Source of the DNA: Archangium lipolyticum
GTDB taxonomy: Bacteria; Myxococcota; Myxococcia; Myxococcales; Myxococcaceae
Assembly (NCBI RefSeq): GCF_024623785.1
Contig: NZ_JANKBZ010000009.1
Location: 248,001-312,000 of the forward strand
Length of the DNA stretch: 64,000 nucleotides
Direction of reading: 5' to 3'
In this document: positions 1-64,000 of the stretch, in pieces
Position numbering within the stretch: position 1 is the stretch's first letter
Layout: every line of letters begins with the position of its first letter
The notes under the pieces: generated by a model
Told to the model about the DNA's origin: nothing
Databases searched by the model: none
The model's input: the letters and a program-made list of their open reading frames with translations, nothing else
Program-made: the position numbers and the translations under genes

Positions 1-2
1 AG

Positions 3-599
3 GGCCGCAAGCAGCTCGAGGAGGTGCGGTGGCTGGCCGGGCGGACCCAGGGACAGCTGGACGCCCTCTTCGAATACAGCCGGGTGGGGCGTGTGGAGCT
101 GGCCTGGGGCGAGGTGGACATGGGGGCGCTGGTGGACGAGGTGCTGCTCACCCTGTCCGCCCGCCTGCGGGAGAACCAGGTAGAGGTGCGGACTCCGCGT
201 CCATTGCCCCGGGTGGAATGCGACGGGGTGCGCATCCAGCAGGTCTGGGCCAACCTCCTCATCAACGCCACCAAGTACCACCAGCCCGGGAAGCCGCGCT
301 GGGTGGAGGTGGGCTTCGTCGCCCCGGGAGAGCCCCTGTCCGCACCGGCACGGCGGCGGCCAGATGAATACGTCTTCTTCGTGCGAGACAACGGCATCGG
401 CATCCCCGAGCGGTTTCACGAGGCCATCTTCGAAATGTTCCGCCGGTTGCACCCCGCCCATGCCTACGGTGGAGGGAGTGGGGCGGGGCTGGCCATCGCT
501 CGCCGGCTCGTTCGTTTGCATGGGGGCGAGATGTGGGTGGAATCCCTTCCCGACCAGGGCTCCACCTTCTTCTTCACCCTGGGAGAGAGGCCTCGGTAA
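3..599 (+). CDS. Sensor histidine kinase, C-terminal part (start outside the window)
   Basis: The reading frame is open to the left edge, so the N-terminus and the phospho-acceptor histidine lie outside the window. The visible 198 residues hold the end of the dimerisation helix (around QLDALFEYSRVGR) and a full HATPase_c domain: N box with LLINATKYHQ, G1 box DNGIGIP and G2 box GAGLAIARRLV. The N-box style (ATKYHQPG) is that of Cph1/phytochrome-like kinases, and the next gene is an Rcp1-type regulator, the known partner class of such kinases. The stop overlaps the next start (TAATG), so the two are translationally coupled. The input signal cannot be told. Confidence 0.9.
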   Translation, partial: GRKQLEEVRWLAGRTQGQLDALFEYSRVGRVELAWGEVDMGALVDEVLLTLSARLRENQVEVRTPRPLPRVECDGVRIQQVWANLLINATKYHQPGKPRWVEVGFVAPGEPLSAPARRRPDEYVFFVRDNGIGIPERFHEAIFEMFRRLHPAHAYGGGSGAGLAIARRLVRLHGGEMWVESLPDQGSTFFFTLGERPR

Positions 600-1045
600 T
601 GGAGAAGCAACGGCCCCTGCTGCTCGTGGAGGACAGTGATCCGGACGCCGAGGCGTTGCTTCGCGTGGCCCGCAGGATGCCGCTCTCCGCGCCCGTGGTG
701 CGGGTGCAGGATGGCGAGTCCGCGCTCGACTACCTCTACCAGCGGGGGGCGTACGCGGAGGCACCCCGGCCCGTGCTGGTGCTGCTGGACCTGAACCTTC
801 CCGGCATTGGCGGCAAGGAGGTGCTCTCCCAGCTCAAGGCCGACCCGGAGCTGCGCTCCCTGCCCGTCATCATCTTCTCCAATTCCAACCTCAAGCAGGA
901 CGTGGATGGAGCCTACGCCGGGGGAGCCAACAGCTACCTCTTCAAGCCCGATGGGAGCGAGGAGATGAAGGAGGCCGCGCGAGCCCTGGAGTGTTTCTGG
1001 TTCAGCGCCGCGTTGCTGCCTGGCGCGGGGGAACCCACGGAATGA
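599..1045 (+). CDS. Rcp1-like single-domain response regulator
   Basis: A 148-residue stand-alone receiver domain with no output domain. It shows the acidic pair VEDSD near the N-terminus, the phospho-acceptor Asp in LLDLNLPGIGG, the Ser/Thr position in IIFSNSN and the conserved Lys in YLFKPDG. The C-terminal stretch with ECFWF matches the extra helix of Rcp1-family regulators that receive phosphate from phytochrome-like kinases. I chose the ATG that overlaps the upstream kinase stop (TAATG); an earlier in-frame start would lie inside the kinase gene. The end overlaps the next gene by four bases (ATGA). It probably relays the signal of the upstream kinase by protein contact or phosphotransfer. 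Confidence 0.9.
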   Translation: MEKQRPLLLVEDSDPDAEALLRVARRMPLSAPVVRVQDGESALDYLYQRGAYAEAPRPVLVLLDLNLPGIGGKEVLSQLKADPELRSLPVIIFSNSNLKQDVDGAYAGGANSYLFKPDGSEEMKEAARALECFWFSAALLPGAGEPTE

Positions 1046-2217
1046 GCCTGCGAGTGCTCCTCGTCGATGACAGCCTGGCCGATCAGAGGCTGTTGCGGCG
1101 GGCACTCGAGAAGGACACCGAGGCCCGGTGGGAGGTGGAACTGGTCAGCTCCTCCGAGAGCGCGCTGGAGCGCCTGCGCCAATCTCCGCCGGTGGACGCT
1201 CTCGTGGTGGACTATCACCTGCCGGGCATGGACGGGCTGTCCCTGCTGCGCACGCTGCGCGAGGAATATGGCCAGCGGGCGCCAGCGGCGGTGTTCTTCA
1301 CCGGCAGCGGCAGCGAGCGCGTGGCGGTGGAGGCGATGAAGTCCGGCGCCCACGACTACATCCTCAAGGAGGGTTTCACCCCGGAGCGCCTGCGCCACAG
1401 CCTCCACAACGCCGTGGAGTCGGTGCGCATGGTGCGCGAGCTGGAGGAGCGCCGCCACCAGACGGAGCGCGCGGAGCGGGCGGCGCGCGAGGCCCTCGCG
1501 GTGCGCGACGAGTTCTTCGCCATCGCCACGCACGACCTCAAGGGGCCGTTGCAGAGCATCCTCCTGAGCACGCAGTTGCTGCGCCGCCAGCTGCCCGCGG
1601 AGGTGCGCAAGGGCGGGGTGGAGGCGCGCTTCGAGCAGATATTGCGCGGCACCCAGCGGATGGGAGAGCTCATCGACCACTTCCTGGAGGTGACGCGGGG
1701 CCAGGAGCGCCCCCTGCACAGGGTGCCGGTGGACCTGCTGGGGCTGGTGCGGACGAAGATGCAGGAGCTGGGGCCGCTGGCCTCGACACATCCGGTGCAC
1801 CTGCACGTGGAGGGCACGGACTTCCTGGGCCAGTGGGACGCGGCGAGCCTGGAGCGGGTGTTGGACAACCTGCTGAGCAACGCCGTGAAGTACAGCCCGC
1901 GGGGAGGCCCCATCGACGTGGAGCTGAGCGAGGAGTCTCCGGGGCCCGACGGGTGGGTGCGGCTGCGCGTGAGGGACCGGGGGATGGGGATACCGGCGGC
2001 GGACCTGCCGCACATCTTCGAGCGCTTCCGCCGCGGGAGGAACGTGGCCCCGGCCATCTCCGGCAGCGGCGTGGGGCTGGCCAGTGCGCACCGCTTGGTG
2101 GCCCTGCACGGCGGAACCCTCTCCGTGGAGAGCCAGGAAGGCCAGGGCTCCGTCTTCATCATGCGCCTGCCACGCGGGGTGGGCGTGGAAGAGGCGCGGC
2201 CGGAACAGCCGGCCTGA
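1042..2217 (+). CDS. Hybrid response regulator-histidine kinase
   Basis: A 391-residue protein with a receiver domain first (about residues 3-120, phospho-acceptor in VVDYHLPGMDG, Lys in YILKEGF), a coiled linker rich in Glu and Arg (about 130-165), a HisKA domain (phospho-acceptor His in ATHDLKGPLQS, about residue 180) and a HATPase_c domain (N box LLSNAVKYSPRGG, G1 RDRGMGIP, G2 GSGVGLASAHRLV). It has no membrane segment, so it is cytoplasmic and its kinase is probably controlled by phosphorylation of its own receiver. The ATGA overlap with the previous gene puts all three signalling genes in one operon, perhaps a phosphorelay. Confidence 0.92.
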   Translation: MSLRVLLVDDSLADQRLLRRALEKDTEARWEVELVSSSESALERLRQSPPVDALVVDYHLPGMDGLSLLRTLREEYGQRAPAAVFFTGSGSERVAVEAMKSGAHDYILKEGFTPERLRHSLHNAVESVRMVRELEERRHQTERAERAAREALAVRDEFFAIATHDLKGPLQSILLSTQLLRRQLPAEVRKGGVEARFEQILRGTQRMGELIDHFLEVTRGQERPLHRVPVDLLGLVRTKMQELGPLASTHPVHLHVEGTDFLGQWDAASLERVLDNLLSNAVKYSPRGGPIDVELSEESPGPDGWVRLRVRDRGMGIPAADLPHIFERFRRGRNVAPAISGSGVGLASAHRLVALHGGTLSVESQEGQGSVFIMRLPRGVGVEEARPEQPA

Positions 2218-2234
2218 GACGTCCGTCCGGTGGC

Positions 2235-2263
2235 TTGACGGCTCCAGCGGCGCCCCCTTTGAT
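2235..2263 (+). promoter_or_regulatory. Candidate sigma70-type promoter before the lipoprotein toxin gene
   Basis: TTGACG (2235-2240), a 17-base spacer, then TTTGAT (2258-2263) lie in the 91-base gap between the signalling operon and the lipoprotein gene. The -35 box is a 5/6 match; the -10 box is weaker. Seen in sequence only. Confidence 0.35.
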
Positions 2264-2308
2264 GCCGGGCCTTCGCGTTCCATCCCACGCTTGCTGGGGA
2301 GATGAGGC

Positions 2309-4144
2309 ATGTCCACCCGTCGTGTTCGTCCGTGCCCGGCGGGAGCGCGGCGGCGCCACGGGTGGGACGTGCTGGCCCTGGCCGTGCTCGTGCTCCAGGT
2401 CGCGTGCGCCATGGGCGTACCTCGGGGTGCTCGGCGATGGGGTTACTCCTCCCAGCCGTTGACACCTCATGGCGTGGCGCAAGCAGTGACGTCGTGGGGG
2501 GCGCCTCCCGATTCCCGCGGTGTGGGCGGTGTGGATGGGGGCTCCAGCCGGGAGTCGCTGCGGCAGCGGGCGCGACAACGGGAGGAGGCGAGGGTGGGCG
2601 TGCTGGTGCTGGCGGCACGGCGCGAGGGCCGCGAGCCAGAAGCCGCGCGGGAGGCCGAGGTGGCCAGGATGGTGGCGCGGGTGGTGGACCTGGCCAGCGG
2701 TGTGGAGGAGGTGGGGACGGTGCTGGCCTTCACCTTCTGGGCGGAACAGGGCGCGCTGACGCTGGTGGATTACCGGGAGGATGGGGGCGGCGGGAGCGCG
2801 GCGCGGACAGGGGATGCGGCGGTGTTGGAGCGAGCGCTGCGCCACGTCTTCACCGGGTACGTGGGCCAGCGTACGGGGTTGGGGGTGCTGAGGCTGCGGC
2901 GCGAGGAGTCGCGCTGGGCGGTGGAGTACGACGCCACCCGGCAGTCGGCCCGCCCCGCCGAGGCGAAGACGCTTCCGGTTCGCACGCAAGGCACCCCGGC
3001 CCACACCTTCCTTGCCTTCCACGACCTGGCCAGGGAGCGGCTACGGGCCGTGCGGGTGCCGGCCGGGGGCACGACGCGAGTGGCGCTCGAAGTCCGGCTC
3101 GAGGACGGCCGGCTCGTCGACTGGCAACTGCGCGAGGAGGTGCGGCACTCGCGTGAGGGGATAGGAGGTAACACACGGCCGTTCTCGCCCCAGGGGACGG
3201 GGCAGCTCGTCCAGGTGCTGCTGCCTTTCACCGAGGGACTGGGCCCGCGCACGGTGCACGTGGTGCTGCGCGCCGAGTACCGGCTGGGGGAATCAGAGGC
3301 CCGGTGCCGGGTGGAGTCGGCCCGGGTGGAGCGACCCCCGGCCGTGCCGGAGCTGAGCTGGTACCGCTCCATGCACGAGGCCCTGCTGCTGCGCTGGCGC
3401 GAGGACGTGCGTGAGGGCTCGGCCTGGTTGGCGCAGAAGGGAGTGGAGGAGGCGGCCCTGTGGTTCGCGGCGGGCATTGCCGCGAAGGGCGCGGGCTTCT
3501 TCGCGACGAAGGGGCTGGAGTGGGTGCCGAGGGCACTGGGGCGCGAGCCCGAGGTTGCGGCCGGGTGGTTGCGTACGGCGCTCAAACGGCTGTCCGGGGA
3601 GGAGAAGAAAGCTCTCGAGCAGCTCTGGCGCAAGGTGGCGTTGGATGGAGAGCAGGCCCTGACACACAGCGAGCGCGAGGCGCTGCGACGCCTCTTCGTT
3701 CGACTGGAGCAGGTCATTCAGCAACCGTTGGATGACACCCTGAAAAGGGACCTGCGAAACGCAGCTCGTGACTATTACATGGAGCTGTACCCGCAGTTCG
3801 CGGATGCCCTGAGACAGCTACGAGGAAAGCTTCAAATCCATCATCGGCGTCCCATGCAGTATGCCCATCTCTTTCCCGCTGAAGACATCAATGCCGGGGA
3901 GAACCTGGCAATGGTGCGAGAGCATGTGCACAAGGAAGTCAACCTCCTGTGGGGGAGGTTTCGACAGGCCCGCCCCAGCCCTACGGCCGATGAAGTGAGG
4001 CGAGCCGCGGAGATCATCGATGGGCATTTCGAGTCCTGGTATCACCGGCCGTCGGACCCTCCAGGACTGGTGAAGACCACGGCAGATGCCAGGGACGCCG
4101 CACTGCGCGAGTTGCGGAGTCAGTTCCCTGGCTTCGACTGGTAA
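2309..4144 (+). CDS. Probable lipoprotein toxin with HNH-like C-terminal domain (SitA-like architecture)
   Basis: A 611-residue protein. The N-terminus has basic residues, a hydrophobic run (VLALAVLVLQVAC) and a Cys that fits a lipoprotein signal, although Gln at -3 is atypical. The middle region is not recognisable to me; around residues 385-405 there is a hydrophobic, Ala/Gly-rich helix. The C-terminal region carries an HNH-type pattern: I510-H511-H512, N532 and H541, in the layout of polymorphic-toxin nucleases of the xHH group. The small gene 6 bases downstream looks like a SUKH immunity protein, which supports a toxin role. Myxobacterial SitA toxins (lipoproteins delivered by outer-membrane exchange, with an immunity gene directly downstream) share this layout; that link is inference. 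Start: ATG with gagg just upstream. Confidence 0.7.
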   Translation: MSTRRVRPCPAGARRRHGWDVLALAVLVLQVACAMGVPRGARRWGYSSQPLTPHGVAQAVTSWGAPPDSRGVGGVDGGSSRESLRQRARQREEARVGVLVLAARREGREPEAAREAEVARMVARVVDLASGVEEVGTVLAFTFWAEQGALTLVDYREDGGGGSAARTGDAAVLERALRHVFTGYVGQRTGLGVLRLRREESRWAVEYDATRQSARPAEAKTLPVRTQGTPAHTFLAFHDLARERLRAVRVPAGGTTRVALEVRLEDGRLVDWQLREEVRHSREGIGGNTRPFSPQGTGQLVQVLLPFTEGLGPRTVHVVLRAEYRLGESEARCRVESARVERPPAVPELSWYRSMHEALLLRWREDVREGSAWLAQKGVEEAALWFAAGIAAKGAGFFATKGLEWVPRALGREPEVAAGWLRTALKRLSGEEKKALEQLWRKVALDGEQALTHSEREALRRLFVRLEQVIQQPLDDTLKRDLRNAARDYYMELYPQFADALRQLRGKLQIHHRRPMQYAHLFPAEDINAGENLAMVREHVHKEVNLLWGRFRQARPSPTADEVRRAAEIIDGHFESWYHRPSDPPGLVKTTADARDAALRELRSQFPGFDW

Positions 4145-4150
4145 GGAACG

Positions 4151-4816
4151 ATGGACCCCATGGACCTACCCGGGTTGGAACGGCTGTTGGACGTGTGCCA
4201 GCGGTTGAATCTGGGACTGAGGACCGGGCCGCCGGCCCGTGAGCCGTTGAAGGCTGGGAGCTTGGTGGAGGGCGTTGACTTCGATCCGGTCCTGGCGAGC
4301 GTCTATTCGCGCCTGGGACACGCGGCGTTCGCAACGGAGGTGATGTGCTGGGTGCTCACCCGCTCCGACGAGCAGGTGCATGAGCTGGCGGAGGAGAACA
4401 AGTGGTGGCGGGAAAACTGGTGGGAAGAGCTGGGTGCGCCCGTGCTGGTGTTCGGGAGTGAGATGGGACTGGCCTACACCTATGCCACCGTGCCTGGCCT
4501 CGCGGATGCGTGGGGAAGGCAGCCCGTGGTGATGGTGGATACCCACGAGCCCGAGCCCAAGGTCATTCCCGTCGCCTCGAACGTGGACCGGTTCTTCGAT
4601 AGCTACTCGCGCTATCTGGAGGCACTGGTCTCACACCCGGCTTATCGGGAGTCGGGAGAAAAGGAGCTGACCTTTCCCTGGGACGCGACCGGGATTCTCT
4701 CGCGGGATGAGCGGCTGGTGGAACTGCTACGCGCGGGGCGCTTCGACCTGTTGATGACGCATGTGGACGATTCGACACGCCGCTGGGCCGCGAAGGTGAT
4801 GGGCTCGGGGGCGTGA
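4151..4816 (+). CDS. SUKH/SMI1-KNR4-like probable immunity protein
   Basis: A 221-residue acidic cytosolic protein without signal or membrane segment. The region ELGAPVLVFGSEMGLAYTY, the following VVMVDTHEPEPK and then NVDRFFDSYSRYLEALV follow the usual order of the SMI1/KNR4 (SUKH) fold: a glycine-containing strand, a second strand with acidic residues and a closing helix that begins with an aromatic pair. SUKH proteins are widespread immunity proteins against nuclease toxins. It starts six bases after the lipoprotein gene, with aagga as ribosome site, so the two are co-transcribed. Together they form a likely toxin-immunity pair. The family call rests on motif order only. Confidence 0.65.
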   Translation: MDPMDLPGLERLLDVCQRLNLGLRTGPPAREPLKAGSLVEGVDFDPVLASVYSRLGHAAFATEVMCWVLTRSDEQVHELAEENKWWRENWWEELGAPVLVFGSEMGLAYTYATVPGLADAWGRQPVVMVDTHEPEPKVIPVASNVDRFFDSYSRYLEALVSHPAYRESGEKELTFPWDATGILSRDERLVELLRAGRFDLLMTHVDDSTRRWAAKVMGSGA

Positions 4817-4844
4817 CCGGGATGGGGCCGTCATGACCCGGTCG

Positions 4845-4866
4845 GCGGGAGCACCGAGGCTCCCGC
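4845..4866. terminator. Intergenic hairpin between convergent genes
   Basis: gcgggagc (4845-4852) pairs with gctcccgc (4859-4866) around a six-base loop, in the short gap between the convergent immunity and DUF420 genes. There is no long T-run, so termination is inferred from position and stem strength. Confidence 0.4.
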
Positions 4867-4878
4867 TTCGTCCGCCGT

Positions 4879-5445
4879 TCAGGGCACCGCGGGCAGGCTG
4901 CCGCGCAGCATGAAGAAGATGACCACGCCCGTCACGGACACGTAGAGCCAGATGGGCGCCAGCCACCGCGTCACCTTCCGGTGCTTCGCGAAGGCGTTGC
5001 GCCAGGCGAAGTAGAAGGCCAGCAGCGCGCCCGGCACCACGAACAGCGACAGCAGCACGTGGCTGGCCAGGATGAGCAGGTACACCGTCCTCATCATCCC
5101 GGTCCCAGCGTAGCGCGTGTCTCCGTGCACGAAGTGGTACGCCAGGTAGCACACCAGGAAGAGCGCCGAGGACGCGAACGCGGACACCATGAGGTACTGG
5201 TGCACCCGCCGTGCTCCCCGGCGGATGGCCACCCAGCCCGCGGCCAGGAATGTCGCCGCCAGCGCGTTGAAGCTCGCGTTCACCGCCGGCAGGAAGCGCA
5301 GATCCACCCCCTCCACCGGTCCTCCCCGGCGGATGAGGAGGATGTACGCGAGGAAGGCCAGCGCCGCGGCGGACACCACCGCGGTGAAGATGAAGAAGTT
5401 GCGATCGCTCACCCGGGTGAGCGGAGCGTGGGCGGCATCAGACAT
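4879..5445 (-). CDS. DUF420 membrane protein (CtaM/YozB-like)
   Basis: A 188-residue protein with five hydrophobic segments, at about residues 17-38, 57-77, 85-108, 122-148 and 158-180. The conserved polar residues fit DUF420: an Asn-containing second segment (PAVNASFNALAA), HQYLM before helix three, AYHF and SHVLL. In Bacillus and Staphylococcus the DUF420 protein CtaM is needed for active heme A-type oxidase, so a role in cytochrome oxidase maturation is possible here, but no oxidase genes are adjacent. I chose the second ATG because it follows an AAAGGTG site at good spacing; the earlier in-frame ATG has none. It is transcribed away from the five-gene exported-protein operon. Confidence 0.8.
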   Translation of the reverse strand: MSDAAHAPLTRVSDRNFFIFTAVVSAAALAFLAYILLIRRGGPVEGVDLRFLPAVNASFNALAATFLAAGWVAIRRGARRVHQYLMVSAFASSALFLVCYLAYHFVHGDTRYAGTGMMRTVYLLILASHVLLSLFVVPGALLAFYFAWRNAFAKHRKVTRWLAPIWLYVSVTGVVIFFMLRGSLPAVP

Positions 5446-5513
5446 GGCACACCTTTCTGTCCTGCTTGTGCCTTGCATGCAACCGGCGCCTCACCCAGGA
5501 CGTTTTTCTCATT

Positions 5514-5543
5514 TTGTTTCACTCTGAGTAGTGTGGGCATATA
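5514..5543 (+). promoter_or_regulatory. Candidate promoter of the exported-protein operon
   Basis: In a 167-base divergent gap that is clearly AT-richer than its surroundings, TTGTTT (5514-5519), an 18-base spacer and CATATA (5538-5543) could serve as -35 and -10 boxes. A 10-base palindrome, ttgcatgcaa (5473-5482), lies upstream and could be an operator for either gene. Confidence 0.35.
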
Positions 5544-5612
5544 GCAATTAAGTTGAATTCCTGGCATAAGTGGCGCCGTCGTTTCCCCCCGCTGCGCCCC
5601 CCGGAGGTTCCC

Positions 5613-7640
5613 GTGCGATTCGCACGCTGCTTCCTCGCTCCCCTGGTAACCACCGCCCTGATGGGCGCCACCGCCGCCCTGGCGGATGGTCCGGTGTGTG
5701 CCCCGGTGTCGAAGGTTCCCCTCGAGCGCCACCTGCGCCAACTCTCCCTGGATCTGCTCGGCCGTCCACCCACCTATGAGGAGTACAAGGCCGCCCAGGC
5801 CAAGGGTGAGGTGACGGTCGAGGATGTCCGTGCCCTCATGCAGAAGGAGGAGTTCTACTCCCGCATCCGCGCCTACCACCGCGCGCTGCTGTGGAGCAAC
5901 GTGAGCTCCAGCGTCAACAACAACGGCAACTCGCGCCTGTCCGGCGCGGGCTCCGCCACGGACGCGTACTCCCTGCGCGGCAACAGCAGCCGCCAGTTGC
6001 GCGGCGCCAACGGCCAGGGCTGTGACAGCTTCATCCCCCAGGACTCGTGCAACAGCCCGCGGCAGGATCCGCATGCCGAGCCCACCGCCGCCAAGACGTG
6101 CTACGACACGCGCGGCGTCCCGCTGCCGGTGAGCTGGGACTACGACACCACCTACTACCGCTGCGACCGGTTGGATCAGAACCCCACCGACGCCACCATC
6201 ACCTCGTGTGAGCTGGCGGTGTCCAAGGGGCGCATCCCCGCCAAGTACCTCTACTTCTGCGACATGCGGCGCCAGTCCAACGGCACGCTGCTGCCGCACC
6301 TGTGCCTGCCGGATCCGACGAAGACCAACGCGGCCGCGCTCTCGGAAGAGGTGCTGGCCACGGACGGCTCGGGCCGGGTGGTCGGCTTCAAGCACCCCAA
6401 TCCCACGTCCTCCACGCCGCTGACGCGGCTCGACCGGTGCTCGCTGGAGCTCGGCGAGAGGAAGGACAACCGGGGCTTCCCCATCAACGGTGCCTACCAG
6501 CCGCAGAATGGCTGCATCCAGCGCGAGGGCTACGTGACCCGGCCCGCGCCCTTCTGGAGCACCACGGGGGCCGAGGTGCGGGTGTGCGCCATCGAGGCGC
6601 AGACGCGTGTGTCCAACCCGTGGACGATGGAGTCCTGCACCACCACGCGCTTCAACAACGATCGCAGCTGCGGCTGTGGTGATCGAATGGAGCGCTGCGA
6701 GGTGGCCGACAACACCGTCAACGTCCACAGGCTGCGCGTGGATGCCATCAACGCCGAGCCCGAGCTCATCGCCGACTCGGTGGTGCGCCGCGACGAGCCC
6801 TACTTCAACATCCTCACCACGCCGCGCTCGTTCCTCAACGGCCCGCTCTCCGAGCTCTACCGCAGCCCGCAGCAGGGCCTGGGCGTGTTGAGCATCAGCC
6901 CGCCGGCGGACGCCACGGCGCTGCCCGTGGTGCCCTTCGCGGAGACGGCCACCTGGAAGGAGTACGTGCGCGAGTCCGAGCACTCGGGAGTGCTCACCAC
7001 GCCTTCCTTCCTCTACCGCTTCCCCACCCAGCGCGCCCGCGTCAACCAGTTCTACGCGGCCTTCCTGTGCAAGTCGTTCGCCCCGCCGGACAACGCGCGC
7101 CAGCCGGCCGCCGAGGACGCGTGCAACCGGGAGAACAACCTGGCCAAGCGCTGCGGCTGCAACTACTGCCACGCCACCATCGAGCCCACCGGCGCCCACT
7201 GGGGCCGCTACGCCGAGCGCGGCGCCCTCTTCCTGGATCCCTCCCACTTCCCCCGGTTCGATCCCAAGTGCCGCGACTGCGCGCTCTCGGGCAACACCAC
7301 CTGCAACAACGAGTGCGGCCAGTACGTGATGCAGGCCTACGACGGCGACGGCGCCAGCTCGCTGGGCATGCTCAAGACGTACCTCTACCGCACCGCGGAC
7401 GAGGAGCAGAACATCGAAGGCGGCCCGCAGCTGCTGGTGCAGCGCATGATGCAGACGGGCGAGCTGGAGCGCTGCACGGTGCGGCGCGTCTGGCAGGAGT
7501 TCCTCGGCCGGCCCATGTCCGCCGAGGAGAAGCGCCTCTACCTGGAGCCGCTCGCCGAGGATTTCGCGCGAGACGGCCACCGCTTCAAGGCGCTCATCGA
7601 GCGTCTGGTGATGACCGACGCCTACCGGAGGATCGACTGA
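5613..7640 (+). CDS. Secreted Cys-rich DUF1549-like protein with a c-type heme motif
   Basis: A 675-residue exported protein. I chose the GTG at 5613 because ccggagg stands five bases before it and the product then begins with a clean signal peptide ending ALA-DG. Residues about 40-80 (LRQLSLDLLGRPPTYEEYK and the following helix) resemble DUF1549 of Planctomycete-type cytochromes. A single CxxCH heme motif (CNYCH) sits in the C-terminal third, followed by PTGAHWG, as in DUF1588-like heme modules. The protein is unusually rich in cysteine for this genome (well over 25, many in pairs), which suggests many disulfides outside the cytoplasm. First gene of a five-gene operon; its stop overlaps the next start (TGATG). 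Substrate unknown. Confidence 0.7.
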   Translation: MRFARCFLAPLVTTALMGATAALADGPVCAPVSKVPLERHLRQLSLDLLGRPPTYEEYKAAQAKGEVTVEDVRALMQKEEFYSRIRAYHRALLWSNVSSSVNNNGNSRLSGAGSATDAYSLRGNSSRQLRGANGQGCDSFIPQDSCNSPRQDPHAEPTAAKTCYDTRGVPLPVSWDYDTTYYRCDRLDQNPTDATITSCELAVSKGRIPAKYLYFCDMRRQSNGTLLPHLCLPDPTKTNAAALSEEVLATDGSGRVVGFKHPNPTSSTPLTRLDRCSLELGERKDNRGFPINGAYQPQNGCIQREGYVTRPAPFWSTTGAEVRVCAIEAQTRVSNPWTMESCTTTRFNNDRSCGCGDRMERCEVADNTVNVHRLRVDAINAEPELIADSVVRRDEPYFNILTTPRSFLNGPLSELYRSPQQGLGVLSISPPADATALPVVPFAETATWKEYVRESEHSGVLTTPSFLYRFPTQRARVNQFYAAFLCKSFAPPDNARQPAAEDACNRENNLAKRCGCNYCHATIEPTGAHWGRYAERGALFLDPSHFPRFDPKCRDCALSGNTTCNNECGQYVMQAYDGDGASSLGMLKTYLYRTADEEQNIEGGPQLLVQRMMQTGELERCTVRRVWQEFLGRPMSAEEKRLYLEPLAEDFARDGHRFKALIERLVMTDAYRRID

Positions 7641-8299
7641 TGCGCCGCCTGCTCATGCTCGCGCTCGTCGCGCTCGGCGCCGCCGCGTGCGAGAAGACCC
7701 CGTCCACTCCTCCCCCGGAGGAGGGACAGATGCAGCCCGTCATCAACCCGCACGCGTCGTCGGTGACGCCGCTGCCGGACCCGGAGCTGCAGGACGGCCG
7801 GGTGGGGCGCTCGCCGCGCCGCATCACCGTCAACCAGCTCGCCCGCTCCATCGAGGTGGCCGTGGGCCGGCCGTGGACCGGGCTCGAGGGCGTGGCCACC
7901 TCGCTGGGACGGCCGGACTACGCGCTCATCAACCAGGAGAGCACCGAGCCCAACCTCGTCTTCGCCAAGTTCCTCGAGGACGGGGCCCGCGAGGTGTGTC
8001 TGGCCCAGGCGGCGGCCGAGGTGAAGCTGACCGACCCGGCGCAGCGCGTGCTCAGCCGCACCCTGCCCACGGGGGCGGTGAGCGACCTGCGCAAGCTGTC
8101 GGACACCCAGGTGCGTGACATGCTCGGCTACCTGTCCACCCGCTTCTGGGGTGCGCCGCTGCAGGGCGAGGAGCTGACGCGCTGGGCGGGTTTCTTCACC
8201 CAGGCGGCCACGCGCGCCGAGACCATCCAGAAGCGAGACCAGGCGCTGGCGGCGGTGTGCATCGCGCTGATGACGGACTCGCGCTTCCTCACCTACTGA
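7640..8299 (+). CDS. Lipoprotein of the DUF1549/DUF1501-type operon
   Basis: A 219-residue lipoprotein: MRRLLMLALVALGAAAC is a classical signal with lipobox GAAAC, followed by a Pro-rich linker to about residue 40. The mature part contains RRITVNQLARSIEVAVGRPW, similar in style to the start of DUF1592-type domains (RRLT-x-x-E/Q-hydrophobic), and ends with IALMTDSRFLTY, a closing seen in the same group of proteins. No heme motif is present. Its ATG overlaps the stop of the Cys-rich gene and the DUF1501 gene follows after 20 bases, so it is co-expressed with both. A scaffold or partner role at the membrane is inferred; no reaction can be named. Confidence 0.65.
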   Translation: MRRLLMLALVALGAAACEKTPSTPPPEEGQMQPVINPHASSVTPLPDPELQDGRVGRSPRRITVNQLARSIEVAVGRPWTGLEGVATSLGRPDYALINQESTEPNLVFAKFLEDGAREVCLAQAAAEVKLTDPAQRVLSRTLPTGAVSDLRKLSDTQVRDMLGYLSTRFWGAPLQGEELTRWAGFFTQAATRAETIQKRDQALAAVCIALMTDSRFLTY

Positions 8300-8319
8300 C
8301 GGCACGGGGAGATGCATCC

Positions 8320-9711
8320 ATGAAGAAGAACCCAGAGACCTCTACCGGCCGCCGGACCTTCCTGAAGGCCGCCGCCGGCTTCATGGGCGCCACCGTGTTC
8401 GGTGGCCTGCCCTTCCGCGCCTTCGCCCAGGCCTCCGCCCTGGCGCCCGCGGACCGCTGCTTCGTCTTCGTCTACTTCTCGGGAGGGTGGGATCAGCTGC
8501 TCGCCTTCGACCCGAGGGATCCGACGATCTTCACCGTGGACAGGATCGCCGAGACGCGCATCCAGCCGGGCTACGACCTGTTCACCGACGCGCGCTTCCC
8601 GAACCGGCCCGTCGTGCCGCCCACGCGCTCGGGCGCGGCGCCTTCCAAGATCACCTTCGGTCCGGCGGTGGGCGACAGGCTGGCCGCGCACTACGACCTG
8701 ATGGCGGTGGTGCGGGGCATCAACATGACCACGCTGGCGCATGAAGAGGGCATGCGCTACTTCATCACCGGAAAGCGTCCCATCGGGGCCGCGGCGCGCG
8801 GCTCGTCCACGGCCACCGAGGTCGTGGGGCAGATGATGCCCCGGGTGCCCATCCCCTCCATCGCATACAACGTCGAGACGTACAACGACACCTACCCGGG
8901 CACGGCCAACGCGCTCAAGGTGAGCCAGGCGAAGGATCTGCTGCTCACGCTGGCGGCCAGCCCGCGGCAGCTCGACAGCGAGCTGGAGAAGCAGCTGGTG
9001 GACTTCCGCGGCCAGCCCATCAGCTGCGAGGAGGCGGCGTACGGCGCGGGAGGCGTGGGCGCCACGTACGGCACGAGCCGCGACCAGATGCGGCAGGTGC
9101 TGTCGGGCCGGCTGGACAACGCGTTCCGCTTCGAGCTGGCGGAGAACGCGGAGGTGCGCTCCTTCTACGGGCTGCCAGCCTCGGGCCCCTACGACAACGC
9201 GGCGGGCCGCGCGGCGCTGGTGGCCACGGCGCTCAAGAAGGGCATCAGCCAGTGCGTGTCCATCAATCTGGCCGGTGGCCTGGACACGCACTTCGGCACG
9301 CAGACGACGCACGCCATCAACCAGCGCACGGGCTTCGACGCGCTGGGCGCGTTGGTGGATGATCTGCGGAGGACGGCGCACCCGGCGGGTGGCAACTTCA
9401 TGGACCACACCACCATCCTGGTGTTCTCCGAGTTCGCCCGCACCCCGGTCATCAACTCCACGAGCGGGCGCGACCACCACCAGACGAACAGCTGCCTGCT
9501 GATGGGCGCCGGGCTGAAGCACAACCTGACGTTCGGCAGGAGCGGTGACATCAACATGGCGCCGGCCGTGCTGGACCTGAACACGGGTGAGTCGGACCCG
9601 AACAACGGGACGAACATCCTCCCCGAGCACATCATCGCGACGGTGCTGGCGTCGGCCAAACTGGACTACAGCATCACGCGCGTCGAACCCCTCAAAGCCC
9701 TGTTGGCGTAA
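8320..9711 (+). CDS. Tat-exported DUF1501 protein
   Basis: A 463-residue protein beginning with a textbook twin-arginine signal (GRRTFLKAAAGFMGATVFG, cleavage near AFAQA). The mature part follows the DUF1501 family: FVFVYFSGGWDQLLAFDPR near residue 45, an AHEEGMRYF region, then LAGGLDTHFGTQTTH, VFSEFARTPVINSTSGRDHHQTNS and a C-terminal GEPSD-like segment. DUF1501 proteins belong to the alkaline phosphatase-like superfamily and are usually next to DUF1549/DUF1553 or cytochrome genes, as here. Tat export implies folding, probably with metal, before secretion. Start chosen at the ATG after ggggaga. The stop overlaps the next start by one base. Confidence 0.88.
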   Translation: MKKNPETSTGRRTFLKAAAGFMGATVFGGLPFRAFAQASALAPADRCFVFVYFSGGWDQLLAFDPRDPTIFTVDRIAETRIQPGYDLFTDARFPNRPVVPPTRSGAAPSKITFGPAVGDRLAAHYDLMAVVRGINMTTLAHEEGMRYFITGKRPIGAAARGSSTATEVVGQMMPRVPIPSIAYNVETYNDTYPGTANALKVSQAKDLLLTLAASPRQLDSELEKQLVDFRGQPISCEEAAYGAGGVGATYGTSRDQMRQVLSGRLDNAFRFELAENAEVRSFYGLPASGPYDNAAGRAALVATALKKGISQCVSINLAGGLDTHFGTQTTHAINQRTGFDALGALVDDLRRTAHPAGGNFMDHTTILVFSEFARTPVINSTSGRDHHQTNSCLLMGAGLKHNLTFGRSGDINMAPAVLDLNTGESDPNNGTNILPEHIIATVLASAKLDYSITRVEPLKALLA

Positions 9712-11258
9712 TGAACACTCGAGCTTCGTACCGTGTCGGCGCCCTCTCCCCCTGGGAGAGGGTTGGGGTGAGGGTCTACCCCTTCCTGCTCGCGGGCCTG
9801 ATGGCGGCCTGCAACTCGCTCCCCCAGGACAAACCCAAGCCGGAGGCCTTCCAGCCCGCGCAGGTGAAGGCGCAGGCGGAGGTGGCGCCCTCGTCGGCTT
9901 TCGCGGACCAGACGGGAGGAGGCGTCTTCGTGACGACGGCGGGCGAGCTCGTCCGCCTGCGGCTGGACGGGACGAAGGCTCCGTTGGAGAACCACCCGGG
10001 CAACCCGGTGACGCCGGGGCGTGGTCGCTCCGTCTTCCGGATGGGGCCGGGCTCGGCGCTGGTGGAGACGGACAACGGCCTCTTCCTGGCGCAGGCGGGG
10101 TGGATCATCGCCCCGCCCTGGAGGGCCGCGCTGAGCGTGGGGATGAGCGCCTCGGTGGTGACGCCGGATGGCTCGGCGTGGCTCGCGCATGCCTCGGGCC
10201 TCTTCCAACTGCGTGACGGCGCGCTGTCCCAGCTCAAGGTGGACGGCCAGCCGCTGGTGGGCATCAGCTCGCTGGTGGTGGCGCCGGCCGAGGGCGTGTC
10301 CCCGGCCCTGTGGTTCATCCGCGAGGAGAAGCTGTGGAACGCCATCCAGACGGCGGCGGGGACGTGGCAGGTGCGCCAGGCCCAGGTGCCGCTGAACAAG
10401 GAAGAGGCCGTCGTGGGGCTGGCGGGGCTGGGAGAGTCGGAGAAGGGGGCGGCGGAGGTGTGGCTGCTGACGTCGGAGCGGCTGCTGCGCAACGCGGCGG
10501 ACGGGTGGCGGGAGGTGGCGCTGGAGGAGCCGCCGGAGCAGGTGGTGGCCGCGGGGCGCTTCGTCTGGGTGAAGACGGCCGATGGGCTCTTCCTCCATGA
10601 CGCGGACAAGGGCACGTGGGGCCAGGCCTCGGGCGTGGACACGGGCAACCTGCGCCTGCTGACGGCGGACGAGAGTGGCTGCGTCTGGGCGAAGGTGGGC
10701 GCCGACACGGTGGCGTTCAGCCGGGGCCCGGTGCCGCGCGTGCTGGGCCTGCACGAGGGCATGCGGGTGGTGGAGGACTCGCTGGTGGTGCGCGCGCGCG
10801 TGGCGCCGGGCGATGCGCCGGAGAGCGTCACCTTCCAGGTCGCGGGCATGGACTTGCCGGTGAGCGGGCCGGCCTTCAGCCTCGGCGGGGTGGAGGCGGA
10901 CGGGACGCCCAAGCCCTTCTCCTTCGATGGGCTGGCGCCGGGCGTGCACACGCTGAGCGCCGTGGCGCGCTACGCGAATGGCACCGAGGCCCGCCGCGCC
11001 GTCTCCTTCTCCTACCAGCCCGTCTCCACGTCGGTGCTCAGCTGGGAGAAGGACATCCGCCCCATCCACGTGGCGCGGTGCGCGAGCTGCCACACCTCGG
11101 GTCCCGGCCGGCAGCTGTCCACGTATCAGCTGTGGAAGGACAACGCGGCCCTCATCGTCGCGGCGGTGCGGGATCAGCGCATGCCCGCTGACGGTCCGTT
11201 GGATCCTCAGCTCATCTCCATCATCCAGCGCTGGGCGACTGCTGGCGCCAACCCCTGA
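9711..11258 (+). CDS. Lipoprotein with beta-propeller-like body and C-terminal cytochrome c domain
   Basis: A 515-residue lipoprotein. The hydrophobic run and lipobox (YPFLLAGLMAAC, Cys34) are preceded by an odd n-region encoded by a dispersed palindromic repeat (see the repeat at 9742). ATG 9711 overlaps the previous stop; GTG 9768 inside the repeat is an alternative start. Residues about 60-340 contain repeated segments of the kind GxFVWVKTADGLFLHD and GSAWLAHASGLFQLRDG, resembling propeller blades. The C-terminus has a class I heme motif, CASCH, with a likely axial Met in QRMPADG. It may pass electrons to or from the CNYCH protein of the same operon; that is inference. Confidence 0.75.
   Translation: MNTRASYRVGALSPWERVGVRVYPFLLAGLMAACNSLPQDKPKPEAFQPAQVKAQAEVAPSSAFADQTGGGVFVTTAGELVRLRLDGTKAPLENHPGNPVTPGRGRSVFRMGPGSALVETDNGLFLAQAGWIIAPPWRAALSVGMSASVVTPDGSAWLAHASGLFQLRDGALSQLKVDGQPLVGISSLVVAPAEGVSPALWFIREEKLWNAIQTAAGTWQVRQAQVPLNKEEAVVGLAGLGESEKGAAEVWLLTSERLLRNAADGWREVALEEPPEQVVAAGRFVWVKTADGLFLHDADKGTWGQASGVDTGNLRLLTADESGCVWAKVGADTVAFSRGPVPRVLGLHEGMRVVEDSLVVRARVAPGDAPESVTFQVAGMDLPVSGPAFSLGGVEADGTPKPFSFDGLAPGVHTLSAVARYANGTEARRAVSFSYQPVSTSVLSWEKDIRPIHVARCASCHTSGPGRQLSTYQLWKDNAALIVAAVRDQRMPADGPLDPQLISIIQRWATAGANP
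9742..9775 (+). repeat. Palindromic repeat, copy A (inside a coding region)
   Basis: ccctctccc and gggagaggg form the hairpin, followed by the tail ttggggtgagggt. The same unit occurs three more times in the window. Here it is read in frame as LSPWERVGVRV in the n-region of a lipoprotein signal. Confidence 0.85.
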
Positions 11259-11269
11259 GGCATTCCTCC

Positions 11270-14200
11270 ATGAATCGAATCTTCCGCGCGTCGCTCGCGT
11301 TCGCGCTCCTGGGCGCGGCCTGCAACCCGGAGGAGGAGCTGCCCGAGCTGCCTCCCTCGGTGAATCCCTGCGCGGGGCTGCCGCCCCTCACCCTCACCGC
11401 GAGCCCGGACCGGGTGCACGTGAAGAATCCCGTCACCCTGACGGCCACGGGAGGCACCGGCTACTACAGCTTCCGCGTGGAGGCCGGGGGCTCGTCGGGA
11501 GAGATGCGCGGGTCGCGCTTCATCGCCGGCTCCACGCCCGCGACGGACACGCTGGTGGTGGAGGACGCCCGCTGCCCGGGTGATGCGCGGGCGCAGGTGA
11601 CCGTGGTGACGGGCTTCGACGTGGCGCCCGGACGGGCCACGGTGAAGCCGGGCACCACCTTCCAGGTGCAGGTGTCGGGGCAGCTGGGGACGCCCATCTT
11701 CACGCTGGAGCGCAACGCGGCGGGCAACAGCACGCTGTCGGATACGGGTGTGTACAAGGCGGGCACGGGGCAGGGCGTGGACCTGGTGCGCGTGCGGGAT
11801 GGACGCACGGGCGAGGAGGCCGTCCTTCAGTTCGAGGTGCGCGCGGACGCGCAGCTGCGCGGAGACCCGGCGCTGATGGCGGTGCCGGCGGGCTCGTCGG
11901 CGCCGCTGGGCTCGGTGGGCGGCAGTGATCGGGTGACGTGGACGAAGGTGTCCGGTCCGGGCACTCTGGCCAACGGCTCCTTCTCGGCCGAGCCCGATGC
12001 GAAGGGCCTGGCGGTGCTGGAGGTGGCGGATCCCTTCACCGGACAGAAGGCGCGCGTGTCCGTGCGCATCCTGGACGAGCTGAAGCGCGACACCCGGGCG
12101 CACGGGCGGCTCACGGACATCGTCTCGGTGGTGACCGCGGACTTCGATGGAGACGGCATTCCGGACGTGGCGGTGGGGCAGGCGGAGAGCGACCTGGCCA
12201 GGCCCCAGGGCGGCGCGGTGTTCATCTTCAAGGGGAGCCCGGCGGGACTGCCCGACAAGCCCACGTGGACCCTGACGGGCGAGACGCGCACGGCCCGCTT
12301 CGGCGAGACGGTGGTGGCCGGGGACCTGGACAAGGACGGCAGGGCGGAGCTGGCGGTGTCGTCGCCGGGCGCGGACTTCACCGCGGATGACGCGGGCGCG
12401 GTGTACCTGTACCGCTTCGGCGCGAATGGGCCGGAGCTCCTCCGGGCGCCGCTCGCGGGCGTGGGACGGAGCGGCTCCTTCGGCGCGGGTCTGGCGCTCG
12501 CGGACGCGGACGGGGACGGGGACGTGGACCTGGTGGTGGGCTCGCCCACGGGCGACCTGACGGGCTCGGTGACGCTGAAACGGGGCGTGGTGGACATCTT
12601 CCTGCTCACCCCGGGCGAGGCGGTGTCGGATCTGCCGACCATCCGTCTGGGTGGACTGGACCTGGGCAAGACGGGGGCCGTCGAGTCCCGGGGTGGCACG
12701 GAGCTGGGTCGCGTGCTGAAGGTCGCCGACCTCAACGGGGACGGGCTGCCGGACGTGGCGGCGCTGAGCAAGGTGACGCGTCTCAAGGAAGATGGCACCA
12801 CCGACATGGGGCAGCAGGCCGTGTCCGTGTACCTCGCGCGCTCCTCGGGGACGCGGTTCCGCGAGTCGCCGGACGTGTACGTGCTGCCCGCGAACATCGC
12901 CAATCTCAAAGACGACGAGGGCCTCTGGAAGCTGGACGTCGTGCCGGGCGAGGGGACGCGGCCCGCGCTGCTGATGGCGCTGGCGGATCGTGCCGACTCG
13001 CCGGACCTGAAGGCCAGCGGTGGCCAGGGCGCCATGACCGACGCGGGCGGAGCGCTGCTCTTCGATGTGAGCGCGTACAAGCCCACGGGCGAGCCCGCGG
13101 CCACGCCGGCGCAGGTGAAGCGCGACGCGGCCTGGGCCCGGCTGTATGGCGACGCGGGCAGCATCCTGGCGGGGCGGAGCTGGGCGGTGCTGGACGTGGA
13201 CGGCAAGCCCGGTCCGGAGCTGCTGCTGGGCGCGCCCCACGCGAGCCCTCCGGCCCCGGGGAACACGACGCTGCGCCTCGGTGGCAAGGTGCTCGTCTAC
13301 CCGCTGGCGGACCTGAGCCGCGGCGCCGTGCTCAACAAGTCGCTCTCCTTCCTCCCGGGACAGGCGAAGTCGGATGTCTTCGGCGCGGGGCTCGCGGCGT
13401 GGCCGCTGCCGGGGAGCGCCGGGCTGGTGGCCTTCGCGGCTCGCGCCTCCGCGCCCGGGCTGGCCTTCACCGGACGGGTGGATGCCTTCGTCAAGGCGGG
13501 CGACTCGCTCGCGCAGTGGACGCGCACGTCCGCCATGGCGCCGGCGCGGCCGAGCGTGGAGCTCTTCGGTGAGAAGGTGGCGGTGGCCAGGGGCGTGACG
13601 GGCGCGGTGGCGCTGGTGGGCTCGCCGGGCTTCTCCGGTTCGGGCGGCGCCAACGCGGATGGCTACGAGCCGTCCATCGGCCGCGCCTGGTCCTTCAGCC
13701 AGGACGGCAAGGCCTCGCTCGCGGGCGAGGGGAGCTTCTCGTCGCTCGTCGCGGGGCGCAACGTGGGCACGGACGTGGCCTTCACGGACTTCAACGGTGA
13801 TGGGCGTCAGGACGTGGTGATCGGCGCGCCGGGTTTGTTCGTTCCGGGGACCGCCTCGAAGGCCACGGACATCACCCCGGTGTACCACCTGGAGCGCCCC
13901 GAGTGCCTTCCCGCCACGAACCAGCAGCTCGGCGGCGTGCTGGTGTCGCTGGGCCAGGCGGATGGGAGCTTCAAGCCCGCCTACCGGTTGTGGGCGCCGG
14001 GAACCATCGAGGGGTGCACGGCCGTGGGCAACACCAACAACTGCAAGCGCCAGAGCATGGGGCGCGGAGTGTTGGGCGGCTTCGACTTCAACGGGGACGG
14101 CAAGCAGGACATCGCGATGCTGCGCACCAACGGCATCGACATCCTCCTGGGCCGCGCTCCGGATGACGTCTCGCTGACGAAGCTGACCATGGGGTGCGAT

Positions 14201-15022
14201 CCGATCTACACCGCGCCCACGCTGATCCTCCCGGGCAATCCCGGACAGCCGCCCTCGCTCGTGCAGCAGACGTCGGCACCGGCGGCGCTGGGTGACCTGA
14301 ACGCGGATGGCTGCGACGAGGTGGCGTGGCGCTACACGGACGGCGGCCAGCGCGGTGGCGTGGTGGTGGCGTTCGGTTACGACCCGAACGGGGTGAAGTG
14401 TGGGACGCGCAAGGTCCCGTCGACGGTGCGGCTGGCCGCGGACTCGGAAGTGGGCATGACCTTCATCAGCCTGGGCGTGGCGACGGCGCGCGCGGGCCGC
14501 GTGCTGGGCAAGACCGGCCCGGACTACCTGGCGGTGAGCGCGGCGAACGTGACGTACAACGGAGTCACGCAGCCCGCGGTGCTGCTGTTCGACATCGCGC
14601 AGCTGGTGAGCCGCCGGCCGGCCTCGGGTGAGGTGGTGGTGGGCGCCATGGACAGCGCGCTGATTCCCAAGGTGCTGGTGCACCGCTCGCGGGCGGTGGG
14701 CTTCGGGACGTCGCTGGCGGGTGGGGTGGATCTGACGGGCGACGGCGCGCCAGAGCTGGTGGTGGGCGCACCGGGCGCGTCGGTGGCCTCGGACGGTGGC
14801 GGCGCGGTGTTCGTCTACGCGGGCGGGCCCACGACCACGGGCGCGGTCTCGCCGCTGCTCACGCTGACGGGCGACGTGACGGAGCGCTCCAACTTCGGGA
14901 GCGATCTGGCCCTGGTGGCGGGGAGTGGAAGCATGCCGCCCACCCTCGTCGTCGGCGCGCCGCTCAGCTACCGCACGGGCACGGAGAACGGCACGGCCTA
15001 CCTGGTGACGCTCGGCTTCTAG
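11270..15022 (+). CDS. FG-GAP/VCBS repeat lipoprotein
   Basis: A 1250-residue lipoprotein; the signal ends in the lipobox LGAAC (Cys18). Residues about 35-280 contain Ig-like or bacterial adhesion-type beta domains (SPDRVHVKNPVTLTATGGTG and two further units). From about residue 285 onward the chain is a string of FG-GAP repeats with Ca-binding loops: DFDGDGIPDVAVG, DLDKDGRAELAVS, DADGDGDVDLVVG, DLNGDGLPDVAAL, DFNGDGRQDVVIG, DFNGDGKQDIAML, DLNADGCDEVAWR and DLTGDGAPELVVG. Such repeats build integrin-alpha-like propellers that bind partners at the cell surface. It starts 11 bases after the cytochrome lipoprotein and closes the operon. The stop lies six bases from the convergent CBS gene with no room for a terminator. 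Confidence 0.88.
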   Translation: MNRIFRASLAFALLGAACNPEEELPELPPSVNPCAGLPPLTLTASPDRVHVKNPVTLTATGGTGYYSFRVEAGGSSGEMRGSRFIAGSTPATDTLVVEDARCPGDARAQVTVVTGFDVAPGRATVKPGTTFQVQVSGQLGTPIFTLERNAAGNSTLSDTGVYKAGTGQGVDLVRVRDGRTGEEAVLQFEVRADAQLRGDPALMAVPAGSSAPLGSVGGSDRVTWTKVSGPGTLANGSFSAEPDAKGLAVLEVADPFTGQKARVSVRILDELKRDTRAHGRLTDIVSVVTADFDGDGIPDVAVGQAESDLARPQGGAVFIFKGSPAGLPDKPTWTLTGETRTARFGETVVAGDLDKDGRAELAVSSPGADFTADDAGAVYLYRFGANGPELLRAPLAGVGRSGSFGAGLALADADGDGDVDLVVGSPTGDLTGSVTLKRGVVDIFLLTPGEAVSDLPTIRLGGLDLGKTGAVESRGGTELGRVLKVADLNGDGLPDVAALSKVTRLKEDGTTDMGQQAVSVYLARSSGTRFRESPDVYVLPANIANLKDDEGLWKLDVVPGEGTRPALLMALADRADSPDLKASGGQGAMTDAGGALLFDVSAYKPTGEPAATPAQVKRDAAWARLYGDAGSILAGRSWAVLDVDGKPGPELLLGAPHASPPAPGNTTLRLGGKVLVYPLADLSRGAVLNKSLSFLPGQAKSDVFGAGLAAWPLPGSAGLVAFAARASAPGLAFTGRVDAFVKAGDSLAQWTRTSAMAPARPSVELFGEKVAVARGVTGAVALVGSPGFSGSGGANADGYEPSIGRAWSFSQDGKASLAGEGSFSSLVAGRNVGTDVAFTDFNGDGRQDVVIGAPGLFVPGTASKATDITPVYHLERPECLPATNQQLGGVLVSLGQADGSFKPAYRLWAPGTIEGCTAVGNTNNCKRQSMGRGVLGGFDFNGDGKQDIAMLRTNGIDILLGRAPDDVSLTKLTMGCDPIYTAPTLILPGNPGQPPSLVQQTSAPAALGDLNADGCDEVAWRYTDGGQRGGVVVAFGYDPNGVKCGTRKVPSTVRLAADSEVGMTFISLGVATARAGRVLGKTGPDYLAVSAANVTYNGVTQPAVLLFDIAQLVSRRPASGEVVVGAMDSALIPKVLVHRSRAVGFGTSLAGGVDLTGDGAPELVVGAPGASVASDGGGAVFVYAGGPTTTGAVSPLLTLTGDVTERSNFGSDLALVAGSGSMPPTLVVGAPLSYRTGTENGTAYLVTLGF

Positions 15023-15028
15023 CGGCCC

Positions 15029-15463
15029 TCAGTGCGCCAGGGACACGGGTGGCTCGGAGATTCCCTCGAGCACCCGCCCGGCGAGCGTCTGGTCCTCCAT
15101 CTCCATGGCCAGGTCCCCCAGGGAGACGATGCCGACGAGGCGCTCGTGCTCGTCCACGACGAGCAACCGGCGCACCTGGAGCTCGCGCATCTGATGGGCG
15201 ACGTCCTCGACGTCGTCGTCCACGGAGCACGTCTGCACGTTGCGCGTCATCACGTCCGCGACGGAGGCGCTCTGGGGGTTGAAGCCCAGGGCGAGGCCTC
15301 GCACGACGATGTCGCGGTCGGTGATGATGCCGACGACGCGCTCGCCGTCCATGACGGGGAGTGAGCCCACGTTGAGCAGGCGCATCATCTCGGCGGCGCC
15401 CATCAGGGTCGTCTCCGGGTGGGCGGCGACGGCGTCCGGAGTCATCACGTCACGAATCTTCAT
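15029..15463 (-). CDS. CBS-domain pair protein
   Basis: A 144-residue cytosolic protein made only of two CBS domains. The first begins IRDVMTPDAVAAHPETTL and contains GSLPVMDGERVVGIITDRD; the second begins VADVMTRNVQTCSVDD and contains VRRLLVVDEHERLVGIVSLGDLA. Stand-alone CBS pairs bind adenine nucleotides and often act as stress or energy sensors. The start at ATG 15463 follows GGAGGTG at good spacing; any earlier start would add a Pro-rich tail unlike the family. Its target is unknown and the neighbours do not suggest one. Confidence 0.9.
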   Translation of the reverse strand: MKIRDVMTPDAVAAHPETTLMGAAEMMRLLNVGSLPVMDGERVVGIITDRDIVVRGLALGFNPQSASVADVMTRNVQTCSVDDDVEDVAHQMRELQVRRLLVVDEHERLVGIVSLGDLAMEMEDQTLAGRVLEGISEPPVSLAH

Positions 15464-15603
15464 GGCGCACCTCCAGGCTGCGGGTTGGGGTTCATTGGAG
15501 GGAGGGTGTGTCCGCTCCGGCGGGGATGCCGCGCATTCCCTTCCGCGCTCCGCCAGGCCGCCCGCCCGTCCCACGGGGGAGGGCCCGTCCTGTCCCCGAG
15601 GAC

Positions 15604-15936
15604 ATGCGCATCGTTGAGCGTATGGGGAGCGAAGCCATCGGGTGGTTCAGCTCGTTCGTGTTGGTGCTGACCATCGGGAATCAGGTGTACAAGCAGTGGA
15701 AGTCGGGCACGAGCAAGGGCGTGTCGAAGTGGCTCTTCGTGGGGCAGATCACCGCCTCCACGGGCTTCACCTTCTACAGCCTGCTGGTGCGCAACTGGGT
15801 GTTCGTGGTGACGAACGCGCTGATGTTGGTGAGCGCGCTGGTGGGAATCGTCATCGTGATGAAGCACCGGCGAGCGGAGCGGCAGTGCGAGGGCCGGAGC
15901 GAGGCGCCCACCGGAGCGAGTCCCGCGAGGGCCTGA
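15604..15936 (+). CDS. Small PQ-loop (SemiSWEET/MtN3-like) membrane protein
   Basis: A protein of about 110 residues with three hydrophobic segments (IGWFSSFVLVLTIG, WLFVGQITASTGFTFYSLLV and FVVTNALMLVSALVGIVIVM). The segment GNQVYKQWKSGTSKGVSKW after the first helix matches the PQ-loop pattern of SemiSWEET proteins (PQ, then Lys, Ser/Thr and GVS), with Pro replaced by Asn. Bacterial SemiSWEETs act as dimers that move small sugars across the membrane; transport here is inferred. The start is uncertain: ATG 15604 or ATG 15622; in-frame sequence further upstream is Pro/Arg-rich and unlikely to be translated. Palindromic repeat copy B follows the stop directly. Confidence 0.65.
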   Translation: MRIVERMGSEAIGWFSSFVLVLTIGNQVYKQWKSGTSKGVSKWLFVGQITASTGFTFYSLLVRNWVFVVTNALMLVSALVGIVIVMKHRRAERQCEGRSEAPTGASPARA

Positions 15937-15947
15937 ATGTGCCCCCA

Positions 15948-15982
15948 CCCCTCTCCCTCTGGGAGAGGGACGGGGTGAGGGT
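15948..15982 (+). repeat. Palindromic repeat, copy B
   Basis: ccctctccc-tct-gggagaggg makes a 9-bp stem with a three-base loop, followed by acggggtgagggta. It begins 12 bases after the PQ-loop gene stop, where it may also act as a terminator or mRNA-stabilising hairpin. Confidence 0.85.
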
Positions 15983-16002
15983 AGGCGCATCCGTCAATCC
16001 GC

Positions 16003-16317
16003 TCAGCTCACGGGCTGGGGCGACATCTGGCGGGTGAGCTCCTCGGGCGACTTCAGCAGGGAGGCGTGGTCGCCATGCCGGACGCGCTCGTGCTCGTCGA
16101 TGGGAGCGGAGAACGTCTTGGCGATCTTGTTGTAGGTCCCGAGGATGAGGATGGTGGGTGCCCACTGGCCGACGAAGTTCGCCCAGGTCTTGCGGCCGGT
16201 GACCATCAGCAGGGCGCTGGCGGCCATGCACCCGATGGCGACTCCGAGGAAGCTGATGGAGGGAATGCGCCGCGTCTGCAGCTCGACATTGGTGGTGACC
16301 GCGTCTTCATTCTTCAT
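16003..16317 (-). CDS. Small membrane protein of unknown function
   Basis: A 104-residue protein with two hydrophobic segments (ISFLGVAIGCMAASALLMVTG at about 20-41 and WAPTILILGTYNKIAKTF at about 52-69), a short charged N-terminus and a charged C-terminal tail of about 30 residues. GRKTWANFVGQWAPTILILGTYNKI is the sort of short tandem-helix layout seen in several uncharacterised two-helix families; I do not recognise a named one with confidence. The start is fixed by GGAGG eight bases upstream of ATG 16317. Divergent from the ferritin-like gene across a 188-base gap in which I see no clear promoter. Confidence 0.7.
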   Translation of the reverse strand: MKNEDAVTTNVELQTRRIPSISFLGVAIGCMAASALLMVTGRKTWANFVGQWAPTILILGTYNKIAKTFSAPIDEHERVRHGDHASLLKSPEELTRQMSPQPVS

Positions 16318-16505
16318 GGCAGATGCCTCCGTTGGTGAGAGCCATGGAGGGAATGTGCGCACGGCGAAGGCGTGACGGGACACCGGGGAGGAGATGCCGC
16401 CCTGCCTGCTGTCCGAGCGGGCGCGGAGGCGGTGGGGTTGGCCGTGCGGGCGGGTCCACGCACATTGCCCGGGTCGATTTTTCATGAGGGCGGGGGGAGG
16501 ACGAC

Positions 16506-16973
16506 ATGGCACGCAAGTCCGAGGTGGAGAAGCTGCGCAGCCTGGCTCAGCTCGATGTGGACGCGGTGGGGGCGTATGACGCGGCGATTGCCCGGGTGAA
16601 GGAGCCGCTGGTGCGCGAGCGGCTGAACGAATTCCGGGTGGACCATGTCCGCCACGTGCAGGACCTCAACGCCTTCATCCTCCGGTTCGGCGGCGAGGCG
16701 GTGGATCTGCGGCCGGATCTGAAGGGCGCGGCGATGAGGGGCCTGACGGCGATGTCGAGCCTGATGGGGACGGAGGCCGCGCTGGTGGCGATGCTCGGCA
16801 ACGAGGAGTTCTCCAACCGGGCCTATGAGCTGGCGCTGAGCTTCGACTGGAGCCCCGAGGTGCGCACGCTCATCGAGAAGAACCGCCGCGACGAGGAGCG
16901 GCACATCCTGTGGATCAAGGAAGCGGTGCGGAAGCGCCCGTGGGTGGCCGAAGGGGCGGAAGTGCAGGCCTGA
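16506..16973 (+). CDS. Ferritin-like four-helix protein (DUF2383/PA2169-type)
   Basis: A 155-residue, fully helical cytosolic protein. Helix 1 contains LRSLAQLDVDAVGAYDAAIARV, helix 2 FRVDHVRHVQDLNAFILRFGG, followed by a linker (DLKGAAMRGLTAMSSLMGTEAAL) and helices 3 and 4 with NEEFSNRAYELAL and NRRDEERHILWIKEAV. The D/E-x-x-H spacing and the overall order match the ferritin-like superfamily and especially the PA2169/DUF2383 group, whose members are often stress-induced. Metal binding is likely but not proved by the residues seen. A strong GGGGGGAGG site precedes the ATG. Confidence 0.75.
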   Translation: MARKSEVEKLRSLAQLDVDAVGAYDAAIARVKEPLVRERLNEFRVDHVRHVQDLNAFILRFGGEAVDLRPDLKGAAMRGLTAMSSLMGTEAALVAMLGNEEFSNRAYELALSFDWSPEVRTLIEKNRRDEERHILWIKEAVRKRPWVAEGAEVQA

Positions 16974-16998
16974 CGTCCTCCGCCTCGAGCTCTCCGGT

Positions 16999-17193
16999 TC
17001 AGTGACCGGGGGGCTTCAGGTCACCCGGCAGCCCCGGTCCCGTGGGGGGACGCTCCTGGTGGGAGGTCGGGGGCTTCAGCTCCGCGGGAAGCCCGGCGGA
17101 GGGGGTCTCTCCGGGCTTGTCCGATGGAGCGGGAGTGCTCGAGGGACAAGCGCAGAACAGTGACAGCGCGGCCAGGATGAGGAAGGGACGCAT
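16999..17193 (-). CDS. Small Pro-rich lipoprotein
   Basis: A 64-residue protein: signal MRPFLILAALSLFCAC with lipobox FCAC, then a short Pro- and Ser-rich chain that contains the unit GLPxxLKPP twice (GLPAELKPP and GLPGDLKPP). No domain is recognisable. A GAGGAG site lies six bases before the ATG. It begins 14 bases after the YcnI-like gene stop on the same strand and may be the last gene of the copper cluster. It could be a membrane-tethered linker peptide or metal-cluster accessory, but nothing in the sequence proves it. Confidence 0.7.
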   Translation of the reverse strand: MRPFLILAALSLFCACPSSTPAPSDKPGETPSAGLPAELKPPTSHQERPPTGPGLPGDLKPPGH

Positions 17194-17207
17194 CGCGGAC
17201 TCCTCGC

Positions 17208-17921
17208 TCAGTACTTGACCCAGATCTCAGTGCCCGGATGGAGCTCCCGGAGCGTCTGGGTGTCTGGCTCCTTCGCGATCAACTGCTGGGTGGCCGCATT
17301 GGGGCTGTAGGCGGCGTTTCCCGACCAGACGATCTGGGCGTCGTTGAAGACCGAGAGATCGTGCACGTGCTGGTCCACGGTGTACTTGTTCCAGCCGGGC
17401 GTGCGCGCGGGATACAGGAAGACAGAGGGGGCCGGCTCCTCCGTGGGCGTGGTGCCCGTGTTGCCGTCGTGCTGGTGCGGAGTGGTGCCCACCCACTCGG
17501 TGGTCGACTCGGTGCCATCCGCGGCGCGGCAGGACTGGATCGTCGGGAAGAACAACGGGGTGAAGGGCGCGTCCGGCAGGGAGGCGCTCAGCGTGAACTT
17601 GTAGAGCTGGGTGTCTCCGGGCAGTACGTCGGCGGCGGCCTTCGTCCAGGTCACCGACTTCACCTTCCCCGTCGCCGCGTCCTTCGAGACGACGGCCTTG
17701 CCGAACACCGAGTCCAGCGGGCGCACCGAGGTCACTCCGTCCGGGATGCGGATCTCCACGCGGAAGGTGTCCGCGCCGTTGCAGCCGTGACCGACCTTGA
17801 ACGTGAGCTCCTGGCTCTTTCCCGCGAAGGCGGGACCGGAGACCACCGAGATATGGGCCTGGGCGGTCTGGCACAGCAGGAAGACTGCGACGGCGAGAAG
17901 CGGGGGCGAGTGGGCCTTCAT
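17208..17921 (-). CDS. YcnI-like (DUF1775) exported copper-binding protein
   Basis: A 237-residue secreted protein. The signal MKAHSPPLLAVAVFLLCQTAQA is followed at once by HISVVSGPAFAGKSQELTF, so the mature chain would start with His, the residue that binds copper in DUF1775/YcnI proteins. The chain continues with the family pattern FKVGHGCNGADTFRVEIRIPDGV and, later, WTKAAADVLPGDTQLYKFTL. The C-terminal half (from about residue 140) with HQHDGNTGTTP is an extra section not typical of short YcnI proteins. DUF1775 proteins commonly neighbour PCu(A)C and copper-export genes, which fits the SCO-PCu(A)C gene upstream. Start chosen after GGAGGAAC. Confidence 0.85.
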   Translation of the reverse strand: MKAHSPPLLAVAVFLLCQTAQAHISVVSGPAFAGKSQELTFKVGHGCNGADTFRVEIRIPDGVTSVRPLDSVFGKAVVSKDAATGKVKSVTWTKAAADVLPGDTQLYKFTLSASLPDAPFTPLFFPTIQSCRAADGTESTTEWVGTTPHQHDGNTGTTPTEEPAPSVFLYPARTPGWNKYTVDQHVHDLSVFNDAQIVWSGNAAYSPNAATQQLIAKEPDTQTLRELHPGTEIWVKY

Positions 17922-18022
17922 CCGTGTTCCTCCAGGGGAGACGTCGGCCCGGCTTGTAGGCTGGATGTTTCGCACGAGGGATGGGACATGTTGTCGCACC
18001 CCGCGAGCGTGGCGCCTCCGCT

Positions 18023-19756
18023 TCACCGGTGATTCGGGGACGGCAGTGGAGCGAGCCCGCGTTGGGGGGCGGAGAACACGTGCCACTCGAGCCACTCGCC
18101 TCCGGTGAAATGGTTGGGCACGTGACAATGGACGAGGAATCTTCCCGGCGCCTGGGGGAAGCCGCCGGGCTGGCCGAGGAGGAGGGTCCGTCCACGCCCC
18201 GGGCTCAGGAGTTGGGGCGGTTCGCCGCCGCCGCGGCGCTCGTTCCCGTCGTGCACGTGGTGGACGTGGAACTCCGCGCTCCCCGCGTGCGCGAGGCGTA
18301 GTTTGACGGGCTCGCCCAGGTACGAGCGGAGCGCCGGTGTCGCCAACCTCCGGCGAGGGGAGGGGCGCCGCTCGCCGTCTTCCGGGAGGTGCTCCTCCCG
18401 ATCGAACCGGGGCTCACTGCGGTAGTTGACGCCGAATGCTCCAGCCCGGAAGGGGCCCGCCATCTCGTCCAGCACGGGCAGTGGGGCGCCGCTCGCGGAG
18501 CGCACGTCGGCGGACTCGGGGGGACCCAGGGCATGGTAGAGCAGCACCAGCTCCCGGAAGTGCTCTCCCGAGGGGACGTCGATGAGGGCCTCCCAGCCCG
18601 TGCCGTGCCGCAGCGGCTCGCCCGTGGAGGCGTCACGGTACCTGGCGCCCGCGGGCTCCAGGACGAGGACTCCGAAGAGCCCCCGTGCCTCCCGCGCTCC
18701 TCCCTCCTCCGAGTCGTGAAGGAGGTAGGTGCCCTCCGCCTCCGGTGACTCGGGAAGGGCGAGGACATACGTGAGGCCCCGTCCGGGCGGTACGGAGGTT
18801 CCAGGGACGAAACCGCCCTCGGGGCTCCTGCCGCTCACGGTGGCTGGCAGGCCCTCGATGCGCAGCGCCGCGGGCCCGGTGGCCAGCCGGTTGGTGAAGT
18901 GGAGGAGGAGGCATTCTCCCAGGTTGGCGCGCAGCACGAGCGGCTGGATGGGCTCGCCGTGCAACCCGGGGGCGGTGCGCTCCTCCTCGAGAACGTACAT
19001 GAGGCCCTGGGGTTGATGATCGCCGTGGGCATTGAGCGGACGGTCGACGGCGATGGCGGCCACGGAGTACGTCCTCACGGGCGCTCCAGGGCGGCACACT
19101 CCCTCGCCTTGCTGAAGAGAGGACAGGCGGGGCGACGGGGGCCCTCCATCGGAGCGCCAGCCACAGAGGATTCCCAGGAGGAGGAGCGGCCCGAGCGCCG
19201 GAGTGGCCGCGCGTGCTTCGGAGGCGGTGGGCCTCGAGCGGCGGCGCAGCAGCAGCAGCGTCAGGGGAAGGACGGGGACCTGAAGCAGCAGCGCGTCCCT
19301 CATCCCCGTCCACGCCGTCGCCATCGGCGAATCACTGGCCGGCTCAGGAGAGATGGCGGACACGTCCGCGCCCACGGTCGCGCAGAGGAAGCGGCCCTCG
19401 TCCCCCAGCGCCGGCTCCGTCGCGGAGAGGGCCTGTCCCTCCATGGCTTCGGACGGGGGAGGACTCGCCTGCTGGCGTTGGAGCACGGCTCGTCCGGCGG
19501 CCACGGGAAGAAGCAGCAGCAGGAAGCACAGGGACAGGGCGGCGCCGTCGCGCGGCTTCTCCGGACGCGTGCGCCACAGCGCCACGAGCCAGAGGGGAAA
19601 GAGGAGCATCGCGTCCCTGGCCAGGCGTGGCGCCAGCGCGCTCGCCGGGACATCGAAGCCGCCCGAGAGCAGCTCCAGCAGGCACAGCTCCCAGCCCAGC
19701 ATGCCGAGCGTGAGCAGGACCGCGAGCGCCAACCGTTGCCGCCATGCCTCCCTCAT
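18023..19756 (-). CDS. Membrane-anchored multicopper oxidase
   Basis: A 577-residue protein. The first about 190 residues contain five hydrophobic segments (for example LALAVLLTLGMLGWELCLLELL, AALSLCFLLLLLPVAAG and ALGPLLLLGILCGW). The rest is a cupredoxin-type multicopper oxidase: LGECLLLHFTNRL near residue 290, a conserved EFHVHHVHDGNE, and the closing HCHVPNHFTGGEW with H543-C544-H545, where Cys is the type 1 copper ligand bridging to the trinuclear site. The usual axial Met after GG is replaced by Glu. A membrane domain fused to the oxidase is uncommon. Start ATG 19756 follows GGAGGAGGGTGA and lies two bases beyond the upstream stop. Likely role: copper oxidation or detoxification, or electron transfer. 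Confidence 0.82.
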   Translation of the reverse strand: MREAWRQRLALAVLLTLGMLGWELCLLELLSGGFDVPASALAPRLARDAMLLFPLWLVALWRTRPEKPRDGAALSLCFLLLLLPVAAGRAVLQRQQASPPPSEAMEGQALSATEPALGDEGRFLCATVGADVSAISPEPASDSPMATAWTGMRDALLLQVPVLPLTLLLLRRRSRPTASEARAATPALGPLLLLGILCGWRSDGGPPSPRLSSLQQGEGVCRPGAPVRTYSVAAIAVDRPLNAHGDHQPQGLMYVLEEERTAPGLHGEPIQPLVLRANLGECLLLHFTNRLATGPAALRIEGLPATVSGRSPEGGFVPGTSVPPGRGLTYVLALPESPEAEGTYLLHDSEEGGAREARGLFGVLVLEPAGARYRDASTGEPLRHGTGWEALIDVPSGEHFRELVLLYHALGPPESADVRSASGAPLPVLDEMAGPFRAGAFGVNYRSEPRFDREEHLPEDGERRPSPRRRLATPALRSYLGEPVKLRLAHAGSAEFHVHHVHDGNERRGGGEPPQLLSPGRGRTLLLGQPGGFPQAPGRFLVHCHVPNHFTGGEWLEWHVFSAPQRGLAPLPSPNHR

Positions 19757-19758
19757 GC

Positions 19759-20634
19759 TCACCCTCCTCCCCGCAGGCTCATGAGGTAGCTGACGAGGTC
19801 CGCCATCTCCTGGGGCGACAGCGACTCTCCGTACAGGGGCATGAGGGTGGGCCGTGTACAGGGCTGACGCTCGGCGCACTCCGGGGGGATGAAGGCGTCG
19901 GGGTCGAGCAGGGACTCGTAGGCGTACTGCGCCGCGCTCTTTCCCGCGACACGGGTGGCGCCCACCCGGGCGAAGTCGCCGAGGAAGGGCGCGATGCGCG
20001 GGCCCTCGGGCCGTGCCAGGCCGCCATGGCAGGACGTACAGGCGAGCCGTCCATGAAAGAGGGCCGAGCCCGCGGCCTCCCTGCCCGGTGGGAGCTCTTC
20101 CACGCGCAGGGGCCACCCGGGTTGTCCTTCCGTGTCGCCAGGGCTCGCGGGGCGCTGCGTGAGGAGGAGGGCCTCGCGCTCCGTGCCTCGCTCCCACTCC
20201 AACCGCACGGGCCCCTGCGTCGCGGGGACGTCGAAGCTCAGCGTCACGGGCAGCAGCTCCGCGGGGCGCAGGGTGAAGACGCCGCGGCCTCCCACCGAGG
20301 GCCGCCACACCGTCCCTCGCGCGGCCTCTGAGAGGAGGAGCTCCCCGGGTTCGAAGTTCAGGGGCGTCCTCCCCGGGTTGAAGACGGTGACCTCGACGAT
20401 CAGGCGGCGCCGCCCCGGTCCAGGTGCGCCCTCCGAGGTGGGCAGGCGCGCCGCGTCTCCATGATCCGTCGGCTCATGCATCCAGACGGCCCGCTCCAGC
20501 CGCATCCGCAGCCCACCCAGCTCCACCTCCCGGCTCGGCTGGACGGCCCAGGCGCGCAGCACGAGCATGCCTCCAGCGAGGGTGACCAGCAGCGCGAGCA
20601 CCCCGAGAACCTGCCTCCAGGAGGGCGGAACCAT
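19759..20634 (-). CDS. Membrane-anchored cytochrome c with N-terminal Ig-like domain
   Basis: A 291-residue protein. A single hydrophobic anchor (VLGVLALLVTLAGGMLVL) is followed by a beta-rich domain at about 30-165 (VELGGLRMRLERAVWM, LIVEVTVFNPGRTPLNF, PVTLSFDVPATQGPVRLEWERG) that resembles DUF4352-type folds. From about residue 190 there is a class I cytochrome c: heme motif CTSCH, then a likely axial Met in RPTLMPLYGESLSPQEMADL, the classical ending. It lies between the SCO-PCu(A)C gene (14-base gap) and the multicopper oxidase (2-base gap), so all three are one operon. It probably carries electrons for the oxidase; the partner is inferred. Confidence 0.82.
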   Translation of the reverse strand: MVPPSWRQVLGVLALLVTLAGGMLVLRAWAVQPSREVELGGLRMRLERAVWMHEPTDHGDAARLPTSEGAPGPGRRRLIVEVTVFNPGRTPLNFEPGELLLSEAARGTVWRPSVGGRGVFTLRPAELLPVTLSFDVPATQGPVRLEWERGTEREALLLTQRPASPGDTEGQPGWPLRVEELPPGREAAGSALFHGRLACTSCHGGLARPEGPRIAPFLGDFARVGATRVAGKSAAQYAYESLLDPDAFIPPECAERQPCTRPTLMPLYGESLSPQEMADLVSYLMSLRGGG

Positions 20635-20648
20635 GGTGACTCCGGCGC

Positions 20649-21650
20649 TCAAGGCCCGTCCGCGCCCGGCCCCGAGGCGGGAACGGTGAGCTGAACGGCG
20701 CCCGCCCGCTCGAAATGGAGCGTGAGGTGGATGCTCCCGGGCGAGCCCTGGACGGAGTACAGCATGAGGTGCTTGCCTCCCGGCTTCAGCTCGACGCGGC
20801 CTCCCGCCGGTACACCGAAGCCCTCGGGCCTCGGGAGCATCCGCAGGACTTCTCCCTCCGCGACCACCTCGTGCAACTCCACCCGCCCGGCGGAGGAGGC
20901 CTCGGCGGACACGAGCCGATCCTCCCGCCCGGCGGTATTCACCAGCGTGAAGTAGACGGCCCCGACCCGGGCGGGTGTCAGACGCGCGAGCGCCCCCTCC
21001 ACCCGTACCCCGGGGACGGACGCGCGGGGCTCCCGCTCCGCCAGGAGCCGCTCGACTCCCGCCCGTAGCTCTCCGGCGGGCACCGAATACGGCAGGCGCT
21101 CGCGCAGCACGCCCCGCTTGTCGATGAGGAAGTAGGCCCCCGTGTGGTCCACGGTGTAGGGGATGTCTCCGGCGAACCGGTGTTCGCGGTAGCGCGTGGC
21201 GTCCGGATAGCGGCGGGAGGCCGTGACGCGGTAGCCGGACAGCACCGCCGCGAGCGCGTCTCCCTCCAGGCGCAGACCCGTGAAGCGCGGGTGGAAGGCG
21301 TGGACGTATGTCTCGAGCCGCTCCGCGCTGTCGCGCTCCGGGTCCACCGAGACGAACACCACCTCCACGTCCCGGGCGGCGGCGCCCAGCTGCTCGTAGA
21401 CGCGGCGGAGCTGGGACAGGGTGGTGGGGCACACGTCCGGACAGGCCGTGTAGCCAAAGGAGAGGAGGACCACCTTTCCCCGCTGCTCGCTCAGCCGGAA
21501 CATTCCACCCGAGGCCCGAGGTGCCTCCAGGGCTGGAGCGGGCTGCTCGGGGACCGCGGCGATGGCCTGGGCCTCGTCACGCCGGCACCCCGTGGCGAGC
21601 AGCAGCGCGGCCAGTATCGACAGCAGCCCTCGTGCGCCTCCTCCCGCCAT
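20649..21650 (-). CDS. SCO1/SenC-PCu(A)C fusion lipoprotein
   Basis: A 333-residue lipoprotein (lipobox LLATGC, Cys22). Residues about 45-205 form a SCO1/SenC thioredoxin-like domain with the copper ligands C70 and C74 (CPDVC) and H169 (VDHTG). Residues about 215-325 form a PCu(A)C/DUF461 domain with the His/Met copper set: ELHEVVAEGEVLRM, then a spacing of about 20 to KHLMLYS. The two proteins normally act one after the other to deliver copper to the CuA site of cytochrome oxidase; here they are one chain. First gene of the minus-strand copper operon. ATG 21650 was chosen for the lipoprotein signal; longer in-frame extensions add a Pro/Arg-rich tail. Confidence 0.88.
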   Translation of the reverse strand: MAGGGARGLLSILAALLLATGCRRDEAQAIAAVPEQPAPALEAPRASGGMFRLSEQRGKVVLLSFGYTACPDVCPTTLSQLRRVYEQLGAAARDVEVVFVSVDPERDSAERLETYVHAFHPRFTGLRLEGDALAAVLSGYRVTASRRYPDATRYREHRFAGDIPYTVDHTGAYFLIDKRGVLRERLPYSVPAGELRAGVERLLAEREPRASVPGVRVEGALARLTPARVGAVYFTLVNTAGREDRLVSAEASSAGRVELHEVVAEGEVLRMLPRPEGFGVPAGGRVELKPGGKHLMLYSVQGSPGSIHLTLHFERAGAVQLTVPASGPGADGP

Positions 21651-21832
21651 GTCTGGCCTCCCTGCCACGCAGGTGGGGGCTGAATTAGGGAGCGCGGGCC
21701 GGAGCGGCGAGGTGTCCCGGGGGACGTGTCTCCTGTCGGATTCCGCGCACGGGGCGCCTGGACTCCTTCGGGAGGGGTGTGGGACTTTCGCGGGTCCATC
21801 TACAGTAGTGGGTGGATCCGGAGGCCCCATCC

Positions 21833-22993
21833 TTGAGTGACACCCTGCCCGCGCTTCGCACCACCCTGTCGGAACTCATCGCCCTGGACACGACGTCCTC
21901 GCGCCCCAATACGCCGCTGGTGGACCTGGCCCAGGGGCGGCTGGTGGAGGCGGGCTTCCGGGTGGAGCGGGTGCCCTACAGGGACGGGGCGGGGGTGGAG
22001 AAGGTGAACCTCGTCGCTGTGAAGGGCGGCGGGGGAGAGGAGAGGGCGGCGCTGGCGCTGGTGGGGCACACGGACTGTGTGCCGTACGACACGGCGTGGA
22101 CGGACGCGCTGCGGCTGACGGAGCGGGACGGGAAGCTCTACGGTCGTGGCGCATGCGACACCAAGGGCTTCATCGCCTGCGCGCTGCACGCGGTGACGCA
22201 CTACACGGGGCCGCTGCGGGCCCCCCTCATGGTGCTGCTGACGGCCGACGAGGAGCTGGGCTGCGAGGGCGCCAAGCACCTGGTGACGCTGGGCAAGGGC
22301 CGGGCGCGGCACGCCATCGTGGGCGAGCCCACCTCGCTGGTGCCGGTGCGCGCGCACAAGGGCTACTGCCTGGCGGAGGTGGAGGTGCGGGGCAAGGAGG
22401 GGCACAGCGCGTACCCGGACGAGGGCGCCTCGGCCATCTTCCGCGCGGGGCGCTTCCTGCAGAAGCTGGAGACGCTGGCGCGCACGCGGCTGCGCGAGGA
22501 GCGGGACGAGTCCTTCGAGCCGCCCTTCACCACGGTGAATGTGGGCGTCATCGGCGGGGGCAAGGCGTCCAACGTCATCGCCGGGTCGTGCCGCTTCGTC
22601 GTGGAGTGGCGCCCCATCCCCCGGCAGCCCAAGGAGCGGGTGCTGGAGCTGTTGGAGTCCATCCGCCAGGAGCTGGTGCGGGACGAGCCCGGCTACGAGG
22701 CGCGCATCCGGCTGATGCGCTCGGAGCCGGCGGTGGACACGCGGGCGGACGCGGAGGTGGTGCGGGTGCTGGCGGAGCTGTCCGGCAACGCCCCCATCAC
22801 GGTGCCGTTCGGGACCGAGGCCCCGCAGCTCACGGAGCTGGGCGCGGAGGCGGTGGTGTTCGGCCCGGGGGACATCCGCGTGGCCCACCAGACGGGTGAG
22901 TACGTCCCGGTGGAGGACCTGGTGCGGTGCGAGGCGTACCTCTCGCGGGCCATCGCGCGCTTCTGCGGCGGTGCTGGAGACTCCGGGCGCTGA
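21833..22993 (+). CDS. argE: M20-family deacetylase, probable acetylornithine deacetylase
   Basis: A 386-residue cytosolic hydrolase. M20 metal-site motifs are complete: GHTDCVPYD (first His-x-Asp), GRGACDTKGF (bridging Asp), ADEELGCEGAK (catalytic Glu pair), GEPTSL, and a C-terminal His in GPGDIRVAHQTGEYVPVEDL. The dimerisation domain with KGYCLAEVEVRGKEGHSAYP is in the middle. ArgE removes acetate from N-acetylornithine in arginine synthesis; close relatives (succinyl-diaminopimelate desuccinylase) cannot be fully excluded. I prefer TTG 21833, which has GGAGG eight bases upstream, over GTG 21812. No other arginine genes are adjacent. Confidence 0.82.
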   Translation: MSDTLPALRTTLSELIALDTTSSRPNTPLVDLAQGRLVEAGFRVERVPYRDGAGVEKVNLVAVKGGGGEERAALALVGHTDCVPYDTAWTDALRLTERDGKLYGRGACDTKGFIACALHAVTHYTGPLRAPLMVLLTADEELGCEGAKHLVTLGKGRARHAIVGEPTSLVPVRAHKGYCLAEVEVRGKEGHSAYPDEGASAIFRAGRFLQKLETLARTRLREERDESFEPPFTTVNVGVIGGGKASNVIAGSCRFVVEWRPIPRQPKERVLELLESIRQELVRDEPGYEARIRLMRSEPAVDTRADAEVVRVLAELSGNAPITVPFGTEAPQLTELGAEAVVFGPGDIRVAHQTGEYVPVEDLVRCEAYLSRAIARFCGGAGDSGR

Positions 22994-23159
22994 GCGTCAA
23001 GACGCACCGGGTCATTCTCCGCTTCAGGCCAGGACCTGGGCGCGGGCGGAGCCGTACCCGGGCTTGTCCCCGGACATGACCTGGGTGGTACAGTCCTCCC
23101 CCCGAGGGGCCGGATGTCATCCGGTGGACGTGCCGCTCAGTGTCACGGCCAGGGAGTCC

Positions 23160-23762
23160 ATGCACATGCAATTCGTCCCGTTCGAGGATGGCATCGAGGT
23201 CATCGGCCTGGCGGTTCGCTCCGTGCTGGATGGCTTCAGTCAATTCGCGGTGCTCGCGAGTGCCTATCTGTTGGATGAGGGCATTGGCCGGCCGGGCCCC
23301 AGCGGCGTGGCGCACCTGGAGCTGGACGCGTGGTACTCGCAGCAGGCGTGGCTCCTGTGCTTCCAGCAGATCAGCAAGCAGCTGGGGGACGGGGTGGTCA
23401 CGCAGATCGGCATGGCCATCCCCCGGAACGCGGCCTTCCCCCAGGGGACCCAGGACATCCACAGCGCCCTCAAGTCGCTCGATGTGGCGTACCACATGAA
23501 CCACCGCAAGCACGGCAGGCCGATGTTCGACCCGGGGACCGGACACATGGAAGAGGGCATCGGTCACTACGGCTACGAGCCGGTGCCGGGACAACGGCGT
23601 ATCATCACCGTGTGCGCGACCCCCTACCCGTGTGCGTTCGACATGGGCCTGCTCATGTCCCTGTGCCGCCGCTACGAGCGGAGCGTACGCGTGACGCACG
23701 ACGAGAAGAAGCCCTGCCGCAAGACCGGTGGGCCGCACTGCACCTACGTCATCACCTGGTGA
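23160..23762 (+). CDS. V4R-like protein of unknown function
   Basis: A 200-residue cytosolic protein that I cannot name firmly. The N-terminal part is helical (VRSVLDGFSQFAVLASAYLL). The C-terminal part holds HYGYEPVPGQRRIITVCATPYPCAFD and the ending CRKTGGPHCTYVITW, which resembles the Cys-containing end of V4R/heme-NO-binding-fold domains (C, about seven residues, C-x-aromatic-x-V). Such domains bind small hydrophobic ligands, hemes or tetrapyrroles in signalling proteins. The four Cys of the last 65 residues could bind a metal. Start: ATG 23160 or ATG 23166, with agggag upstream. It precedes the diguanylate cyclase gene on the same strand after 150 bases; a shared regulatory role is possible but unproved. 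Confidence 0.5.
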   Translation: MHMQFVPFEDGIEVIGLAVRSVLDGFSQFAVLASAYLLDEGIGRPGPSGVAHLELDAWYSQQAWLLCFQQISKQLGDGVVTQIGMAIPRNAAFPQGTQDIHSALKSLDVAYHMNHRKHGRPMFDPGTGHMEEGIGHYGYEPVPGQRRIITVCATPYPCAFDMGLLMSLCRRYERSVRVTHDEKKPCRKTGGPHCTYVITW

Positions 23763-23912
23763 CTCCCACCCCATCCCCTGACGCGAGCCCCGGGACTGCT
23801 GGCAGGGGTGTCTCGCCCGGCGGGCGGGGAGTCAGCCAGGTGGACGAAATATCGCCCCCCCTCATCCATCCGCCCCCTCCACTCTGATAGCCTCGAGGGC
23901 AGAACGGACCCC

Positions 23913-25598
23913 ATGGCAGCGCTTACTTCCCTCGGCACCTCCGGCCGCGTCCTCCTCGTGGACGACAGCCCCATTGCTCTTGAAGCCATCGGCTCCCGAT
24001 TGAAGGAGAGCGGATTGGATGTGGTGATGCTGACCTCGCCCCGCGAGGCGCTCGAGCTCGCCACGGATGGACCCCACCCCTTCGACCTGCTCATCCTCGA
24101 CGTCATCATGCCGGGCCTGGATGGCCACGAGCTGACGCGCCGCCTGCGCGACCATCCGCGCACCGCCAACACGCCCATCCTCCTGCTCACCTCGCTCGAC
24201 TCGTCCGAGGACCGGGTGACGGGCCTGACCGTGGGCGCCGACGACTTCTTCACCAAGACCGCGCCGGATGCCGAGATGCTGGCGCGCGTGCGCTCGTTCA
24301 TCTCGCTGGGCAAGATGCGCGCCCAGCTGCTGGCGCAGCACGAGGCCATGGCCCGGGTGATGCGCGAGCAGGAGGCGCCCACCCCGCCCCAGGCCCGCGT
24401 GGAGATCATCCACCACATGCCCGTGGTGGGTGAGCGGCTCGCCCGGGCCCTCCGCGGCTCGCCCGTGGGCAGCGATTTCCACCTCACCCAGCGCGCCTCC
24501 GCGCAGCGCCTCACCAACACGGACGCGGATCTGCTCATCGTCAGCTACTCCATCGCGCTCGAGGGCGAGCAGCCGCTGCTCAAGCGCTTGGGCTTCGACG
24601 AGGAGGCCCCTCCCATCATCGTGGTGGACGACGCCGAGTCCACCCCGCGGCGCGTGACGGCGTTCGACTCCGGCGCCGACGACTACCTCACGTTGCAGAC
24701 GCCCATGGCCGAGCTGGCCGCCCGCATGGGCAGCACCCTGCGCCGCCAGCGCCGCCAGCGCCAGCTGCGCACCTCGCGCGACCGCGCCATGCTGGTGGCG
24801 GTGACGGATCCGCTCACCGGGCTCTACAACCGCGCCTACTTCCACGAGGCGCTCGGCGTCGAGTTCCGCCGTGCCCAGCGCTACAAGCACCCGATGACGC
24901 TGGTGCTGCTGGACCTGGACCTCTTCAAGCAGGTCAATGACAACCTCGGCCACAGCGCTGGAGACCAGGCCCTGCGCGAGGTGTCCTCGCGGCTGCGGCA
25001 GACGGCGCGCTCCACGGACGTGGTGGCCCGGCACGGTGGCGAGGAGTTCGCGATGATCCTCCCCGAGACGGACCTGGAGCACGGGCTCATCGCCGCCGAG
25101 CGCTTCCGGGCCGCCGTGGAGGGCGCCACGGTGCACGGCGCGAGGGGCGGCAGCCGCTCGCTGACCATCAGCGTCGGGGTGGGCTGCTTCCCGGTGCACG
25201 CCACCTCCATCTCGGACCTGATGGAGCTCACCGACGCGGCGCTCTACTCCGCCAAGCGCCAGGGCCGCAACCGGGTGTGCGCGGCCTCGCTCAGCACGGA
25301 TCCTCCGCCGCCTCCGCCGGTACCGGCCGCCGCTCCCCACTCCACGACCAGCAGTGTCATGGAGCGGCTGCGCCGGCTCGTGGCGGAGGACGTGGAGGGC
25401 CCCCTCACCGCCACGCGCACCGCCGCCCGCATGCTGCACGATGCCTCCGCTCCGGGAGACACGCTGCACACCATCACCTCTCAGCTCCGCAACTCCTCCG
25501 ACGAGGTGCGCCAGGAGCTGCTGCGGGTGATGGACGACCTGTCCCGCGCGCTCGTCGAGGCGGGCCGCTCGGGACCGCCCCGGAGCGATCACCGCTGA
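23913..25598 (+). CDS. Receiver-pseudoreceiver-GGDEF diguanylate cyclase
   Basis: A 561-residue cytosolic protein. The first receiver (about 10-125) has Asp in LLILDVIMPGLDG and Lys in DDFFTKTAPD. The second (about 150-270) lacks the acceptor Asp (ADLLIVSYSIAL) and is likely a PleD-like adaptor. A GGDEF domain follows (about 295-460): LTGLYNRAYFHEAL, LLDLDLFKQVNDNLGH and the active loop RHGGEEF, all intact, so it should make c-di-GMP. After a PPPPPP linker there is an additional helical tail of about 80 residues. Overall the layout is that of PleD with a tail. c-di-GMP controls exopolysaccharide and motility in myxobacteria, so the nearby glycan locus could be one output; that is inference. 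Confidence 0.9.
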   Translation: MAALTSLGTSGRVLLVDDSPIALEAIGSRLKESGLDVVMLTSPREALELATDGPHPFDLLILDVIMPGLDGHELTRRLRDHPRTANTPILLLTSLDSSEDRVTGLTVGADDFFTKTAPDAEMLARVRSFISLGKMRAQLLAQHEAMARVMREQEAPTPPQARVEIIHHMPVVGERLARALRGSPVGSDFHLTQRASAQRLTNTDADLLIVSYSIALEGEQPLLKRLGFDEEAPPIIVVDDAESTPRRVTAFDSGADDYLTLQTPMAELAARMGSTLRRQRRQRQLRTSRDRAMLVAVTDPLTGLYNRAYFHEALGVEFRRAQRYKHPMTLVLLDLDLFKQVNDNLGHSAGDQALREVSSRLRQTARSTDVVARHGGEEFAMILPETDLEHGLIAAERFRAAVEGATVHGARGGSRSLTISVGVGCFPVHATSISDLMELTDAALYSAKRQGRNRVCAASLSTDPPPPPPVPAAAPHSTTSSVMERLRRLVAEDVEGPLTATRTAARMLHDASAPGDTLHTITSQLRNSSDEVRQELLRVMDDLSRALVEAGRSGPPRSDHR

Positions 25599-25680
25599 CG
25601 AGGGCGGCGGGCACTTCCCGCTGGCCAACGCGCGCTCAGTCGGTACCATTTGGGCTCAAACCATCTTGGGAGAGCTCAAC

Positions 25681-26505
25681 ATGAGAACCGGACTGATGAC
25701 CGCGCTGTGCACGCTCGTGCTGACCACGGGGTGCGTCACCCAGGGCAAGTACGACCTGGCGATGCAGAACGCCCAGACGCTGGAGGAGCAGCTGAAGGCG
25801 GAGCAGGGCGCGCGGGCGGCGGCCGACGAGAAGGTGAAGGGGCTGGAGGAGCAGGTGGCCGGGCTGGAGCGGGACAAGGAGGCACTGGCCACGCGGCTCA
25901 ACACCGCCGAGGCGAGGCTGACGGCGGGTGCGGCCGAGCGCCGGGCGCTGGAGCAGAAGAACGCCGAGCTCACCGCGCTCAATGACGAGCTGGCCAGCTC
26001 CAAGCGCAAGCTGACCGAGGCCAAGGAGGCGCTGGAGAAGAAGAGCGCCGAGTACGAGAGCCTGGCCAAGAGCCTGGAGCAGGAGATCTCCGAGGGGAAG
26101 ATCGAGCTGTCCGAGCTGAAGGGCCGGATGACGGTGAACCTCAAGGACAAGATTCTCTTCGCCTCCGGCTCGGCGCGGGTGGGCAAGGAGGGGCAGGCGG
26201 CGCTGGCGAAGATCGCCGAGGCGCTCAAGGGGGTGCAGGGGAAGATCATCCGGGTGGAGGGGCACACGGATGACGTGCCGACGGATGCCAAGGGCCCGTT
26301 CCCGAGCAACTGGGAGCTGAGCCTGGCGCGGGCGATGGCGGTGGTGCGGTCGCTGCAGGACGCGGGGGTGGACCCCACCGTGCTCTCCGCCGCGGGTTAC
26401 GGCCCGTACCAGCCGATCGCGGCCAACGACTCGCCGGAGAACCGCAGCCTCAACCGGCGCATTGAAATCGTCCTGGCGCCTGGGATGGGCACGGGCGGGC
26501 GCTGA
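25681..26505 (+). CDS. OmpA-family lipoprotein with coiled-coil stalk
   Basis: A 274-residue outer-membrane lipoprotein. Signal MRTGLMTALCTLVLTTGC ends in lipobox TTGC (Cys18). Residues about 25-145 are a long heptad-rich coiled coil (LEEQLKAEQGARAAADEKVK and similar). The C-terminal OmpA domain (about 155-265) has ILFASGSARVGKEG, VEGHTDDVP, NWELSLARAMAVVRSL and NRSLNRRIEIVLAP, including the Asp and Arg that bind the peptide stem of peptidoglycan. The protein should tether the outer membrane to the cell wall over a distance set by the coiled coil. ATG 25681 follows GGGAGAG. Convergent with mfd. Confidence 0.92.
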   Translation: MRTGLMTALCTLVLTTGCVTQGKYDLAMQNAQTLEEQLKAEQGARAAADEKVKGLEEQVAGLERDKEALATRLNTAEARLTAGAAERRALEQKNAELTALNDELASSKRKLTEAKEALEKKSAEYESLAKSLEQEISEGKIELSELKGRMTVNLKDKILFASGSARVGKEGQAALAKIAEALKGVQGKIIRVEGHTDDVPTDAKGPFPSNWELSLARAMAVVRSLQDAGVDPTVLSAAGYGPYQPIAANDSPENRSLNRRIEIVLAPGMGTGGR

Positions 26506-26529
26506 GGCGCGCGGAACGGGTAGGCGTGA

Positions 26530-26555
26530 GGCGCGATGGGCAGGGCCATCGCGCC
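26530..26555. terminator. Bidirectional hairpin between ompA-like gene and mfd
   Basis: ggcgcgatgg (26530-26539) and ccatcgcgcc (26546-26555) make a perfect 10-bp stem with a six-base loop in the 57-base gap between two convergent stops. No T-run follows on either strand. Confidence 0.5.
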
Positions 26556-26562
26556 GGCCCGG

Positions 26563-29500
26563 CTATGCCTGCGGCAGGGCGCAGGTGCCGAGATCGCGCA
26601 GCACCTTCTTGGCCTCGGCGATGAGGGCCTGGTCCCGTATCTCGGCGCCCAGCTTCACCACCAGCTTCATGTCCGGGGTGAGCCGGTAGAAGCCCTTGGA
26701 CTTCTGCACCAGCGCCGCCACCTTCATGCCGTCCAGCAGCGCGTCCGCGCCCAGCGTCACCACCAGCCGGCCCGGACCTCCCTCCAGCGCGCGCAGCCTC
26801 AAGTCCCGCATGTCGATCTTCAGCAGCGTCTGCTCCGAGAGGTTGTCCACCTCGTCCGGGGCCTCGCCGAAGCGATCCACCAGCTCGGAGCGCAGGTCCT
26901 GCACCTCGTCCGGATTGCTGGCCTGGCTGAAGCGCTTGTAGAACACCAGCCGCTGGTGCACGTCCGGCACGTAGTCGTCCGGGATGAGCGCGGCCAGGGG
27001 CATGGTGATCTCCGGCTCGATCTGAACCCGGGGCGGCTCGCCCCGCACCTCCGCCACCGCCTCCTCCAGCAGCTGCGCGTACAGGTCGAAGCCGATGGCC
27101 GAGATGGAGCCCGACTGCTCGGCGCCCAGCAGGTTGCCCGCGCCGCGGATCTCCAGGTCGTGGCTGGCGATGGTGAAGCCCGCGCCCAGCTCGGTGAAGC
27201 GCTGCAACACCTCCAGGCGGCGCTGCGCGTCCTTGCTGATCGTCGTCCGCGCCGGCACCAGCAGGTACGCGTACGCGCGCTCCTTCGAGCGGCCCACCCG
27301 TCCTCGCAGCTGGTAGAGCTGCGCCAGTCCGAACGTGTCCGCCCGGTTGACGATCATCGTGTTGGCGCTCGAGATGTCGATGCCGCTCTCGATGATGCTG
27401 GTGCACAGCAGCACCTGGTACTTCCGCTCGGTGAACTCCAGCATCGCCTTCTCGAGCTGGCCCTCGCCCATCTGCCCGTGCGCCACGCCGATGGAGACGT
27501 TCGGCACCAGCTTCTTGAGCGTGTCCTCCATCGCGGGCAGTGACTCCACCCGGTTGTGCACGAAGAAGACCTGGCCCCCTCGCGCCACCTCGCGCTCGAT
27601 GGCGTCCTTGACGGTCTGCTCGTCGAACTTCATCACGAAGGTGCGGATGGCGCGCCGGTCCTGCGGCGGCGTCGCGATGATGCTCATCTCGCGCACACCC
27701 GACATCGCCATGTGCAGCGTGCGCGGAATCGGCGTCGCCGACAGCGTCAGCACGTCCACCATCGCCCGCAGCTTCTTGATCTGCTCCTTGTGCTTCACCC
27801 CGAAGCGCTGCTCCTCGTCCACCACCAGCAGCCCCAGGTCCTTGAAGGCCACGTCCCCACCCAGCAGCTTGTGCGTGCCGATGAGGATGTCCACCTTGCC
27901 GTCCTTGGCGCGCTTGAGGATCTCCCGCACCTCTTGCGGCTTCTTCATCCCGGAGATGACCTCCACCACCACCGGGTAGTCCTTGAAGCGCTTCTTGAAG
28001 GACAGGTAGTGCTGCTGCGCCAGCACCGTGGTGGGCACCAGCACCGCCACCTGCTTGCGATCCAACGTCGCCTTGAAGGCGGCCCGCATCGCCACCTCCG
28101 TCTTGCCGTACCCCACGTCACCGCAGACGAGCCGGTCCATCGGCTCGGACTTCTGCATGTCGCTGAGCACGTCCTCGATGGCCTTCGCCTGGTCCGGCGT
28201 CTCCTCGAACTCGAAGTCCGCCTCGAACTGGGCGAAGTACCGATCCGGTGCGCTGAAGGCGTGGCCCGGGTGCGCCCGGCGTGCCGCGGCGATGTTGAGC
28301 AGATCCGCCGCCATCTTGAGCAGCTGCTCCTTGACCTTCTTCTTCGTCTTCTCCCAGGACGTCGTCCCGAGCTTGTCCAGCGTCACCTTGGTGGGGTCTC
28401 CACCGGTGAACTTCTGGATGAGCCGCATGCGGCTCACCGGGAGGTAGATCTTGTCCCGGCCCGCGTACTCCAGGACGAGGAAGTCCCCGGGCACCCCGTT
28501 CACCTGCATCTTCGTCAGGCCCGCGTAGCGGCCCAGGCCGAAGTCGGTGTGGACGATGATGTCGCCTTCCTTCAGATCCTTGAAGCCCGCGGCGAAGGCA
28601 TCCAGGCTCTTCGAGCGCCGCACGCGCCTGCGGGCCCGCGCTCCGAAGATCTCCTCGTCCGAGAGCACCGCCAGTCCACCGACTCCATCCACGAAGCCGT
28701 GGCTCACCTCGCCCGTGAAGAGGTGGGCATGCACCGAGGGCTCGTAGAGCTTCGATGCATCCACGAGCGGCTCGGTGTGGACGCGGACCATCACGTTGCG
28801 GTCCAGCAGCAGGCGCTTGAGCTTGTCCGCCTGGCTGAGCGAGCCGCACGCCACCGCGCAGGCGATGCGGGTGTCGCGCCAGCGCTGGAGTCGCTCGACG
28901 AGCGGCGTGAGCGCGCCCTCCTCTCCGTGGTGGGCGAGGATGGCCTCTCGCACATCCTGCGTGGTGCCGAAGGGGAAGTGCACCGGCGCCTCGCCCTGGG
29001 TGAGCGACAGGCCTCCGCCCTCCATCACGCGGAAGGCCGCGAGCCGCTCCTCCGCCTGCTCATGGGTGAGGAAGTGCTCCGCTGGCGGATAGGCGAGATC
29101 CTGCCGCGCGTCGGACGCCTCGGCGGAGCGCTCCACCTCCTTCCACAGCTCCCCGGCCACGCGCTCGAGGCCCATGGGGTCGTCCAGGTAGAAGAACGGC
29201 TCCGCGTGCCACCGCGTCAGGTAGTCGAAGAGGGTGCCCAGGCCTCCCTCGAAGAAGCCGGGCAGCAGCGCCTCCAGACCGAAGCCGGGCAGGCCCTCGC
29301 GGATGGCGTCGAGCCGCTCGCGCAGCTTCGTGGTGGGCAGGTTGATGCGGTCCGCCACGCTCCGGGCGGCGGCCTCGGCATTCGCGCGCGTCTGCTCGGA
29401 GAAGATGACCTCGCGCGCTGGCAGGAGGATGATCTCCTTGAGCGTGTCCACCGTGCGCTGCGTCTCCGGATCGAACGCGCGGATGGACTCGATGGTGTCG

Positions 29501-30141
29501 CCGAAGAACTCGATGCGGACGGGCTTCTCGTAGAGCGGGCTGAAGACGTCCACGAGACCGCCACGCACGGAGAAGGTGCCCAGGTCCTCGACCAGCGGGC
29601 TGGACTGGTAGCCCATGTTGGCCAGCTTGCGGGCGAGCTCGTCCCGGTCGAAGTCCTGGCCCACGACGAGGCGCTCGGACAGCTCGCCCATCACCTTCGG
29701 AGGCAGCACCTTGCGTAGCAGGCCGCGCAGCGAGAGCACCAGCGCGGGAAAGCGCGTGCCCTGGTGGAGGTGGAAGAGGGCGCCGAGCCGGTCCGCGACG
29801 ACGTCCGCGTCCGGGGATAGCTCGTCGTAGGGGAGCACCTCGTCGGCCGGCAGGCGCAGGACGTGGGGCTCGAGCGGGGTGCCTCGCCCGCCCAGGAAGA
29901 AGGCGAGGTCATTCGCGAGGGCATCCGCGGACTCCTCGTCGGTGGTGACGCAGACGAGCGGCGCCTTCAGGGTGCGCGTCAGCTGGGCGAGCGCATGGCC
30001 TCGAGCGGCCCCCTGGAGTCCTTGCGTGCGGACACGCTGCCCGGCGCGCAGCAGCTCCAGCACTCGGGCGAAAGGGTCCCCAGCCATCGGAGGCGCACGC
30101 AGCGCCTCCACATCGAGCTTCTGGGTAAAAGGAGTGTCCAT
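26563..30141 (-). CDS. mfd: Transcription-repair coupling factor Mfd
   Basis: A protein of 1192 residues, the usual size. It removes RNA polymerase stalled at DNA lesions and recruits UvrA. Order of parts: UvrB-like N-terminal module (to about 350), RNA polymerase-binding CarD-like RID around 527-570 (DIIVHTDFGLGRYAGL, YLPVSRM), then RecG-like translocase domains with Walker A GDVGYGKTEVAMRA near 675, the DEEQRFG box near 775, TLSATPIPRTLHMAMSG and QLRGRVGRS, and the C-terminal TRCF domain around 1035-1130. The ATG beginning MDTPFTQKL was preferred to one 19 codons upstream because the extension is unlike other Mfd proteins. Confidence 0.97.
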   Translation of the reverse strand: MDTPFTQKLDVEALRAPPMAGDPFARVLELLRAGQRVRTQGLQGAARGHALAQLTRTLKAPLVCVTTDEESADALANDLAFFLGGRGTPLEPHVLRLPADEVLPYDELSPDADVVADRLGALFHLHQGTRFPALVLSLRGLLRKVLPPKVMGELSERLVVGQDFDRDELARKLANMGYQSSPLVEDLGTFSVRGGLVDVFSPLYEKPVRIEFFGDTIESIRAFDPETQRTVDTLKEIILLPAREVIFSEQTRANAEAAARSVADRINLPTTKLRERLDAIREGLPGFGLEALLPGFFEGGLGTLFDYLTRWHAEPFFYLDDPMGLERVAGELWKEVERSAEASDARQDLAYPPAEHFLTHEQAEERLAAFRVMEGGGLSLTQGEAPVHFPFGTTQDVREAILAHHGEEGALTPLVERLQRWRDTRIACAVACGSLSQADKLKRLLLDRNVMVRVHTEPLVDASKLYEPSVHAHLFTGEVSHGFVDGVGGLAVLSDEEIFGARARRRVRRSKSLDAFAAGFKDLKEGDIIVHTDFGLGRYAGLTKMQVNGVPGDFLVLEYAGRDKIYLPVSRMRLIQKFTGGDPTKVTLDKLGTTSWEKTKKKVKEQLLKMAADLLNIAAARRAHPGHAFSAPDRYFAQFEADFEFEETPDQAKAIEDVLSDMQKSEPMDRLVCGDVGYGKTEVAMRAAFKATLDRKQVAVLVPTTVLAQQHYLSFKKRFKDYPVVVEVISGMKKPQEVREILKRAKDGKVDILIGTHKLLGGDVAFKDLGLLVVDEEQRFGVKHKEQIKKLRAMVDVLTLSATPIPRTLHMAMSGVREMSIIATPPQDRRAIRTFVMKFDEQTVKDAIEREVARGGQVFFVHNRVESLPAMEDTLKKLVPNVSIGVAHGQMGEGQLEKAMLEFTERKYQVLLCTSIIESGIDISSANTMIVNRADTFGLAQLYQLRGRVGRSKERAYAYLLVPARTTISKDAQRRLEVLQRFTELGAGFTIASHDLEIRGAGNLLGAEQSGSISAIGFDLYAQLLEEAVAEVRGEPPRVQIEPEITMPLAALIPDDYVPDVHQRLVFYKRFSQASNPDEVQDLRSELVDRFGEAPDEVDNLSEQTLLKIDMRDLRLRALEGGPGRLVVTLGADALLDGMKVAALVQKSKGFYRLTPDMKLVVKLGAEIRDQALIAEAKKVLRDLGTCALPQA

Positions 30142-30211
30142 CCGTGGAGCGCCTCGGAGCGCCCCAGGGTAATTAGGAGCCGGATGGGTGTAGGTCAACG
30201 GGAGAGCGAGG

Positions 30212-30247
30212 GGCCCGGTTGGCGACAGTCGCCCAGGGCACCGGGCC
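30212..30247 (-). terminator. Two-tier hairpin after the small cytochrome gene
   Basis: Outer stem ggcccggt (30212-30219) with accgggcc (30240-30247); inside it ggcga and tcgcc form a second short stem around 30221-30233. It lies just downstream of the cytochrome stop on the minus strand and upstream of mfd, so it could separate the two transcripts. Confidence 0.4.
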
Positions 30248-30260
30248 TACAGCCACCTAC

Positions 30261-30587
30261 TCAGCCCTTCTTGAAGGTGCGGACGAACTTCACCAGGGAG
30301 TCGATCTGCTCGGGGGTCAGCTTCTCCTTGTAGGGCTTCATCTTCTTGTTGCGGGGAGAGCCGTCGGAGATGACCTCGCGGATGTCCTCGTCGGTCTGGG
30401 CCTTCTGCCAGGCAGGCTGGGACAGGTCGACGATGGACTCCTTCTTGCCCATCTGGGTCTGCGCGCGGCCATCCGGTCCGTGGCAGGACTTGCACTTCTG
30501 CGTCCACAGCTCGGCGGCGGTTTCGTCGGAGGCGGAGGCGGTGGTGGCCAGGGAGAAGGACAGCAGCAGGGCAATCCGGGTCTTCAT
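30261..30587 (-). CDS. Small periplasmic class I cytochrome c
   Basis: A 108-residue secreted protein. Signal MKTRIALLLSFSLATTASAS is followed by the heme motif CKSCH (about residue 32) and the likely axial Met in PRNKKMKPYKEKLTPEQIDSL, with the closing VKFVRTFKKG helix, all typical of small mono-heme electron carriers. GGAGA lies ten bases before the ATG. There is no partner gene on either side, since mfd and an SGNH-like acyl-modification gene flank it, so its redox partner is unknown; the cytochromes at 11 kb and 20 kb are possible partners. Confidence 0.9.
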   Translation of the reverse strand: MKTRIALLLSFSLATTASASDETAAELWTQKCKSCHGPDGRAQTQMGKKESIVDLSQPAWQKAQTDEDIREVISDGSPRNKKMKPYKEKLTPEQIDSLVKFVRTFKKG

Positions 30588-30706
30588 GTTGGGGGGGTCT
30601 CCTCGGAGGAGCGGATCGGGAAGGCGCTCAGTGTCGACCGGCCGGGAGGCCGGTGGCCAGAGGCAAACCACCCGGGGCCGTGCACCCGCACATCGCGTCC
30701 GGGTGG

Positions 30707-31750
30707 TCAGGGAGTGCGGGTAGCCAACCCGCCGGGTGCCTGGCGAAGCAGCTCCTGCCCGAGCAGGTGGGTGAACCCGGTGGCCGCGCGGGAGTCGAGG
30801 TGCGAGCCATCCGGGCACTCGAAGCGGGCCAGCGCGGGGCTGTCCTCGAAGGAGAGGCCCTGGCTGCCTGTACGCTCGAGGAGCCGCTCCCAGTACAGCG
30901 CACGCGGGTAGCGCGTGTCCTCGATGCGCCGCACCGTGCCCGAGGACACCATCCGCACGAAGACGACCTCTCCGCCGCGCGACCGGATGCGCTCCACCTG
31001 GGCGGATACCCGCTCCAGCAGGGCCTCCAGCTCGGCGGCCTCCGGCGTCCTCCCGTGCGCGTCCTGGTAGCGCCGCTCCCACGCGTGACGCAGGGCCGCG
31101 ACGTCGACTCCCTCGAAGTGGGAGGGCTGGTGGCGGTCGGCCCGGGTGCGGTTGAGGGGCGGGGGCGGCAGCGTCCGGTTCACCAGCAGGTGGTGCAGCA
31201 CCCCCTTGGGCTGTACGGCCGACAGCAGCACCACGAGGTGCTCCTGGAAGGGCAACCGCAACGCCGTCTCCCAGTCCTCCACGAAGGTGCGGTGGGCGTG
31301 TCGCGCCACGTACGAGGCGGGCCGCGCGCGCACCTCGTTCGGCTCCACCGAGAAGAAGAGCGTCGGGCTCACCTCGCACAGCACCAGCCCGCGGAAACGC
31401 TCATCCGCGGCGAGGTCCTCCAACACCGGCAGGCTGCTGGAGCCGCTGATGGAGAGCTGCATCACCCGTGCTCCACCCAGCGCCTGGGACAGCACCTCGG
31501 GCACCAGACCCACCTGGAACCGCGACGAGCCCAGCATCACCACGGCGCTCCCATCCCCCTCGCTCGCACGGGCCCGCTCCAGGGACCACAGCTCCGGGGT
31601 GTCCTTCACGCTCGGCTGGAAGCCGCGGACGCGCCAGCCCCACTCGGCGCCCGCCAGGAGGACTCCCGCCGCGAGCAGCGCCACCCACCACACCCGCCCC
31701 AGCGCGCCGGACGCGGGCGCCTCGCTAGAACTGGAAGTAGATGAACGCAC
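30707..31750 (-). CDS. SGNH-like membrane-anchored protein, partner of the MBOAT acyltransferase
   Basis: A 347-residue protein with one N-terminal membrane anchor (VWWVALLAAGVLLAGAEWGW) and a large exported domain. SGNH-type blocks can be seen: VVMLGSSRFQVGL (nucleophile Ser), LSISGSSSLP (block II), and DGSHLDSRAATGFTHLLG near the C-terminus with the Asp-x-x-His pair. Proteins of this kind (AlgJ/AlgX, PatB) receive an acyl group from an MBOAT membrane protein and attach it to a polysaccharide or peptidoglycan. The gene starts inside the end of the MBOAT gene (26-base overlap), so the two are coupled. Substrate unknown; the neighbouring glycan locus is the obvious candidate. Confidence 0.75.
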   Translation of the reverse strand: MRSSTSSSSEAPASGALGRVWWVALLAAGVLLAGAEWGWRVRGFQPSVKDTPELWSLERARASEGDGSAVVMLGSSRFQVGLVPEVLSQALGGARVMQLSISGSSSLPVLEDLAADERFRGLVLCEVSPTLFFSVEPNEVRARPASYVARHAHRTFVEDWETALRLPFQEHLVVLLSAVQPKGVLHHLLVNRTLPPPPLNRTRADRHQPSHFEGVDVAALRHAWERRYQDAHGRTPEAAELEALLERVSAQVERIRSRGGEVVFVRMVSSGTVRRIEDTRYPRALYWERLLERTGSQGLSFEDSPALARFECPDGSHLDSRAATGFTHLLGQELLRQAPGGLATRTP

Positions 31751-33149
31751 GGTCGACTCCGGTGGCGGTGACGAGGGCCACGAGCATCACCGTCATGGCG
31801 CTCGCCGAGGCCCACCAGGGGACGGACGTGAACACCTCCGGCAGGGGCACGTCGCGGTAGCGCCACTGCGCGGCCAGCAGCGCGCCCACGGTGAGCACCG
31901 CCAGGCCCATGTCGAACTGGCTCAGCAGGCCGCCCGCGTCGGCTCCCGAGCCGCCCACCATGGCGCGCACCACGGTGAAGGCGGTGGCGAAGTCCGGGGC
32001 GCGGAAGAACACCCAGGCGAAGCAGACGCCCACGAACGTCACCGCCACGCCCGCGAACCGGCCCACGGGAGCCCGAGCCCAGCGCGGCTTCTCCAGCAGG
32101 GGCCGCAGCATGCGCTCGGCGATGAGGAACAGCCCGTGCAGCCCGCCCCAGACGACGAAGGTCCACGAGGCCCCGTGCCACAGCCCGCCCAGCAGCATCG
32201 TCAGCATCAGGTTGACGTGCGTGCGCGCGGGCCCGTGCCGGTTGCCGCCGAGCGGGATGTAGAGGTAGTCGCGCAACCAGCTCGACAGGGAGATGTGCCA
32301 CCGGCGCCAGAAGTCGCTGAAGCCGATGGCCGCGTAGGGGCTCTGGAAGTTGTCCGGCAGGTGGAAGCCGAAGCACAGGGCCACGCCGATGGCGCACAGC
32401 GAGTAGCCCGCGAAGTCGCAGAAGATCTGCCCCGAGAAGGCGAGCGCCGCGCTCCAGGCCTCTCCACCCGAGGGCTTCGCGCCGGGGGCGAACACGGTGT
32501 CCACCAGCGGCGCGAGCAGCCCATCGGCGAGCACCGCCTTCTCGAACACGCCCAGCACCAGCAGCAGCAGACCCCACTGGAGCTGGGACGGGGTGGCGCG
32601 CCGCGGCTGGGTGCACTGGGGCAGGAAGTCGCGGGGCCGGACGATGGGGCCGGCCACCAGATGCGGGAAGAAGGTGAGGAAGAGGGCGAAGTCGAGGAAC
32701 GAGTCCCAGGGCTTCTCGTGTCCCCGGTAGACGTCGAGGGTGTAGGCGAGCGATTCGAACGTATAGAAGGAGATGGCCACGGGCAGGACGACGTCCACCC
32801 GGGGAACGTGCAGGGGCACGCCGAGCGCGAGGAAGAGGGCGTTGGTGTTGTCCGCGAGGAAGGGCCCGTACTTGAAGAAGGCGAGCAGTCCGAGGTTGCT
32901 GGCGAGGCTCACTCCGAGCAGGGCCTTGCGCCAGGCGGGTGTCCGGGCCGAGGCGAGGGCGCGCGCGAGGAACCAGTCCAGGGTGATGGCGTACCAGAGC
33001 AGTGGCAGGAAGAGGGGATTCCAGGCCGCGTAGAAGAGGCTGCTCGCCACCAGCAGGTTGAGCTTCCGGACCCGCCACGTGAGCGGCAGGTGATGCAGCA
33101 CGAGGCCGAGGGCCAGGAAGGCCAGGAACGACAGGGAGTTGAAGACCAT
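31725..33149 (-). CDS. MBOAT-family O-acyltransferase (AlgI-like)
   Basis: A 474-residue integral membrane protein with about 11 hydrophobic segments. Diagnostic regions: VFNSLSFLAFLALGLVLHHL at the start, AISFYTFESLAYTLDVYRG, FFPHLVAGPIVRPRDFLPQ, FWRRWHISLSSWLRDYLYIPLGG split over two helices, and MLLGGLWHGASWTFVVWGGLHG with the catalytic His. These match AlgI/DltB-type MBOATs that move acyl groups across the membrane for O-acetylation of exported glycans. The ATG giving MVFNSLSFL was chosen; the earlier start adds a 29-residue Pro/Arg-rich tail. Paired with the downstream SGNH-like gene. Confidence 0.93.
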   Translation of the reverse strand: MVFNSLSFLAFLALGLVLHHLPLTWRVRKLNLLVASSLFYAAWNPLFLPLLWYAITLDWFLARALASARTPAWRKALLGVSLASNLGLLAFFKYGPFLADNTNALFLALGVPLHVPRVDVVLPVAISFYTFESLAYTLDVYRGHEKPWDSFLDFALFLTFFPHLVAGPIVRPRDFLPQCTQPRRATPSQLQWGLLLLVLGVFEKAVLADGLLAPLVDTVFAPGAKPSGGEAWSAALAFSGQIFCDFAGYSLCAIGVALCFGFHLPDNFQSPYAAIGFSDFWRRWHISLSSWLRDYLYIPLGGNRHGPARTHVNLMLTMLLGGLWHGASWTFVVWGGLHGLFLIAERMLRPLLEKPRWARAPVGRFAGVAVTFVGVCFAWVFFRAPDFATAFTVVRAMVGGSGADAGGLLSQFDMGLAVLTVGALLAAQWRYRDVPLPEVFTSVPWWASASAMTVMLVALVTATGVDRAFIYFQF

Positions 33150-33322
33150 GTGTGCCGGTGCCCCCGGCGGCCGATCTTCGGTGGCCCGGCGGGAGGCGCG
33201 CGGGCTCGGGGGGCCGCGAGGGGAGCTACCTGCCATTCAGGCAACAGTCCGGATGCAGGCTGTGTTCATTGACAGATGGGCCCGCGTTGGAAACCATCCG
33301 CCCCCCTGATGAAAGGTGCCGG

Positions 33323-34462
33323 GTGACATCGCCTCAGACGACGGAGCTGCAGCGGGCCAACTATCTCCCGACGCTCGATGGCTGGCGGGCCATCGCCATC
33401 ATCGCCGTGCTGATCTGCCACGCGTCCGATGCGCCACTGCTCGCGCGTGAGGGGCCGGGGGGCTTCTGGCACGACCTCACCCGGTACGGCGCCGAGGGCG
33501 TGTCCCTCTTCTTCGGACTGAGCGGCTTCCTCATCACCTACCGGCTGTTGCAGGAGCAGCAGCGGACGGGCGGCATCAGCCTCCGGCGCTTCTACGGGCG
33601 CCGGGTCCTCCGCATCCTGCCGGCGTGCCTGGCCTACCTGCTGACGGTGACGGCGCTGACGGGCGCGGGGCTGCTGGCCGTCCACCGCGAGGACCTGCTC
33701 AGCTCGTTCCTCTTCTACCGGAACTACCTCTCGCCCGCCCAGGTCGGCACCTGGTACACGGGGCACTTCTGGACGCTGGCCATCGAGGAGCACTTCTACC
33801 TGCTCTGGCCCGGCCTGCTGGTGCTCGCTGGCTCGCGGCGCGCGCTCTGGCTCTCCGCCCTGCTGGGCGCGGGCGTGGCCTTCTGGCGTTGGATCGAAAT
33901 CCGCTTCCATCCCACCGCGGCCTGGCTCACCCAGATGGACATGTCCGTGCGGACGGACATCCGCATCGACGGCCTGCTGTGGGGCGCGTGCGTGGCGCTG
34001 CTGCTCTTCCACGGCTCGCGGGAGCAGTGGCTGCGCAAGCTGTTCGCCTCGCGGTGGACCTGGGCGGCCCTGGTGGTGCTGGCCGCCATCTGTCTGAAGG
34101 GCTCGTTGCTGCCGTTCAACGGCATGTGGTGGGCGCTGCTCATCCCCTTCTTCTTCGTGGGGACCGTGCTCCATCCCACGGGGCTGCTCGGCAGGCTGCT
34201 GGAGTCCCCGGTCCTCACCTGGGTGGGGCGGCTCTCCTACAGCCTCTACCTGTGGCAGCAGCTCTTCCTGGTGGGCGCGGTGATGAAGCGCCCGCTGCCC
34301 TTCGGCCCGTTCCAGGAGCTGCCGCTGAACATCGTGGCCGCCTTCGCCTGCGCGGCCCTCAGCTACTACGCGCTGGAGAAGCCGCTGGTGGGCGTGGGCA
34401 AGCGCCTGTTCTCGGCGGGCGAGCGGCGGGCCCCTGGGGCCGAGCCCTCCTCCGCGCGGTAG
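33323..34462 (+). CDS. Acyltransferase 3 family protein (OafA-like)
   Basis: A 379-residue membrane protein with about ten hydrophobic segments. It carries the family markers: YLPTLDGWRAIAIIAVLICHA at the N-terminus with the essential His, FFGLSGFLITYRLLQEQ, RRFYGRRVLRILPA, and GHFWTLAIEEHFYLLWP. Such proteins transfer acetyl or other acyl groups to surface sugars, for example O-antigen or Nod factor. There is no C-terminal SGNH domain. Start: GTG with AAAGGTG five bases upstream; the upstream in-frame sequence is outside the family. It is divergent from the MBOAT gene over 173 bases, so this window has two unrelated acyl-transfer systems side by side. Confidence 0.9.
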   Translation: MTSPQTTELQRANYLPTLDGWRAIAIIAVLICHASDAPLLAREGPGGFWHDLTRYGAEGVSLFFGLSGFLITYRLLQEQQRTGGISLRRFYGRRVLRILPACLAYLLTVTALTGAGLLAVHREDLLSSFLFYRNYLSPAQVGTWYTGHFWTLAIEEHFYLLWPGLLVLAGSRRALWLSALLGAGVAFWRWIEIRFHPTAAWLTQMDMSVRTDIRIDGLLWGACVALLLFHGSREQWLRKLFASRWTWAALVVLAAICLKGSLLPFNGMWWALLIPFFFVGTVLHPTGLLGRLLESPVLTWVGRLSYSLYLWQQLFLVGAVMKRPLPFGPFQELPLNIVAAFACAALSYYALEKPLVGVGKRLFSAGERRAPGAEPSSAR

Positions 34463-34483
34463 CCCCAGGCGCTTCGGTAGGGT

Positions 34484-36412
34484 TCAGGGCACGAAGACCC
34501 AGGCCGAGCCGAACGTGTGGGCCTCGTGCGTGCTGCCCCGGTAGCGCGCCACCTGGGCCTCGCCACACTGGAAGCAGACGATGGCGTCCGGCGAGAAGCC
34601 CGGATCGGCGAGCCGGCTCGAGACGTTGCGCACGTCCACGTTCTCCACCCGGATGGGGGAGGGCGAGCCGGAGAGCAGCGCCCAGAGGGGGTACTCGCGC
34701 TGGTTGTTGGCATCGCCTCCGAAGACGAGGCCGACGCGCGTGCGCCCGTGCTCCAGGACGTAACGGGCCGCTCCCTCGTAAGCGTCCCGGTCGCCGGTGT
34801 CGCTGAAGTACTGCTCCTGCCGGCTCCGCGTGAGGATGGAGTTGTGGCCCACGAGCGGCCGGGTCTCGTTGCCCAGGGCCCAGACGAACGAGGCCAGCAG
34901 CAGGACGAGCATCACGGCGTCGGCCCGGCGCTGCTTCCAGTGCTCGGCGAGCCCCACGGCCACCACCGGGGCGCTCAGGATGAAGAGCGGCAGGTGGAGC
35001 CGGCTGTTCCAGGGCTGCCACTTGAGCGCCAGGCAGAAGATGAGGAAGCCTCCCACGAGCGCGGCGAGGTAGGCCCGCTGCTCGCCCGGAGTCCGGCGCC
35101 ACCGCCAGAGCAGCACGCAGGCCGTGGCCAGGAAGAGGACGAAGTGCAGGGGGTTGCCCGCGTAGTTCTCGTTGCGGAAGGCCCCCGCGAGCCCGGCGGT
35201 GAACGAGGTGGTGACCCAGGTGGTGCGCGGGTCGTTCACGTCGAAGCCGATGAGCCGGTGCACCCCGCGCACGAGCCGCTCGGTGAAGTGGACGTTGAAG
35301 CGCCCCACCGGTGTGCCCAGGTGCAGTGCCGCGTTCCTCAGCGTGTTGGACACGAGCGCCGAGGGCGACAGCACCTCGTTGTAATAGACGTACGAGTCGC
35401 CCTCCTTGTAGACGTTGACCTCGCCCGCGGGACCCGTGGGACGGCCGTAGAGATGGTAGTTGCGCAGGTAGTGCCCGCTGCTCGGCGCGAGCGTCAGCAC
35501 CGAGATGACGAGCGCGGGCACGAGCAGCCGCCGGAAGGACTCGCGCGAGCGCAGCATGTCCACGGCGAACCAGAGCACGAAGGGGAAGGCGTAGAAGTAC
35601 GCCGTCATCTTCGTGAGGATGGCCAGACCGAGGCTCGTGCCCGTGGCGAGCACGAGGCCCCAGGTCACCCGCTCCCGCAGCCGCAGGAGGCTGTAGACGA
35701 AGCACAGCAGCCAGAAGGCGTGCACGTGCTCGTTCTTGGTGCTCGAGGCCTGGAGGATGCCCATGGGCACGGTGGCGGCGAAGACCGCCGCCCATGCCTG
35801 CACCGGGGGCCGGGCGCCCAGCCGTGCCGCCACCAGCGACACCGCCACGAGGTTGAAGGCGAGGAAGGTCCACTGCACCAGGTTGGCGAAGCGGTCGCCT
35901 CCGCTGAGCACCTGGAGGTGGAGGATGATGAGCTCGGCGCCCGGGTTCTGATGGAGCTGCGCCAGCACGTGCGTGGGGTAGTGCGCGATGCTCCGGTTCT
36001 GCGCCCAATGGGCCACCCGGCTCATGTGGTAGTACAGCGAGTCCCCCGTGTTCGGCGGCGCCACCAGTGCCGTCACGCCGATGGCGAGCAGCAACAGCGC
36101 CAGCAGGCCGAACGCGAGCCGTGTGGCGGGCTCTCGCGGCGACTCGGGCTTCTCTTCCGGGGTGGACCCGGTTGCGCTCCGGCGCCGGAGCACGAGGAGC
36201 CATCCCGTGAGTCCTGCGACGACGACGCCCCAGAATCCCAGGAGCGAGGCGAAGGTGATGAGCTCGAAGAGGCTCAGCACTTCCGTGACGACCGTGAGCG
36301 CGAGCGTCCACACGAGGACCGCCCAGAGCAGCGCGGGGCGGCGTCCGGCACCGAGGTGCCTGCACACCAGGTACAGGAGCGTGAGGGCAAGCGGGAGAAG
36401 CAGCGCGGGCAT
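34484..36412 (-). CDS. Polytopic membrane glycosyltransferase (GT-C, GT39/ArnT-like)
   Basis: A 642-residue protein with about 12 hydrophobic segments in the first 470 residues and an exported C-terminal domain. The exported loop after the first segments has SLYYHMSRVAHWAQNRSIAHYPTH, in the position where GT-C enzymes carry their catalytic acidic loop, although here the usual DD/DE pair is less clear (GDSLYYH). TLAPSSGHYLRNYHLYGRP follows later. GT-C enzymes transfer sugars from polyprenyl-phosphate donors to acceptors outside the cytoplasm. It lies downstream of another GT-C gene on the same strand, separated by an inverted pair of palindromic repeats. Donor and acceptor are unknown. Confidence 0.7.
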   Translation of the reverse strand: MPALLLPLALTLLYLVCRHLGAGRRPALLWAVLVWTLALTVVTEVLSLFELITFASLLGFWGVVVAGLTGWLLVLRRRSATGSTPEEKPESPREPATRLAFGLLALLLLAIGVTALVAPPNTGDSLYYHMSRVAHWAQNRSIAHYPTHVLAQLHQNPGAELIILHLQVLSGGDRFANLVQWTFLAFNLVAVSLVAARLGARPPVQAWAAVFAATVPMGILQASSTKNEHVHAFWLLCFVYSLLRLRERVTWGLVLATGTSLGLAILTKMTAYFYAFPFVLWFAVDMLRSRESFRRLLVPALVISVLTLAPSSGHYLRNYHLYGRPTGPAGEVNVYKEGDSYVYYNEVLSPSALVSNTLRNAALHLGTPVGRFNVHFTERLVRGVHRLIGFDVNDPRTTWVTTSFTAGLAGAFRNENYAGNPLHFVLFLATACVLLWRWRRTPGEQRAYLAALVGGFLIFCLALKWQPWNSRLHLPLFILSAPVVAVGLAEHWKQRRADAVMLVLLLASFVWALGNETRPLVGHNSILTRSRQEQYFSDTGDRDAYEGAARYVLEHGRTRVGLVFGGDANNQREYPLWALLSGSPSPIRVENVDVRNVSSRLADPGFSPDAIVCFQCGEAQVARYRGSTHEAHTFGSAWVFVP

Positions 36413-36454
36413 TCAGAGAGGTTTCTAGATGGACAGGGTTGTGTTGCGCATGCT

Positions 36455-36490
36455 CCCTCTCCCTCTGGGAGAGGGCGGGGGGTGAGGGTA
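36455..36490 (+). repeat. Palindromic repeat, copy C (left half of an inverted pair)
   Basis: ccctctccc-tct-gggagaggg with tail cggggggtgagggta. It faces copy D across a 47-base spacer. Confidence 0.85.
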
Positions 36491-36536
36491 GTCGCCTCCG
36501 TGTTCCGATGCCCGTGTGGCCCGCGGGATGGGAAAT

Positions 36537-36571
36537 ACCCTCACCCTAGCCCTCTCCCAGAGGGAGAGGGG
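36537..36571 (-). repeat. Palindromic repeat, copy D (right half of an inverted pair)
   Basis: The reverse complement of the unit: accctcaccctag followed by ccctctccc-aga-gggagaggg. With copy C it makes a structure like the paired REP elements (BIME/REPIN) of other bacteria, between two GT-C genes. Confidence 0.85.
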
Positions 36572-36609
36572 ACATGCACGGTATGTCCGGTGGGTTCACG
36601 GATTCTCCA

Positions 36610-39925
<3,316 letters not shown>

Positions 39926-40091
39926 GCCCGCGTGACTACCACACGGCGGGCGCGGGTGCTCGGGCGGACGGCGGGCGTGTGTTAGGAGGGCATCCGGGCG
40001 AGGCGGTGAAGATTGACCCACCCGTCCTCCCGGGGCACTCTGGCCCCTTCGCCACGGCGCGGGTACGCCCGCGTTCCGGCAGGAGAGCGAC

Positions 40092-42287
40092 GTGGAAGAG
40101 ACCCCCAACGAGGCCCCCGAGGCCCAGGAGCCCGCGCTGGACGTCATGCAGTACGTCCGCGCGCTCTGGCGCCGCAAGTGGCTCATCGTCGGCGTGACGG
40201 CCGTGATGGCCCTGGTCGGCACGCTCTACACCCTGCGCCAGCCGAAAATCTATTCGACCAGCACCTCCCTCATCATCGACGTCGCCGCGCCCCGCGTGCT
40301 CGACACCGAGGTCAAGGAGGTCATGGGCGACGAGCGCAGCAACTACTGGGCGAACAAGGAGTACTACCAGACGCAGAACGAGGTCATCACCTCGCGCGCG
40401 GTGGCCTCCCGGGTGGTGGACAGGCTGGGCCTGCAGAACGACGCGGCCTTCCTCGGCGTGGAGGGCATCAAGGACGAGGAGGCGCGCAAGAAGGCCATGG
40501 CCTCCATCGACGCGGTGGGGCTGGTGCGCTCGCGCATCAACGTCATCCCCTCGGTCAACTCGCGCGTGGTGCGCATCGCCGTGGAGGACGTGGACCCCGA
40601 CCGCGCGGCGCGGCTGGCCAACGAGGTGGCCGAGGCCTACATCGCGGAGAACCTCAACCTGCGCTTGAAGACCACCGAGGGCGCCAGCGCCTGGCTCGAG
40701 GAGCGGATGAGCGAGCTAGGGGCGCGTGCCAACGGCAGCGAGCTGAACCTCTTCAAGTTCAAGCGCGGCGCGGACATGCTCTCCATGTCCATCGACAAGA
40801 AGGGCGCGCCGCAGCAGAGCACGGCGAAGCTGGCGTACGACACGTACATGGCCACGCTCATCGCGGTGCGCACGAAGATCGCCGGGCTCCAGGCCCGGGT
40901 GGACTCCATGCGCCAGCTGCGCAAGAGCGCCAGCCCCGAGTCGGAGCACTGGGCCGAGGGCCTGTCGGAGGCCAGCGAGGGCGCCCTGCGCGACCTGCGC
41001 ACCCGGGTGCTGGAGCAGCGCACCGCCTGCGTGGAGCTGTCCGGGCGCTATCTGCCGGATCACCCCAAGATGCAGGAGTGCCAGCAGAAGCTGTCCGTGA
41101 TGCAGCAGGAGCTGCGGCGCAGTCTGGAGAACCTCGTGCGCGGCGCGGAGACGGACCTGGCGGCCGCCCAGGCCAACGAGCGCAACCTCCTGTCGCTGGT
41201 GGAGAAGGCCAAGGCCGAGGCCTTCCAGGTGACGGAGAAGGAAATCCAGTACGAGAAGCTCCAGCGCGAGGCGGAGAACGACCAGCGCATGTACGAGATG
41301 GTCCTCAAGCGCTTCAAGGAGCTGGAGGTGTCGGGCCTGCTGCGCACCAGCAACGTGCGTGTGCTGGACCCGGCGCTGCCCAACCGCGTGCCGGTGCGGC
41401 CCAACACCCGCAACTCGGTGCTGCTCTTCGTCATGCTGGGCCTGCTGGGAGGCGTGGCGGTGGTGCTGGGGCTGGAGTTCCTCGACGCGAGCGTGGCCAG
41501 CCGCGCGGACGTGGAGGAGCGGCTGGGGCTGTCCTTCATCGGCGTCATGCCGCCGCTGGTGCCCAGGGACGGAGGCCCGGTGGACCTGTACATCCATCGC
41601 CACCCGCGCTCGCCGGCGGCGGAGATGTGCCGGGCCATCCGCACCAACCTGCTCTTCATGTCTCCGGACAAGCCCTTCCGCACGATGGTGGTGAGCTCCG
41701 TCGAGCCCTCCGACGGCAAGTCCACGGCCGTCATCAACCTGGGCATGGTGATGGCGCAGACGGGCACCCGGGTGCTGTTGATGGACACGGACCTGCGCCG
41801 GCCGCGCCTGCACCGGGCCTTCGGCGTGCCCGACGACGTGGGCGTCAGCTCCCTGGTGGTGGGCGAGGGCTCGCTGGAGGGCGCCATCAAGCCCACCGAC
41901 GTGCCCAACCTCTTCGTCCTGCCCGGCGGGCCGCTGCCGCCCAACCCCGCCGAGCTGCTCCACACCCGCGCCTTCTCCGAGCTGCTCGGCAAGCTGCGCG
42001 AGCGCTTCGACTGCATCCTGCTGGACAGCCCGCCCCTGGGGCCCGTGTCCGACGCGCTCGTCCTCTCCAAGCAGACGGACGGCATCCTCCTGGTGCTCAA
42101 GGCCGGCACCACCCACCGCGAGAAGGCCAAGCGGGCCATCCGCTCGCTGCGCGACGTGAAAGCCCACATCATCGGCGCTCTTCTCAACCACGTGGACATG
42201 AAGAATGGTAGGTACGGGGGCGAGTACGGCGGTTACAACTCCTACCTCGGCTACGGCGGCGAGCGCGACGAGCGCACCGTCTCCTGA
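40092..42287 (+). CDS. wzc: Wzc-type polysaccharide co-polymerase with tyrosine autokinase (BY-kinase)
   Basis: A 731-residue inner-membrane protein. A Wzz domain spans about 17-470 between two transmembrane segments (WLIVGVTAVMALVGTLYTL and VLLFVMLGLLGGVAVVLGLEF), with a long periplasmic coiled coil. The cytosolic BY-kinase (about 500-700) has Walker A PSDGKST, Walker A' VLLMDTDLRRPRL and Walker B CILLDSPPL. The tail has a Tyr cluster (YGGEYGGYNSYLGYGG), the autophosphorylation site of such kinases. Wzc proteins control polymer length and export. GTG start after AGGAG. First gene of a five-gene operon in which every later gene but the first overlaps its neighbour. Orthology to a named myxobacterial Wzc cannot be set here. 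Confidence 0.93.
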   Translation: MEETPNEAPEAQEPALDVMQYVRALWRRKWLIVGVTAVMALVGTLYTLRQPKIYSTSTSLIIDVAAPRVLDTEVKEVMGDERSNYWANKEYYQTQNEVITSRAVASRVVDRLGLQNDAAFLGVEGIKDEEARKKAMASIDAVGLVRSRINVIPSVNSRVVRIAVEDVDPDRAARLANEVAEAYIAENLNLRLKTTEGASAWLEERMSELGARANGSELNLFKFKRGADMLSMSIDKKGAPQQSTAKLAYDTYMATLIAVRTKIAGLQARVDSMRQLRKSASPESEHWAEGLSEASEGALRDLRTRVLEQRTACVELSGRYLPDHPKMQECQQKLSVMQQELRRSLENLVRGAETDLAAAQANERNLLSLVEKAKAEAFQVTEKEIQYEKLQREAENDQRMYEMVLKRFKELEVSGLLRTSNVRVLDPALPNRVPVRPNTRNSVLLFVMLGLLGGVAVVLGLEFLDASVASRADVEERLGLSFIGVMPPLVPRDGGPVDLYIHRHPRSPAAEMCRAIRTNLLFMSPDKPFRTMVVSSVEPSDGKSTAVINLGMVMAQTGTRVLLMDTDLRRPRLHRAFGVPDDVGVSSLVVGEGSLEGAIKPTDVPNLFVLPGGPLPPNPAELLHTRAFSELLGKLRERFDCILLDSPPLGPVSDALVLSKQTDGILLVLKAGTTHREKAKRAIRSLRDVKAHIIGALLNHVDMKNGRYGGEYGGYNSYLGYGGERDERTVS

Positions 42288-42301
42288 GAAGCGCTCCGGC
42301 G

Positions 42302-43438
42302 ATGAAGGTCCTCCAACTCGGCAAGTACTACGCCCCCTACCGGGGCGGCATGGAGACACACCTGTCGGGCCTGTGCGAGGAGCTCGTGGGCCGCGTGGAG
42401 CTGGAGGTGCTCGTCTCCAACACGGTCCCGCGCACGGTGCACGAGGTGGTGCGTGGCGTGTCCGTCACCCGCTGCGCCGAGCTGGTCAAGGTGGCCTCCA
42501 CCTCGCTCAACCCCACGCTGCCGCTGGAGCTGTCGCGGCGCCGGTATGACCTGCTGCACATGCACTTCCCGCACCCCATGGCGGTGATGGGGTACCTGGG
42601 GAGCGTGCGGCCGAGGCGGCACGGGCTCGTCATCACCTACCACAGCGACGTGGTCCGACAGAAACGGCTGCTGAAGCTGTACGGGCCCTTCATGCGGCGG
42701 GCGCTGGAGCGCGCGGACGCCATCCTGGTGGGCTCGCCCAACTACGTGGAGACGTCCGAGGCGCTGCGCCCGCACCGGGCGAAGTGCCACGTGGTGCCCT
42801 TCGGCATCGACGTGACGCGCTTCACGCGCACGCCCGAGCGCGAGGCGGCCGCCGCGGCCGTGCGGGCCCGGTACGGCGGGGCGCCGCTGCTGATGGGGGT
42901 GGGGCGGCTCGTCTATTACAAGGGCTTCGACCACGCCATTCGCGCGCTGAGCCAGGTGGCGGACGCGCACCTGCTGCTGGTGGGTGAGGGCCCGCTGCGC
43001 GCGGAGCTGGAGGCGCTGGCCCGGGAGAGCGGCGTGGCCGGGCGCGTCCACTTCCTCGGGAACCTGGGGGACGAGGCGCTCCTGTCGCTGTACTACGCGT
43101 GCGACGCCTTCGTGCTGTCCTCCGTCACCCGCGCCGAGGCCTTCGCGCTGGTGCAGCTGGAGGCCATGGCCTGCGGGCTGCCCATCATCAACACCGCGCT
43201 GGATTCGGGAGTGCCCTTCGTCAGCCGCCACGAGGAGAGCGGGCTGACCGTGCCGCCGGGAGACGAGGCGGCGCTGGCCGCGGCCATGAAGCGGATGCTG
43301 GCGAACCCCGAGCAGCGGCGGGCCTGGGGTGAGGCGGGCCGCGCACGCGTGCTGGCCGAGTTCACCCAGGCGCGCATGGGCGAGCGTGTGCTCGACGTGT
43401 ACCGGCGGGTCCTGGACGGAGGAAGGGCGCGGCGATGA
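42302..43438 (+). CDS. GT4-family glycosyltransferase
   Basis: A 378-residue GT-B enzyme. N-terminal donor-side pattern LGKYYAPYRGGMETHLSGLCEEL with the GGxE loop; C-terminal half begins LMGVGRLVYYKGFDHAIRAL and holds the EX7E box EAFALVQLEAMACGLP with both Glu. No membrane segment or signal, so it acts at the cytosolic face on lipid-linked sugars. It lies 14 bases after wzc and overlaps the wzy-like gene by four bases. Donor sugar unknown. Confidence 0.88.
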   Translation: MKVLQLGKYYAPYRGGMETHLSGLCEELVGRVELEVLVSNTVPRTVHEVVRGVSVTRCAELVKVASTSLNPTLPLELSRRRYDLLHMHFPHPMAVMGYLGSVRPRRHGLVITYHSDVVRQKRLLKLYGPFMRRALERADAILVGSPNYVETSEALRPHRAKCHVVPFGIDVTRFTRTPEREAAAAAVRARYGGAPLLMGVGRLVYYKGFDHAIRALSQVADAHLLLVGEGPLRAELEALARESGVAGRVHFLGNLGDEALLSLYYACDAFVLSSVTRAEAFALVQLEAMACGLPIINTALDSGVPFVSRHEESGLTVPPGDEAALAAAMKRMLANPEQRRAWGEAGRARVLAEFTQARMGERVLDVYRRVLDGGRARR

Positions 43439-44829
43439 TCGGCCTGCTGCTCACGGTGCTGGCCATCGTCGTGACGATGTTCGCCACGCGGCGTGCCGTC
43501 GGCCATGGGCTGGGCGCGCTGATGCTGTTCGGCTACTTCTACGGCATCCTCCGCGCGCGCTTCCTGGATGGCTTCTCGCACTTCATCTGCGACGGCGCGG
43601 TGCTGGGGCTCTACCTGGCCTTCTTCACCGGGCGGCGCAAGGCGGTGCGGGTCGGCCGGGACGGTCTGACGCTGAAGCTCTGGGTCAAGGTGCTGATGAT
43701 CTGGCCCCTGTGCACCATGCTGCTGTCGCCGCTCTTCGACTCGCAGCACTTCTTCATCCAGATCGTCGGCCTGCGGGTGGCCATCCTCCTGTTGCCGCTC
43801 ATCACCATCGGCGCGAGCCTGGACGACGAGGACCTGGACCGGCTCGGCGAGTGGATCCTGTGGCTCAACCTGGTGGCGTTCGCCTTCGCGCTGGCGGAGC
43901 TGCGCTTGGGGCTGGAGCCCTTCTTCCCGCGCAATGCCTCCACCGCCATCATCTATCTCTCCACGGACGTGGGAGACGAGGGACTGCCCCGCATCCCGTC
44001 CACCTTCAACAACGCGCACTCCTTCGGGGGCACGATGCTGATGACGCTGCCGATGCTCCTGCGCCGGTGGCACCGGCGCCCGCGGGGCCGCCTCCTCACC
44101 GCCGCCGTGCTGGTGTGCAGCGTGCTGTGTCTCTTCATCTGCGCGGCGCGCCAGCCCGTGGTGCAGCTCCTGGCCATCATCCTGCTGCTGCTGCTCTTCA
44201 CCCGCGTCTCCCTCAAGGTGATTGGCTCGGTGCTGGCACTTGGCGTGGTGGTGGGCCTCGTCGTCATGCAGAACCCGCGCTTCCAGCGCTTCGCGACGCT
44301 GCAGGACACCGAGTACGTGTCCGAGCGCGTGTCCTGGAGCGTCAACAGCAGCTTGATGGATGTCGTCACGAACTACCCGCTGGGCAACGGTCTGGGTAGC
44401 GCCGCGGGCACGAGCATCCCCTTCTTCCTGCTGGACCTGGCCAGGCCCCAGCACGGTCTGGAGAACGAGTTCGGCCGCATCGCCATGGAGCAGGGCATCA
44501 TCGGGCTGCTCATCTGGATGGGTTTCCTCCTCTGGCTCGTCACCCGCATCCCGCCGCGACGCCGCGGCGCCTCGCTGGTGGCGGACCGGATGATCTGGCT
44601 GACCATGGGAGTGATGTGGATGACGGCCTTCATCGGCACGGGCCTGCTCTCCTCCGTGCCCGGCTCCGCGATGCTGCTGCTCTGGATGGGGGCCGTGGTG
44701 GGGATGCGGCGTCCGGCTCCCGCGGCCAGACCCCGGCAGGCCGCCGCTCGTGCGCCCGTTCCCGCTCCCGCCGGGCCGCCCCCTCCTCCGGCCTTGCCGG
44801 TGGGTTCCCTGGAGGCGGTGCGCCGATGA
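43435..44829 (+). CDS. Wzy-like O-antigen/EPS polymerase or ligase
   Basis: A 464-residue protein with about 11 hydrophobic segments (LLLTVLAIVVTMFATRR, LGLYLAFFTGR, ILLLPLITIGAS, LLAIILLLLLFTRVSLKVIGS). It has the large exported loop near residues 165-200 with PRIPSTFNNAHSFGGTML and a second loop with ESVSWSVNSSLMDVV-like sequence (SERVSWSVNSSLM), as in Wzy polymerases and WaaL ligases of the O-antigen ligase superfamily. The position in a wzc operon favours Wzy. A long hydrophilic Ala/Pro-rich tail (RPRQAAARAPVPAPAGPPPPP) closes the protein. Both ends overlap neighbouring genes by four bases. Confidence 0.78.
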   Translation: MIGLLLTVLAIVVTMFATRRAVGHGLGALMLFGYFYGILRARFLDGFSHFICDGAVLGLYLAFFTGRRKAVRVGRDGLTLKLWVKVLMIWPLCTMLLSPLFDSQHFFIQIVGLRVAILLLPLITIGASLDDEDLDRLGEWILWLNLVAFAFALAELRLGLEPFFPRNASTAIIYLSTDVGDEGLPRIPSTFNNAHSFGGTMLMTLPMLLRRWHRRPRGRLLTAAVLVCSVLCLFICAARQPVVQLLAIILLLLLFTRVSLKVIGSVLALGVVVGLVVMQNPRFQRFATLQDTEYVSERVSWSVNSSLMDVVTNYPLGNGLGSAAGTSIPFFLLDLARPQHGLENEFGRIAMEQGIIGLLIWMGFLLWLVTRIPPRRRGASLVADRMIWLTMGVMWMTAFIGTGLLSSVPGSAMLLLWMGAVVGMRRPAPAARPRQAAARAPVPAPAGPPPPPALPVGSLEAVRR

Positions 44830-45941
44830 AGATCGCCCTGGTGGTGCACGACTACGAGCGCGGCTTCGGTCACAGCCGCTACGTCGTCGAGCTGGCCGAG
44901 CGCTTCCGCCAGAAGCACGAGGTGCATGTCTTCGCCGACCGCATCGACCGGAGCGGCTCGGAGGGCATCACCTTCCACCACGTGCCCGCGGTGCGCACCA
45001 CCGCGCTGGTCAGCGTGCTGTCCTTCTATGCGTCCGCCACGCTCCAACTGGGACGCGCCCGGGGTTTCGACATCATCCACGGCCAGGGGCTCATCGCCGC
45101 GCAGGCCAACGTCCTCACCGCGCACATCTGCAACCGCTCGTGGTTCCAGGCCCAGCGCGCGCTCGGCTACGACTACACCCCGCGCCAGCGCATCTTCGAG
45201 AACGTGCTGGTGCCGCTGGAGGACCGGCTCTACCGGAAGTCCGGCGCTTCCGTCATCGCCATCTCCCACAGGCTGGAGGAGGAGCTGCGCACCCTGCACG
45301 GGAGCCGGGCCCCCATCCACGTCGTTCCGCACGGCGTGGACGTGGAGCGCTTCCACCCCTCGCTGCGCGGGCAGGTGCGGAGCGAGGTGCGCGCGCGGCT
45401 CGGCATCGCGCCGGAGGAGCGGTGCGCGCTCTTCGTGGGAGACCTGCGCAAGGGCGCCGCCGTCACCGTGGAGGCGCTCTCCCGTGTCCCGGACCTCTCG
45501 CTGGACGTGGTCACCCGGAGCGACACCGCCTCGCTGCGCGCCCGGGTGGAGCGGCTCGGGTTGGGCAAGCGGGTGCGTTTCCACCCGCCCACGGCCACGG
45601 TCGAGCGCTTCTATGCCGCGGCGGACCTCTTCGTCTGCCCCACGCCGTATGACGCCTTCGGCATGGTCGTCACCGAGGCCATGGCCTGCGGGCTGCCCGT
45701 CATCGTCTCGCGAGCCGCCGGGGCCTCCGAGCTCATCACCCACCGCGAGGACGGGCTGCTGCTGGAGGACGCCGGGGACATCGAGGGGCTCGCGGCGGGC
45801 CTGCGGGAGCTGGCCGTGGACAGGGACTTCGCGGAGCGCGTGGGCCGGGCGGCACGGGCCCGGACGGAGACGCTGACCTGGGATGAAGTGGCGAGGCGGA
45901 CGCTCCAGGTGTACGAGCAGGTGCTGGAGAGGCGTGCATGA
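44826..45941 (+). CDS. GT4-family glycosyltransferase
   Basis: A 371-residue GT-B enzyme: VHDYERGFGHSRYVVELAERF at the N-terminus, then a domain border and AFVGDLRKGA-like start of the second Rossmann fold (CALFVGDLRKGAAVTVEAL). The box TPYDAFGMVVTEAMACGLPV has Asp in the first position of the EX7E motif, which several GT4 members tolerate. Start at ATG 44826, overlapping the polymerase stop (ATGA); its end overlaps the next gene in the same way. Substrate unknown. Confidence 0.86.
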   Translation: MKIALVVHDYERGFGHSRYVVELAERFRQKHEVHVFADRIDRSGSEGITFHHVPAVRTTALVSVLSFYASATLQLGRARGFDIIHGQGLIAAQANVLTAHICNRSWFQAQRALGYDYTPRQRIFENVLVPLEDRLYRKSGASVIAISHRLEEELRTLHGSRAPIHVVPHGVDVERFHPSLRGQVRSEVRARLGIAPEERCALFVGDLRKGAAVTVEALSRVPDLSLDVVTRSDTASLRARVERLGLGKRVRFHPPTATVERFYAAADLFVCPTPYDAFGMVVTEAMACGLPVIVSRAAGASELITHREDGLLLEDAGDIEGLAAGLRELAVDRDFAERVGRAARARTETLTWDEVARRTLQVYEQVLERRA

Positions 45942-47104
45942 CGACCCCCACCCGCCGCCGGCTGGTGTTCATTTGCGAGAGTGGTACCGACGTGCGTCTG
46001 GTGACGGGGCTGAAGCAGCGCTTCGAGCTGACGCTGCTGCTGCGCCCCGCCTTCGGACCGCGCACCATCAACTGGAAGGACGAGGGCCCCGAGCCCGTCC
46101 GCATCGTGGAGGGGCCCGCCGGGCGGGTCGCCTTCGCCGCGTACGCCGGGGCGTGGCTCCTGCGGCACCGCGCGGAGTTCGACGCCGTGCTGGCGCAGAA
46201 CGCGGGCGTGGCCTCGCTGGCCGCCAACGTCACGCGTGGCGTCACCCGTGCTCCCACGTACCTGCTCATCTGCAGCCCCAACATCGCCTACTTCCAGTGC
46301 CGCTACTCGCGCGGGGAGATTGGCCTGCCGGCCTATGTCGCCGGGCGCACGTTGTTGGAGGCGGCACGTGCGGCCAACGCGCTGCTGGCGGATCGCTACC
46401 TCGTCCTCAGTGACTACCTGGGGCGCGAGGTGTCACTCGGGCGGACGGAGAAGGTGCGCCTGGTGCCCCTCTACGGGGTGGACACGTCGCGCTTCACGCC
46501 GGTGTCCGCCGAGGAGAAGCGGCGGCTGCGCGCGAAGCTGGGCCTGCCCGAGGAGGGCTTCCTCATCTTCTTCTCCAGCCGGGTGGCCCCGGAGAAGGAC
46601 ACCGAGTCGCTCCTGGATGCCTGTGCCCTGCTGCGTGCGCAGGGGCGCTCCTTCTGGATGCTCAACCTGAGTGGTGGGCACAAACGGCTGAAGGAGCTGG
46701 CCATGGAGCGGGGCCTGGGGAACTGCACCCTCGCTCGTGACGCGGTGGACCCGATACGCGAGCTGCCCGCGTACTACCAGGCCTCGGACGTGTGCGCGCA
46801 GGTGTCGCTGGAGGAGGGGCTCGGGTTCTCTCCGCTCGAGGCGCTGGCGTGCGAGGTGCCCGTGGTGGCCACGTCCGTTGGCGGACTGCGGGAGACGATC
46901 GTCGATGGCGAGACGGGCCTCTCCGTTCCGGTGCGCTCGCCCCGGAGGCTCGCCGCGGCCCTGGCCCGGGTGATGGACGAGCCGGAGACGTTCCTCGCCA
47001 TGGCCCGGAACGGGCGGCGCATGGTCCAGGAGCGTTTCGAGGCCTCGCGCTGCTTCGATGCCTTCGCCGGGCTGGTGGAACAGGAACTGGCCTCCCGGCG
47101 CTGA
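45938..47104 (+). CDS. GT4-family glycosyltransferase
   Basis: A 388-residue GT-B enzyme. N-terminal fold with CESGTDVRLVTGLKQRFELTLL and a second half starting FLIFFSSRVAPEKDTESLLDAC, then the EX7E box EEGLGFSPLEALACEVPVVATSVGGLRETI with both Glu. It ends the wzc operon; the stop codon and the stop of the convergent gene lie in the two arms of one hairpin. It probably adds one of the sugars of the repeat unit. Confidence 0.86.
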   Translation: MTTPTRRRLVFICESGTDVRLVTGLKQRFELTLLLRPAFGPRTINWKDEGPEPVRIVEGPAGRVAFAAYAGAWLLRHRAEFDAVLAQNAGVASLAANVTRGVTRAPTYLLICSPNIAYFQCRYSRGEIGLPAYVAGRTLLEAARAANALLADRYLVLSDYLGREVSLGRTEKVRLVPLYGVDTSRFTPVSAEEKRRLRAKLGLPEEGFLIFFSSRVAPEKDTESLLDACALLRAQGRSFWMLNLSGGHKRLKELAMERGLGNCTLARDAVDPIRELPAYYQASDVCAQVSLEEGLGFSPLEALACEVPVVATSVGGLRETIVDGETGLSVPVRSPRRLAAALARVMDEPETFLAMARNGRRMVQERFEASRCFDAFAGLVEQELASRR

Positions 47105-47123
47105 GCGGGAGGGGGCTCAGCGC
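47098..47123. terminator. Bidirectional hairpin formed by two convergent stop codons
   Basis: gcgctgagc (47098-47106) pairs with gctcagcgc (47115-47123) around the loop gggagggg. The left arm contains the TGA of the plus-strand gene and the right arm the TGA of the minus-strand gene. It can act in both directions. Confidence 0.6.
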
Positions 47124-48271
47124 CCGGCGAGCCGGCGGTACGTGTCCAGGATGATGCGCGCGTGGTTCGTCCACGAGTAGCCGCGCCCGCGCTCGATGCG
47201 CCGGCTCCGGGCCGCATCGGATTCCGGTGCGCTCAAGACGCCGTGTACCGCCTCCGTCCACGCCACGGTGTTACCCACCGCTGCGTAGTTGGCGGCATCC
47301 CCGCCTACCTCGCGCAGCACCGGGATGTCGCTCGCCACCACGGGCGTGCCGCAGGCCAGCGCCTCGATGACGGGCAGCCCGAAACCCTCGGACTCGCTCG
47401 TCACCAGCACCGCCTTCGCCTTCCGGTACAGCCCCGCCAGCGTCGCCCGGTCGAGCTTCGCGGGCTGTAGCAGCGCGTCGCCAATGCCGAGCCTCGCCAC
47501 CTGGGCCAGCTGGGCCTCGTTCAGCGCCGCGCCCTGCTGCACCAGCCGCAGGTCCGGATGTTGGCGGCGCATCGCGGCGAATACCTCGAAGAGCACGTCC
47601 AGGCGCTTGCGCGGAATCCCGCTGCCCACGTGCAGCACGTAGGGCCGTCCACCCAGGGGGCGCAGCACCTCGTCGCTCGTGTCTCCCGGCACCGGCTCGG
47701 GTCCGTACTCCTCCGAGACTCCCAGGGGTGCATGCACCAGCCGCTCGGCGGGCACCACTCCGTGGCGCAGCAGCTCCTCTCGCACCGCGCCCGTGCTGTG
47801 GAACACCACGGCCGCACGTTGCAGTCCCTTCAGCGTGGTCCAGGCCATCGCCTTGAACCAGGCCGGCCTCCGCTCCTTATAGGGCTCGAGGATGCTGCGG
47901 AAGGCATCCAGGTCATGGCAGTACACGCCCGCGCGGCCGGGCGGGAGCGTGTGCACGAGCTGCGCATACGTGTGGTCCACCACGTGCCAGGCGTCCTGCC
48001 CGCGTCTGCCCAGGGCCGTCCGGGCCGGGTACGCGAGGAAGCGCGTGAGCACCCGGTCCACGTTGAGCGCCTCGCGCCTGTCCCGCAGCACCGGCAGCTT
48101 GCGCGCCAGGGGCAACAGCTTCGGGCGCATCGACGTCACGTACACCGCTTCGGCCAGCGGACCGTGGAACTGCTGGTGCAGCGCCTCGCCCGCGAGGTCC
48201 ATGCTCGGCCAGCCCTCCTCGAGCGGGTCCATCAGCAACGCCAGACGCAGGGGGCTCTCGGTGCGGCTCAT
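47117..48271 (-). CDS. GT4-family glycosyltransferase
   Basis: A 384-residue GT-B enzyme. The second half has VLHVGSGIPRKRLDVLFEVFAAMRR and the EX7E box ESEGFGLPVIEALACGTPVVASDIPVLREV. The N-terminal half has AVVFHSTGAVREELLRHG ending the first fold, as in mannosyltransferase-like GT4 enzymes. Start at ATG 48271, overlapping the upstream GT stop (ATGA). It is the third gene of a minus-strand three-GT operon and probably works on the same repeat unit as the enzymes of the wzc operon. Confidence 0.88.
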   Translation of the reverse strand: MSRTESPLRLALLMDPLEEGWPSMDLAGEALHQQFHGPLAEAVYVTSMRPKLLPLARKLPVLRDRREALNVDRVLTRFLAYPARTALGRRGQDAWHVVDHTYAQLVHTLPPGRAGVYCHDLDAFRSILEPYKERRPAWFKAMAWTTLKGLQRAAVVFHSTGAVREELLRHGVVPAERLVHAPLGVSEEYGPEPVPGDTSDEVLRPLGGRPYVLHVGSGIPRKRLDVLFEVFAAMRRQHPDLRLVQQGAALNEAQLAQVARLGIGDALLQPAKLDRATLAGLYRKAKAVLVTSESEGFGLPVIEALACGTPVVASDIPVLREVGGDAANYAAVGNTVAWTEAVHGVLSAPESDAARSRRIERGRGYSWTNHARIILDTYRRLAGR

Positions 48272-49458
48272 GTGTCCTCCACCACGCGCGCGGGCGCTCG
48301 GTCCAGCAGCACCTCCAGCGTATGTGTGAGTGAGAAATTCTCCGTATAGAAATCGGCGCCACGCTGGCCCAGGGCGGACCATGTGTCCGGCGCGGACAGC
48401 AGGGCCTCGGCCGTCTCCCGCACCGAGACGCTCGAGGCCTCGGGGGCCAGCGCGAGCGCGCCAGAGCCATGCCACAGGGGCTCGGTGGCGGAGCCGGCGT
48501 TGGACACCAGCGGCACGCCCAGCCCCAGCCCCGCCATGGCGCTGCTGCGGCGCGTGCTCAGCCCATCGGGGAAGGGCTGCAGGAGCACGTCGCAGGCCTT
48601 CAGCGTGGCGGCCAGCTCGTCCCCGGGCAGCCCTCCCAGCGCGCGCACGCGTCCGGCGAGCTCCGGGTGGCGCCCGGTGAGTTGCTCCGCGAAGCGCGTG
48701 CTTCCCCGGCCCGTCAGCACCGCCAGCCGGCGTGAGTCCCGCCGCAGCAGCCCGGGCAGTGTCTCCTCCAGCATCGTCACGAGGGGCTCACCGTACGTCC
48801 CCAGGTGGCCGAGCAGCACGGTGTCCGGGCTCGTGCGCAGCGAGGCCCGGGCGCTCTCCACCCTGTCCGGGGACGGCCGCGTGGAGAGGTTGCTCGGCAC
48901 GGGCAGCCATTCGATGGGCGCCCGGCGCGGTGGCCGGGGCAGGCGCTCCTTCCACCACGGCGTGGAGACGAAGAGCCGGTCCGTCCGGGCCATCACGAGC
49001 GCCGCCATCACCCGCGTGACGGCGCCCAGCACGTTGTGGCGCCACGGCCGGTCCCAACCCCAGGGGAAGGTGACCTCGTGGAAGAACGTCCACATCTCGT
49101 CTCCCCTGCGCCTCGCGAGCCACAGCGCGAAGGGGACGTTCATCGCCCGGTAACCAAAGGCGTGGGGCACGTACTGCACCAGCAGCCGCTTCGGGCCGGG
49201 AAGCCTCTCCAGCTCGCGCTCCATCCGCAGCAGGCCTCGCGGGCCGAAGCCCTCGGGGAGCCGGTGCACGGTGACGCCCTCGGGGGGCGGGGTGTCCTGG
49301 CGCTCGCCCGGAGCCCAGACGTGGACGGCGCAGCCTTCGCGCGCGAGCCCCTCGGACACCTGCCACGTGTGGTCGCTCACCCCGCCGGGTTGGGGCGGGT
49401 ACTCGCCGGTGAGGAGGTGCCAGGAGACGCCGAGCCCGTCCTCGCGCTGCCCGCTCAT
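48268..49458 (-). CDS. GT4-family glycosyltransferase with eroded EX7E box
   Basis: A 396-residue GT-B-fold protein: LTGEYPPQPGGVSDHTWQVSEGLAREGC is a typical first nucleotide-binding region. The second half has LGHLGTYGEPLVTMLEETLPGLL. The expected EX7E box reads QPFPDGLSTRRSSAMAGLGLGVPLVSNAG: the first Glu is Asp and the second is replaced by Ser. It could use other residues for the donor, or be a non-catalytic subunit. It overlaps both neighbouring GT genes by four bases (ATGA). Confidence 0.8.
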   Translation of the reverse strand: MSGQREDGLGVSWHLLTGEYPPQPGGVSDHTWQVSEGLAREGCAVHVWAPGERQDTPPPEGVTVHRLPEGFGPRGLLRMERELERLPGPKRLLVQYVPHAFGYRAMNVPFALWLARRRGDEMWTFFHEVTFPWGWDRPWRHNVLGAVTRVMAALVMARTDRLFVSTPWWKERLPRPPRRAPIEWLPVPSNLSTRPSPDRVESARASLRTSPDTVLLGHLGTYGEPLVTMLEETLPGLLRRDSRRLAVLTGRGSTRFAEQLTGRHPELAGRVRALGGLPGDELAATLKACDVLLQPFPDGLSTRRSSAMAGLGLGVPLVSNAGSATEPLWHGSGALALAPEASSVSVRETAEALLSAPDTWSALGQRGADFYTENFSLTHTLEVLLDRAPARVVEDT

Positions 49459-50681
49459 CCCCGCCCTCCCAGCACCCGCGTGTAGACGTCCCGCACCTGC
49501 GAGGCATAGCGCTCACGGGTGAAGCGCGCGAGCACCGAGCGGCGGGCCTCCTCGGCCAGTCGCGCGCGCAGCTCCGGCTCCCGGACGAGCCGTGCCATCG
49601 CCTCCGTGAGTCCCTCCACGTCCCCGGGCGAGAAGGCCAGCGCGTCATTCCCGGGCCGGACGAGCTCCGCGGCCCCTCCCGCGGCGGAGACCACCACCGC
49701 CCGGGCGCAGGACATGGCCTCGACGATGGTCATCCCGAACGGCTCCGGCCGGGTGCTGGCGTGCACCACGCCGTCGAGCGCCCGGTAGATGGTGGAGGGC
49801 TCGGCCTGGAAGGGGATGAGGCCCACGTGGCCCTCCAGGCCCAGCGCGTGCGCGGTGGCGCGCAGCTCCGCCTCGGAGTACTGCGAGCCGGGCGTGCGGT
49901 ACACGGGGCTGCCCACCACGTAGAAGCGCACCGCGTGCGTGGGGAGCCGGGCCCGCAGCCGCGCCGCGGCCTGGAGGAACACCTCCTGGCCCTTCCATCG
50001 CGCGTACGTGGCCACCAGCCCGAGCCGCACCGTGCCCTCGGGCGCCGGGGGCAGGCCCGCGAGCGTGTCGAGTCTCGCGCCCTCGGCGGGGCCGGGCGCG
50101 AAGCGCTCCGTGTCCACGCCGTTGTGCACCGGGTACACCGGGACGCGGCCGAGCACGTGCCGGGCGTCCTCCGCCACCGCCGCCGAGTTGGCGATGGCCG
50201 CCGCCGCGCGCACCCCGGCCACCCGCAGCACCCGCCGCAGCAGGGGCCGCTCACCGAGGAAGTCATGGATGTGCCACACCACCGGGGCTCCGGGGGCGCA
50301 GAGCGCGGCGAGCAGGTGCGTCTTCAGGCCGTTGGAGTGGATGAGGGTGGGGCGGAAGTTCCGCAGCGCGCGCTGAAGGGACAACAGGTGGCCCGCGGCG
50401 GCCGGGGTGGCCCGGGCCAGGGAGGCGCCGAAGCGCAGGACGCGGTCCGCTCCCGCCCCCCGGAGCTGCGAATCACCGAGCGTGGCGAGCTCGGAAGGCA
50501 GGGGCAGGGCGAGCGTCTCCACGCCGAGCGCCCGTGCCTGCTCCGTCAACGGCCCCTCCGCTCCGGCGATGAGCCCGAGCCAGGGGCCGTCGGACGCACG
50601 GCGCAGACAATCCAGCAGGTCCAGGAGCGTCCGCTCCGCACCGCCCACCACCCCCACGGGACTCAGGAAGAGCAACCGCAC
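49455..50681 (-). CDS. GT4-family glycosyltransferase
   Basis: A 408-residue GT-B enzyme. N-terminal VRLLFLSPVGVVGGAERTLLDLLDCL has the GGAE loop; the first domain holds HSNGLKTHLLAALCAPGAPVVWHIHDF. The second begins VRLGLVATYARWKGQEVFLQAA and contains the box RPEPFGMTIVEAMSCARAVVVSAAGGAAELV with both Glu. Start at GTG 50681; an upstream TTG is possible but the family begins here. First gene of the minus-strand GT operon, divergent from wzx over 162 bases. Confidence 0.86.
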   Translation of the reverse strand: MRLLFLSPVGVVGGAERTLLDLLDCLRRASDGPWLGLIAGAEGPLTEQARALGVETLALPLPSELATLGDSQLRGAGADRVLRFGASLARATPAAAGHLLSLQRALRNFRPTLIHSNGLKTHLLAALCAPGAPVVWHIHDFLGERPLLRRVLRVAGVRAAAAIANSAAVAEDARHVLGRVPVYPVHNGVDTERFAPGPAEGARLDTLAGLPPAPEGTVRLGLVATYARWKGQEVFLQAAARLRARLPTHAVRFYVVGSPVYRTPGSQYSEAELRATAHALGLEGHVGLIPFQAEPSTIYRALDGVVHASTRPEPFGMTIVEAMSCARAVVVSAAGGAAELVRPGNDALAFSPGDVEGLTEAMARLVREPELRARLAEEARRSVLARFTRERYASQVRDVYTRVLGGRG

Positions 50682-50843
50682 CGGGCGGACGCCACCAGAG
50701 GTGGAGCGGTAGGTCAAGGCGCGGATGCGCCCATCTTGAAGGGACGGAGGGCTCGGTTGACTGCCGGGCGCTCGGGGGTCCCCGCCGACCCTGACATGTC
50801 TCGACCGTTCCCGAGTGGGGTGGTGGCAGTATAGGAGGCGCTC

Positions 50844-52391
50844 ATGAGTCGAACGCGCCGGTACCTTCGTGGAATGGGGGTGGGTTACGCCCACCAGTTG
50901 CTGTCCATGGGGGTGGGGCTCTACCTGACCCGGTTCCTGCTCGAGCGCCTGGGCTCGGAGCAGTACGGCCTCTGGATCGTCGGCATGCAGCTGCTGGGCT
51001 GGCTGCTGCTGCTGGACGTCGGGGTGGTGGCGCTGGTGCCCCGGGAGATCGCCATCTCCACCGGCCGCGCGGACGACCCGGAGGCCACCTCGCGGCTGGT
51101 GGGCTTCTCCGTGCGGTTGGCGCTGATGCAGACGGTGCTCGTCGGAGTGGCGGCGCTCGTCCTGTGGTGGCTGTTGCCCTCCGACTGGGACGCGCTGCGT
51201 CCGGCGTTGGGGCCCACGCTGCTCGCCTTCGTGCTCCAGTACCCGTTGCGCCTGCTGCCGGCGCTGTTGGAGGGCTTGCAGGACCTGGCCTGGCAGTCGG
51301 GCGCACAGATGGTGGCCTTTCTCCTGGGCAATGCCACCACCGTGGGACTGGTGCTGTCGGGCCAGGGGCTGGTGGCGCTCGCCTGGGGGTGGATCGTCCA
51401 GCAGGGAGTGGTGGCCATGCTGGCCGGCTGGCGCCTGTGGCGGAACCACCGGCACCTGCTGCCCCGGGGGCTGCCCGCGCTCGCCTGGCCCGAGGTGCTC
51501 CACTGGCTGCGCCGGGGCGCGTGGATCAGCGTCGACAAGCTGGCCACCCTGCTGGTGAGTGGCACGGACCTGCTGCTGGTGGGCAAGCTGCTGGGGCCCG
51601 AGGCCACCGTCGCCTACGCGTGCACGGGCAAGGCGGTGAGCATCCTCATCCACCAGCCGCGCATGCTCGTGAACACGGCGCTGCCTGGCCTGAGCCAGAT
51701 GCGCACCGGGGAGTCTCGCGAGCGCCTGCTGCATGTCACCACCGGTCTCACCCAGGCCACACTGCTCGTCAGCGGGCTGCTCGCCACGGGGGTGGTGGCC
51801 GCCAACGGGGCCTTCGTGGGCTGGTGGGTGGGCGCGGACAAGCACCTGGGGCTCGCCGTCACGGTGCTGTTCGCCCTCAACATGACGCTGCGCCACCTGG
51901 CCAACGCCACCGCGCTGGCCACGTTCTGCTTCGGGGACGAGCGCCGCATCGCGCTCACCACGCTCGTGGATGGCTCGCTGGCCTTCGTGCTGGGCGCGGT
52001 GGGCCTGAAGCTCTTCGGCTACATCGGCGCGCCGCTCGGCACGCTCGCGGGCCTGGTGCTTGTGAGCATCCCCGGCCACCTGCGCGCGCTGGCGCGCCAC
52101 TCCGGCACCTCGGTGGGGCAGCTCCTGTTGCCGCTCGCGCCCTGGGGCCTGCGTACCGGAATCCTGATGGTGCTCGGCGCCGCGGCGGCCCTCGCCTGGT
52201 CGCCCGGCCATTTCGCGGGCCTGTTCACGCTCTCCGCCGCCGCCGCGCTGCTGTACCTGCTCGTGGTGGGCCCCGTGGCCTTCCGCGGGCCGCTGGAGTC
52301 CTACGTGCGGCCCCGGTGGAACGCGGTGCTCGCGCGCATGCCGGCGCGTTGGGCGGCTCGCGCGGGCTCCAAGCCCTCGGGAACGCCATGA
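50844..52391 (+). CDS. wzx: Wzx-like polysaccharide flippase
   Basis: A 515-residue membrane protein with about 14 hydrophobic segments, in the MATE-like polysaccharide transport superfamily. The start MGVGYAHQLLSMGVGLYLTRFLLERLGSEQYGLWIVG, and later VVALVPREIAISTGRAD and PEVLHWLRRGAWISVDKLATLLVSGTDLLLVGKLLGPE, follow the usual order of RfbX/Wzx proteins. It should move the lipid-linked repeat unit across the inner membrane for the Wzy polymerase. Its stop overlaps the following GT gene (ATGA). Opposite strand to the wzc operon's neighbours, so wzx is expressed from a separate promoter. Confidence 0.9.
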   Translation: MSRTRRYLRGMGVGYAHQLLSMGVGLYLTRFLLERLGSEQYGLWIVGMQLLGWLLLLDVGVVALVPREIAISTGRADDPEATSRLVGFSVRLALMQTVLVGVAALVLWWLLPSDWDALRPALGPTLLAFVLQYPLRLLPALLEGLQDLAWQSGAQMVAFLLGNATTVGLVLSGQGLVALAWGWIVQQGVVAMLAGWRLWRNHRHLLPRGLPALAWPEVLHWLRRGAWISVDKLATLLVSGTDLLLVGKLLGPEATVAYACTGKAVSILIHQPRMLVNTALPGLSQMRTGESRERLLHVTTGLTQATLLVSGLLATGVVAANGAFVGWWVGADKHLGLAVTVLFALNMTLRHLANATALATFCFGDERRIALTTLVDGSLAFVLGAVGLKLFGYIGAPLGTLAGLVLVSIPGHLRALARHSGTSVGQLLLPLAPWGLRTGILMVLGAAAALAWSPGHFAGLFTLSAAAALLYLLVVGPVAFRGPLESYVRPRWNAVLARMPARWAARAGSKPSGTP

Positions 52392-53584
52392 GCCACGGTC
52401 CGCGCATCCTCCTCGTCACGAGACACCGCGCCGTGGTGGGAGGCGTCGAGACGCACCTGCGCACGCTGCTGCCGCTCCTCCAATCCCGTGGCTTCTCCCC
52501 CGCGCTCCTCTTCGAGCACGACGCCGCCCCGGGCCAGGCGCGCATCGACGAGGGGCTTGGCATTCCCGTGTGGGGCCTCGACGCGCTCGGACGCAAGGGA
52601 GTGCTCGACGCCGTGGCGGCGTGGAGGCCCGCGCGCGTGTACCAGCACGGCGTGCAGGACCTGGAGCTGGAGGAGGCGCTGCTGGAGCGCTACCCGGCGC
52701 TGCTCTTCCTCCACGCCTACTACGGCACGTGCATCAGCGGGATGAAGCGCCATGCCTTTCCGCGGCCCGTGCCGTGCCAGCGCGTGCTCGGCCCCGCGTG
52801 TCTCGTGCACTACCTCCCGCGCCGCTGCGGCGGGCGCAGCCCCCTCACCGCGGTGCGGGAGTACCACTACCAGCAGCGCCGCCTCGCCCTGGCCCGGCGC
52901 TATGGCACCGTGCTGGTGGGCAGCCGGGCCATGCGTGAGGAGTACCTCCGGCACGGGCTCTCCGAATCCCAGGTGGTGCTCCTGACGCTCTTCGGCGACA
53001 GCCTGCCGGACCCGGAGCCTCCCGCGCCCCGGCCCTTCTCCGGACAGGTATTGATGGTGGGGCGGCTCACGGAGCTGAAGGGTGGGGTGGAGCTGGTGCG
53101 GGCCCTGCCCCGGGCCCGTGCGGCGCTGGGGCGCGAGCTGGAGCTGGTGGTGGCGGGAGACGGGCCGGAGCTTCCGCGCATGCGAGCGGAGGCGGAGTCC
53201 CGGCGCGTGCCGGTGCGCTTCACGGGTTGGGTGGACCGGGCCGAGCGGGAGCGGCTGATGCGTCAGGCGGACCTGCTCGCGGTGCCCAGCGTCTGGCCCG
53301 AGCCCTTCGGAGTCGTGGGAGCGGAGGCGGGCGGGGTGGGGCTGCCCTCGGTGGCCTTCGCGGTGGGCGGCATTCCGGACTGGTGCGAGCCGGGTGTGTC
53401 CGGTGAGCTCGCCCCGGGTGACCCTCCCACGCCCGAGGGACTCGCCGACGCCCTCGTCCGGGCGCTCGCCGATGCGGACCACCATGCCCGGCTGCGAGAG
53501 GGCGCATGGCGCATGTCCCGGCATTTCAGCACCGGCACCCACCTGGACGCGCTGTGTGCGCTTCTCGGTGCGCCCGCGCGGTGA
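52388..53584 (+). CDS. GT4-family glycosyltransferase
   Basis: A 398-residue GT-B enzyme. VTRHRAVVGGVETHLRTLLPLL has the GGVE loop. A Cys-containing segment (YYGTCISGMKRHAFP, VPCQRVLGPACLVHYLPRRCGG) is unusual for the family but is also seen in some GT4 proteins of EPS loci. The second half starts VLMVGRLTELKGGVELVRAL and has the EX7E box WPEPFGVVGAEAGGVGLPSVAF. ATG overlaps the wzx stop by four bases. The product probably completes a repeat unit before flipping. Confidence 0.88.
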   Translation: MSHGPRILLVTRHRAVVGGVETHLRTLLPLLQSRGFSPALLFEHDAAPGQARIDEGLGIPVWGLDALGRKGVLDAVAAWRPARVYQHGVQDLELEEALLERYPALLFLHAYYGTCISGMKRHAFPRPVPCQRVLGPACLVHYLPRRCGGRSPLTAVREYHYQQRRLALARRYGTVLVGSRAMREEYLRHGLSESQVVLLTLFGDSLPDPEPPAPRPFSGQVLMVGRLTELKGGVELVRALPRARAALGRELELVVAGDGPELPRMRAEAESRRVPVRFTGWVDRAERERLMRQADLLAVPSVWPEPFGVVGAEAGGVGLPSVAFAVGGIPDWCEPGVSGELAPGDPPTPEGLADALVRALADADHHARLREGAWRMSRHFSTGTHLDALCALLGAPAR

Positions 53585-53707
53585 CGGACGGCTGTGTCGG
53601 CTGCTGAAACTCTCCGGCGCCGATTCCGTTCTCCAGTGAAGGAGTCCAGGGGACGCGGGTGCTCGGGATGAGCGCTTCGTCAGGTGGGTGCACAGGCTTT
53701 TTGTCGG

Positions 53708-54865
53708 ATGCATGCCCTCCTCGCCGCCATCCACCGCAATCTCCTCGTTGCCCGGGAGCGGCTCTGCTTGTTGAGGGAGGGGGGGCCGCGGGTGGCGTAC
53801 GCGGGCGGCCAGGGGTGGCGGAATCTCGGAGATGATGTCCTCTTCGAGGCCGCGCAGCGGGTGCTCGGGGGCGTCCGCCTCGTGTCCTTCCGCTACCCTC
53901 GGCAAGAGGAGCGCTTCGCCCGCCTGGGCCTCTCCGGCCGGTCCTACTTCCAACTGTTCATCCTGGGTGGAGGGACGTTCATCAACCCCTACGGGCTTGG
54001 CACGGTGCGCGCGGCCCTCCGGCAGGGACTGCCCGCGTGGACGCTGGGCACCGGGGTGGGCAGCGCCGGCTTCAACATGAGCCGGAGGCCGGAGCTGGCG
54101 GAGTGGCGAGCCCTGCTGCGGGACTTCCATGCGGTGGGGGTCCGGGGACCCTGCTCCAAGGCCCTGCTCGAGGACCTGGGCGTCTCCCAGGCGGAGGTGA
54201 TCGGCGATCTGGCGCTGGTGCTGGCGCGCGAGGCGCCGATGCGGCCCCTGGAGCCGCGCCGGTTCGCCGTCAATCTGGTCCTCCCTCCGCGGCAGGAGCG
54301 AGAGGGCTTCTCCTACGAGCGGCTGGAGGGATTGGAGCGCGCCATCCGTCACTTCATGGACCAGGAGTGGGAGCCCCTCTTCGTGGCCATGCACGAGCAT
54401 GATGTCGAGTCGCTGCACCGCCTGAAGACCGCGGTGGGCAGGGCGGAGGATCCCACGCACAGCCCGCGGACCGCCGAGGAGTACATGGAGCTCGTCGGCC
54501 CGTGCACGCTGACGCTCGCCACGCGCCTGCATGCCGCCGTGCTCTCGTGTTGTGCCGGCACACCGGCCCTCTCGCTGGGCTACCGGGAGAAGTGCCTCGA
54601 CTTCATGTCCTCGTTGGGACTGGAGGCGTGGCACGTGGACCTGTCGGTTCCCGAGGAGGACATCTTCGAGCGGGCCGTGGCGCTGGCCGAAGTGGCCGAC
54701 CACCTTCGTGCCCCCATCCTGGCGCGAGCCCAGGCGCGGAAACGGCGCCTCCATGCCTATGCACGGAGCCTGCTGGCGAGTGCCTCTGGCTGTGAGTTCC
54801 TCGAGGTCGGGGGACGCTCGGCCGAGGAGGCGCGTCATGACAGCTGGGACCGTACGGGGACGTAG
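53708..54865 (+). CDS. Polysaccharide pyruvyl transferase family protein (WcaK/CsaB-like)
   Basis: A 385-residue cytosolic protein. GGQGWRNLGDDVLFEAAQRVL is the N-terminal family motif (G-x-x-N-x-GD), followed by LFILGGGTFINPYG, VRGPCSKALLEDLGV, IGDLALVL and, in the second half, TLATRLHAAVLSCCAGTPALSLGYREKCLDFMSSL, the donor-site region with the His of the R-L-H-A motif. Such enzymes attach ketal pyruvate to sugars, giving a negatively charged polymer. Start at ATG 53708 or GTG 53684; neither has a clear ribosome site. The end runs 31 bases into the convergent P450 gene. It follows wzx and a GT gene on the same strand. Confidence 0.87.
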   Translation: MHALLAAIHRNLLVARERLCLLREGGPRVAYAGGQGWRNLGDDVLFEAAQRVLGGVRLVSFRYPRQEERFARLGLSGRSYFQLFILGGGTFINPYGLGTVRAALRQGLPAWTLGTGVGSAGFNMSRRPELAEWRALLRDFHAVGVRGPCSKALLEDLGVSQAEVIGDLALVLAREAPMRPLEPRRFAVNLVLPPRQEREGFSYERLEGLERAIRHFMDQEWEPLFVAMHEHDVESLHRLKTAVGRAEDPTHSPRTAEEYMELVGPCTLTLATRLHAAVLSCCAGTPALSLGYREKCLDFMSSLGLEAWHVDLSVPEEDIFERAVALAEVADHLRAPILARAQARKRRLHAYARSLLASASGCEFLEVGGRSAEEARHDSWDRTGT

Positions 54866-56043
54866 TCCCGCCTGACGGGCTCGAAGCGGATGGGCAGGCG
54901 GGCCGGGCCGTGTACGTGGATGGCCTCGCGCGGCTCCCACGGTGCGTCACTCGCGAGCTCGAAATCCTTCACCCGCTCCAGGAAGGCGGGGAGGGCGATC
55001 CGGGCCTCCAGGCGGGAGAGTGGTGCTCCGATGCAGAAGTGGATGCCGTGCCCGAAGGCGATGTGCGGGTTGGGATCTCGCGTGATGTCGAACCGGTGCG
55101 CGTCGTGGAACTTCCGAGGGTCCCGGTTCGCCGAGCCAATCATGGGCATCACCATCTTCCCGGCGGGAATCACCTGGCCATGCAACTGGACGTCGTGCCT
55201 CGTCACGCGCCACATCGCCTGGACGGGCGAGCGGTAGCGCAGGACCTCCTCGATGGCCGAGGGCAGGAGGTCTGGCGCCGCTCCCAGGCGGGCGCGTTGG
55301 TCCGGGTTCTCGATGAGGCAGAGGATCGCGTTGCTGATGAGGTTCGTGGTCGTCTCGTGGCCCGCCACGAGGAGGAGCTGGAAGAATCCCAGCAATTCCT
55401 CCTCCGTCAGCCGCTCGCCATCCACCTCGGCCTCGACGAGCCGGGTCAGGAGGTCGTCTCCTGGCTCCGCCCTCCGTTGCTCGAGCAAACCCCGAAGATA
55501 GACCTTCATCTCATCCGTCACGGCCCTGAACGCACCCTGGACCCGGGCTGCCTCCTCGCCACCCGAGGTGGTGTGGCTGAGGGCCAGGATGACATCGCTC
55601 CAGCGCCTGAACCGAGGCTGGTCGTCTATCGGGGCTCCGAGCATCTCCGCGATCACCATCAGCGGAAGGGGAACGGAGAAGTCCGCGACCAGGTCCATTT
55701 CACCGCGCTCGAGCACCGGGGCCAGGAGTGCGTGCGACAACTCCCGGATGCGGGGCTCGAGGCTCGCCACGGCCCGTGAGGTAAAGGCCCGCATGATGAG
55801 GGCGCGCAGCTTCGTGTGGCGCGGCGGGTCGGAGAAGATGAGCCATTGAGAGGTCTGGGTGGTCGGCGGTGCCAGGATGGAGCTGAACGCCTCGTGGTCA
55901 TTGAGCACGCGTTTCACGCCCTCGTAATCGAAGAGCATCCATGAATCGGAGCGTGGCTCGTGGAGCAGGGGAGAGCGGCTTCGGAGCTGGTCGTACTCGG
56001 GATAGGGATTGCGGCGCGTCTCGTCGGAAAGAAAGTTCATCAC
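54835..56043 (-). CDS. Cytochrome P450
   Basis: A 402-residue soluble class I bacterial P450. It shows I-helix LLLVAGHETTTNLIS with the Ala/Gly-x-Glu-Thr oxygen-binding set, the ExxR pair in EVLRYRSPV and the heme loop FGHGIHFCIGAPLSRLEARI with ligand C337. Sequence style is that of the CYP107/CYP109-like group of actinobacteria and myxobacteria, which hydroxylate fatty acids, steroids or polyketides; I cannot give a substrate. There is no adjacent ferredoxin or reductase. The gene is divergent from an AraC regulator over only 33 bases, so the regulator very probably controls it. Confidence 0.95.
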   Translation of the reverse strand: MMNFLSDETRRNPYPEYDQLRSRSPLLHEPRSDSWMLFDYEGVKRVLNDHEAFSSILAPPTTQTSQWLIFSDPPRHTKLRALIMRAFTSRAVASLEPRIRELSHALLAPVLERGEMDLVADFSVPLPLMVIAEMLGAPIDDQPRFRRWSDVILALSHTTSGGEEAARVQGAFRAVTDEMKVYLRGLLEQRRAEPGDDLLTRLVEAEVDGERLTEEELLGFFQLLLVAGHETTTNLISNAILCLIENPDQRARLGAAPDLLPSAIEEVLRYRSPVQAMWRVTRHDVQLHGQVIPAGKMVMPMIGSANRDPRKFHDAHRFDITRDPNPHIAFGHGIHFCIGAPLSRLEARIALPAFLERVKDFELASDAPWEPREAIHVHGPARLPIRFEPVRRDYVPVRSQLS

Positions 56044-56076
56044 TGCTCATGACCTCCAGGACCTCGAGTCACGGAC

Positions 56077-56853
56077 ATGGAGAGACGGTACAGTCACGGG
56101 CTCATGGACCGCTTGAACGAATCGCGGATCGGTGCCGTGCTCACGGACACGTTCGCGGTACGCGCCTCGATGGGGACGGCTTCATCTCTTCACGCTCAGC
56201 ACGGCGTGGGGATCCTCGTCGGACTGGACAGCGACGTGACGGTGACCGGGCCAGACGGCGCGCGGGTGAGTGGACGCGTGGTCGTGGTGCCTCCCCATCT
56301 GCCGCACGCCGCCTCCTGTCCCGGGCCCACCCTCGGGTTCCTCTACGACCCGGAGCGGGCCTCACACGTCGCGGGCTATTCGCGCCTGCGTGGAGGAGCC
56401 TTCCCTCTCGAAGGCCGCCTCGCTGCGCGTTTCGGAGCGGCCCTGGCCGCGCACCGCGCCTCCCTGTCCCACCCCGAGAGCCTCGACGGTCTCGCGCGCG
56501 AGTACGCGGCCTGGCTGGCGAAGGAGTCACCCCGCCGCGAGCCTGACGGACGTGTTGCCCGTGTCCTCGAGGTCTTGCGCGATCCGGAAGCCGACCGGCG
56601 TCCCGTCGTCGAGCGCATCGGCATCTCCCAGGCGCACCTGCAGGCGCTGTTCGTCCGCGACGTGGGGCTGCCCATCCGCACCTTCCAACTCTGGCACCGG
56701 CTCCTCGTCGCGGTGGCGGCATCCGCTCGGCTCGATGCGACGAACGCGGCCCACTTCGCGGGGTTCGCCGACCTCGCGCACTTCTCGCGGACCTGCCGCC
56801 GCATGCTCGGCTACACCCCGACCGCGCTGCGCAGCGGGCTCCTCGCTGTGTAA
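56077..56853 (+). CDS. AraC-family transcriptional regulator
   Basis: A 258-residue DNA-binding protein. The N-terminal about 130 residues are cupin-like: LHAQHGVGILVGLDSDVTVTGPDG and VVVPPHLPHAASCPGP, suited to binding a small molecule. The C-terminal part has two helix-turn-helix units typical of AraC, ending with AAHFAGFADLAHFSRTCRRMLGYTPTALRSGLL. The start may be ATG 56077 or ATG 56104. Its promoter must lie in or overlap the 33-60 base gap to the divergent P450 gene, so it can control both. The ligand is perhaps the P450 substrate. Confidence 0.9.
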   Translation: MERRYSHGLMDRLNESRIGAVLTDTFAVRASMGTASSLHAQHGVGILVGLDSDVTVTGPDGARVSGRVVVVPPHLPHAASCPGPTLGFLYDPERASHVAGYSRLRGGAFPLEGRLAARFGAALAAHRASLSHPESLDGLAREYAAWLAKESPRREPDGRVARVLEVLRDPEADRRPVVERIGISQAHLQALFVRDVGLPIRTFQLWHRLLVAVAASARLDATNAAHFAGFADLAHFSRTCRRMLGYTPTALRSGLLAV

Positions 56854-56862
56854 TCTCGGGGC

Positions 56863-59487
56863 ATGCGTCCCATCTCCTCGAAGTTCCTGGCACTGGTATG
56901 GGGTGTCGCCTCCCTCCTGGGCTGCAAAGCCCACGAGGAGCCGCCACCTCCACCGCCTCCCGCGGATCCGCTCCACGTCCCTTCTCCGGACTGGAGGGAC
57001 CAGATCCTCTACTTCGTCATGACCGACCGGTTCGCCAATGGCGACCCGGGCAATGACAACCAGGGAGCGGGCGAGTTCGACCCGGCCAATGGAGCGAAGT
57101 ACAGCGGCGGGGACCTGAAGGGAGTCCTCGACCGGCTCGACTACATCCAGGGACTGGGCGCCACGGCCATCTGGATCACCCCGCCCGTGGCCAACCAATG
57201 GTGGGATCCGCTCGTCAACTACGGCGGCTATCACGGCTACTGGGCACGGAACTTCACCCAGGTGGATCCCCACCTGGGCACGCTGGAGGACTACCAGCGC
57301 CTGTCCCGAGGCCTTCACGCGCGCGGCATGTACCTGGTGCAGGACATCGTCCTCAACCACATGGCCAACTGCTTCCGTTACACGCGCTACGACCCCTCGG
57401 ACGTGACAGCCAACGTGGTGCTCAACACCGGAGCCAGGCCGGCCTGTGGCCCCACCCAGGCGCCGTTCGACCAGTGGGATCCCACCAACGCCGCGCACCG
57501 TCAGGCCAACATCTTCCACTGGACGCCCACCATCGCGGACTACGGCAACCGCGAGCAGGAGGCGAACTGGCAGCTCTCCGATCTGGACGACCTGAACACG
57601 GACAACCCGGCGGTCGTCGCGGCCCTCAAGGACAGCTACAACTTCTGGATCCGCGAGGTGGGCGTGGATGGCTTCCGCGTGGACACCGTCTTCTACGTGC
57701 CCTCGTCCACCTTCAAGGACTTCCTCTACTCCCAGGACAAGGAGCATCCGGGCGTCCTCGAGCACGCGCGGAGTCTGGGCAAGGAGGGCTTCCTCGCGTT
57801 CGGAGAGGGTTTCGCCGTCGACAAGCCCTTCGATGACGCCGCGTCCAGGAAGGTGGCCTCGTACATGAAGGACCCGGCCACCGGTGAGGACCTGCTGCCG
57901 GGCATGCTCGACTTCCCGCTGTACGGCACGGTGGGGGATGTCTTCGCCCGGGGACGCCCCACGTCGCAGCTGGCGTACCGGATGTCGCGCTCGCGCGAGC
58001 TGTTCGCGCGGCCGCACCTGATGCCCACGTTCCTGGACAATCACGACGTGGACCGCTTCCTGGCGGGAGGCTCGGAGGCCGCGCTGCGCCAGTCGCTGCT
58101 GTTCATGATGACGGTGCCCGGCATTCCGGTCCTCTACTACGGCACGGAGCAGGGCTTCACCGAGCAGCGCGGCGCCATGTTCCAGGGCGGCTTCGGGTCG
58201 GGCGGGAAGGACCGCTTCGATACCTCCGCGCCGCTGTACGGCCTCATCCGGGAGCTGACGTCCCTGCGCAAGTCCCAGGCCGTCTTCCGCCGGGGCACGC
58301 CCACCGTGCTGCGGCAGAACGACGCCCGTGGCGGAGTGTTCGCGTACAAGATGGAGGGTGAGGGGCAGGTGGCCTTCGTCGTCTTCAACACCTCGGACGA
58401 GGAGACGCTGCTGGACAACCTGGGGACGGGACTGGCCGATGGCAGCGAGCTGAAGCTGCTCGCGAGCCTGGGGCCCGCGGCCGGGGACGCCGCCGTGGGA
58501 CGTGGTGGGAAGCTCTCCCTGAAGCTGCCCGCGCGCGCGGCCCGGGTCTTCATGCCCACCGGCAAGGTGACGCCGCCGCCCGCGGAGACCGCCCGCATCA
58601 CCCTGGCCGCGGCCAGCGGCGACACGGTGAGCGGAGACTTCGACCTGTCCGGCACCGCCACGGGTGTGTCCACCTTCAAGGTGGTGGTGGATGGAGCGCT
58701 GGGCTCGGCGAGCACGGTCACGGTCGGGAATGACGGCACCTGGCGGACCACGGTCAGCGTCGCCGGCATGGTGGACCCCGGCATCCAGCACTCCCTGGTG
58801 GCCTGGGCCGAGGACGCCCAGGTCTTCTCCGAGACGCGCACCTTCCGCGTCGACCGTTCCTTCTCGCCCCTGCTCACCCACGAGGATCCGGCGGGTGACG
58901 ACACCGGCCCGGGGGGCAACTACCACTACCCCACCGACTCCTCCTGGGGAGAGAACCACCAGGGAGATCTGCGCCGCGTCACCCTCCTGGGCTCCGGCAA
59001 TGTCTTGAAGATCGCCCTCCAGACGAACCGTGTCACCACCATCTGGAATCCGCAGAACGGCTTCGACCACGTGGCCTTCACCGTCTTCGTCGACGTTCCC
59101 GGGCGCACGGGCATCACCGTGATGCCACAGCAGAACGCCTCCGTGCCCGCGGGGATGGAGTGGGATTACCGCGTCCGTGTCCACGGCTGGTCCAACGCCC
59201 TGTTCGACACGCGTGGCGCCTCGGCCTCTTCAGACGGCACCCCGGTCTCTCCCGCCGCCGCCATCGAGGTGGACATGGCCGGGAACACCGTCACCCTCAC
59301 GCTGGCGGGAGAGCTGTTCGGTGGCCTGACGAGCGTCAAGGGGGTGAAGGTGTACGTCACCACCTGGGACTACGACGGAGGCTACCGGCCGCTGGTCCCC
59401 ACCGCCGAACAGTGGAAGTTCTGGGGCGGCGATGGGGCCACGGACCCGCTGGTGCTGGACGACACGCCCGTGCTCGTCATTCCCTGA
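56863..59487 (+). CDS. Secreted GH13 alpha-amylase lipoprotein with C-terminal modules
   Basis: An 874-residue lipoprotein (lipobox LLGC, Cys21) with a short Pro-rich spacer. The GH13 barrel (about 45-480) has every catalytic residue: D274 (GFRVDTV), E315 (FGEGF) and D395 (LDNHD), plus GYHGYWARNF and DIVLNHMAN. Next come a small beta domain, an Ig-like module (about 570-660: DTVSGDFDLSGTATGVSTFKV) and a C-terminal glucodextranase-like or CBM9-like module (about 680-874: DDTGPGGNYHYPTDSSWG, GFDHVAFTVFVDVPG). It should cut starch-type alpha-1,4 glucans outside the cell while anchored in the membrane. It follows the AraC gene by nine bases, so the two may share a transcript. A hairpin over the stop codon ends it. 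Confidence 0.95.
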   Translation: MRPISSKFLALVWGVASLLGCKAHEEPPPPPPPADPLHVPSPDWRDQILYFVMTDRFANGDPGNDNQGAGEFDPANGAKYSGGDLKGVLDRLDYIQGLGATAIWITPPVANQWWDPLVNYGGYHGYWARNFTQVDPHLGTLEDYQRLSRGLHARGMYLVQDIVLNHMANCFRYTRYDPSDVTANVVLNTGARPACGPTQAPFDQWDPTNAAHRQANIFHWTPTIADYGNREQEANWQLSDLDDLNTDNPAVVAALKDSYNFWIREVGVDGFRVDTVFYVPSSTFKDFLYSQDKEHPGVLEHARSLGKEGFLAFGEGFAVDKPFDDAASRKVASYMKDPATGEDLLPGMLDFPLYGTVGDVFARGRPTSQLAYRMSRSRELFARPHLMPTFLDNHDVDRFLAGGSEAALRQSLLFMMTVPGIPVLYYGTEQGFTEQRGAMFQGGFGSGGKDRFDTSAPLYGLIRELTSLRKSQAVFRRGTPTVLRQNDARGGVFAYKMEGEGQVAFVVFNTSDEETLLDNLGTGLADGSELKLLASLGPAAGDAAVGRGGKLSLKLPARAARVFMPTGKVTPPPAETARITLAAASGDTVSGDFDLSGTATGVSTFKVVVDGALGSASTVTVGNDGTWRTTVSVAGMVDPGIQHSLVAWAEDAQVFSETRTFRVDRSFSPLLTHEDPAGDDTGPGGNYHYPTDSSWGENHQGDLRRVTLLGSGNVLKIALQTNRVTTIWNPQNGFDHVAFTVFVDVPGRTGITVMPQQNASVPAGMEWDYRVRVHGWSNALFDTRGASASSDGTPVSPAAAIEVDMAGNTVTLTLAGELFGGLTSVKGVKVYVTTWDYDGGYRPLVPTAEQWKFWGGDGATDPLVLDDTPVLVIP

Positions 59488-59496
59488 GCACGGGCG
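59465..59496 (+). terminator. Hairpin over the amylase stop codon
   Basis: cgcccgtgctc (59465-59475) and gagcacgggcg (59486-59496) form an 11-bp stem with a ten-base loop. The TGA stop (59485-59487) sits at the base of the right arm. No T-run follows. Confidence 0.55.
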
Positions 59497-59525
59497 CGGC
59501 GCTCAAGGTTCGGGGCGCGCGGAGC

Positions 59526-60233
59526 TCACGCCGGAGGGGCGCCGCCGTACAGCGTCTCGGCGCGGTGGAACAGCACCCAGGACGTGATGATGTATTTGTC
59601 ACCGGACCGCGGCACGTTGCCCCGGTGGGTGTGTGTGAAGCCCGCGGGGAAGATGATCATCCGGCCGGCTTTCGATTGGACCTTTTTCTCCTGGTAGAAG
59701 AATTCGGTCTCGCCGCCCTCGCTCACGTCGTTCAAATAGAATTGGAACGCGAGGACGCGGTGCAGGGGCTCGCAGCTGGCGTCCTTGGGAAATATCTCCG
59801 AGTGCCAGTGCGGATAGCCGCCGGAGCCCTGGAGGTACTTCTGCACCTGGAGGTTGCCATAGCGGTAGAGGGTGCCGATGAGCTGGTCGAGGGCCGGGCC
59901 CTGCAACTGGGAGAAGTTCTCCCGGGTGATCGTCATCAGCTGGCCCGTCTGGGGGTGCTTCATCGACAGCGAGACGGCGCCGACCAGGGCGTACAGGTAC
60001 TTGCTCAGGTAGCTCCTGAGCGGAGGGAAGGCGCGGTCCAGCAGGAGTCGGAGCAGCACCTGGTATTCGGGGTGGGCGTTGAGCAGGAGGTCGTAGCTGT
60101 CCTTCTTGCTCAGGTCGACGCCGCCTCCGGTCTTGCCCCGGTACTTGTGGGGGCTCTGTTCGAAGAGCTGGATGATGTCCTGACACAGCCCGGGGGGAAG
60201 GACGTCGTCGTGGACTTCGATGAAATCGGTCAT
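59526..60233 (-). CDS. 2OG-Fe(II) oxygenase, prolyl 4-hydroxylase-like
   Basis: A 235-residue cytosolic protein. The C-terminal half has a double-stranded beta-helix with iron ligands H144 and E146 (PHWHSE) and the distal His in FTHTHRGN (H201 or H203), then K214 in GDKYIITSWVLF for 2-oxoglutarate. Glu in place of the usual Asp in HxD is uncommon but known. The fold order FQFYLNDVSEGGETEFFY - AGRMIIFPAGFTH fits the PKHD/P4H_alpha group. It probably hydroxylates a protein residue or small molecule. Start ATG 60233 follows GGGAGG; the earlier start adds 13 residues with no ribosome site. Convergent with the amylase gene. Confidence 0.85.
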   Translation of the reverse strand: MTDFIEVHDDVLPPGLCQDIIQLFEQSPHKYRGKTGGGVDLSKKDSYDLLLNAHPEYQVLLRLLLDRAFPPLRSYLSKYLYALVGAVSLSMKHPQTGQLMTITRENFSQLQGPALDQLIGTLYRYGNLQVQKYLQGSGGYPHWHSEIFPKDASCEPLHRVLAFQFYLNDVSEGGETEFFYQEKKVQSKAGRMIIFPAGFTHTHRGNVPRSGDKYIITSWVLFHRAETLYGGAPPA

Positions 60234-60331
60234 GGCGTTGGCCTCCCAGTCTACCCGCAACGCAATGCACACCGGGGACCGTGGCGTGAGACCACGGCCC
60301 CCAGTGGGCTCATCCGTGCTTCAGCCGTGTC

Positions 60332-61501
60332 TTACAGCGAGCCCTTGTAGAGCAGCTTGTTGGGCGTGCCCGAGGGGTTGCTGGTGACGGCGTTGTTGGT
60401 GGCGTTGTTCTTCAGCCACGCGTCGATGGTGGCCTGGGAGGCATCGCCGTAGGTGGCCTTGTAGAGCGCGGCCACGCCGGCCACGTGCGGAGAGGCCATG
60501 GAGGTGCCGCTGATGGTGTTGGTGCTGCCATTGGACCAGGTCGAGGTGATGCTGGAGCCCGGGGCGTAGATGTCCACGCAGCTGCCGTAGTTGGAGTACG
60601 AGGCGCGGGCGGTGGTCTTGGTGGTGGCGGCCACCGTGGTGACGACAGGCGCGCTGGCCGGCGAGTAGTTGCAGGCATTGGCGTTGTCATTGCCCGCGGC
60701 GACGGCGACGAATACGCCGGCGTTGGCCAGGTTGGTCACCGCCGTGTTGACGGTGGCGGAGTAGCCACCGCCCAGGCTCATGTTGGCCACGGCCGGCTTG
60801 ATGTGGTTGGTGCGCACGTGGTCGATGCCGGCGATGACGCCCGAGTTGGTGCCGGAGCCGTTGCAGTCCAGAACGCGGACGCCGTGCAGGGAGACGCCCT
60901 TGGCAACGCCGTAGGTGGAGCTGCCCACCGTGCCGGCCACGTGGGTGCCGTGACCGTTGCAGTCCTGGCCGTTGCCGCCGAACGCGTCATACACGTTGTT
61001 GGCGCGGCCACCGAAGTTCGAGTGGGTCGTCAGGATGCCCGTGTCGATGATGTACGCGTGCACGCCGGCACCCGTGCTGGTGTACGTGTAGGTGCTGTTG
61101 AGCGTGCTGGAGCTCTGGTCGATGCGGTCCAGGCCCCACGTGGCGCCGCTCTGGCTGGCGCTCGACGAGGCGAACTGGTCCTCCTCGACATACTCGACGT
61201 TGGGGTTGCGGCGCAGGGCGCGCAGCTGCGTCTCGTTCAGCGTCACCGAGAAGCCGTTGACGGCCTGCGAGTACACCAGGTTCGGCGACACGCCCAGGAT
61301 GGCCGCCACGGAGCGCGCCTCCGCACCGTCCTTCAGCTTCACGATGTAGTCACCATCGACGCGCAGGCCCGGCGCGGCCTGGTGCAGCGGCGCCACGCTC
61401 TGGCCGAGCTCATCGTCGGCCGCCATGTCCATCTCGTTGCCACCGCAGGCCGCCAGGGACAGCACGGAACCAAGGAACAGCACATTACGCATCGCGCGCA
61501 T
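60332..61501 (-). CDS. Subtilisin-like (S8) lipoprotein protease with I9 propeptide
   Basis: A 389-residue lipoprotein (lipobox LSLAAC, Cys19). Residues about 45-110 are an inhibitor I9 propeptide ([20 protein letters not shown] to VEYVEEDQF). The mature S8 domain has D153 (IIDTG), H184 (NGHGTHVAG), oxyanion N271 (AAGND) and S334 ([12 protein letters not shown]), all intact. It ends about residue 385 with no pre-peptidase C-terminal domain. It should be an active secreted protease of the proteinase K branch, used in predation or nutrition. Start: first of two nearby ATGs, after GGAAGGA. Its promoter region is AT-rich and carries three inverted repeats. Confidence 0.95.
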
Positions 61502-61545
61502 GGAGTCTTCCTTCCGTTGACTGCTGATTGATGTGGGGGGGTGTT

Positions 61546-61566
61546 CGCTTCACCGTGAGTGAAGCG
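61546..61566 (-). promoter_or_regulatory. Hairpin in the leader of the protease gene
   Basis: cgcttcac (61546-61553) and gtgaagcg (61559-61566) form a perfect 8-bp stem with a five-base loop, 45 bases upstream of the protease start. It may be an operator or an mRNA leader element. Confidence 0.45.
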
Positions 61567-61574
61567 GATGGAAC

Positions 61575-61601
61575 CCTATATCAACAGCAACTATGTTGCA
61601 A
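61575..61601 (-). promoter_or_regulatory. Candidate protease promoter with a dyad in the spacer
   Basis: Read on the minus strand, TTGCAA (61601-61596) and TATAGG (61580-61575) are separated by 15 bases. The inverted repeat gcaac-tat-gttgc (61587-61599) overlaps this spacer and could be an operator. A further repeat, acgtga-aaa-tcacgt (61638-61652), lies upstream. Confidence 0.35.
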
Positions 61602-61822
61602 TAAGGCGAGGGCTGTTTTTCGAAATCACCCGGTCAAACGTGAAAATCACGTCGAGCCGATAAAGTGCAATGGTGTTGCAAATGCAAAGAAGTATCCGAG
61701 AAGAGGACGCCCTGTTCGGAACGAGGACACCCCTCGGCGAAAGGCTGTCGTGTCTTGAGGCGGTGTCTGGTTTGTGAGCGGGCACCCTGCCTGCTTCGTT
61801 CAATGAAAGACATTGGGTGCCG

Positions 61823-61862
61823 GAAAAAGAACCGGGGCCGCTTCGAGAGGAAGCGGCCCCGG
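61823..61862 (-). terminator. Rho-independent terminator of the epimerase operon
   Basis: ccggggccgcttc (61832-61844) and gaagcggccccgg (61850-61862) form a perfect 13-bp stem with a five-base loop. On the minus strand it is followed by TTCTTTTT, so it is a classical intrinsic terminator 40 bases after the epimerase stop. Confidence 0.9.
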
Positions 61863-61902
61863 GGAGCAAGTCAGGAGTCGAACGGATGGACCGTGTGGCG
61901 GA

Positions 61903-62871
61903 CTACTCGAGGTGCGAGCCGCCGCTGGCGAGGTACTGCCGGTACCACTCCACGGTGCGCTTGAGGCCCTCGTCCAGGCTCACGCGCGGCGTCCAGCCGA
62001 AGAGCGTGCGCGCGCGCGAGCTGTCCGCGAACATCCGCCAGATCTCCGTCGGCCGGTACTCCAGCGCGCCAATCTCGATGGAGGATTTGGTGTCGGTGAG
62101 GGCGGCGATCTTCTTCACCAGGTCGCGGATGGCCACCTCCTCGCCCGAGGCGAGGTTGACCGGGCCCTCGATGGTGCCGGTGTGATCGGCGGCGGCGAGG
62201 AGCCCGTCCACCAGGTTGCCCACGTAGTTGAACTCGCGGGTCTGCTCGCCCTTGGTGGTGCGGATGGGCTTGCCCTTGAGGCAGTTGATGATGAGCTCGG
62301 GGATGATGGCCTTGCTGCTCTGATAGGGGCCGTAGGCGTTGAAGGGCCGCAGCACGACGATGCGCCCGCTGCCCTTCATCCGCTGCTTCATGCGGCAGTA
62401 CAGCTCACCGGAGTACTTGGTGATGGCGTAGGGAGAGATGGGCTCGGGGTTCATCGTCTCCACGAAGGGCACGCCCGACTGGTGGCCGTACACCTCGGAG
62501 GTGGACATGTAGACGAAGGCCTCGGTGCCGGGCACCACGTCCAGCAGGTTGGCCGTGCCCTTGGCGTTGACGTCGAAGCACTCCTCCACCTGCCGGAAGC
62601 TCTCGCCCACGTGGTTGTAGGCGGCCAGGTGGAAGACCACGTGCGGGTCGAACTTCGCCACCTCGTCCAGCGCGCCGCGGTTGCGCAGGTCCGCTTCGAT
62701 GACCTTGATGCGCGTCCACTCATCGCGCAGGCGCTCGTTCTTCATCACGTTGCCGTAGCGCGTGGTGACGGCCACCTTCGCGCCCTGCTCCAGCAACCGC
62801 TTCACCAGGTGGCTGCCGATGAAGCCGGAGCCGCCCGTCACCACCACGCGTTTGTCTTTCATCCCGCTCAT
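61903..62871 (-). CDS. NAD-dependent epimerase/dehydratase (extended SDR)
   Basis: A 322-residue enzyme. Rossmann motif VTGGSGFIGSH (residues 11-21), HLAAYNHVGES, catalytic STSEVYG and Y148-x3-K152 (YAITK), then RPFNAYGPYQSSKAIIPELI and REFNYVGNLVDGLL. It is an extended SDR of the GDP-mannose dehydratase / CDP-glucose dehydratase / UDP-sugar epimerase type. The upstream gene is a glucose-1-phosphate nucleotidyltransferase, so it may act on a CDP- or dTDP-activated sugar. Start ATG 62871 overlaps that gene's stop (ATGA); a second ATG at 62862 is possible. A strong terminator follows. Confidence 0.9.
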   Translation of the reverse strand: MSGMKDKRVVVTGGSGFIGSHLVKRLLEQGAKVAVTTRYGNVMKNERLRDEWTRIKVIEADLRNRGALDEVAKFDPHVVFHLAAYNHVGESFRQVEECFDVNAKGTANLLDVVPGTEAFVYMSTSEVYGHQSGVPFVETMNPEPISPYAITKYSGELYCRMKQRMKGSGRIVVLRPFNAYGPYQSSKAIIPELIINCLKGKPIRTTKGEQTREFNYVGNLVDGLLAAADHTGTIEGPVNLASGEEVAIRDLVKKIAALTDTKSSIEIGALEYRPTEIWRMFADSSRARTLFGWTPRVSLDEGLKRTVEWYRQYLASGGSHLE

Positions 62872-63617
62872 GTTCCCGTCCCTTCCAGAAGGGTGAAGAA
62901 TTCGATCTCGCCCTCGGCTTCGGTGCGTTCCTTCTCGGTGTTCACCGTGAGGTGCTTGCCCTGGTGCTTGTGTGCCCGTACGGCCCCGCGCTTCGTCAGC
63001 GCGCCGAGGAACATCATCAGGTCCGTCCCCCGCCGCATCTCGTCCAGCGCGGCGGGCTCGCAGAGGATGAAGCCGATGTTGATCCAATACGGCAGCACGG
63101 GCTTCTCCAGCAGCCCCGACACCCGGTCCGTGTCCCCGTCCATGGAGACGATGCCGTAGGGGCTCTGCAGCGGGTACACCGTCATCGTGGCCAGGGCTCC
63201 GGCCTCCGTGTGGTGGCGGGCGAGCGAGCCCAGGTCCACGTTGGCCAGGGTGTCGCCGTAGCAGACGAGCGCCCGGCCGGGCACGTGCCGGCGTGCATCC
63301 AGCACGCGGTCCGCCATGCTGGCGTCCTCACCCGAGTCCACGCACACCACCTCTTCGATACCCGAGGGCAGGGACAGCTCCTCGACGAAGCGGACGATGG
63401 CCTCGGCCTTGTAGCCGGTGCACAGGACGAAGCGGCGCACGCCCTGCAGGGACAGGTAGCGCAGCAGGTGCTGGAGCAGCGGCTTGCCGCGCAGGGGGAC
63501 GAGGGGCTTGGGGAGGTGCTCGGTGAAGGGACGGAGGCGCTCGCCCTTGCCGCCACACAGCAGCACGGCGGTGACGTCCGAGAGGGGAGAGCCGGTATCG
63601 GGAGGAGGAGTGCTCAT
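62868..63617 (-). CDS. Sugar-1-phosphate nucleotidyltransferase
   Basis: A 249-residue cytosolic enzyme of the NTP_transferase family: LLCGGKGERLRPFTEHLPKPLVPLRGKPLLQHLL with the GGxGxRLxPxTxxxPK signature, YGDTLANVDL with the metal-binding Asp, and WINIGFILCEP for sugar binding. The layout is like glucose-1-phosphate cytidylyl- and thymidylyltransferases (RfbF, RfbA), and the short form is like many EPS enzymes. It makes an activated sugar for the epimerase gene that follows. Both ends overlap neighbours by four bases. Confidence 0.88.
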   Translation of the reverse strand: MSTPPPDTGSPLSDVTAVLLCGGKGERLRPFTEHLPKPLVPLRGKPLLQHLLRYLSLQGVRRFVLCTGYKAEAIVRFVEELSLPSGIEEVVCVDSGEDASMADRVLDARRHVPGRALVCYGDTLANVDLGSLARHHTEAGALATMTVYPLQSPYGIVSMDGDTDRVSGLLEKPVLPYWINIGFILCEPAALDEMRRGTDLMMFLGALTKRGAVRAHKHQGKHLTVNTEKERTEAEGEIEFFTLLEGTGT

Positions 63618-64000
63618 GTGAGGGCCTGCTGGATGCGCGTGACGAGCGGGCGCCGGAAGTTCTCGGGGGTGAGGTGGCGCTGCACGGCCTCGCGGGCCTT
63701 GGCGCCCATGCCAGGCAGCAGCTCCGGGTGGCGGTGCAGGTGCTCCAACCGCTCGCGGATGGCGCGTGCGTCACCGGTGGGGACGATGTAGCCGTTGACG
63801 CCGTCCTCCACCAGGTCCGCCGCGCCGGTGTTGTCGGTGACGATGACGGGCACGCCGCTGGCCATGGCCTCGGCCACGGAGTAGGAGAAGCCGTCGGCCA
63901 GCGAGGGGTGTACCAGGACGCTCGTCTTCCCGTACACCTCGCCGTAGCCCACCTTGCGCACCTCCACCGGCTTCACCACGAGGGAGGCGTCGCGCGCCTG
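63614..64000 (-). CDS. GT4-family glycosyltransferase, C-terminal part (start outside the window)
   Basis: The frame is open past the right edge, so only the last 128 residues are seen. They are the end of a GT-B second domain: KTSVLVHPSLADGFSYSVAEAMASGVPVIVTDNTGAADLVEDGVNG, with the EX7E-type box DGFSYSVAE (Asp first, Glu second), and the closing helix EHLHRHPELLPGMGAKAREAVQ. The ATGA overlap to the nucleotidyltransferase shows an operon of GT, activated-sugar synthesis and sugar modification. Confidence 0.85.
   Translation of the reverse strand, partial: QARDASLVVKPVEVRKVGYGEVYGKTSVLVHPSLADGFSYSVAEAMASGVPVIVTDNTGAADLVEDGVNGYIVPTGDARAIRERLEHLHRHPELLPGMGAKAREAVQRHLTPENFRRPLVTRIQQALT

Follow-up and report, generated by a model that had tools for sequence, protein, structure and literature searches.

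Five adjacent genes in the window, which is the whole 64,000-nucleotide stretch of Archangium lipolyticum DNA that was analysed, encode a set of predicted exported proteins, named here P1 to P5. Their order is conserved in the Myxococcaceae, where the set is passed on as one unit, and the first three occur together in more distant Myxococcota. We consider it probable that the five proteins act as one functional complex or pathway. A fuller reading, in which one operon made up of the five genes encodes an envelope-anchored complex that modifies or cleaves a polymer by redox-coupled chemistry, would fall a little below an even chance in our judgement. Taken separately, a redox-coupled P3 enzyme is a tentative proposal, and a polymer or glycan as the substrate of the complex is more tentative still.

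Layout and conservation of the five genes

The original prediction had placed the set at 5613-15022, and these coordinates proved correct; the junctions are one-base overlaps or gaps of 11-20 bases. The five genes and the divergent neighbour are as follows.

4879-5478, minus strand: DUF420 membrane protein gene, divergent neighbour of P1, outside the operon
5613-7640, plus strand: P1, predicted exported Cys-rich protein of 675 aa; GTG start, GGAGG at 5603-5607
7640-8299, plus strand: P2, predicted lipoprotein of 219 aa; 1-base overlap with the P1 stop
8320-9711, plus strand: P3, predicted Tat-type DUF1501 protein; 20-base gap after P2
9711-11258, plus strand: P4, predicted lipoprotein with repeats and one CxxCH; 1-base overlap with P3
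11270-15022, plus strand: P5, predicted FG-GAP lipoprotein of 1250 aa; 11-base gap after P4

Export of all five products by Sec, Tat or lipoprotein routes, as had been claimed, was borne out by motifs read by eye: lipoboxes in P2 (Cys17), P4 (Cys34) and P5 (Cys18), a twin-Arg motif in P3 and, for the Sec route, an N-terminal hydrophobic segment in P1. A sigma-70 scan of 4800-15600 revealed no promoter-like site, and the same region contained five terminator-like sites against 2.6 expected, none of them after P5. Rough NG86 estimates of dN/dS for the five genes ranged from 0.26 to 0.53 when compared with the nearest relative and from 0.36 to 0.72 with L067, which is more distant. No PHROGs family was matched by any of the five proteins up to E 0.01, and NCBIfam gave only below-cut-off matches, to P1 and P5 (E ≤ 0.1).

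Co-occurrence across Myxococcota had been set beforehand as the test that could refute the prediction, and the genes do co-occur. All five, with order and strand kept, were found in 54 of 60 Myxococcaceae loci (59 genomes), the other six being loci cut by contig ends, and 59 of 68 genomes inspected from this family contain the orthologous operon. Among distant Myxococcota with enough flank, P1, P2 and P3 stood together in 48 of 48 loci, P4 was present on either strand in 39, and nine were without a recognised P4; the rearranged orders P4-P1-P2-P3 and P4-P2-P3-P1 were also observed. Of 67 distant loci, 11 had an FG-GAP frame within the flanking sequence fetched; it adjoined P4 or P3 in ten and lay about 2.4 kb away in one (L192). 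Where at least 6.5 kb was available on both sides, it appeared in 5 of 29 distant loci and was the part most often missing. The genome analysed here (12.6 Mb) holds at least 11 FG-GAP frames, with 150 of 227 candidates scored, and the chance adjacency of such genes was gauged from this one genome, whereas others may have more. Related loci are non-independent samples, and the relatives covered are the best 80 of 117. Judged by gene content, P1-P2-P3 is the core and P4 the usual fourth member, while the FG-GAP protein is an occasional fifth outside the Myxococcaceae and the variable part.

In nearly all Myxococcaceae loci the orthologous operon sits once, adjoining the same divergent gene, which was the DUF420 gene in 56 of 60 loci and possibly shares its promoter region with P1. 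Several family genomes also hold further, distant P1 copies, so that the single copy refers to the close orthologue only. A single, positionally fixed operon is unlike an accessory catabolic locus and counts against substrate scavenging; the fixed place leans towards a core envelope role. DUF420 proteins are linked to cytochrome oxidase, and both this neighbour and the occurrence of one orthologous operon in a fixed place across the family would suit a conserved accessory unit for envelope biogenesis or respiration, in which the hemes and P3 mature an outer-membrane or extracytoplasmic redox component and polymer turnover plays no part. Beyond DUF420, however, inspection by eye of five relatives' loci revealed heme-oxygenase-, phytochrome- and response-regulator-like genes in three, not an oxidase, and no constant respiratory neighbour was evident in the 12 distant loci listed. 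The distant copies in several family genomes and in this one also argue against such a unit, which we regard as rather unlikely.

P5 was described originally as a 1250-residue integrin-like lipoprotein, and this description held. It matched FG-GAP (PF01839) with 145.8 bits over eight stretches, against a cut-off of 22.1, contained seven strict DxDxDG/DxNxDG loops and resembled the alpha propeller of integrins (E 5e-11). The FG-GAP repeats and calcium-loop motifs are common to P5 and integrin alpha propellers; in contrast, P5 is bacterial, is predicted to be lipid-anchored and has an Ig-like N-terminus, as read by eye. Because P5 is the largest product and the set includes three lipoproteins, adhesion or matrix assembly was also weighed, with the P5 and P4 propellers binding a ligand and the other proteins serving as assembly factors. 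We consider this highly unlikely, as the rarity of FG-GAP frames in the distant sets indicates that P5 is not core.

Heme-motif proteins, P2 and paralogous sets

P1 contains 26 Cys residues and consists of a PSCyt2/DUF1549-like N-terminus, a central CGCG...C motif, a CxxCH at residue 516 and a DUF1585/PSD2-like C-terminus. Pfam returned PSD2, PSCyt2, PSD1, PSD4 and PSCyt3, each below threshold (24.7 bits against a curated cut-off of 25.8 for PSD2, 23.2 against 29.8 for PSCyt2 and 17 against 27 for PSCyt3). At E ≤ 0.01, the 58 aligned P1 sequences (the window sequence and 57 of 79 matches) matched PSCyt2 in 53 cases, PSD2 in 38 and PSCyt3 in two. The DUF1549 kinship proposed for P1 is real, although its score lies under the Pfam cut-off, and by sequence P1 is a relative of the PSCyt/PSD families below the membership cut-off. 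C516, C519 and H520 were invariant in all 58 aligned sequences, and no distal heme ligand was evident in P1. Searches of PDB sequences with single P1, P3 and P4 gave no match up to E 1. A P1 profile gave weak phycobilisome-linker matches (E 0.16 and up), and the AlphaFold model (pLDDT 89.0) pointed to the same family (Z 4.3, 88 chains); we take this likeness as a hint only.

In P4, internal repeats extend over about residues 60-330 (E 6.4e-10) and precede a C-terminal c-heme domain with C457-x-x-C460-H461 and M491, which gave a weak Cytochrome_CBB3 match (Pfam, E 0.023). These four residues were present in 21 of 21 aligned sequences, namely the window sequence and 20 of 59 matches, all 20 of which were motif-bearing. 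Across the 59 matches, 51 had the C-terminal CxxCH; of the eight without it, six had none (one of these partial) and two had a CxxCH near the N-terminus. The propeller in the earlier label of a propeller-cytochrome lipoprotein is read from the internal repeats, not from a solved or predicted fold. P1 and P4 each carry one conserved c-heme attachment motif, and both are likely heme proteins. Enzymes of the MXAN_0977/MauG type are di-heme enzymes with two CxxCH in one protein; in contrast, P1 and P4 have one each, and no NCBIfam model of this type matched at E ≤ 0.1. The name MXAN_0977_Heme2 was found in the excerpt of PMC11495043. A REP-like repeat is located at 9744-9774 on the plus strand, in frame within the signal-peptide coding region of P4.

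P2 gave a weak DUF1595/PSD5 match (Pfam, E 0.0088), and its Cys120 and Cys207 were invariant in 27 of 27 aligned sequences. The same genome contains two paralogous sets in which a lipoprotein bears a CxxCH ahead of a P2-like C-terminus, and a profile comparison matched that C-terminus to the P2 C-terminus with E 7.4e-10. The heme region of P4 matched the fused heme region with E 0.014 over 25 columns, which was not accepted as proof of homology.

Upon comparison with planctomycete-type PSCyt/PSD cytochromes (PF07583, PF07587, PF07624, PF07627, PF07631 and PF07637), the P1 segments follow a similar order (PSCyt2-like, PSCyt3-like CxxCH, PSD2-like), the PSD5-like segment of P2 is weak, and a Tat DUF1501 gene is adjacent here. 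In contrast to those proteins, the parts are split here between P1 and P2, P4 is a heme lipoprotein in its own right, and all matches lie below cut-off; P1 also has the CGCG...C motif and many Cys residues, and in Myxococcaceae the set includes an FG-GAP lipoprotein. The Myxococcaceae include genetically tractable species. A relative of the PSCyt/PSD system that occurs as a single split five-gene operon across this family could make its function testable by clean deletion.

Predicted fold and conserved residues of P3

P3 matched DUF1501 (PF07394) with 88.2 bits against a cut-off of 27, and so did all 63 aligned P3 sequences (the window sequence and 62 of 71 matches) at E ≤ 0.01. R11 and R12 form a twin Arg in 63 of 63, a motif-based count in which the choice of start favoured RR, and the Pfam TAT_signal was matched in three of 63 only. 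D58, H141, D322, H324, D385 and H386 were invariant throughout the alignment.

The predicted model of P3 (pLDDT 88.5) had as its top solved neighbours nucleotide pyrophosphatases/phosphodiesterases, alkaline phosphatases and sulfatases. Its structural alignment with the nucleotide pyrophosphatase/phosphodiesterase 7mw8_C showed a Z-score of 20.4 and an rmsd of 3.1 over 242 aligned residues. Foldseek gave 20 matches at E ≤ 0.001, but with modest TM-scores of about 0.2-0.4, so the fold call depends on this second aligner, and P3 is predicted to adopt an alkaline-phosphatase (AlkP)-superfamily fold. A P3 profile found no match among relatives' phosphodiesterases and sulfatases, which was a poor test, as 10 of 13 and 1 of 13 proteins were kept and some frames were possibly wrong. 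Eight weak PDB matches to the profile (E 0.036 and up), to designed, coiled and other unrelated proteins, were discarded.

Compared with superfamily members such as nucleotide pyrophosphatases/phosphodiesterases, PafA and S1 sulfatases, the predicted fold covers most of P3, and Asp and His residues appear to be conserved after strands in a similar order. In contrast, placement by secondary-structure order would put the invariant H141 at a helix start where a Ser, Thr or Cys nucleophile is expected, and under the same mapping E/D371 would be followed by Phe, not His. The apparent exchange of His for the nucleophile is a specific residue open to testing. These differences bear on whether the genes form a surface hydrolase module, in which P3 would be a metal-dependent phosphodiesterase or sulfatase-like enzyme of the ordinary kind, the heme domains being only structural or vestigial. 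The fold and its structural neighbours agree with such a module; the invariant His at the candidate nucleophile position and the Phe after E371 do not, and the CxxCH invariant in every aligned P1 is unlike a vestige. We consider this explanation unlikely.

Proposed mechanism and relation to known systems

The original prediction of a coherent redox or degradation machine stood in its first part. A coherent exported redox set is supported by the conserved order, the phylum-wide co-occurrence, the two putative c-heme motifs and the CxxCH fused to a P2-like C-terminus in the paralogues. Degradation was not supported; the five proteins had no match to carbohydrate-binding, glycoside-hydrolase or sulfatase families (Pfam, NCBIfam, E ≤ 0.1).

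Under the envelope-anchored redox reading, P3 would fold with its metal in the cytoplasm before Tat export, and its metal site would be the active site. P1, braced by disulfides and carrying a single heme, would dock with P3 and hand electrons on to P4, whose heme would have His/Met ligation; the lipid tails of P2 and P4 would anchor the complex, and P5, a Ca2+-loop FG-GAP propeller, would serve as an outer scaffold or ligand-binding arm. The most likely job of the complex, at the cell envelope or surface, would be to modify or cleave a polymer (glycan or matrix) in a redox-coupled reaction. The broader proposal that P3, and DUF1501 proteins at large, are AlkP-fold redox metalloenzymes with His for the nucleophile, exchanging electrons through the c-hemes of P1 and P4 with an envelope polymer as target, strikes us as improbable; if true, it would place a heme-coupled enzyme in a superfamily that is known for hydrolysis.

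The link to polymers rests only on two papers about other bacteria: the excerpt of PMC5122149 places DUF1501/DUF1800 genes next to chitin synthases, and that of PMC5615132 places PSCyt genes near sulfatases, sometimes with CBMs. In the excerpted texts, the function is called unknown for PSCyt genes (PMC5615132) and for DUF1501 (PMC4452313), and Rhodopirellula baltica is recorded as having PSD1 and PSC2 at 41 occurrences apiece (PMC2754498). Titles and abstract openings from the literature search included no functional study of PSCyt/DUF1501 systems. The five genes have in common with DUF1800-DUF1501 pairs a Tat DUF1501 gene beside an uncharacterised gene. The partner here is P1-like with a heme motif, in contrast to those pairs, and the excerpt of PMC5122149 describes no counterpart of P2, P4 or P5. 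In the genome analysed here, one DUF1800 gene adjoins a DUF1501 match (L130). Kamneva et al. 2012, which PMC4452313 cites, is reportedly a study of DUF1501 clusters.

Conservation of the five-gene set in Myxococcaceae

The open reading frames and coordinates originally predicted for the five exported-protein genes (P1-P5; window 5613-15022, + strand) were confirmed. P1 starts at a GTG codon at 5613, with GGAGG at 5603-5607; P1/P2 and P3/P4 each overlap by one base in the window, and gaps of 20 and 11 bases separate P2/P3 and P4/P5, respectively. Pfam strongly supported DUF1501 (P3) and FG-GAP (P5), and the DUF1549-like, DUF1595-like, and cytochrome assignments were found at sub-threshold level only. 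The export signals of P1-P5 were assigned by eye.

An order-wide search of 117 genomes revealed a P1 match in 62 and a P2 match in 61. Sixty Myxococcaceae genomes matched, one of them (G111) only distantly, and at least eight of the Myxococcaceae genomes listed in this search had no match. As evident from 60 loci fetched from 59 genomes, including the 12.6 Mb source genome, the five genes co-occur in relatives as predicted; 54/60 loci carried all five in the same order and strand, and the remaining six ran into contig ends. The P1/P2 overlap was found in 56 of 59 loci, P2/P3 spacing was 11-21 bases across 59 loci, and the gaps had a median of 7 bases (maximum 208; 58 loci) at P3/P4 and 31.5 bases (54 loci) at P4/P5. 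A divergent DUF420 gene adjoined P1 in 56/60 loci. Rough NG86 estimates on these GC-rich genes gave operon dN/dS values of 0.26-0.53 against the nearest relative (L066) and 0.36-0.72 against a more distant one (L067). The five-gene set is a real, conserved, uncharacterised operon.

Distant loci and paralogous sets

A search with aligned P1 proteins, most of them distant, matched 96/195 genomes of the phylum (E <= 1e-10), with two to four P1-matching places in several Myxococcaceae genomes. Named genome contigs contained 117 relatives, the best 80 of which yielded 79 loci, nearly all labelled Myxococcota or delta-/proteobacterial MAGs; the groups included Polyangium, Minicystis, Sandaracinaceae, Kofleriaceae, Archangium, Hyalangium, and Corallococcus. 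These loci were divided by eye into 12 Myxococcaceae orthologues, with P2-P5 present in all eight that had sufficient flank, and 67 others. Forty-eight distant loci had upstream flanks of 1.8 kb or more and downstream flanks of no less than 2.5 kb; P2 and P3 were present in all 48 and P4 in 39, the last being divergent in some distant loci, such as Polyangium. Because distant gene orders differ (P4-P1-P2-P3, P4-P2-P3-P1), the association survives rearrangement.

An FG-GAP frame lay within the fetched flank of 11/67 distant loci, adjoining P4 or P3 in 10 of the 11, and in 5 of the 29 distant loci whose flanks reached 6.5 kb at both ends. The window's genome holds at least 11 such frames in 12.6 Mb (35 matches, with 150 of 227 candidates scored), so this adjacency looks well above chance, relatedness allowed for. 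P5 is a recurrent add-on outside the core. The complete Myxococcaceae operon was also present under the name Comamonas sp. KCTC 72670, probably a mislabelled genome; a MAG labelled Rhodobacterales carried P4, P1, P2, P3, and an FG-GAP gene, through mis-binning or transfer.

Two more three-gene sets were found in the window's genome, on contigs C19 (L132) and C1 (L133). In each set, a CxxCH protein resembling P1 is encoded with a Tat-type DUF1501 protein and a lipoprotein whose CxxCH lies close to the start. This lipoprotein joins a CxxCH region to a C-terminus similar to P2 (E 7.4e-10), and its heme region weakly matched that of P4 (E 0.014). DUF1501 matches also adjoin a DUF1800 gene on C6 and a PSD1/PSCyt2-like gene without CxxCH on C5.

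Predicted structures and proposed function

P1 contains 26 cysteines; across 58 Myxococcaceae sequences, 23 of these showed conservation of 97% or more. In a wider alignment of the window's P1 with 57 of 79 hits (n = 58), no variation was seen in the heme motif or at C137, C325, and C568, and C342, C353, C355, C362, and C553 (57/58 each), H89 (56/58), and H457 (55/58) were nearly invariant. The AlphaFold model was confident (89.0), and none of 88 PDB chains compared with it exceeded a Z-score of 4.3. By profile and fold, its end segments (~36-94 and 595-675, limits by our own reading) weakly matched phycobilisome linker domains.

The P3 model (confidence 88.5) was similar to nucleotide pyrophosphatases, PafA, and sulfatases with Z-scores of 17 to 20; Foldseek gave TM-scores of only ~0.2-0.4. 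D58, H141, D322, H324, R374, R384, D385, and H386 were invariant in 63/63 aligned P3 sequences, and E371 was kept in 58/63. Strand and helix order suggests D58, D322/H324, E371, and H386 as putative metal ligands. On the same basis H141, which opens predicted helix 141-150, would occupy the nucleophile place. A counterpart of H141 also aligned in L131 and L134 and in both paralogous sets, L132 and L133; it was unaligned in L130, a DUF1800-DUF1501 locus of the same genome, where the choice of frame is uncertain.

P4 contains internal repeats (E 6.4e-10) at an 84-column offset, read as ~42 residues each, which would fit a propeller. Its C-terminal CxxCH occurred in 51/59 hits, from which 20 aligned sequences were drawn. 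P5 contains FG-GAP repeats and seven strict calcium-type loops.

We favour a reading in which P1-P5 would form one envelope complex: P3 would supply the active site, and its redox partners would be P1 and P4. P3 may fold with its metal in the cytoplasm before export, which is consistent with its Tat route. Two observations speak against the earlier idea of a degradation machine: no binding or hydrolase families were matched among the five proteins, and the orthologous operon has a fixed place.

Among PSCyt/PSD-DUF1501 systems, the operon is a Myxococcota variant in which the heme parts are split over separate proteins and an FG-GAP lipoprotein is added. In published work, DUF1501/DUF1800 genes adjoin chitin synthases (PMC5122149), PSCyt genes of function described as unknown lie near sulfatases and occur with CBMs (PMC5615132), and R. 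baltica has PSD1 and PSC2 domains 41 times each, with a proposed redox role (PMC2754498). Among titles and abstract openings, with few subscription journals covered, we found no functional study of DUF1501, PSCyt/PSD (DUF1549/1553/1592/1588/1585), DUF1800, or DUF1552.

Neighbouring elements

A REP-like repeat was present in three window copies, compared with a shuffle mean of 0.00:
9744-9774, + strand, REP-like copy, in-frame and translated within the P4 signal peptide
15951-15981, + strand, REP-like copy
36538-36568, - strand, REP-like copy
The translated repeat was recognisable at the P4 start of the nearest relative and missing from the Archangium violaceum P4 orthologue (L208).

Upstream of the operon (window 2309-4816), genes of 611 aa and 221 aa look by eye like a putative polymorphic nuclease toxin and immunity pair. 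Neither matched a Pfam family up to E 0.1, and among 70 fetched loci only the window's own gave a match. In L088, L067, and L097 (~1-4250), the position of this pair is occupied by heme-oxygenase-like, phytochrome-like, and response-regulator-like genes, assigned by eye, beyond DUF420.
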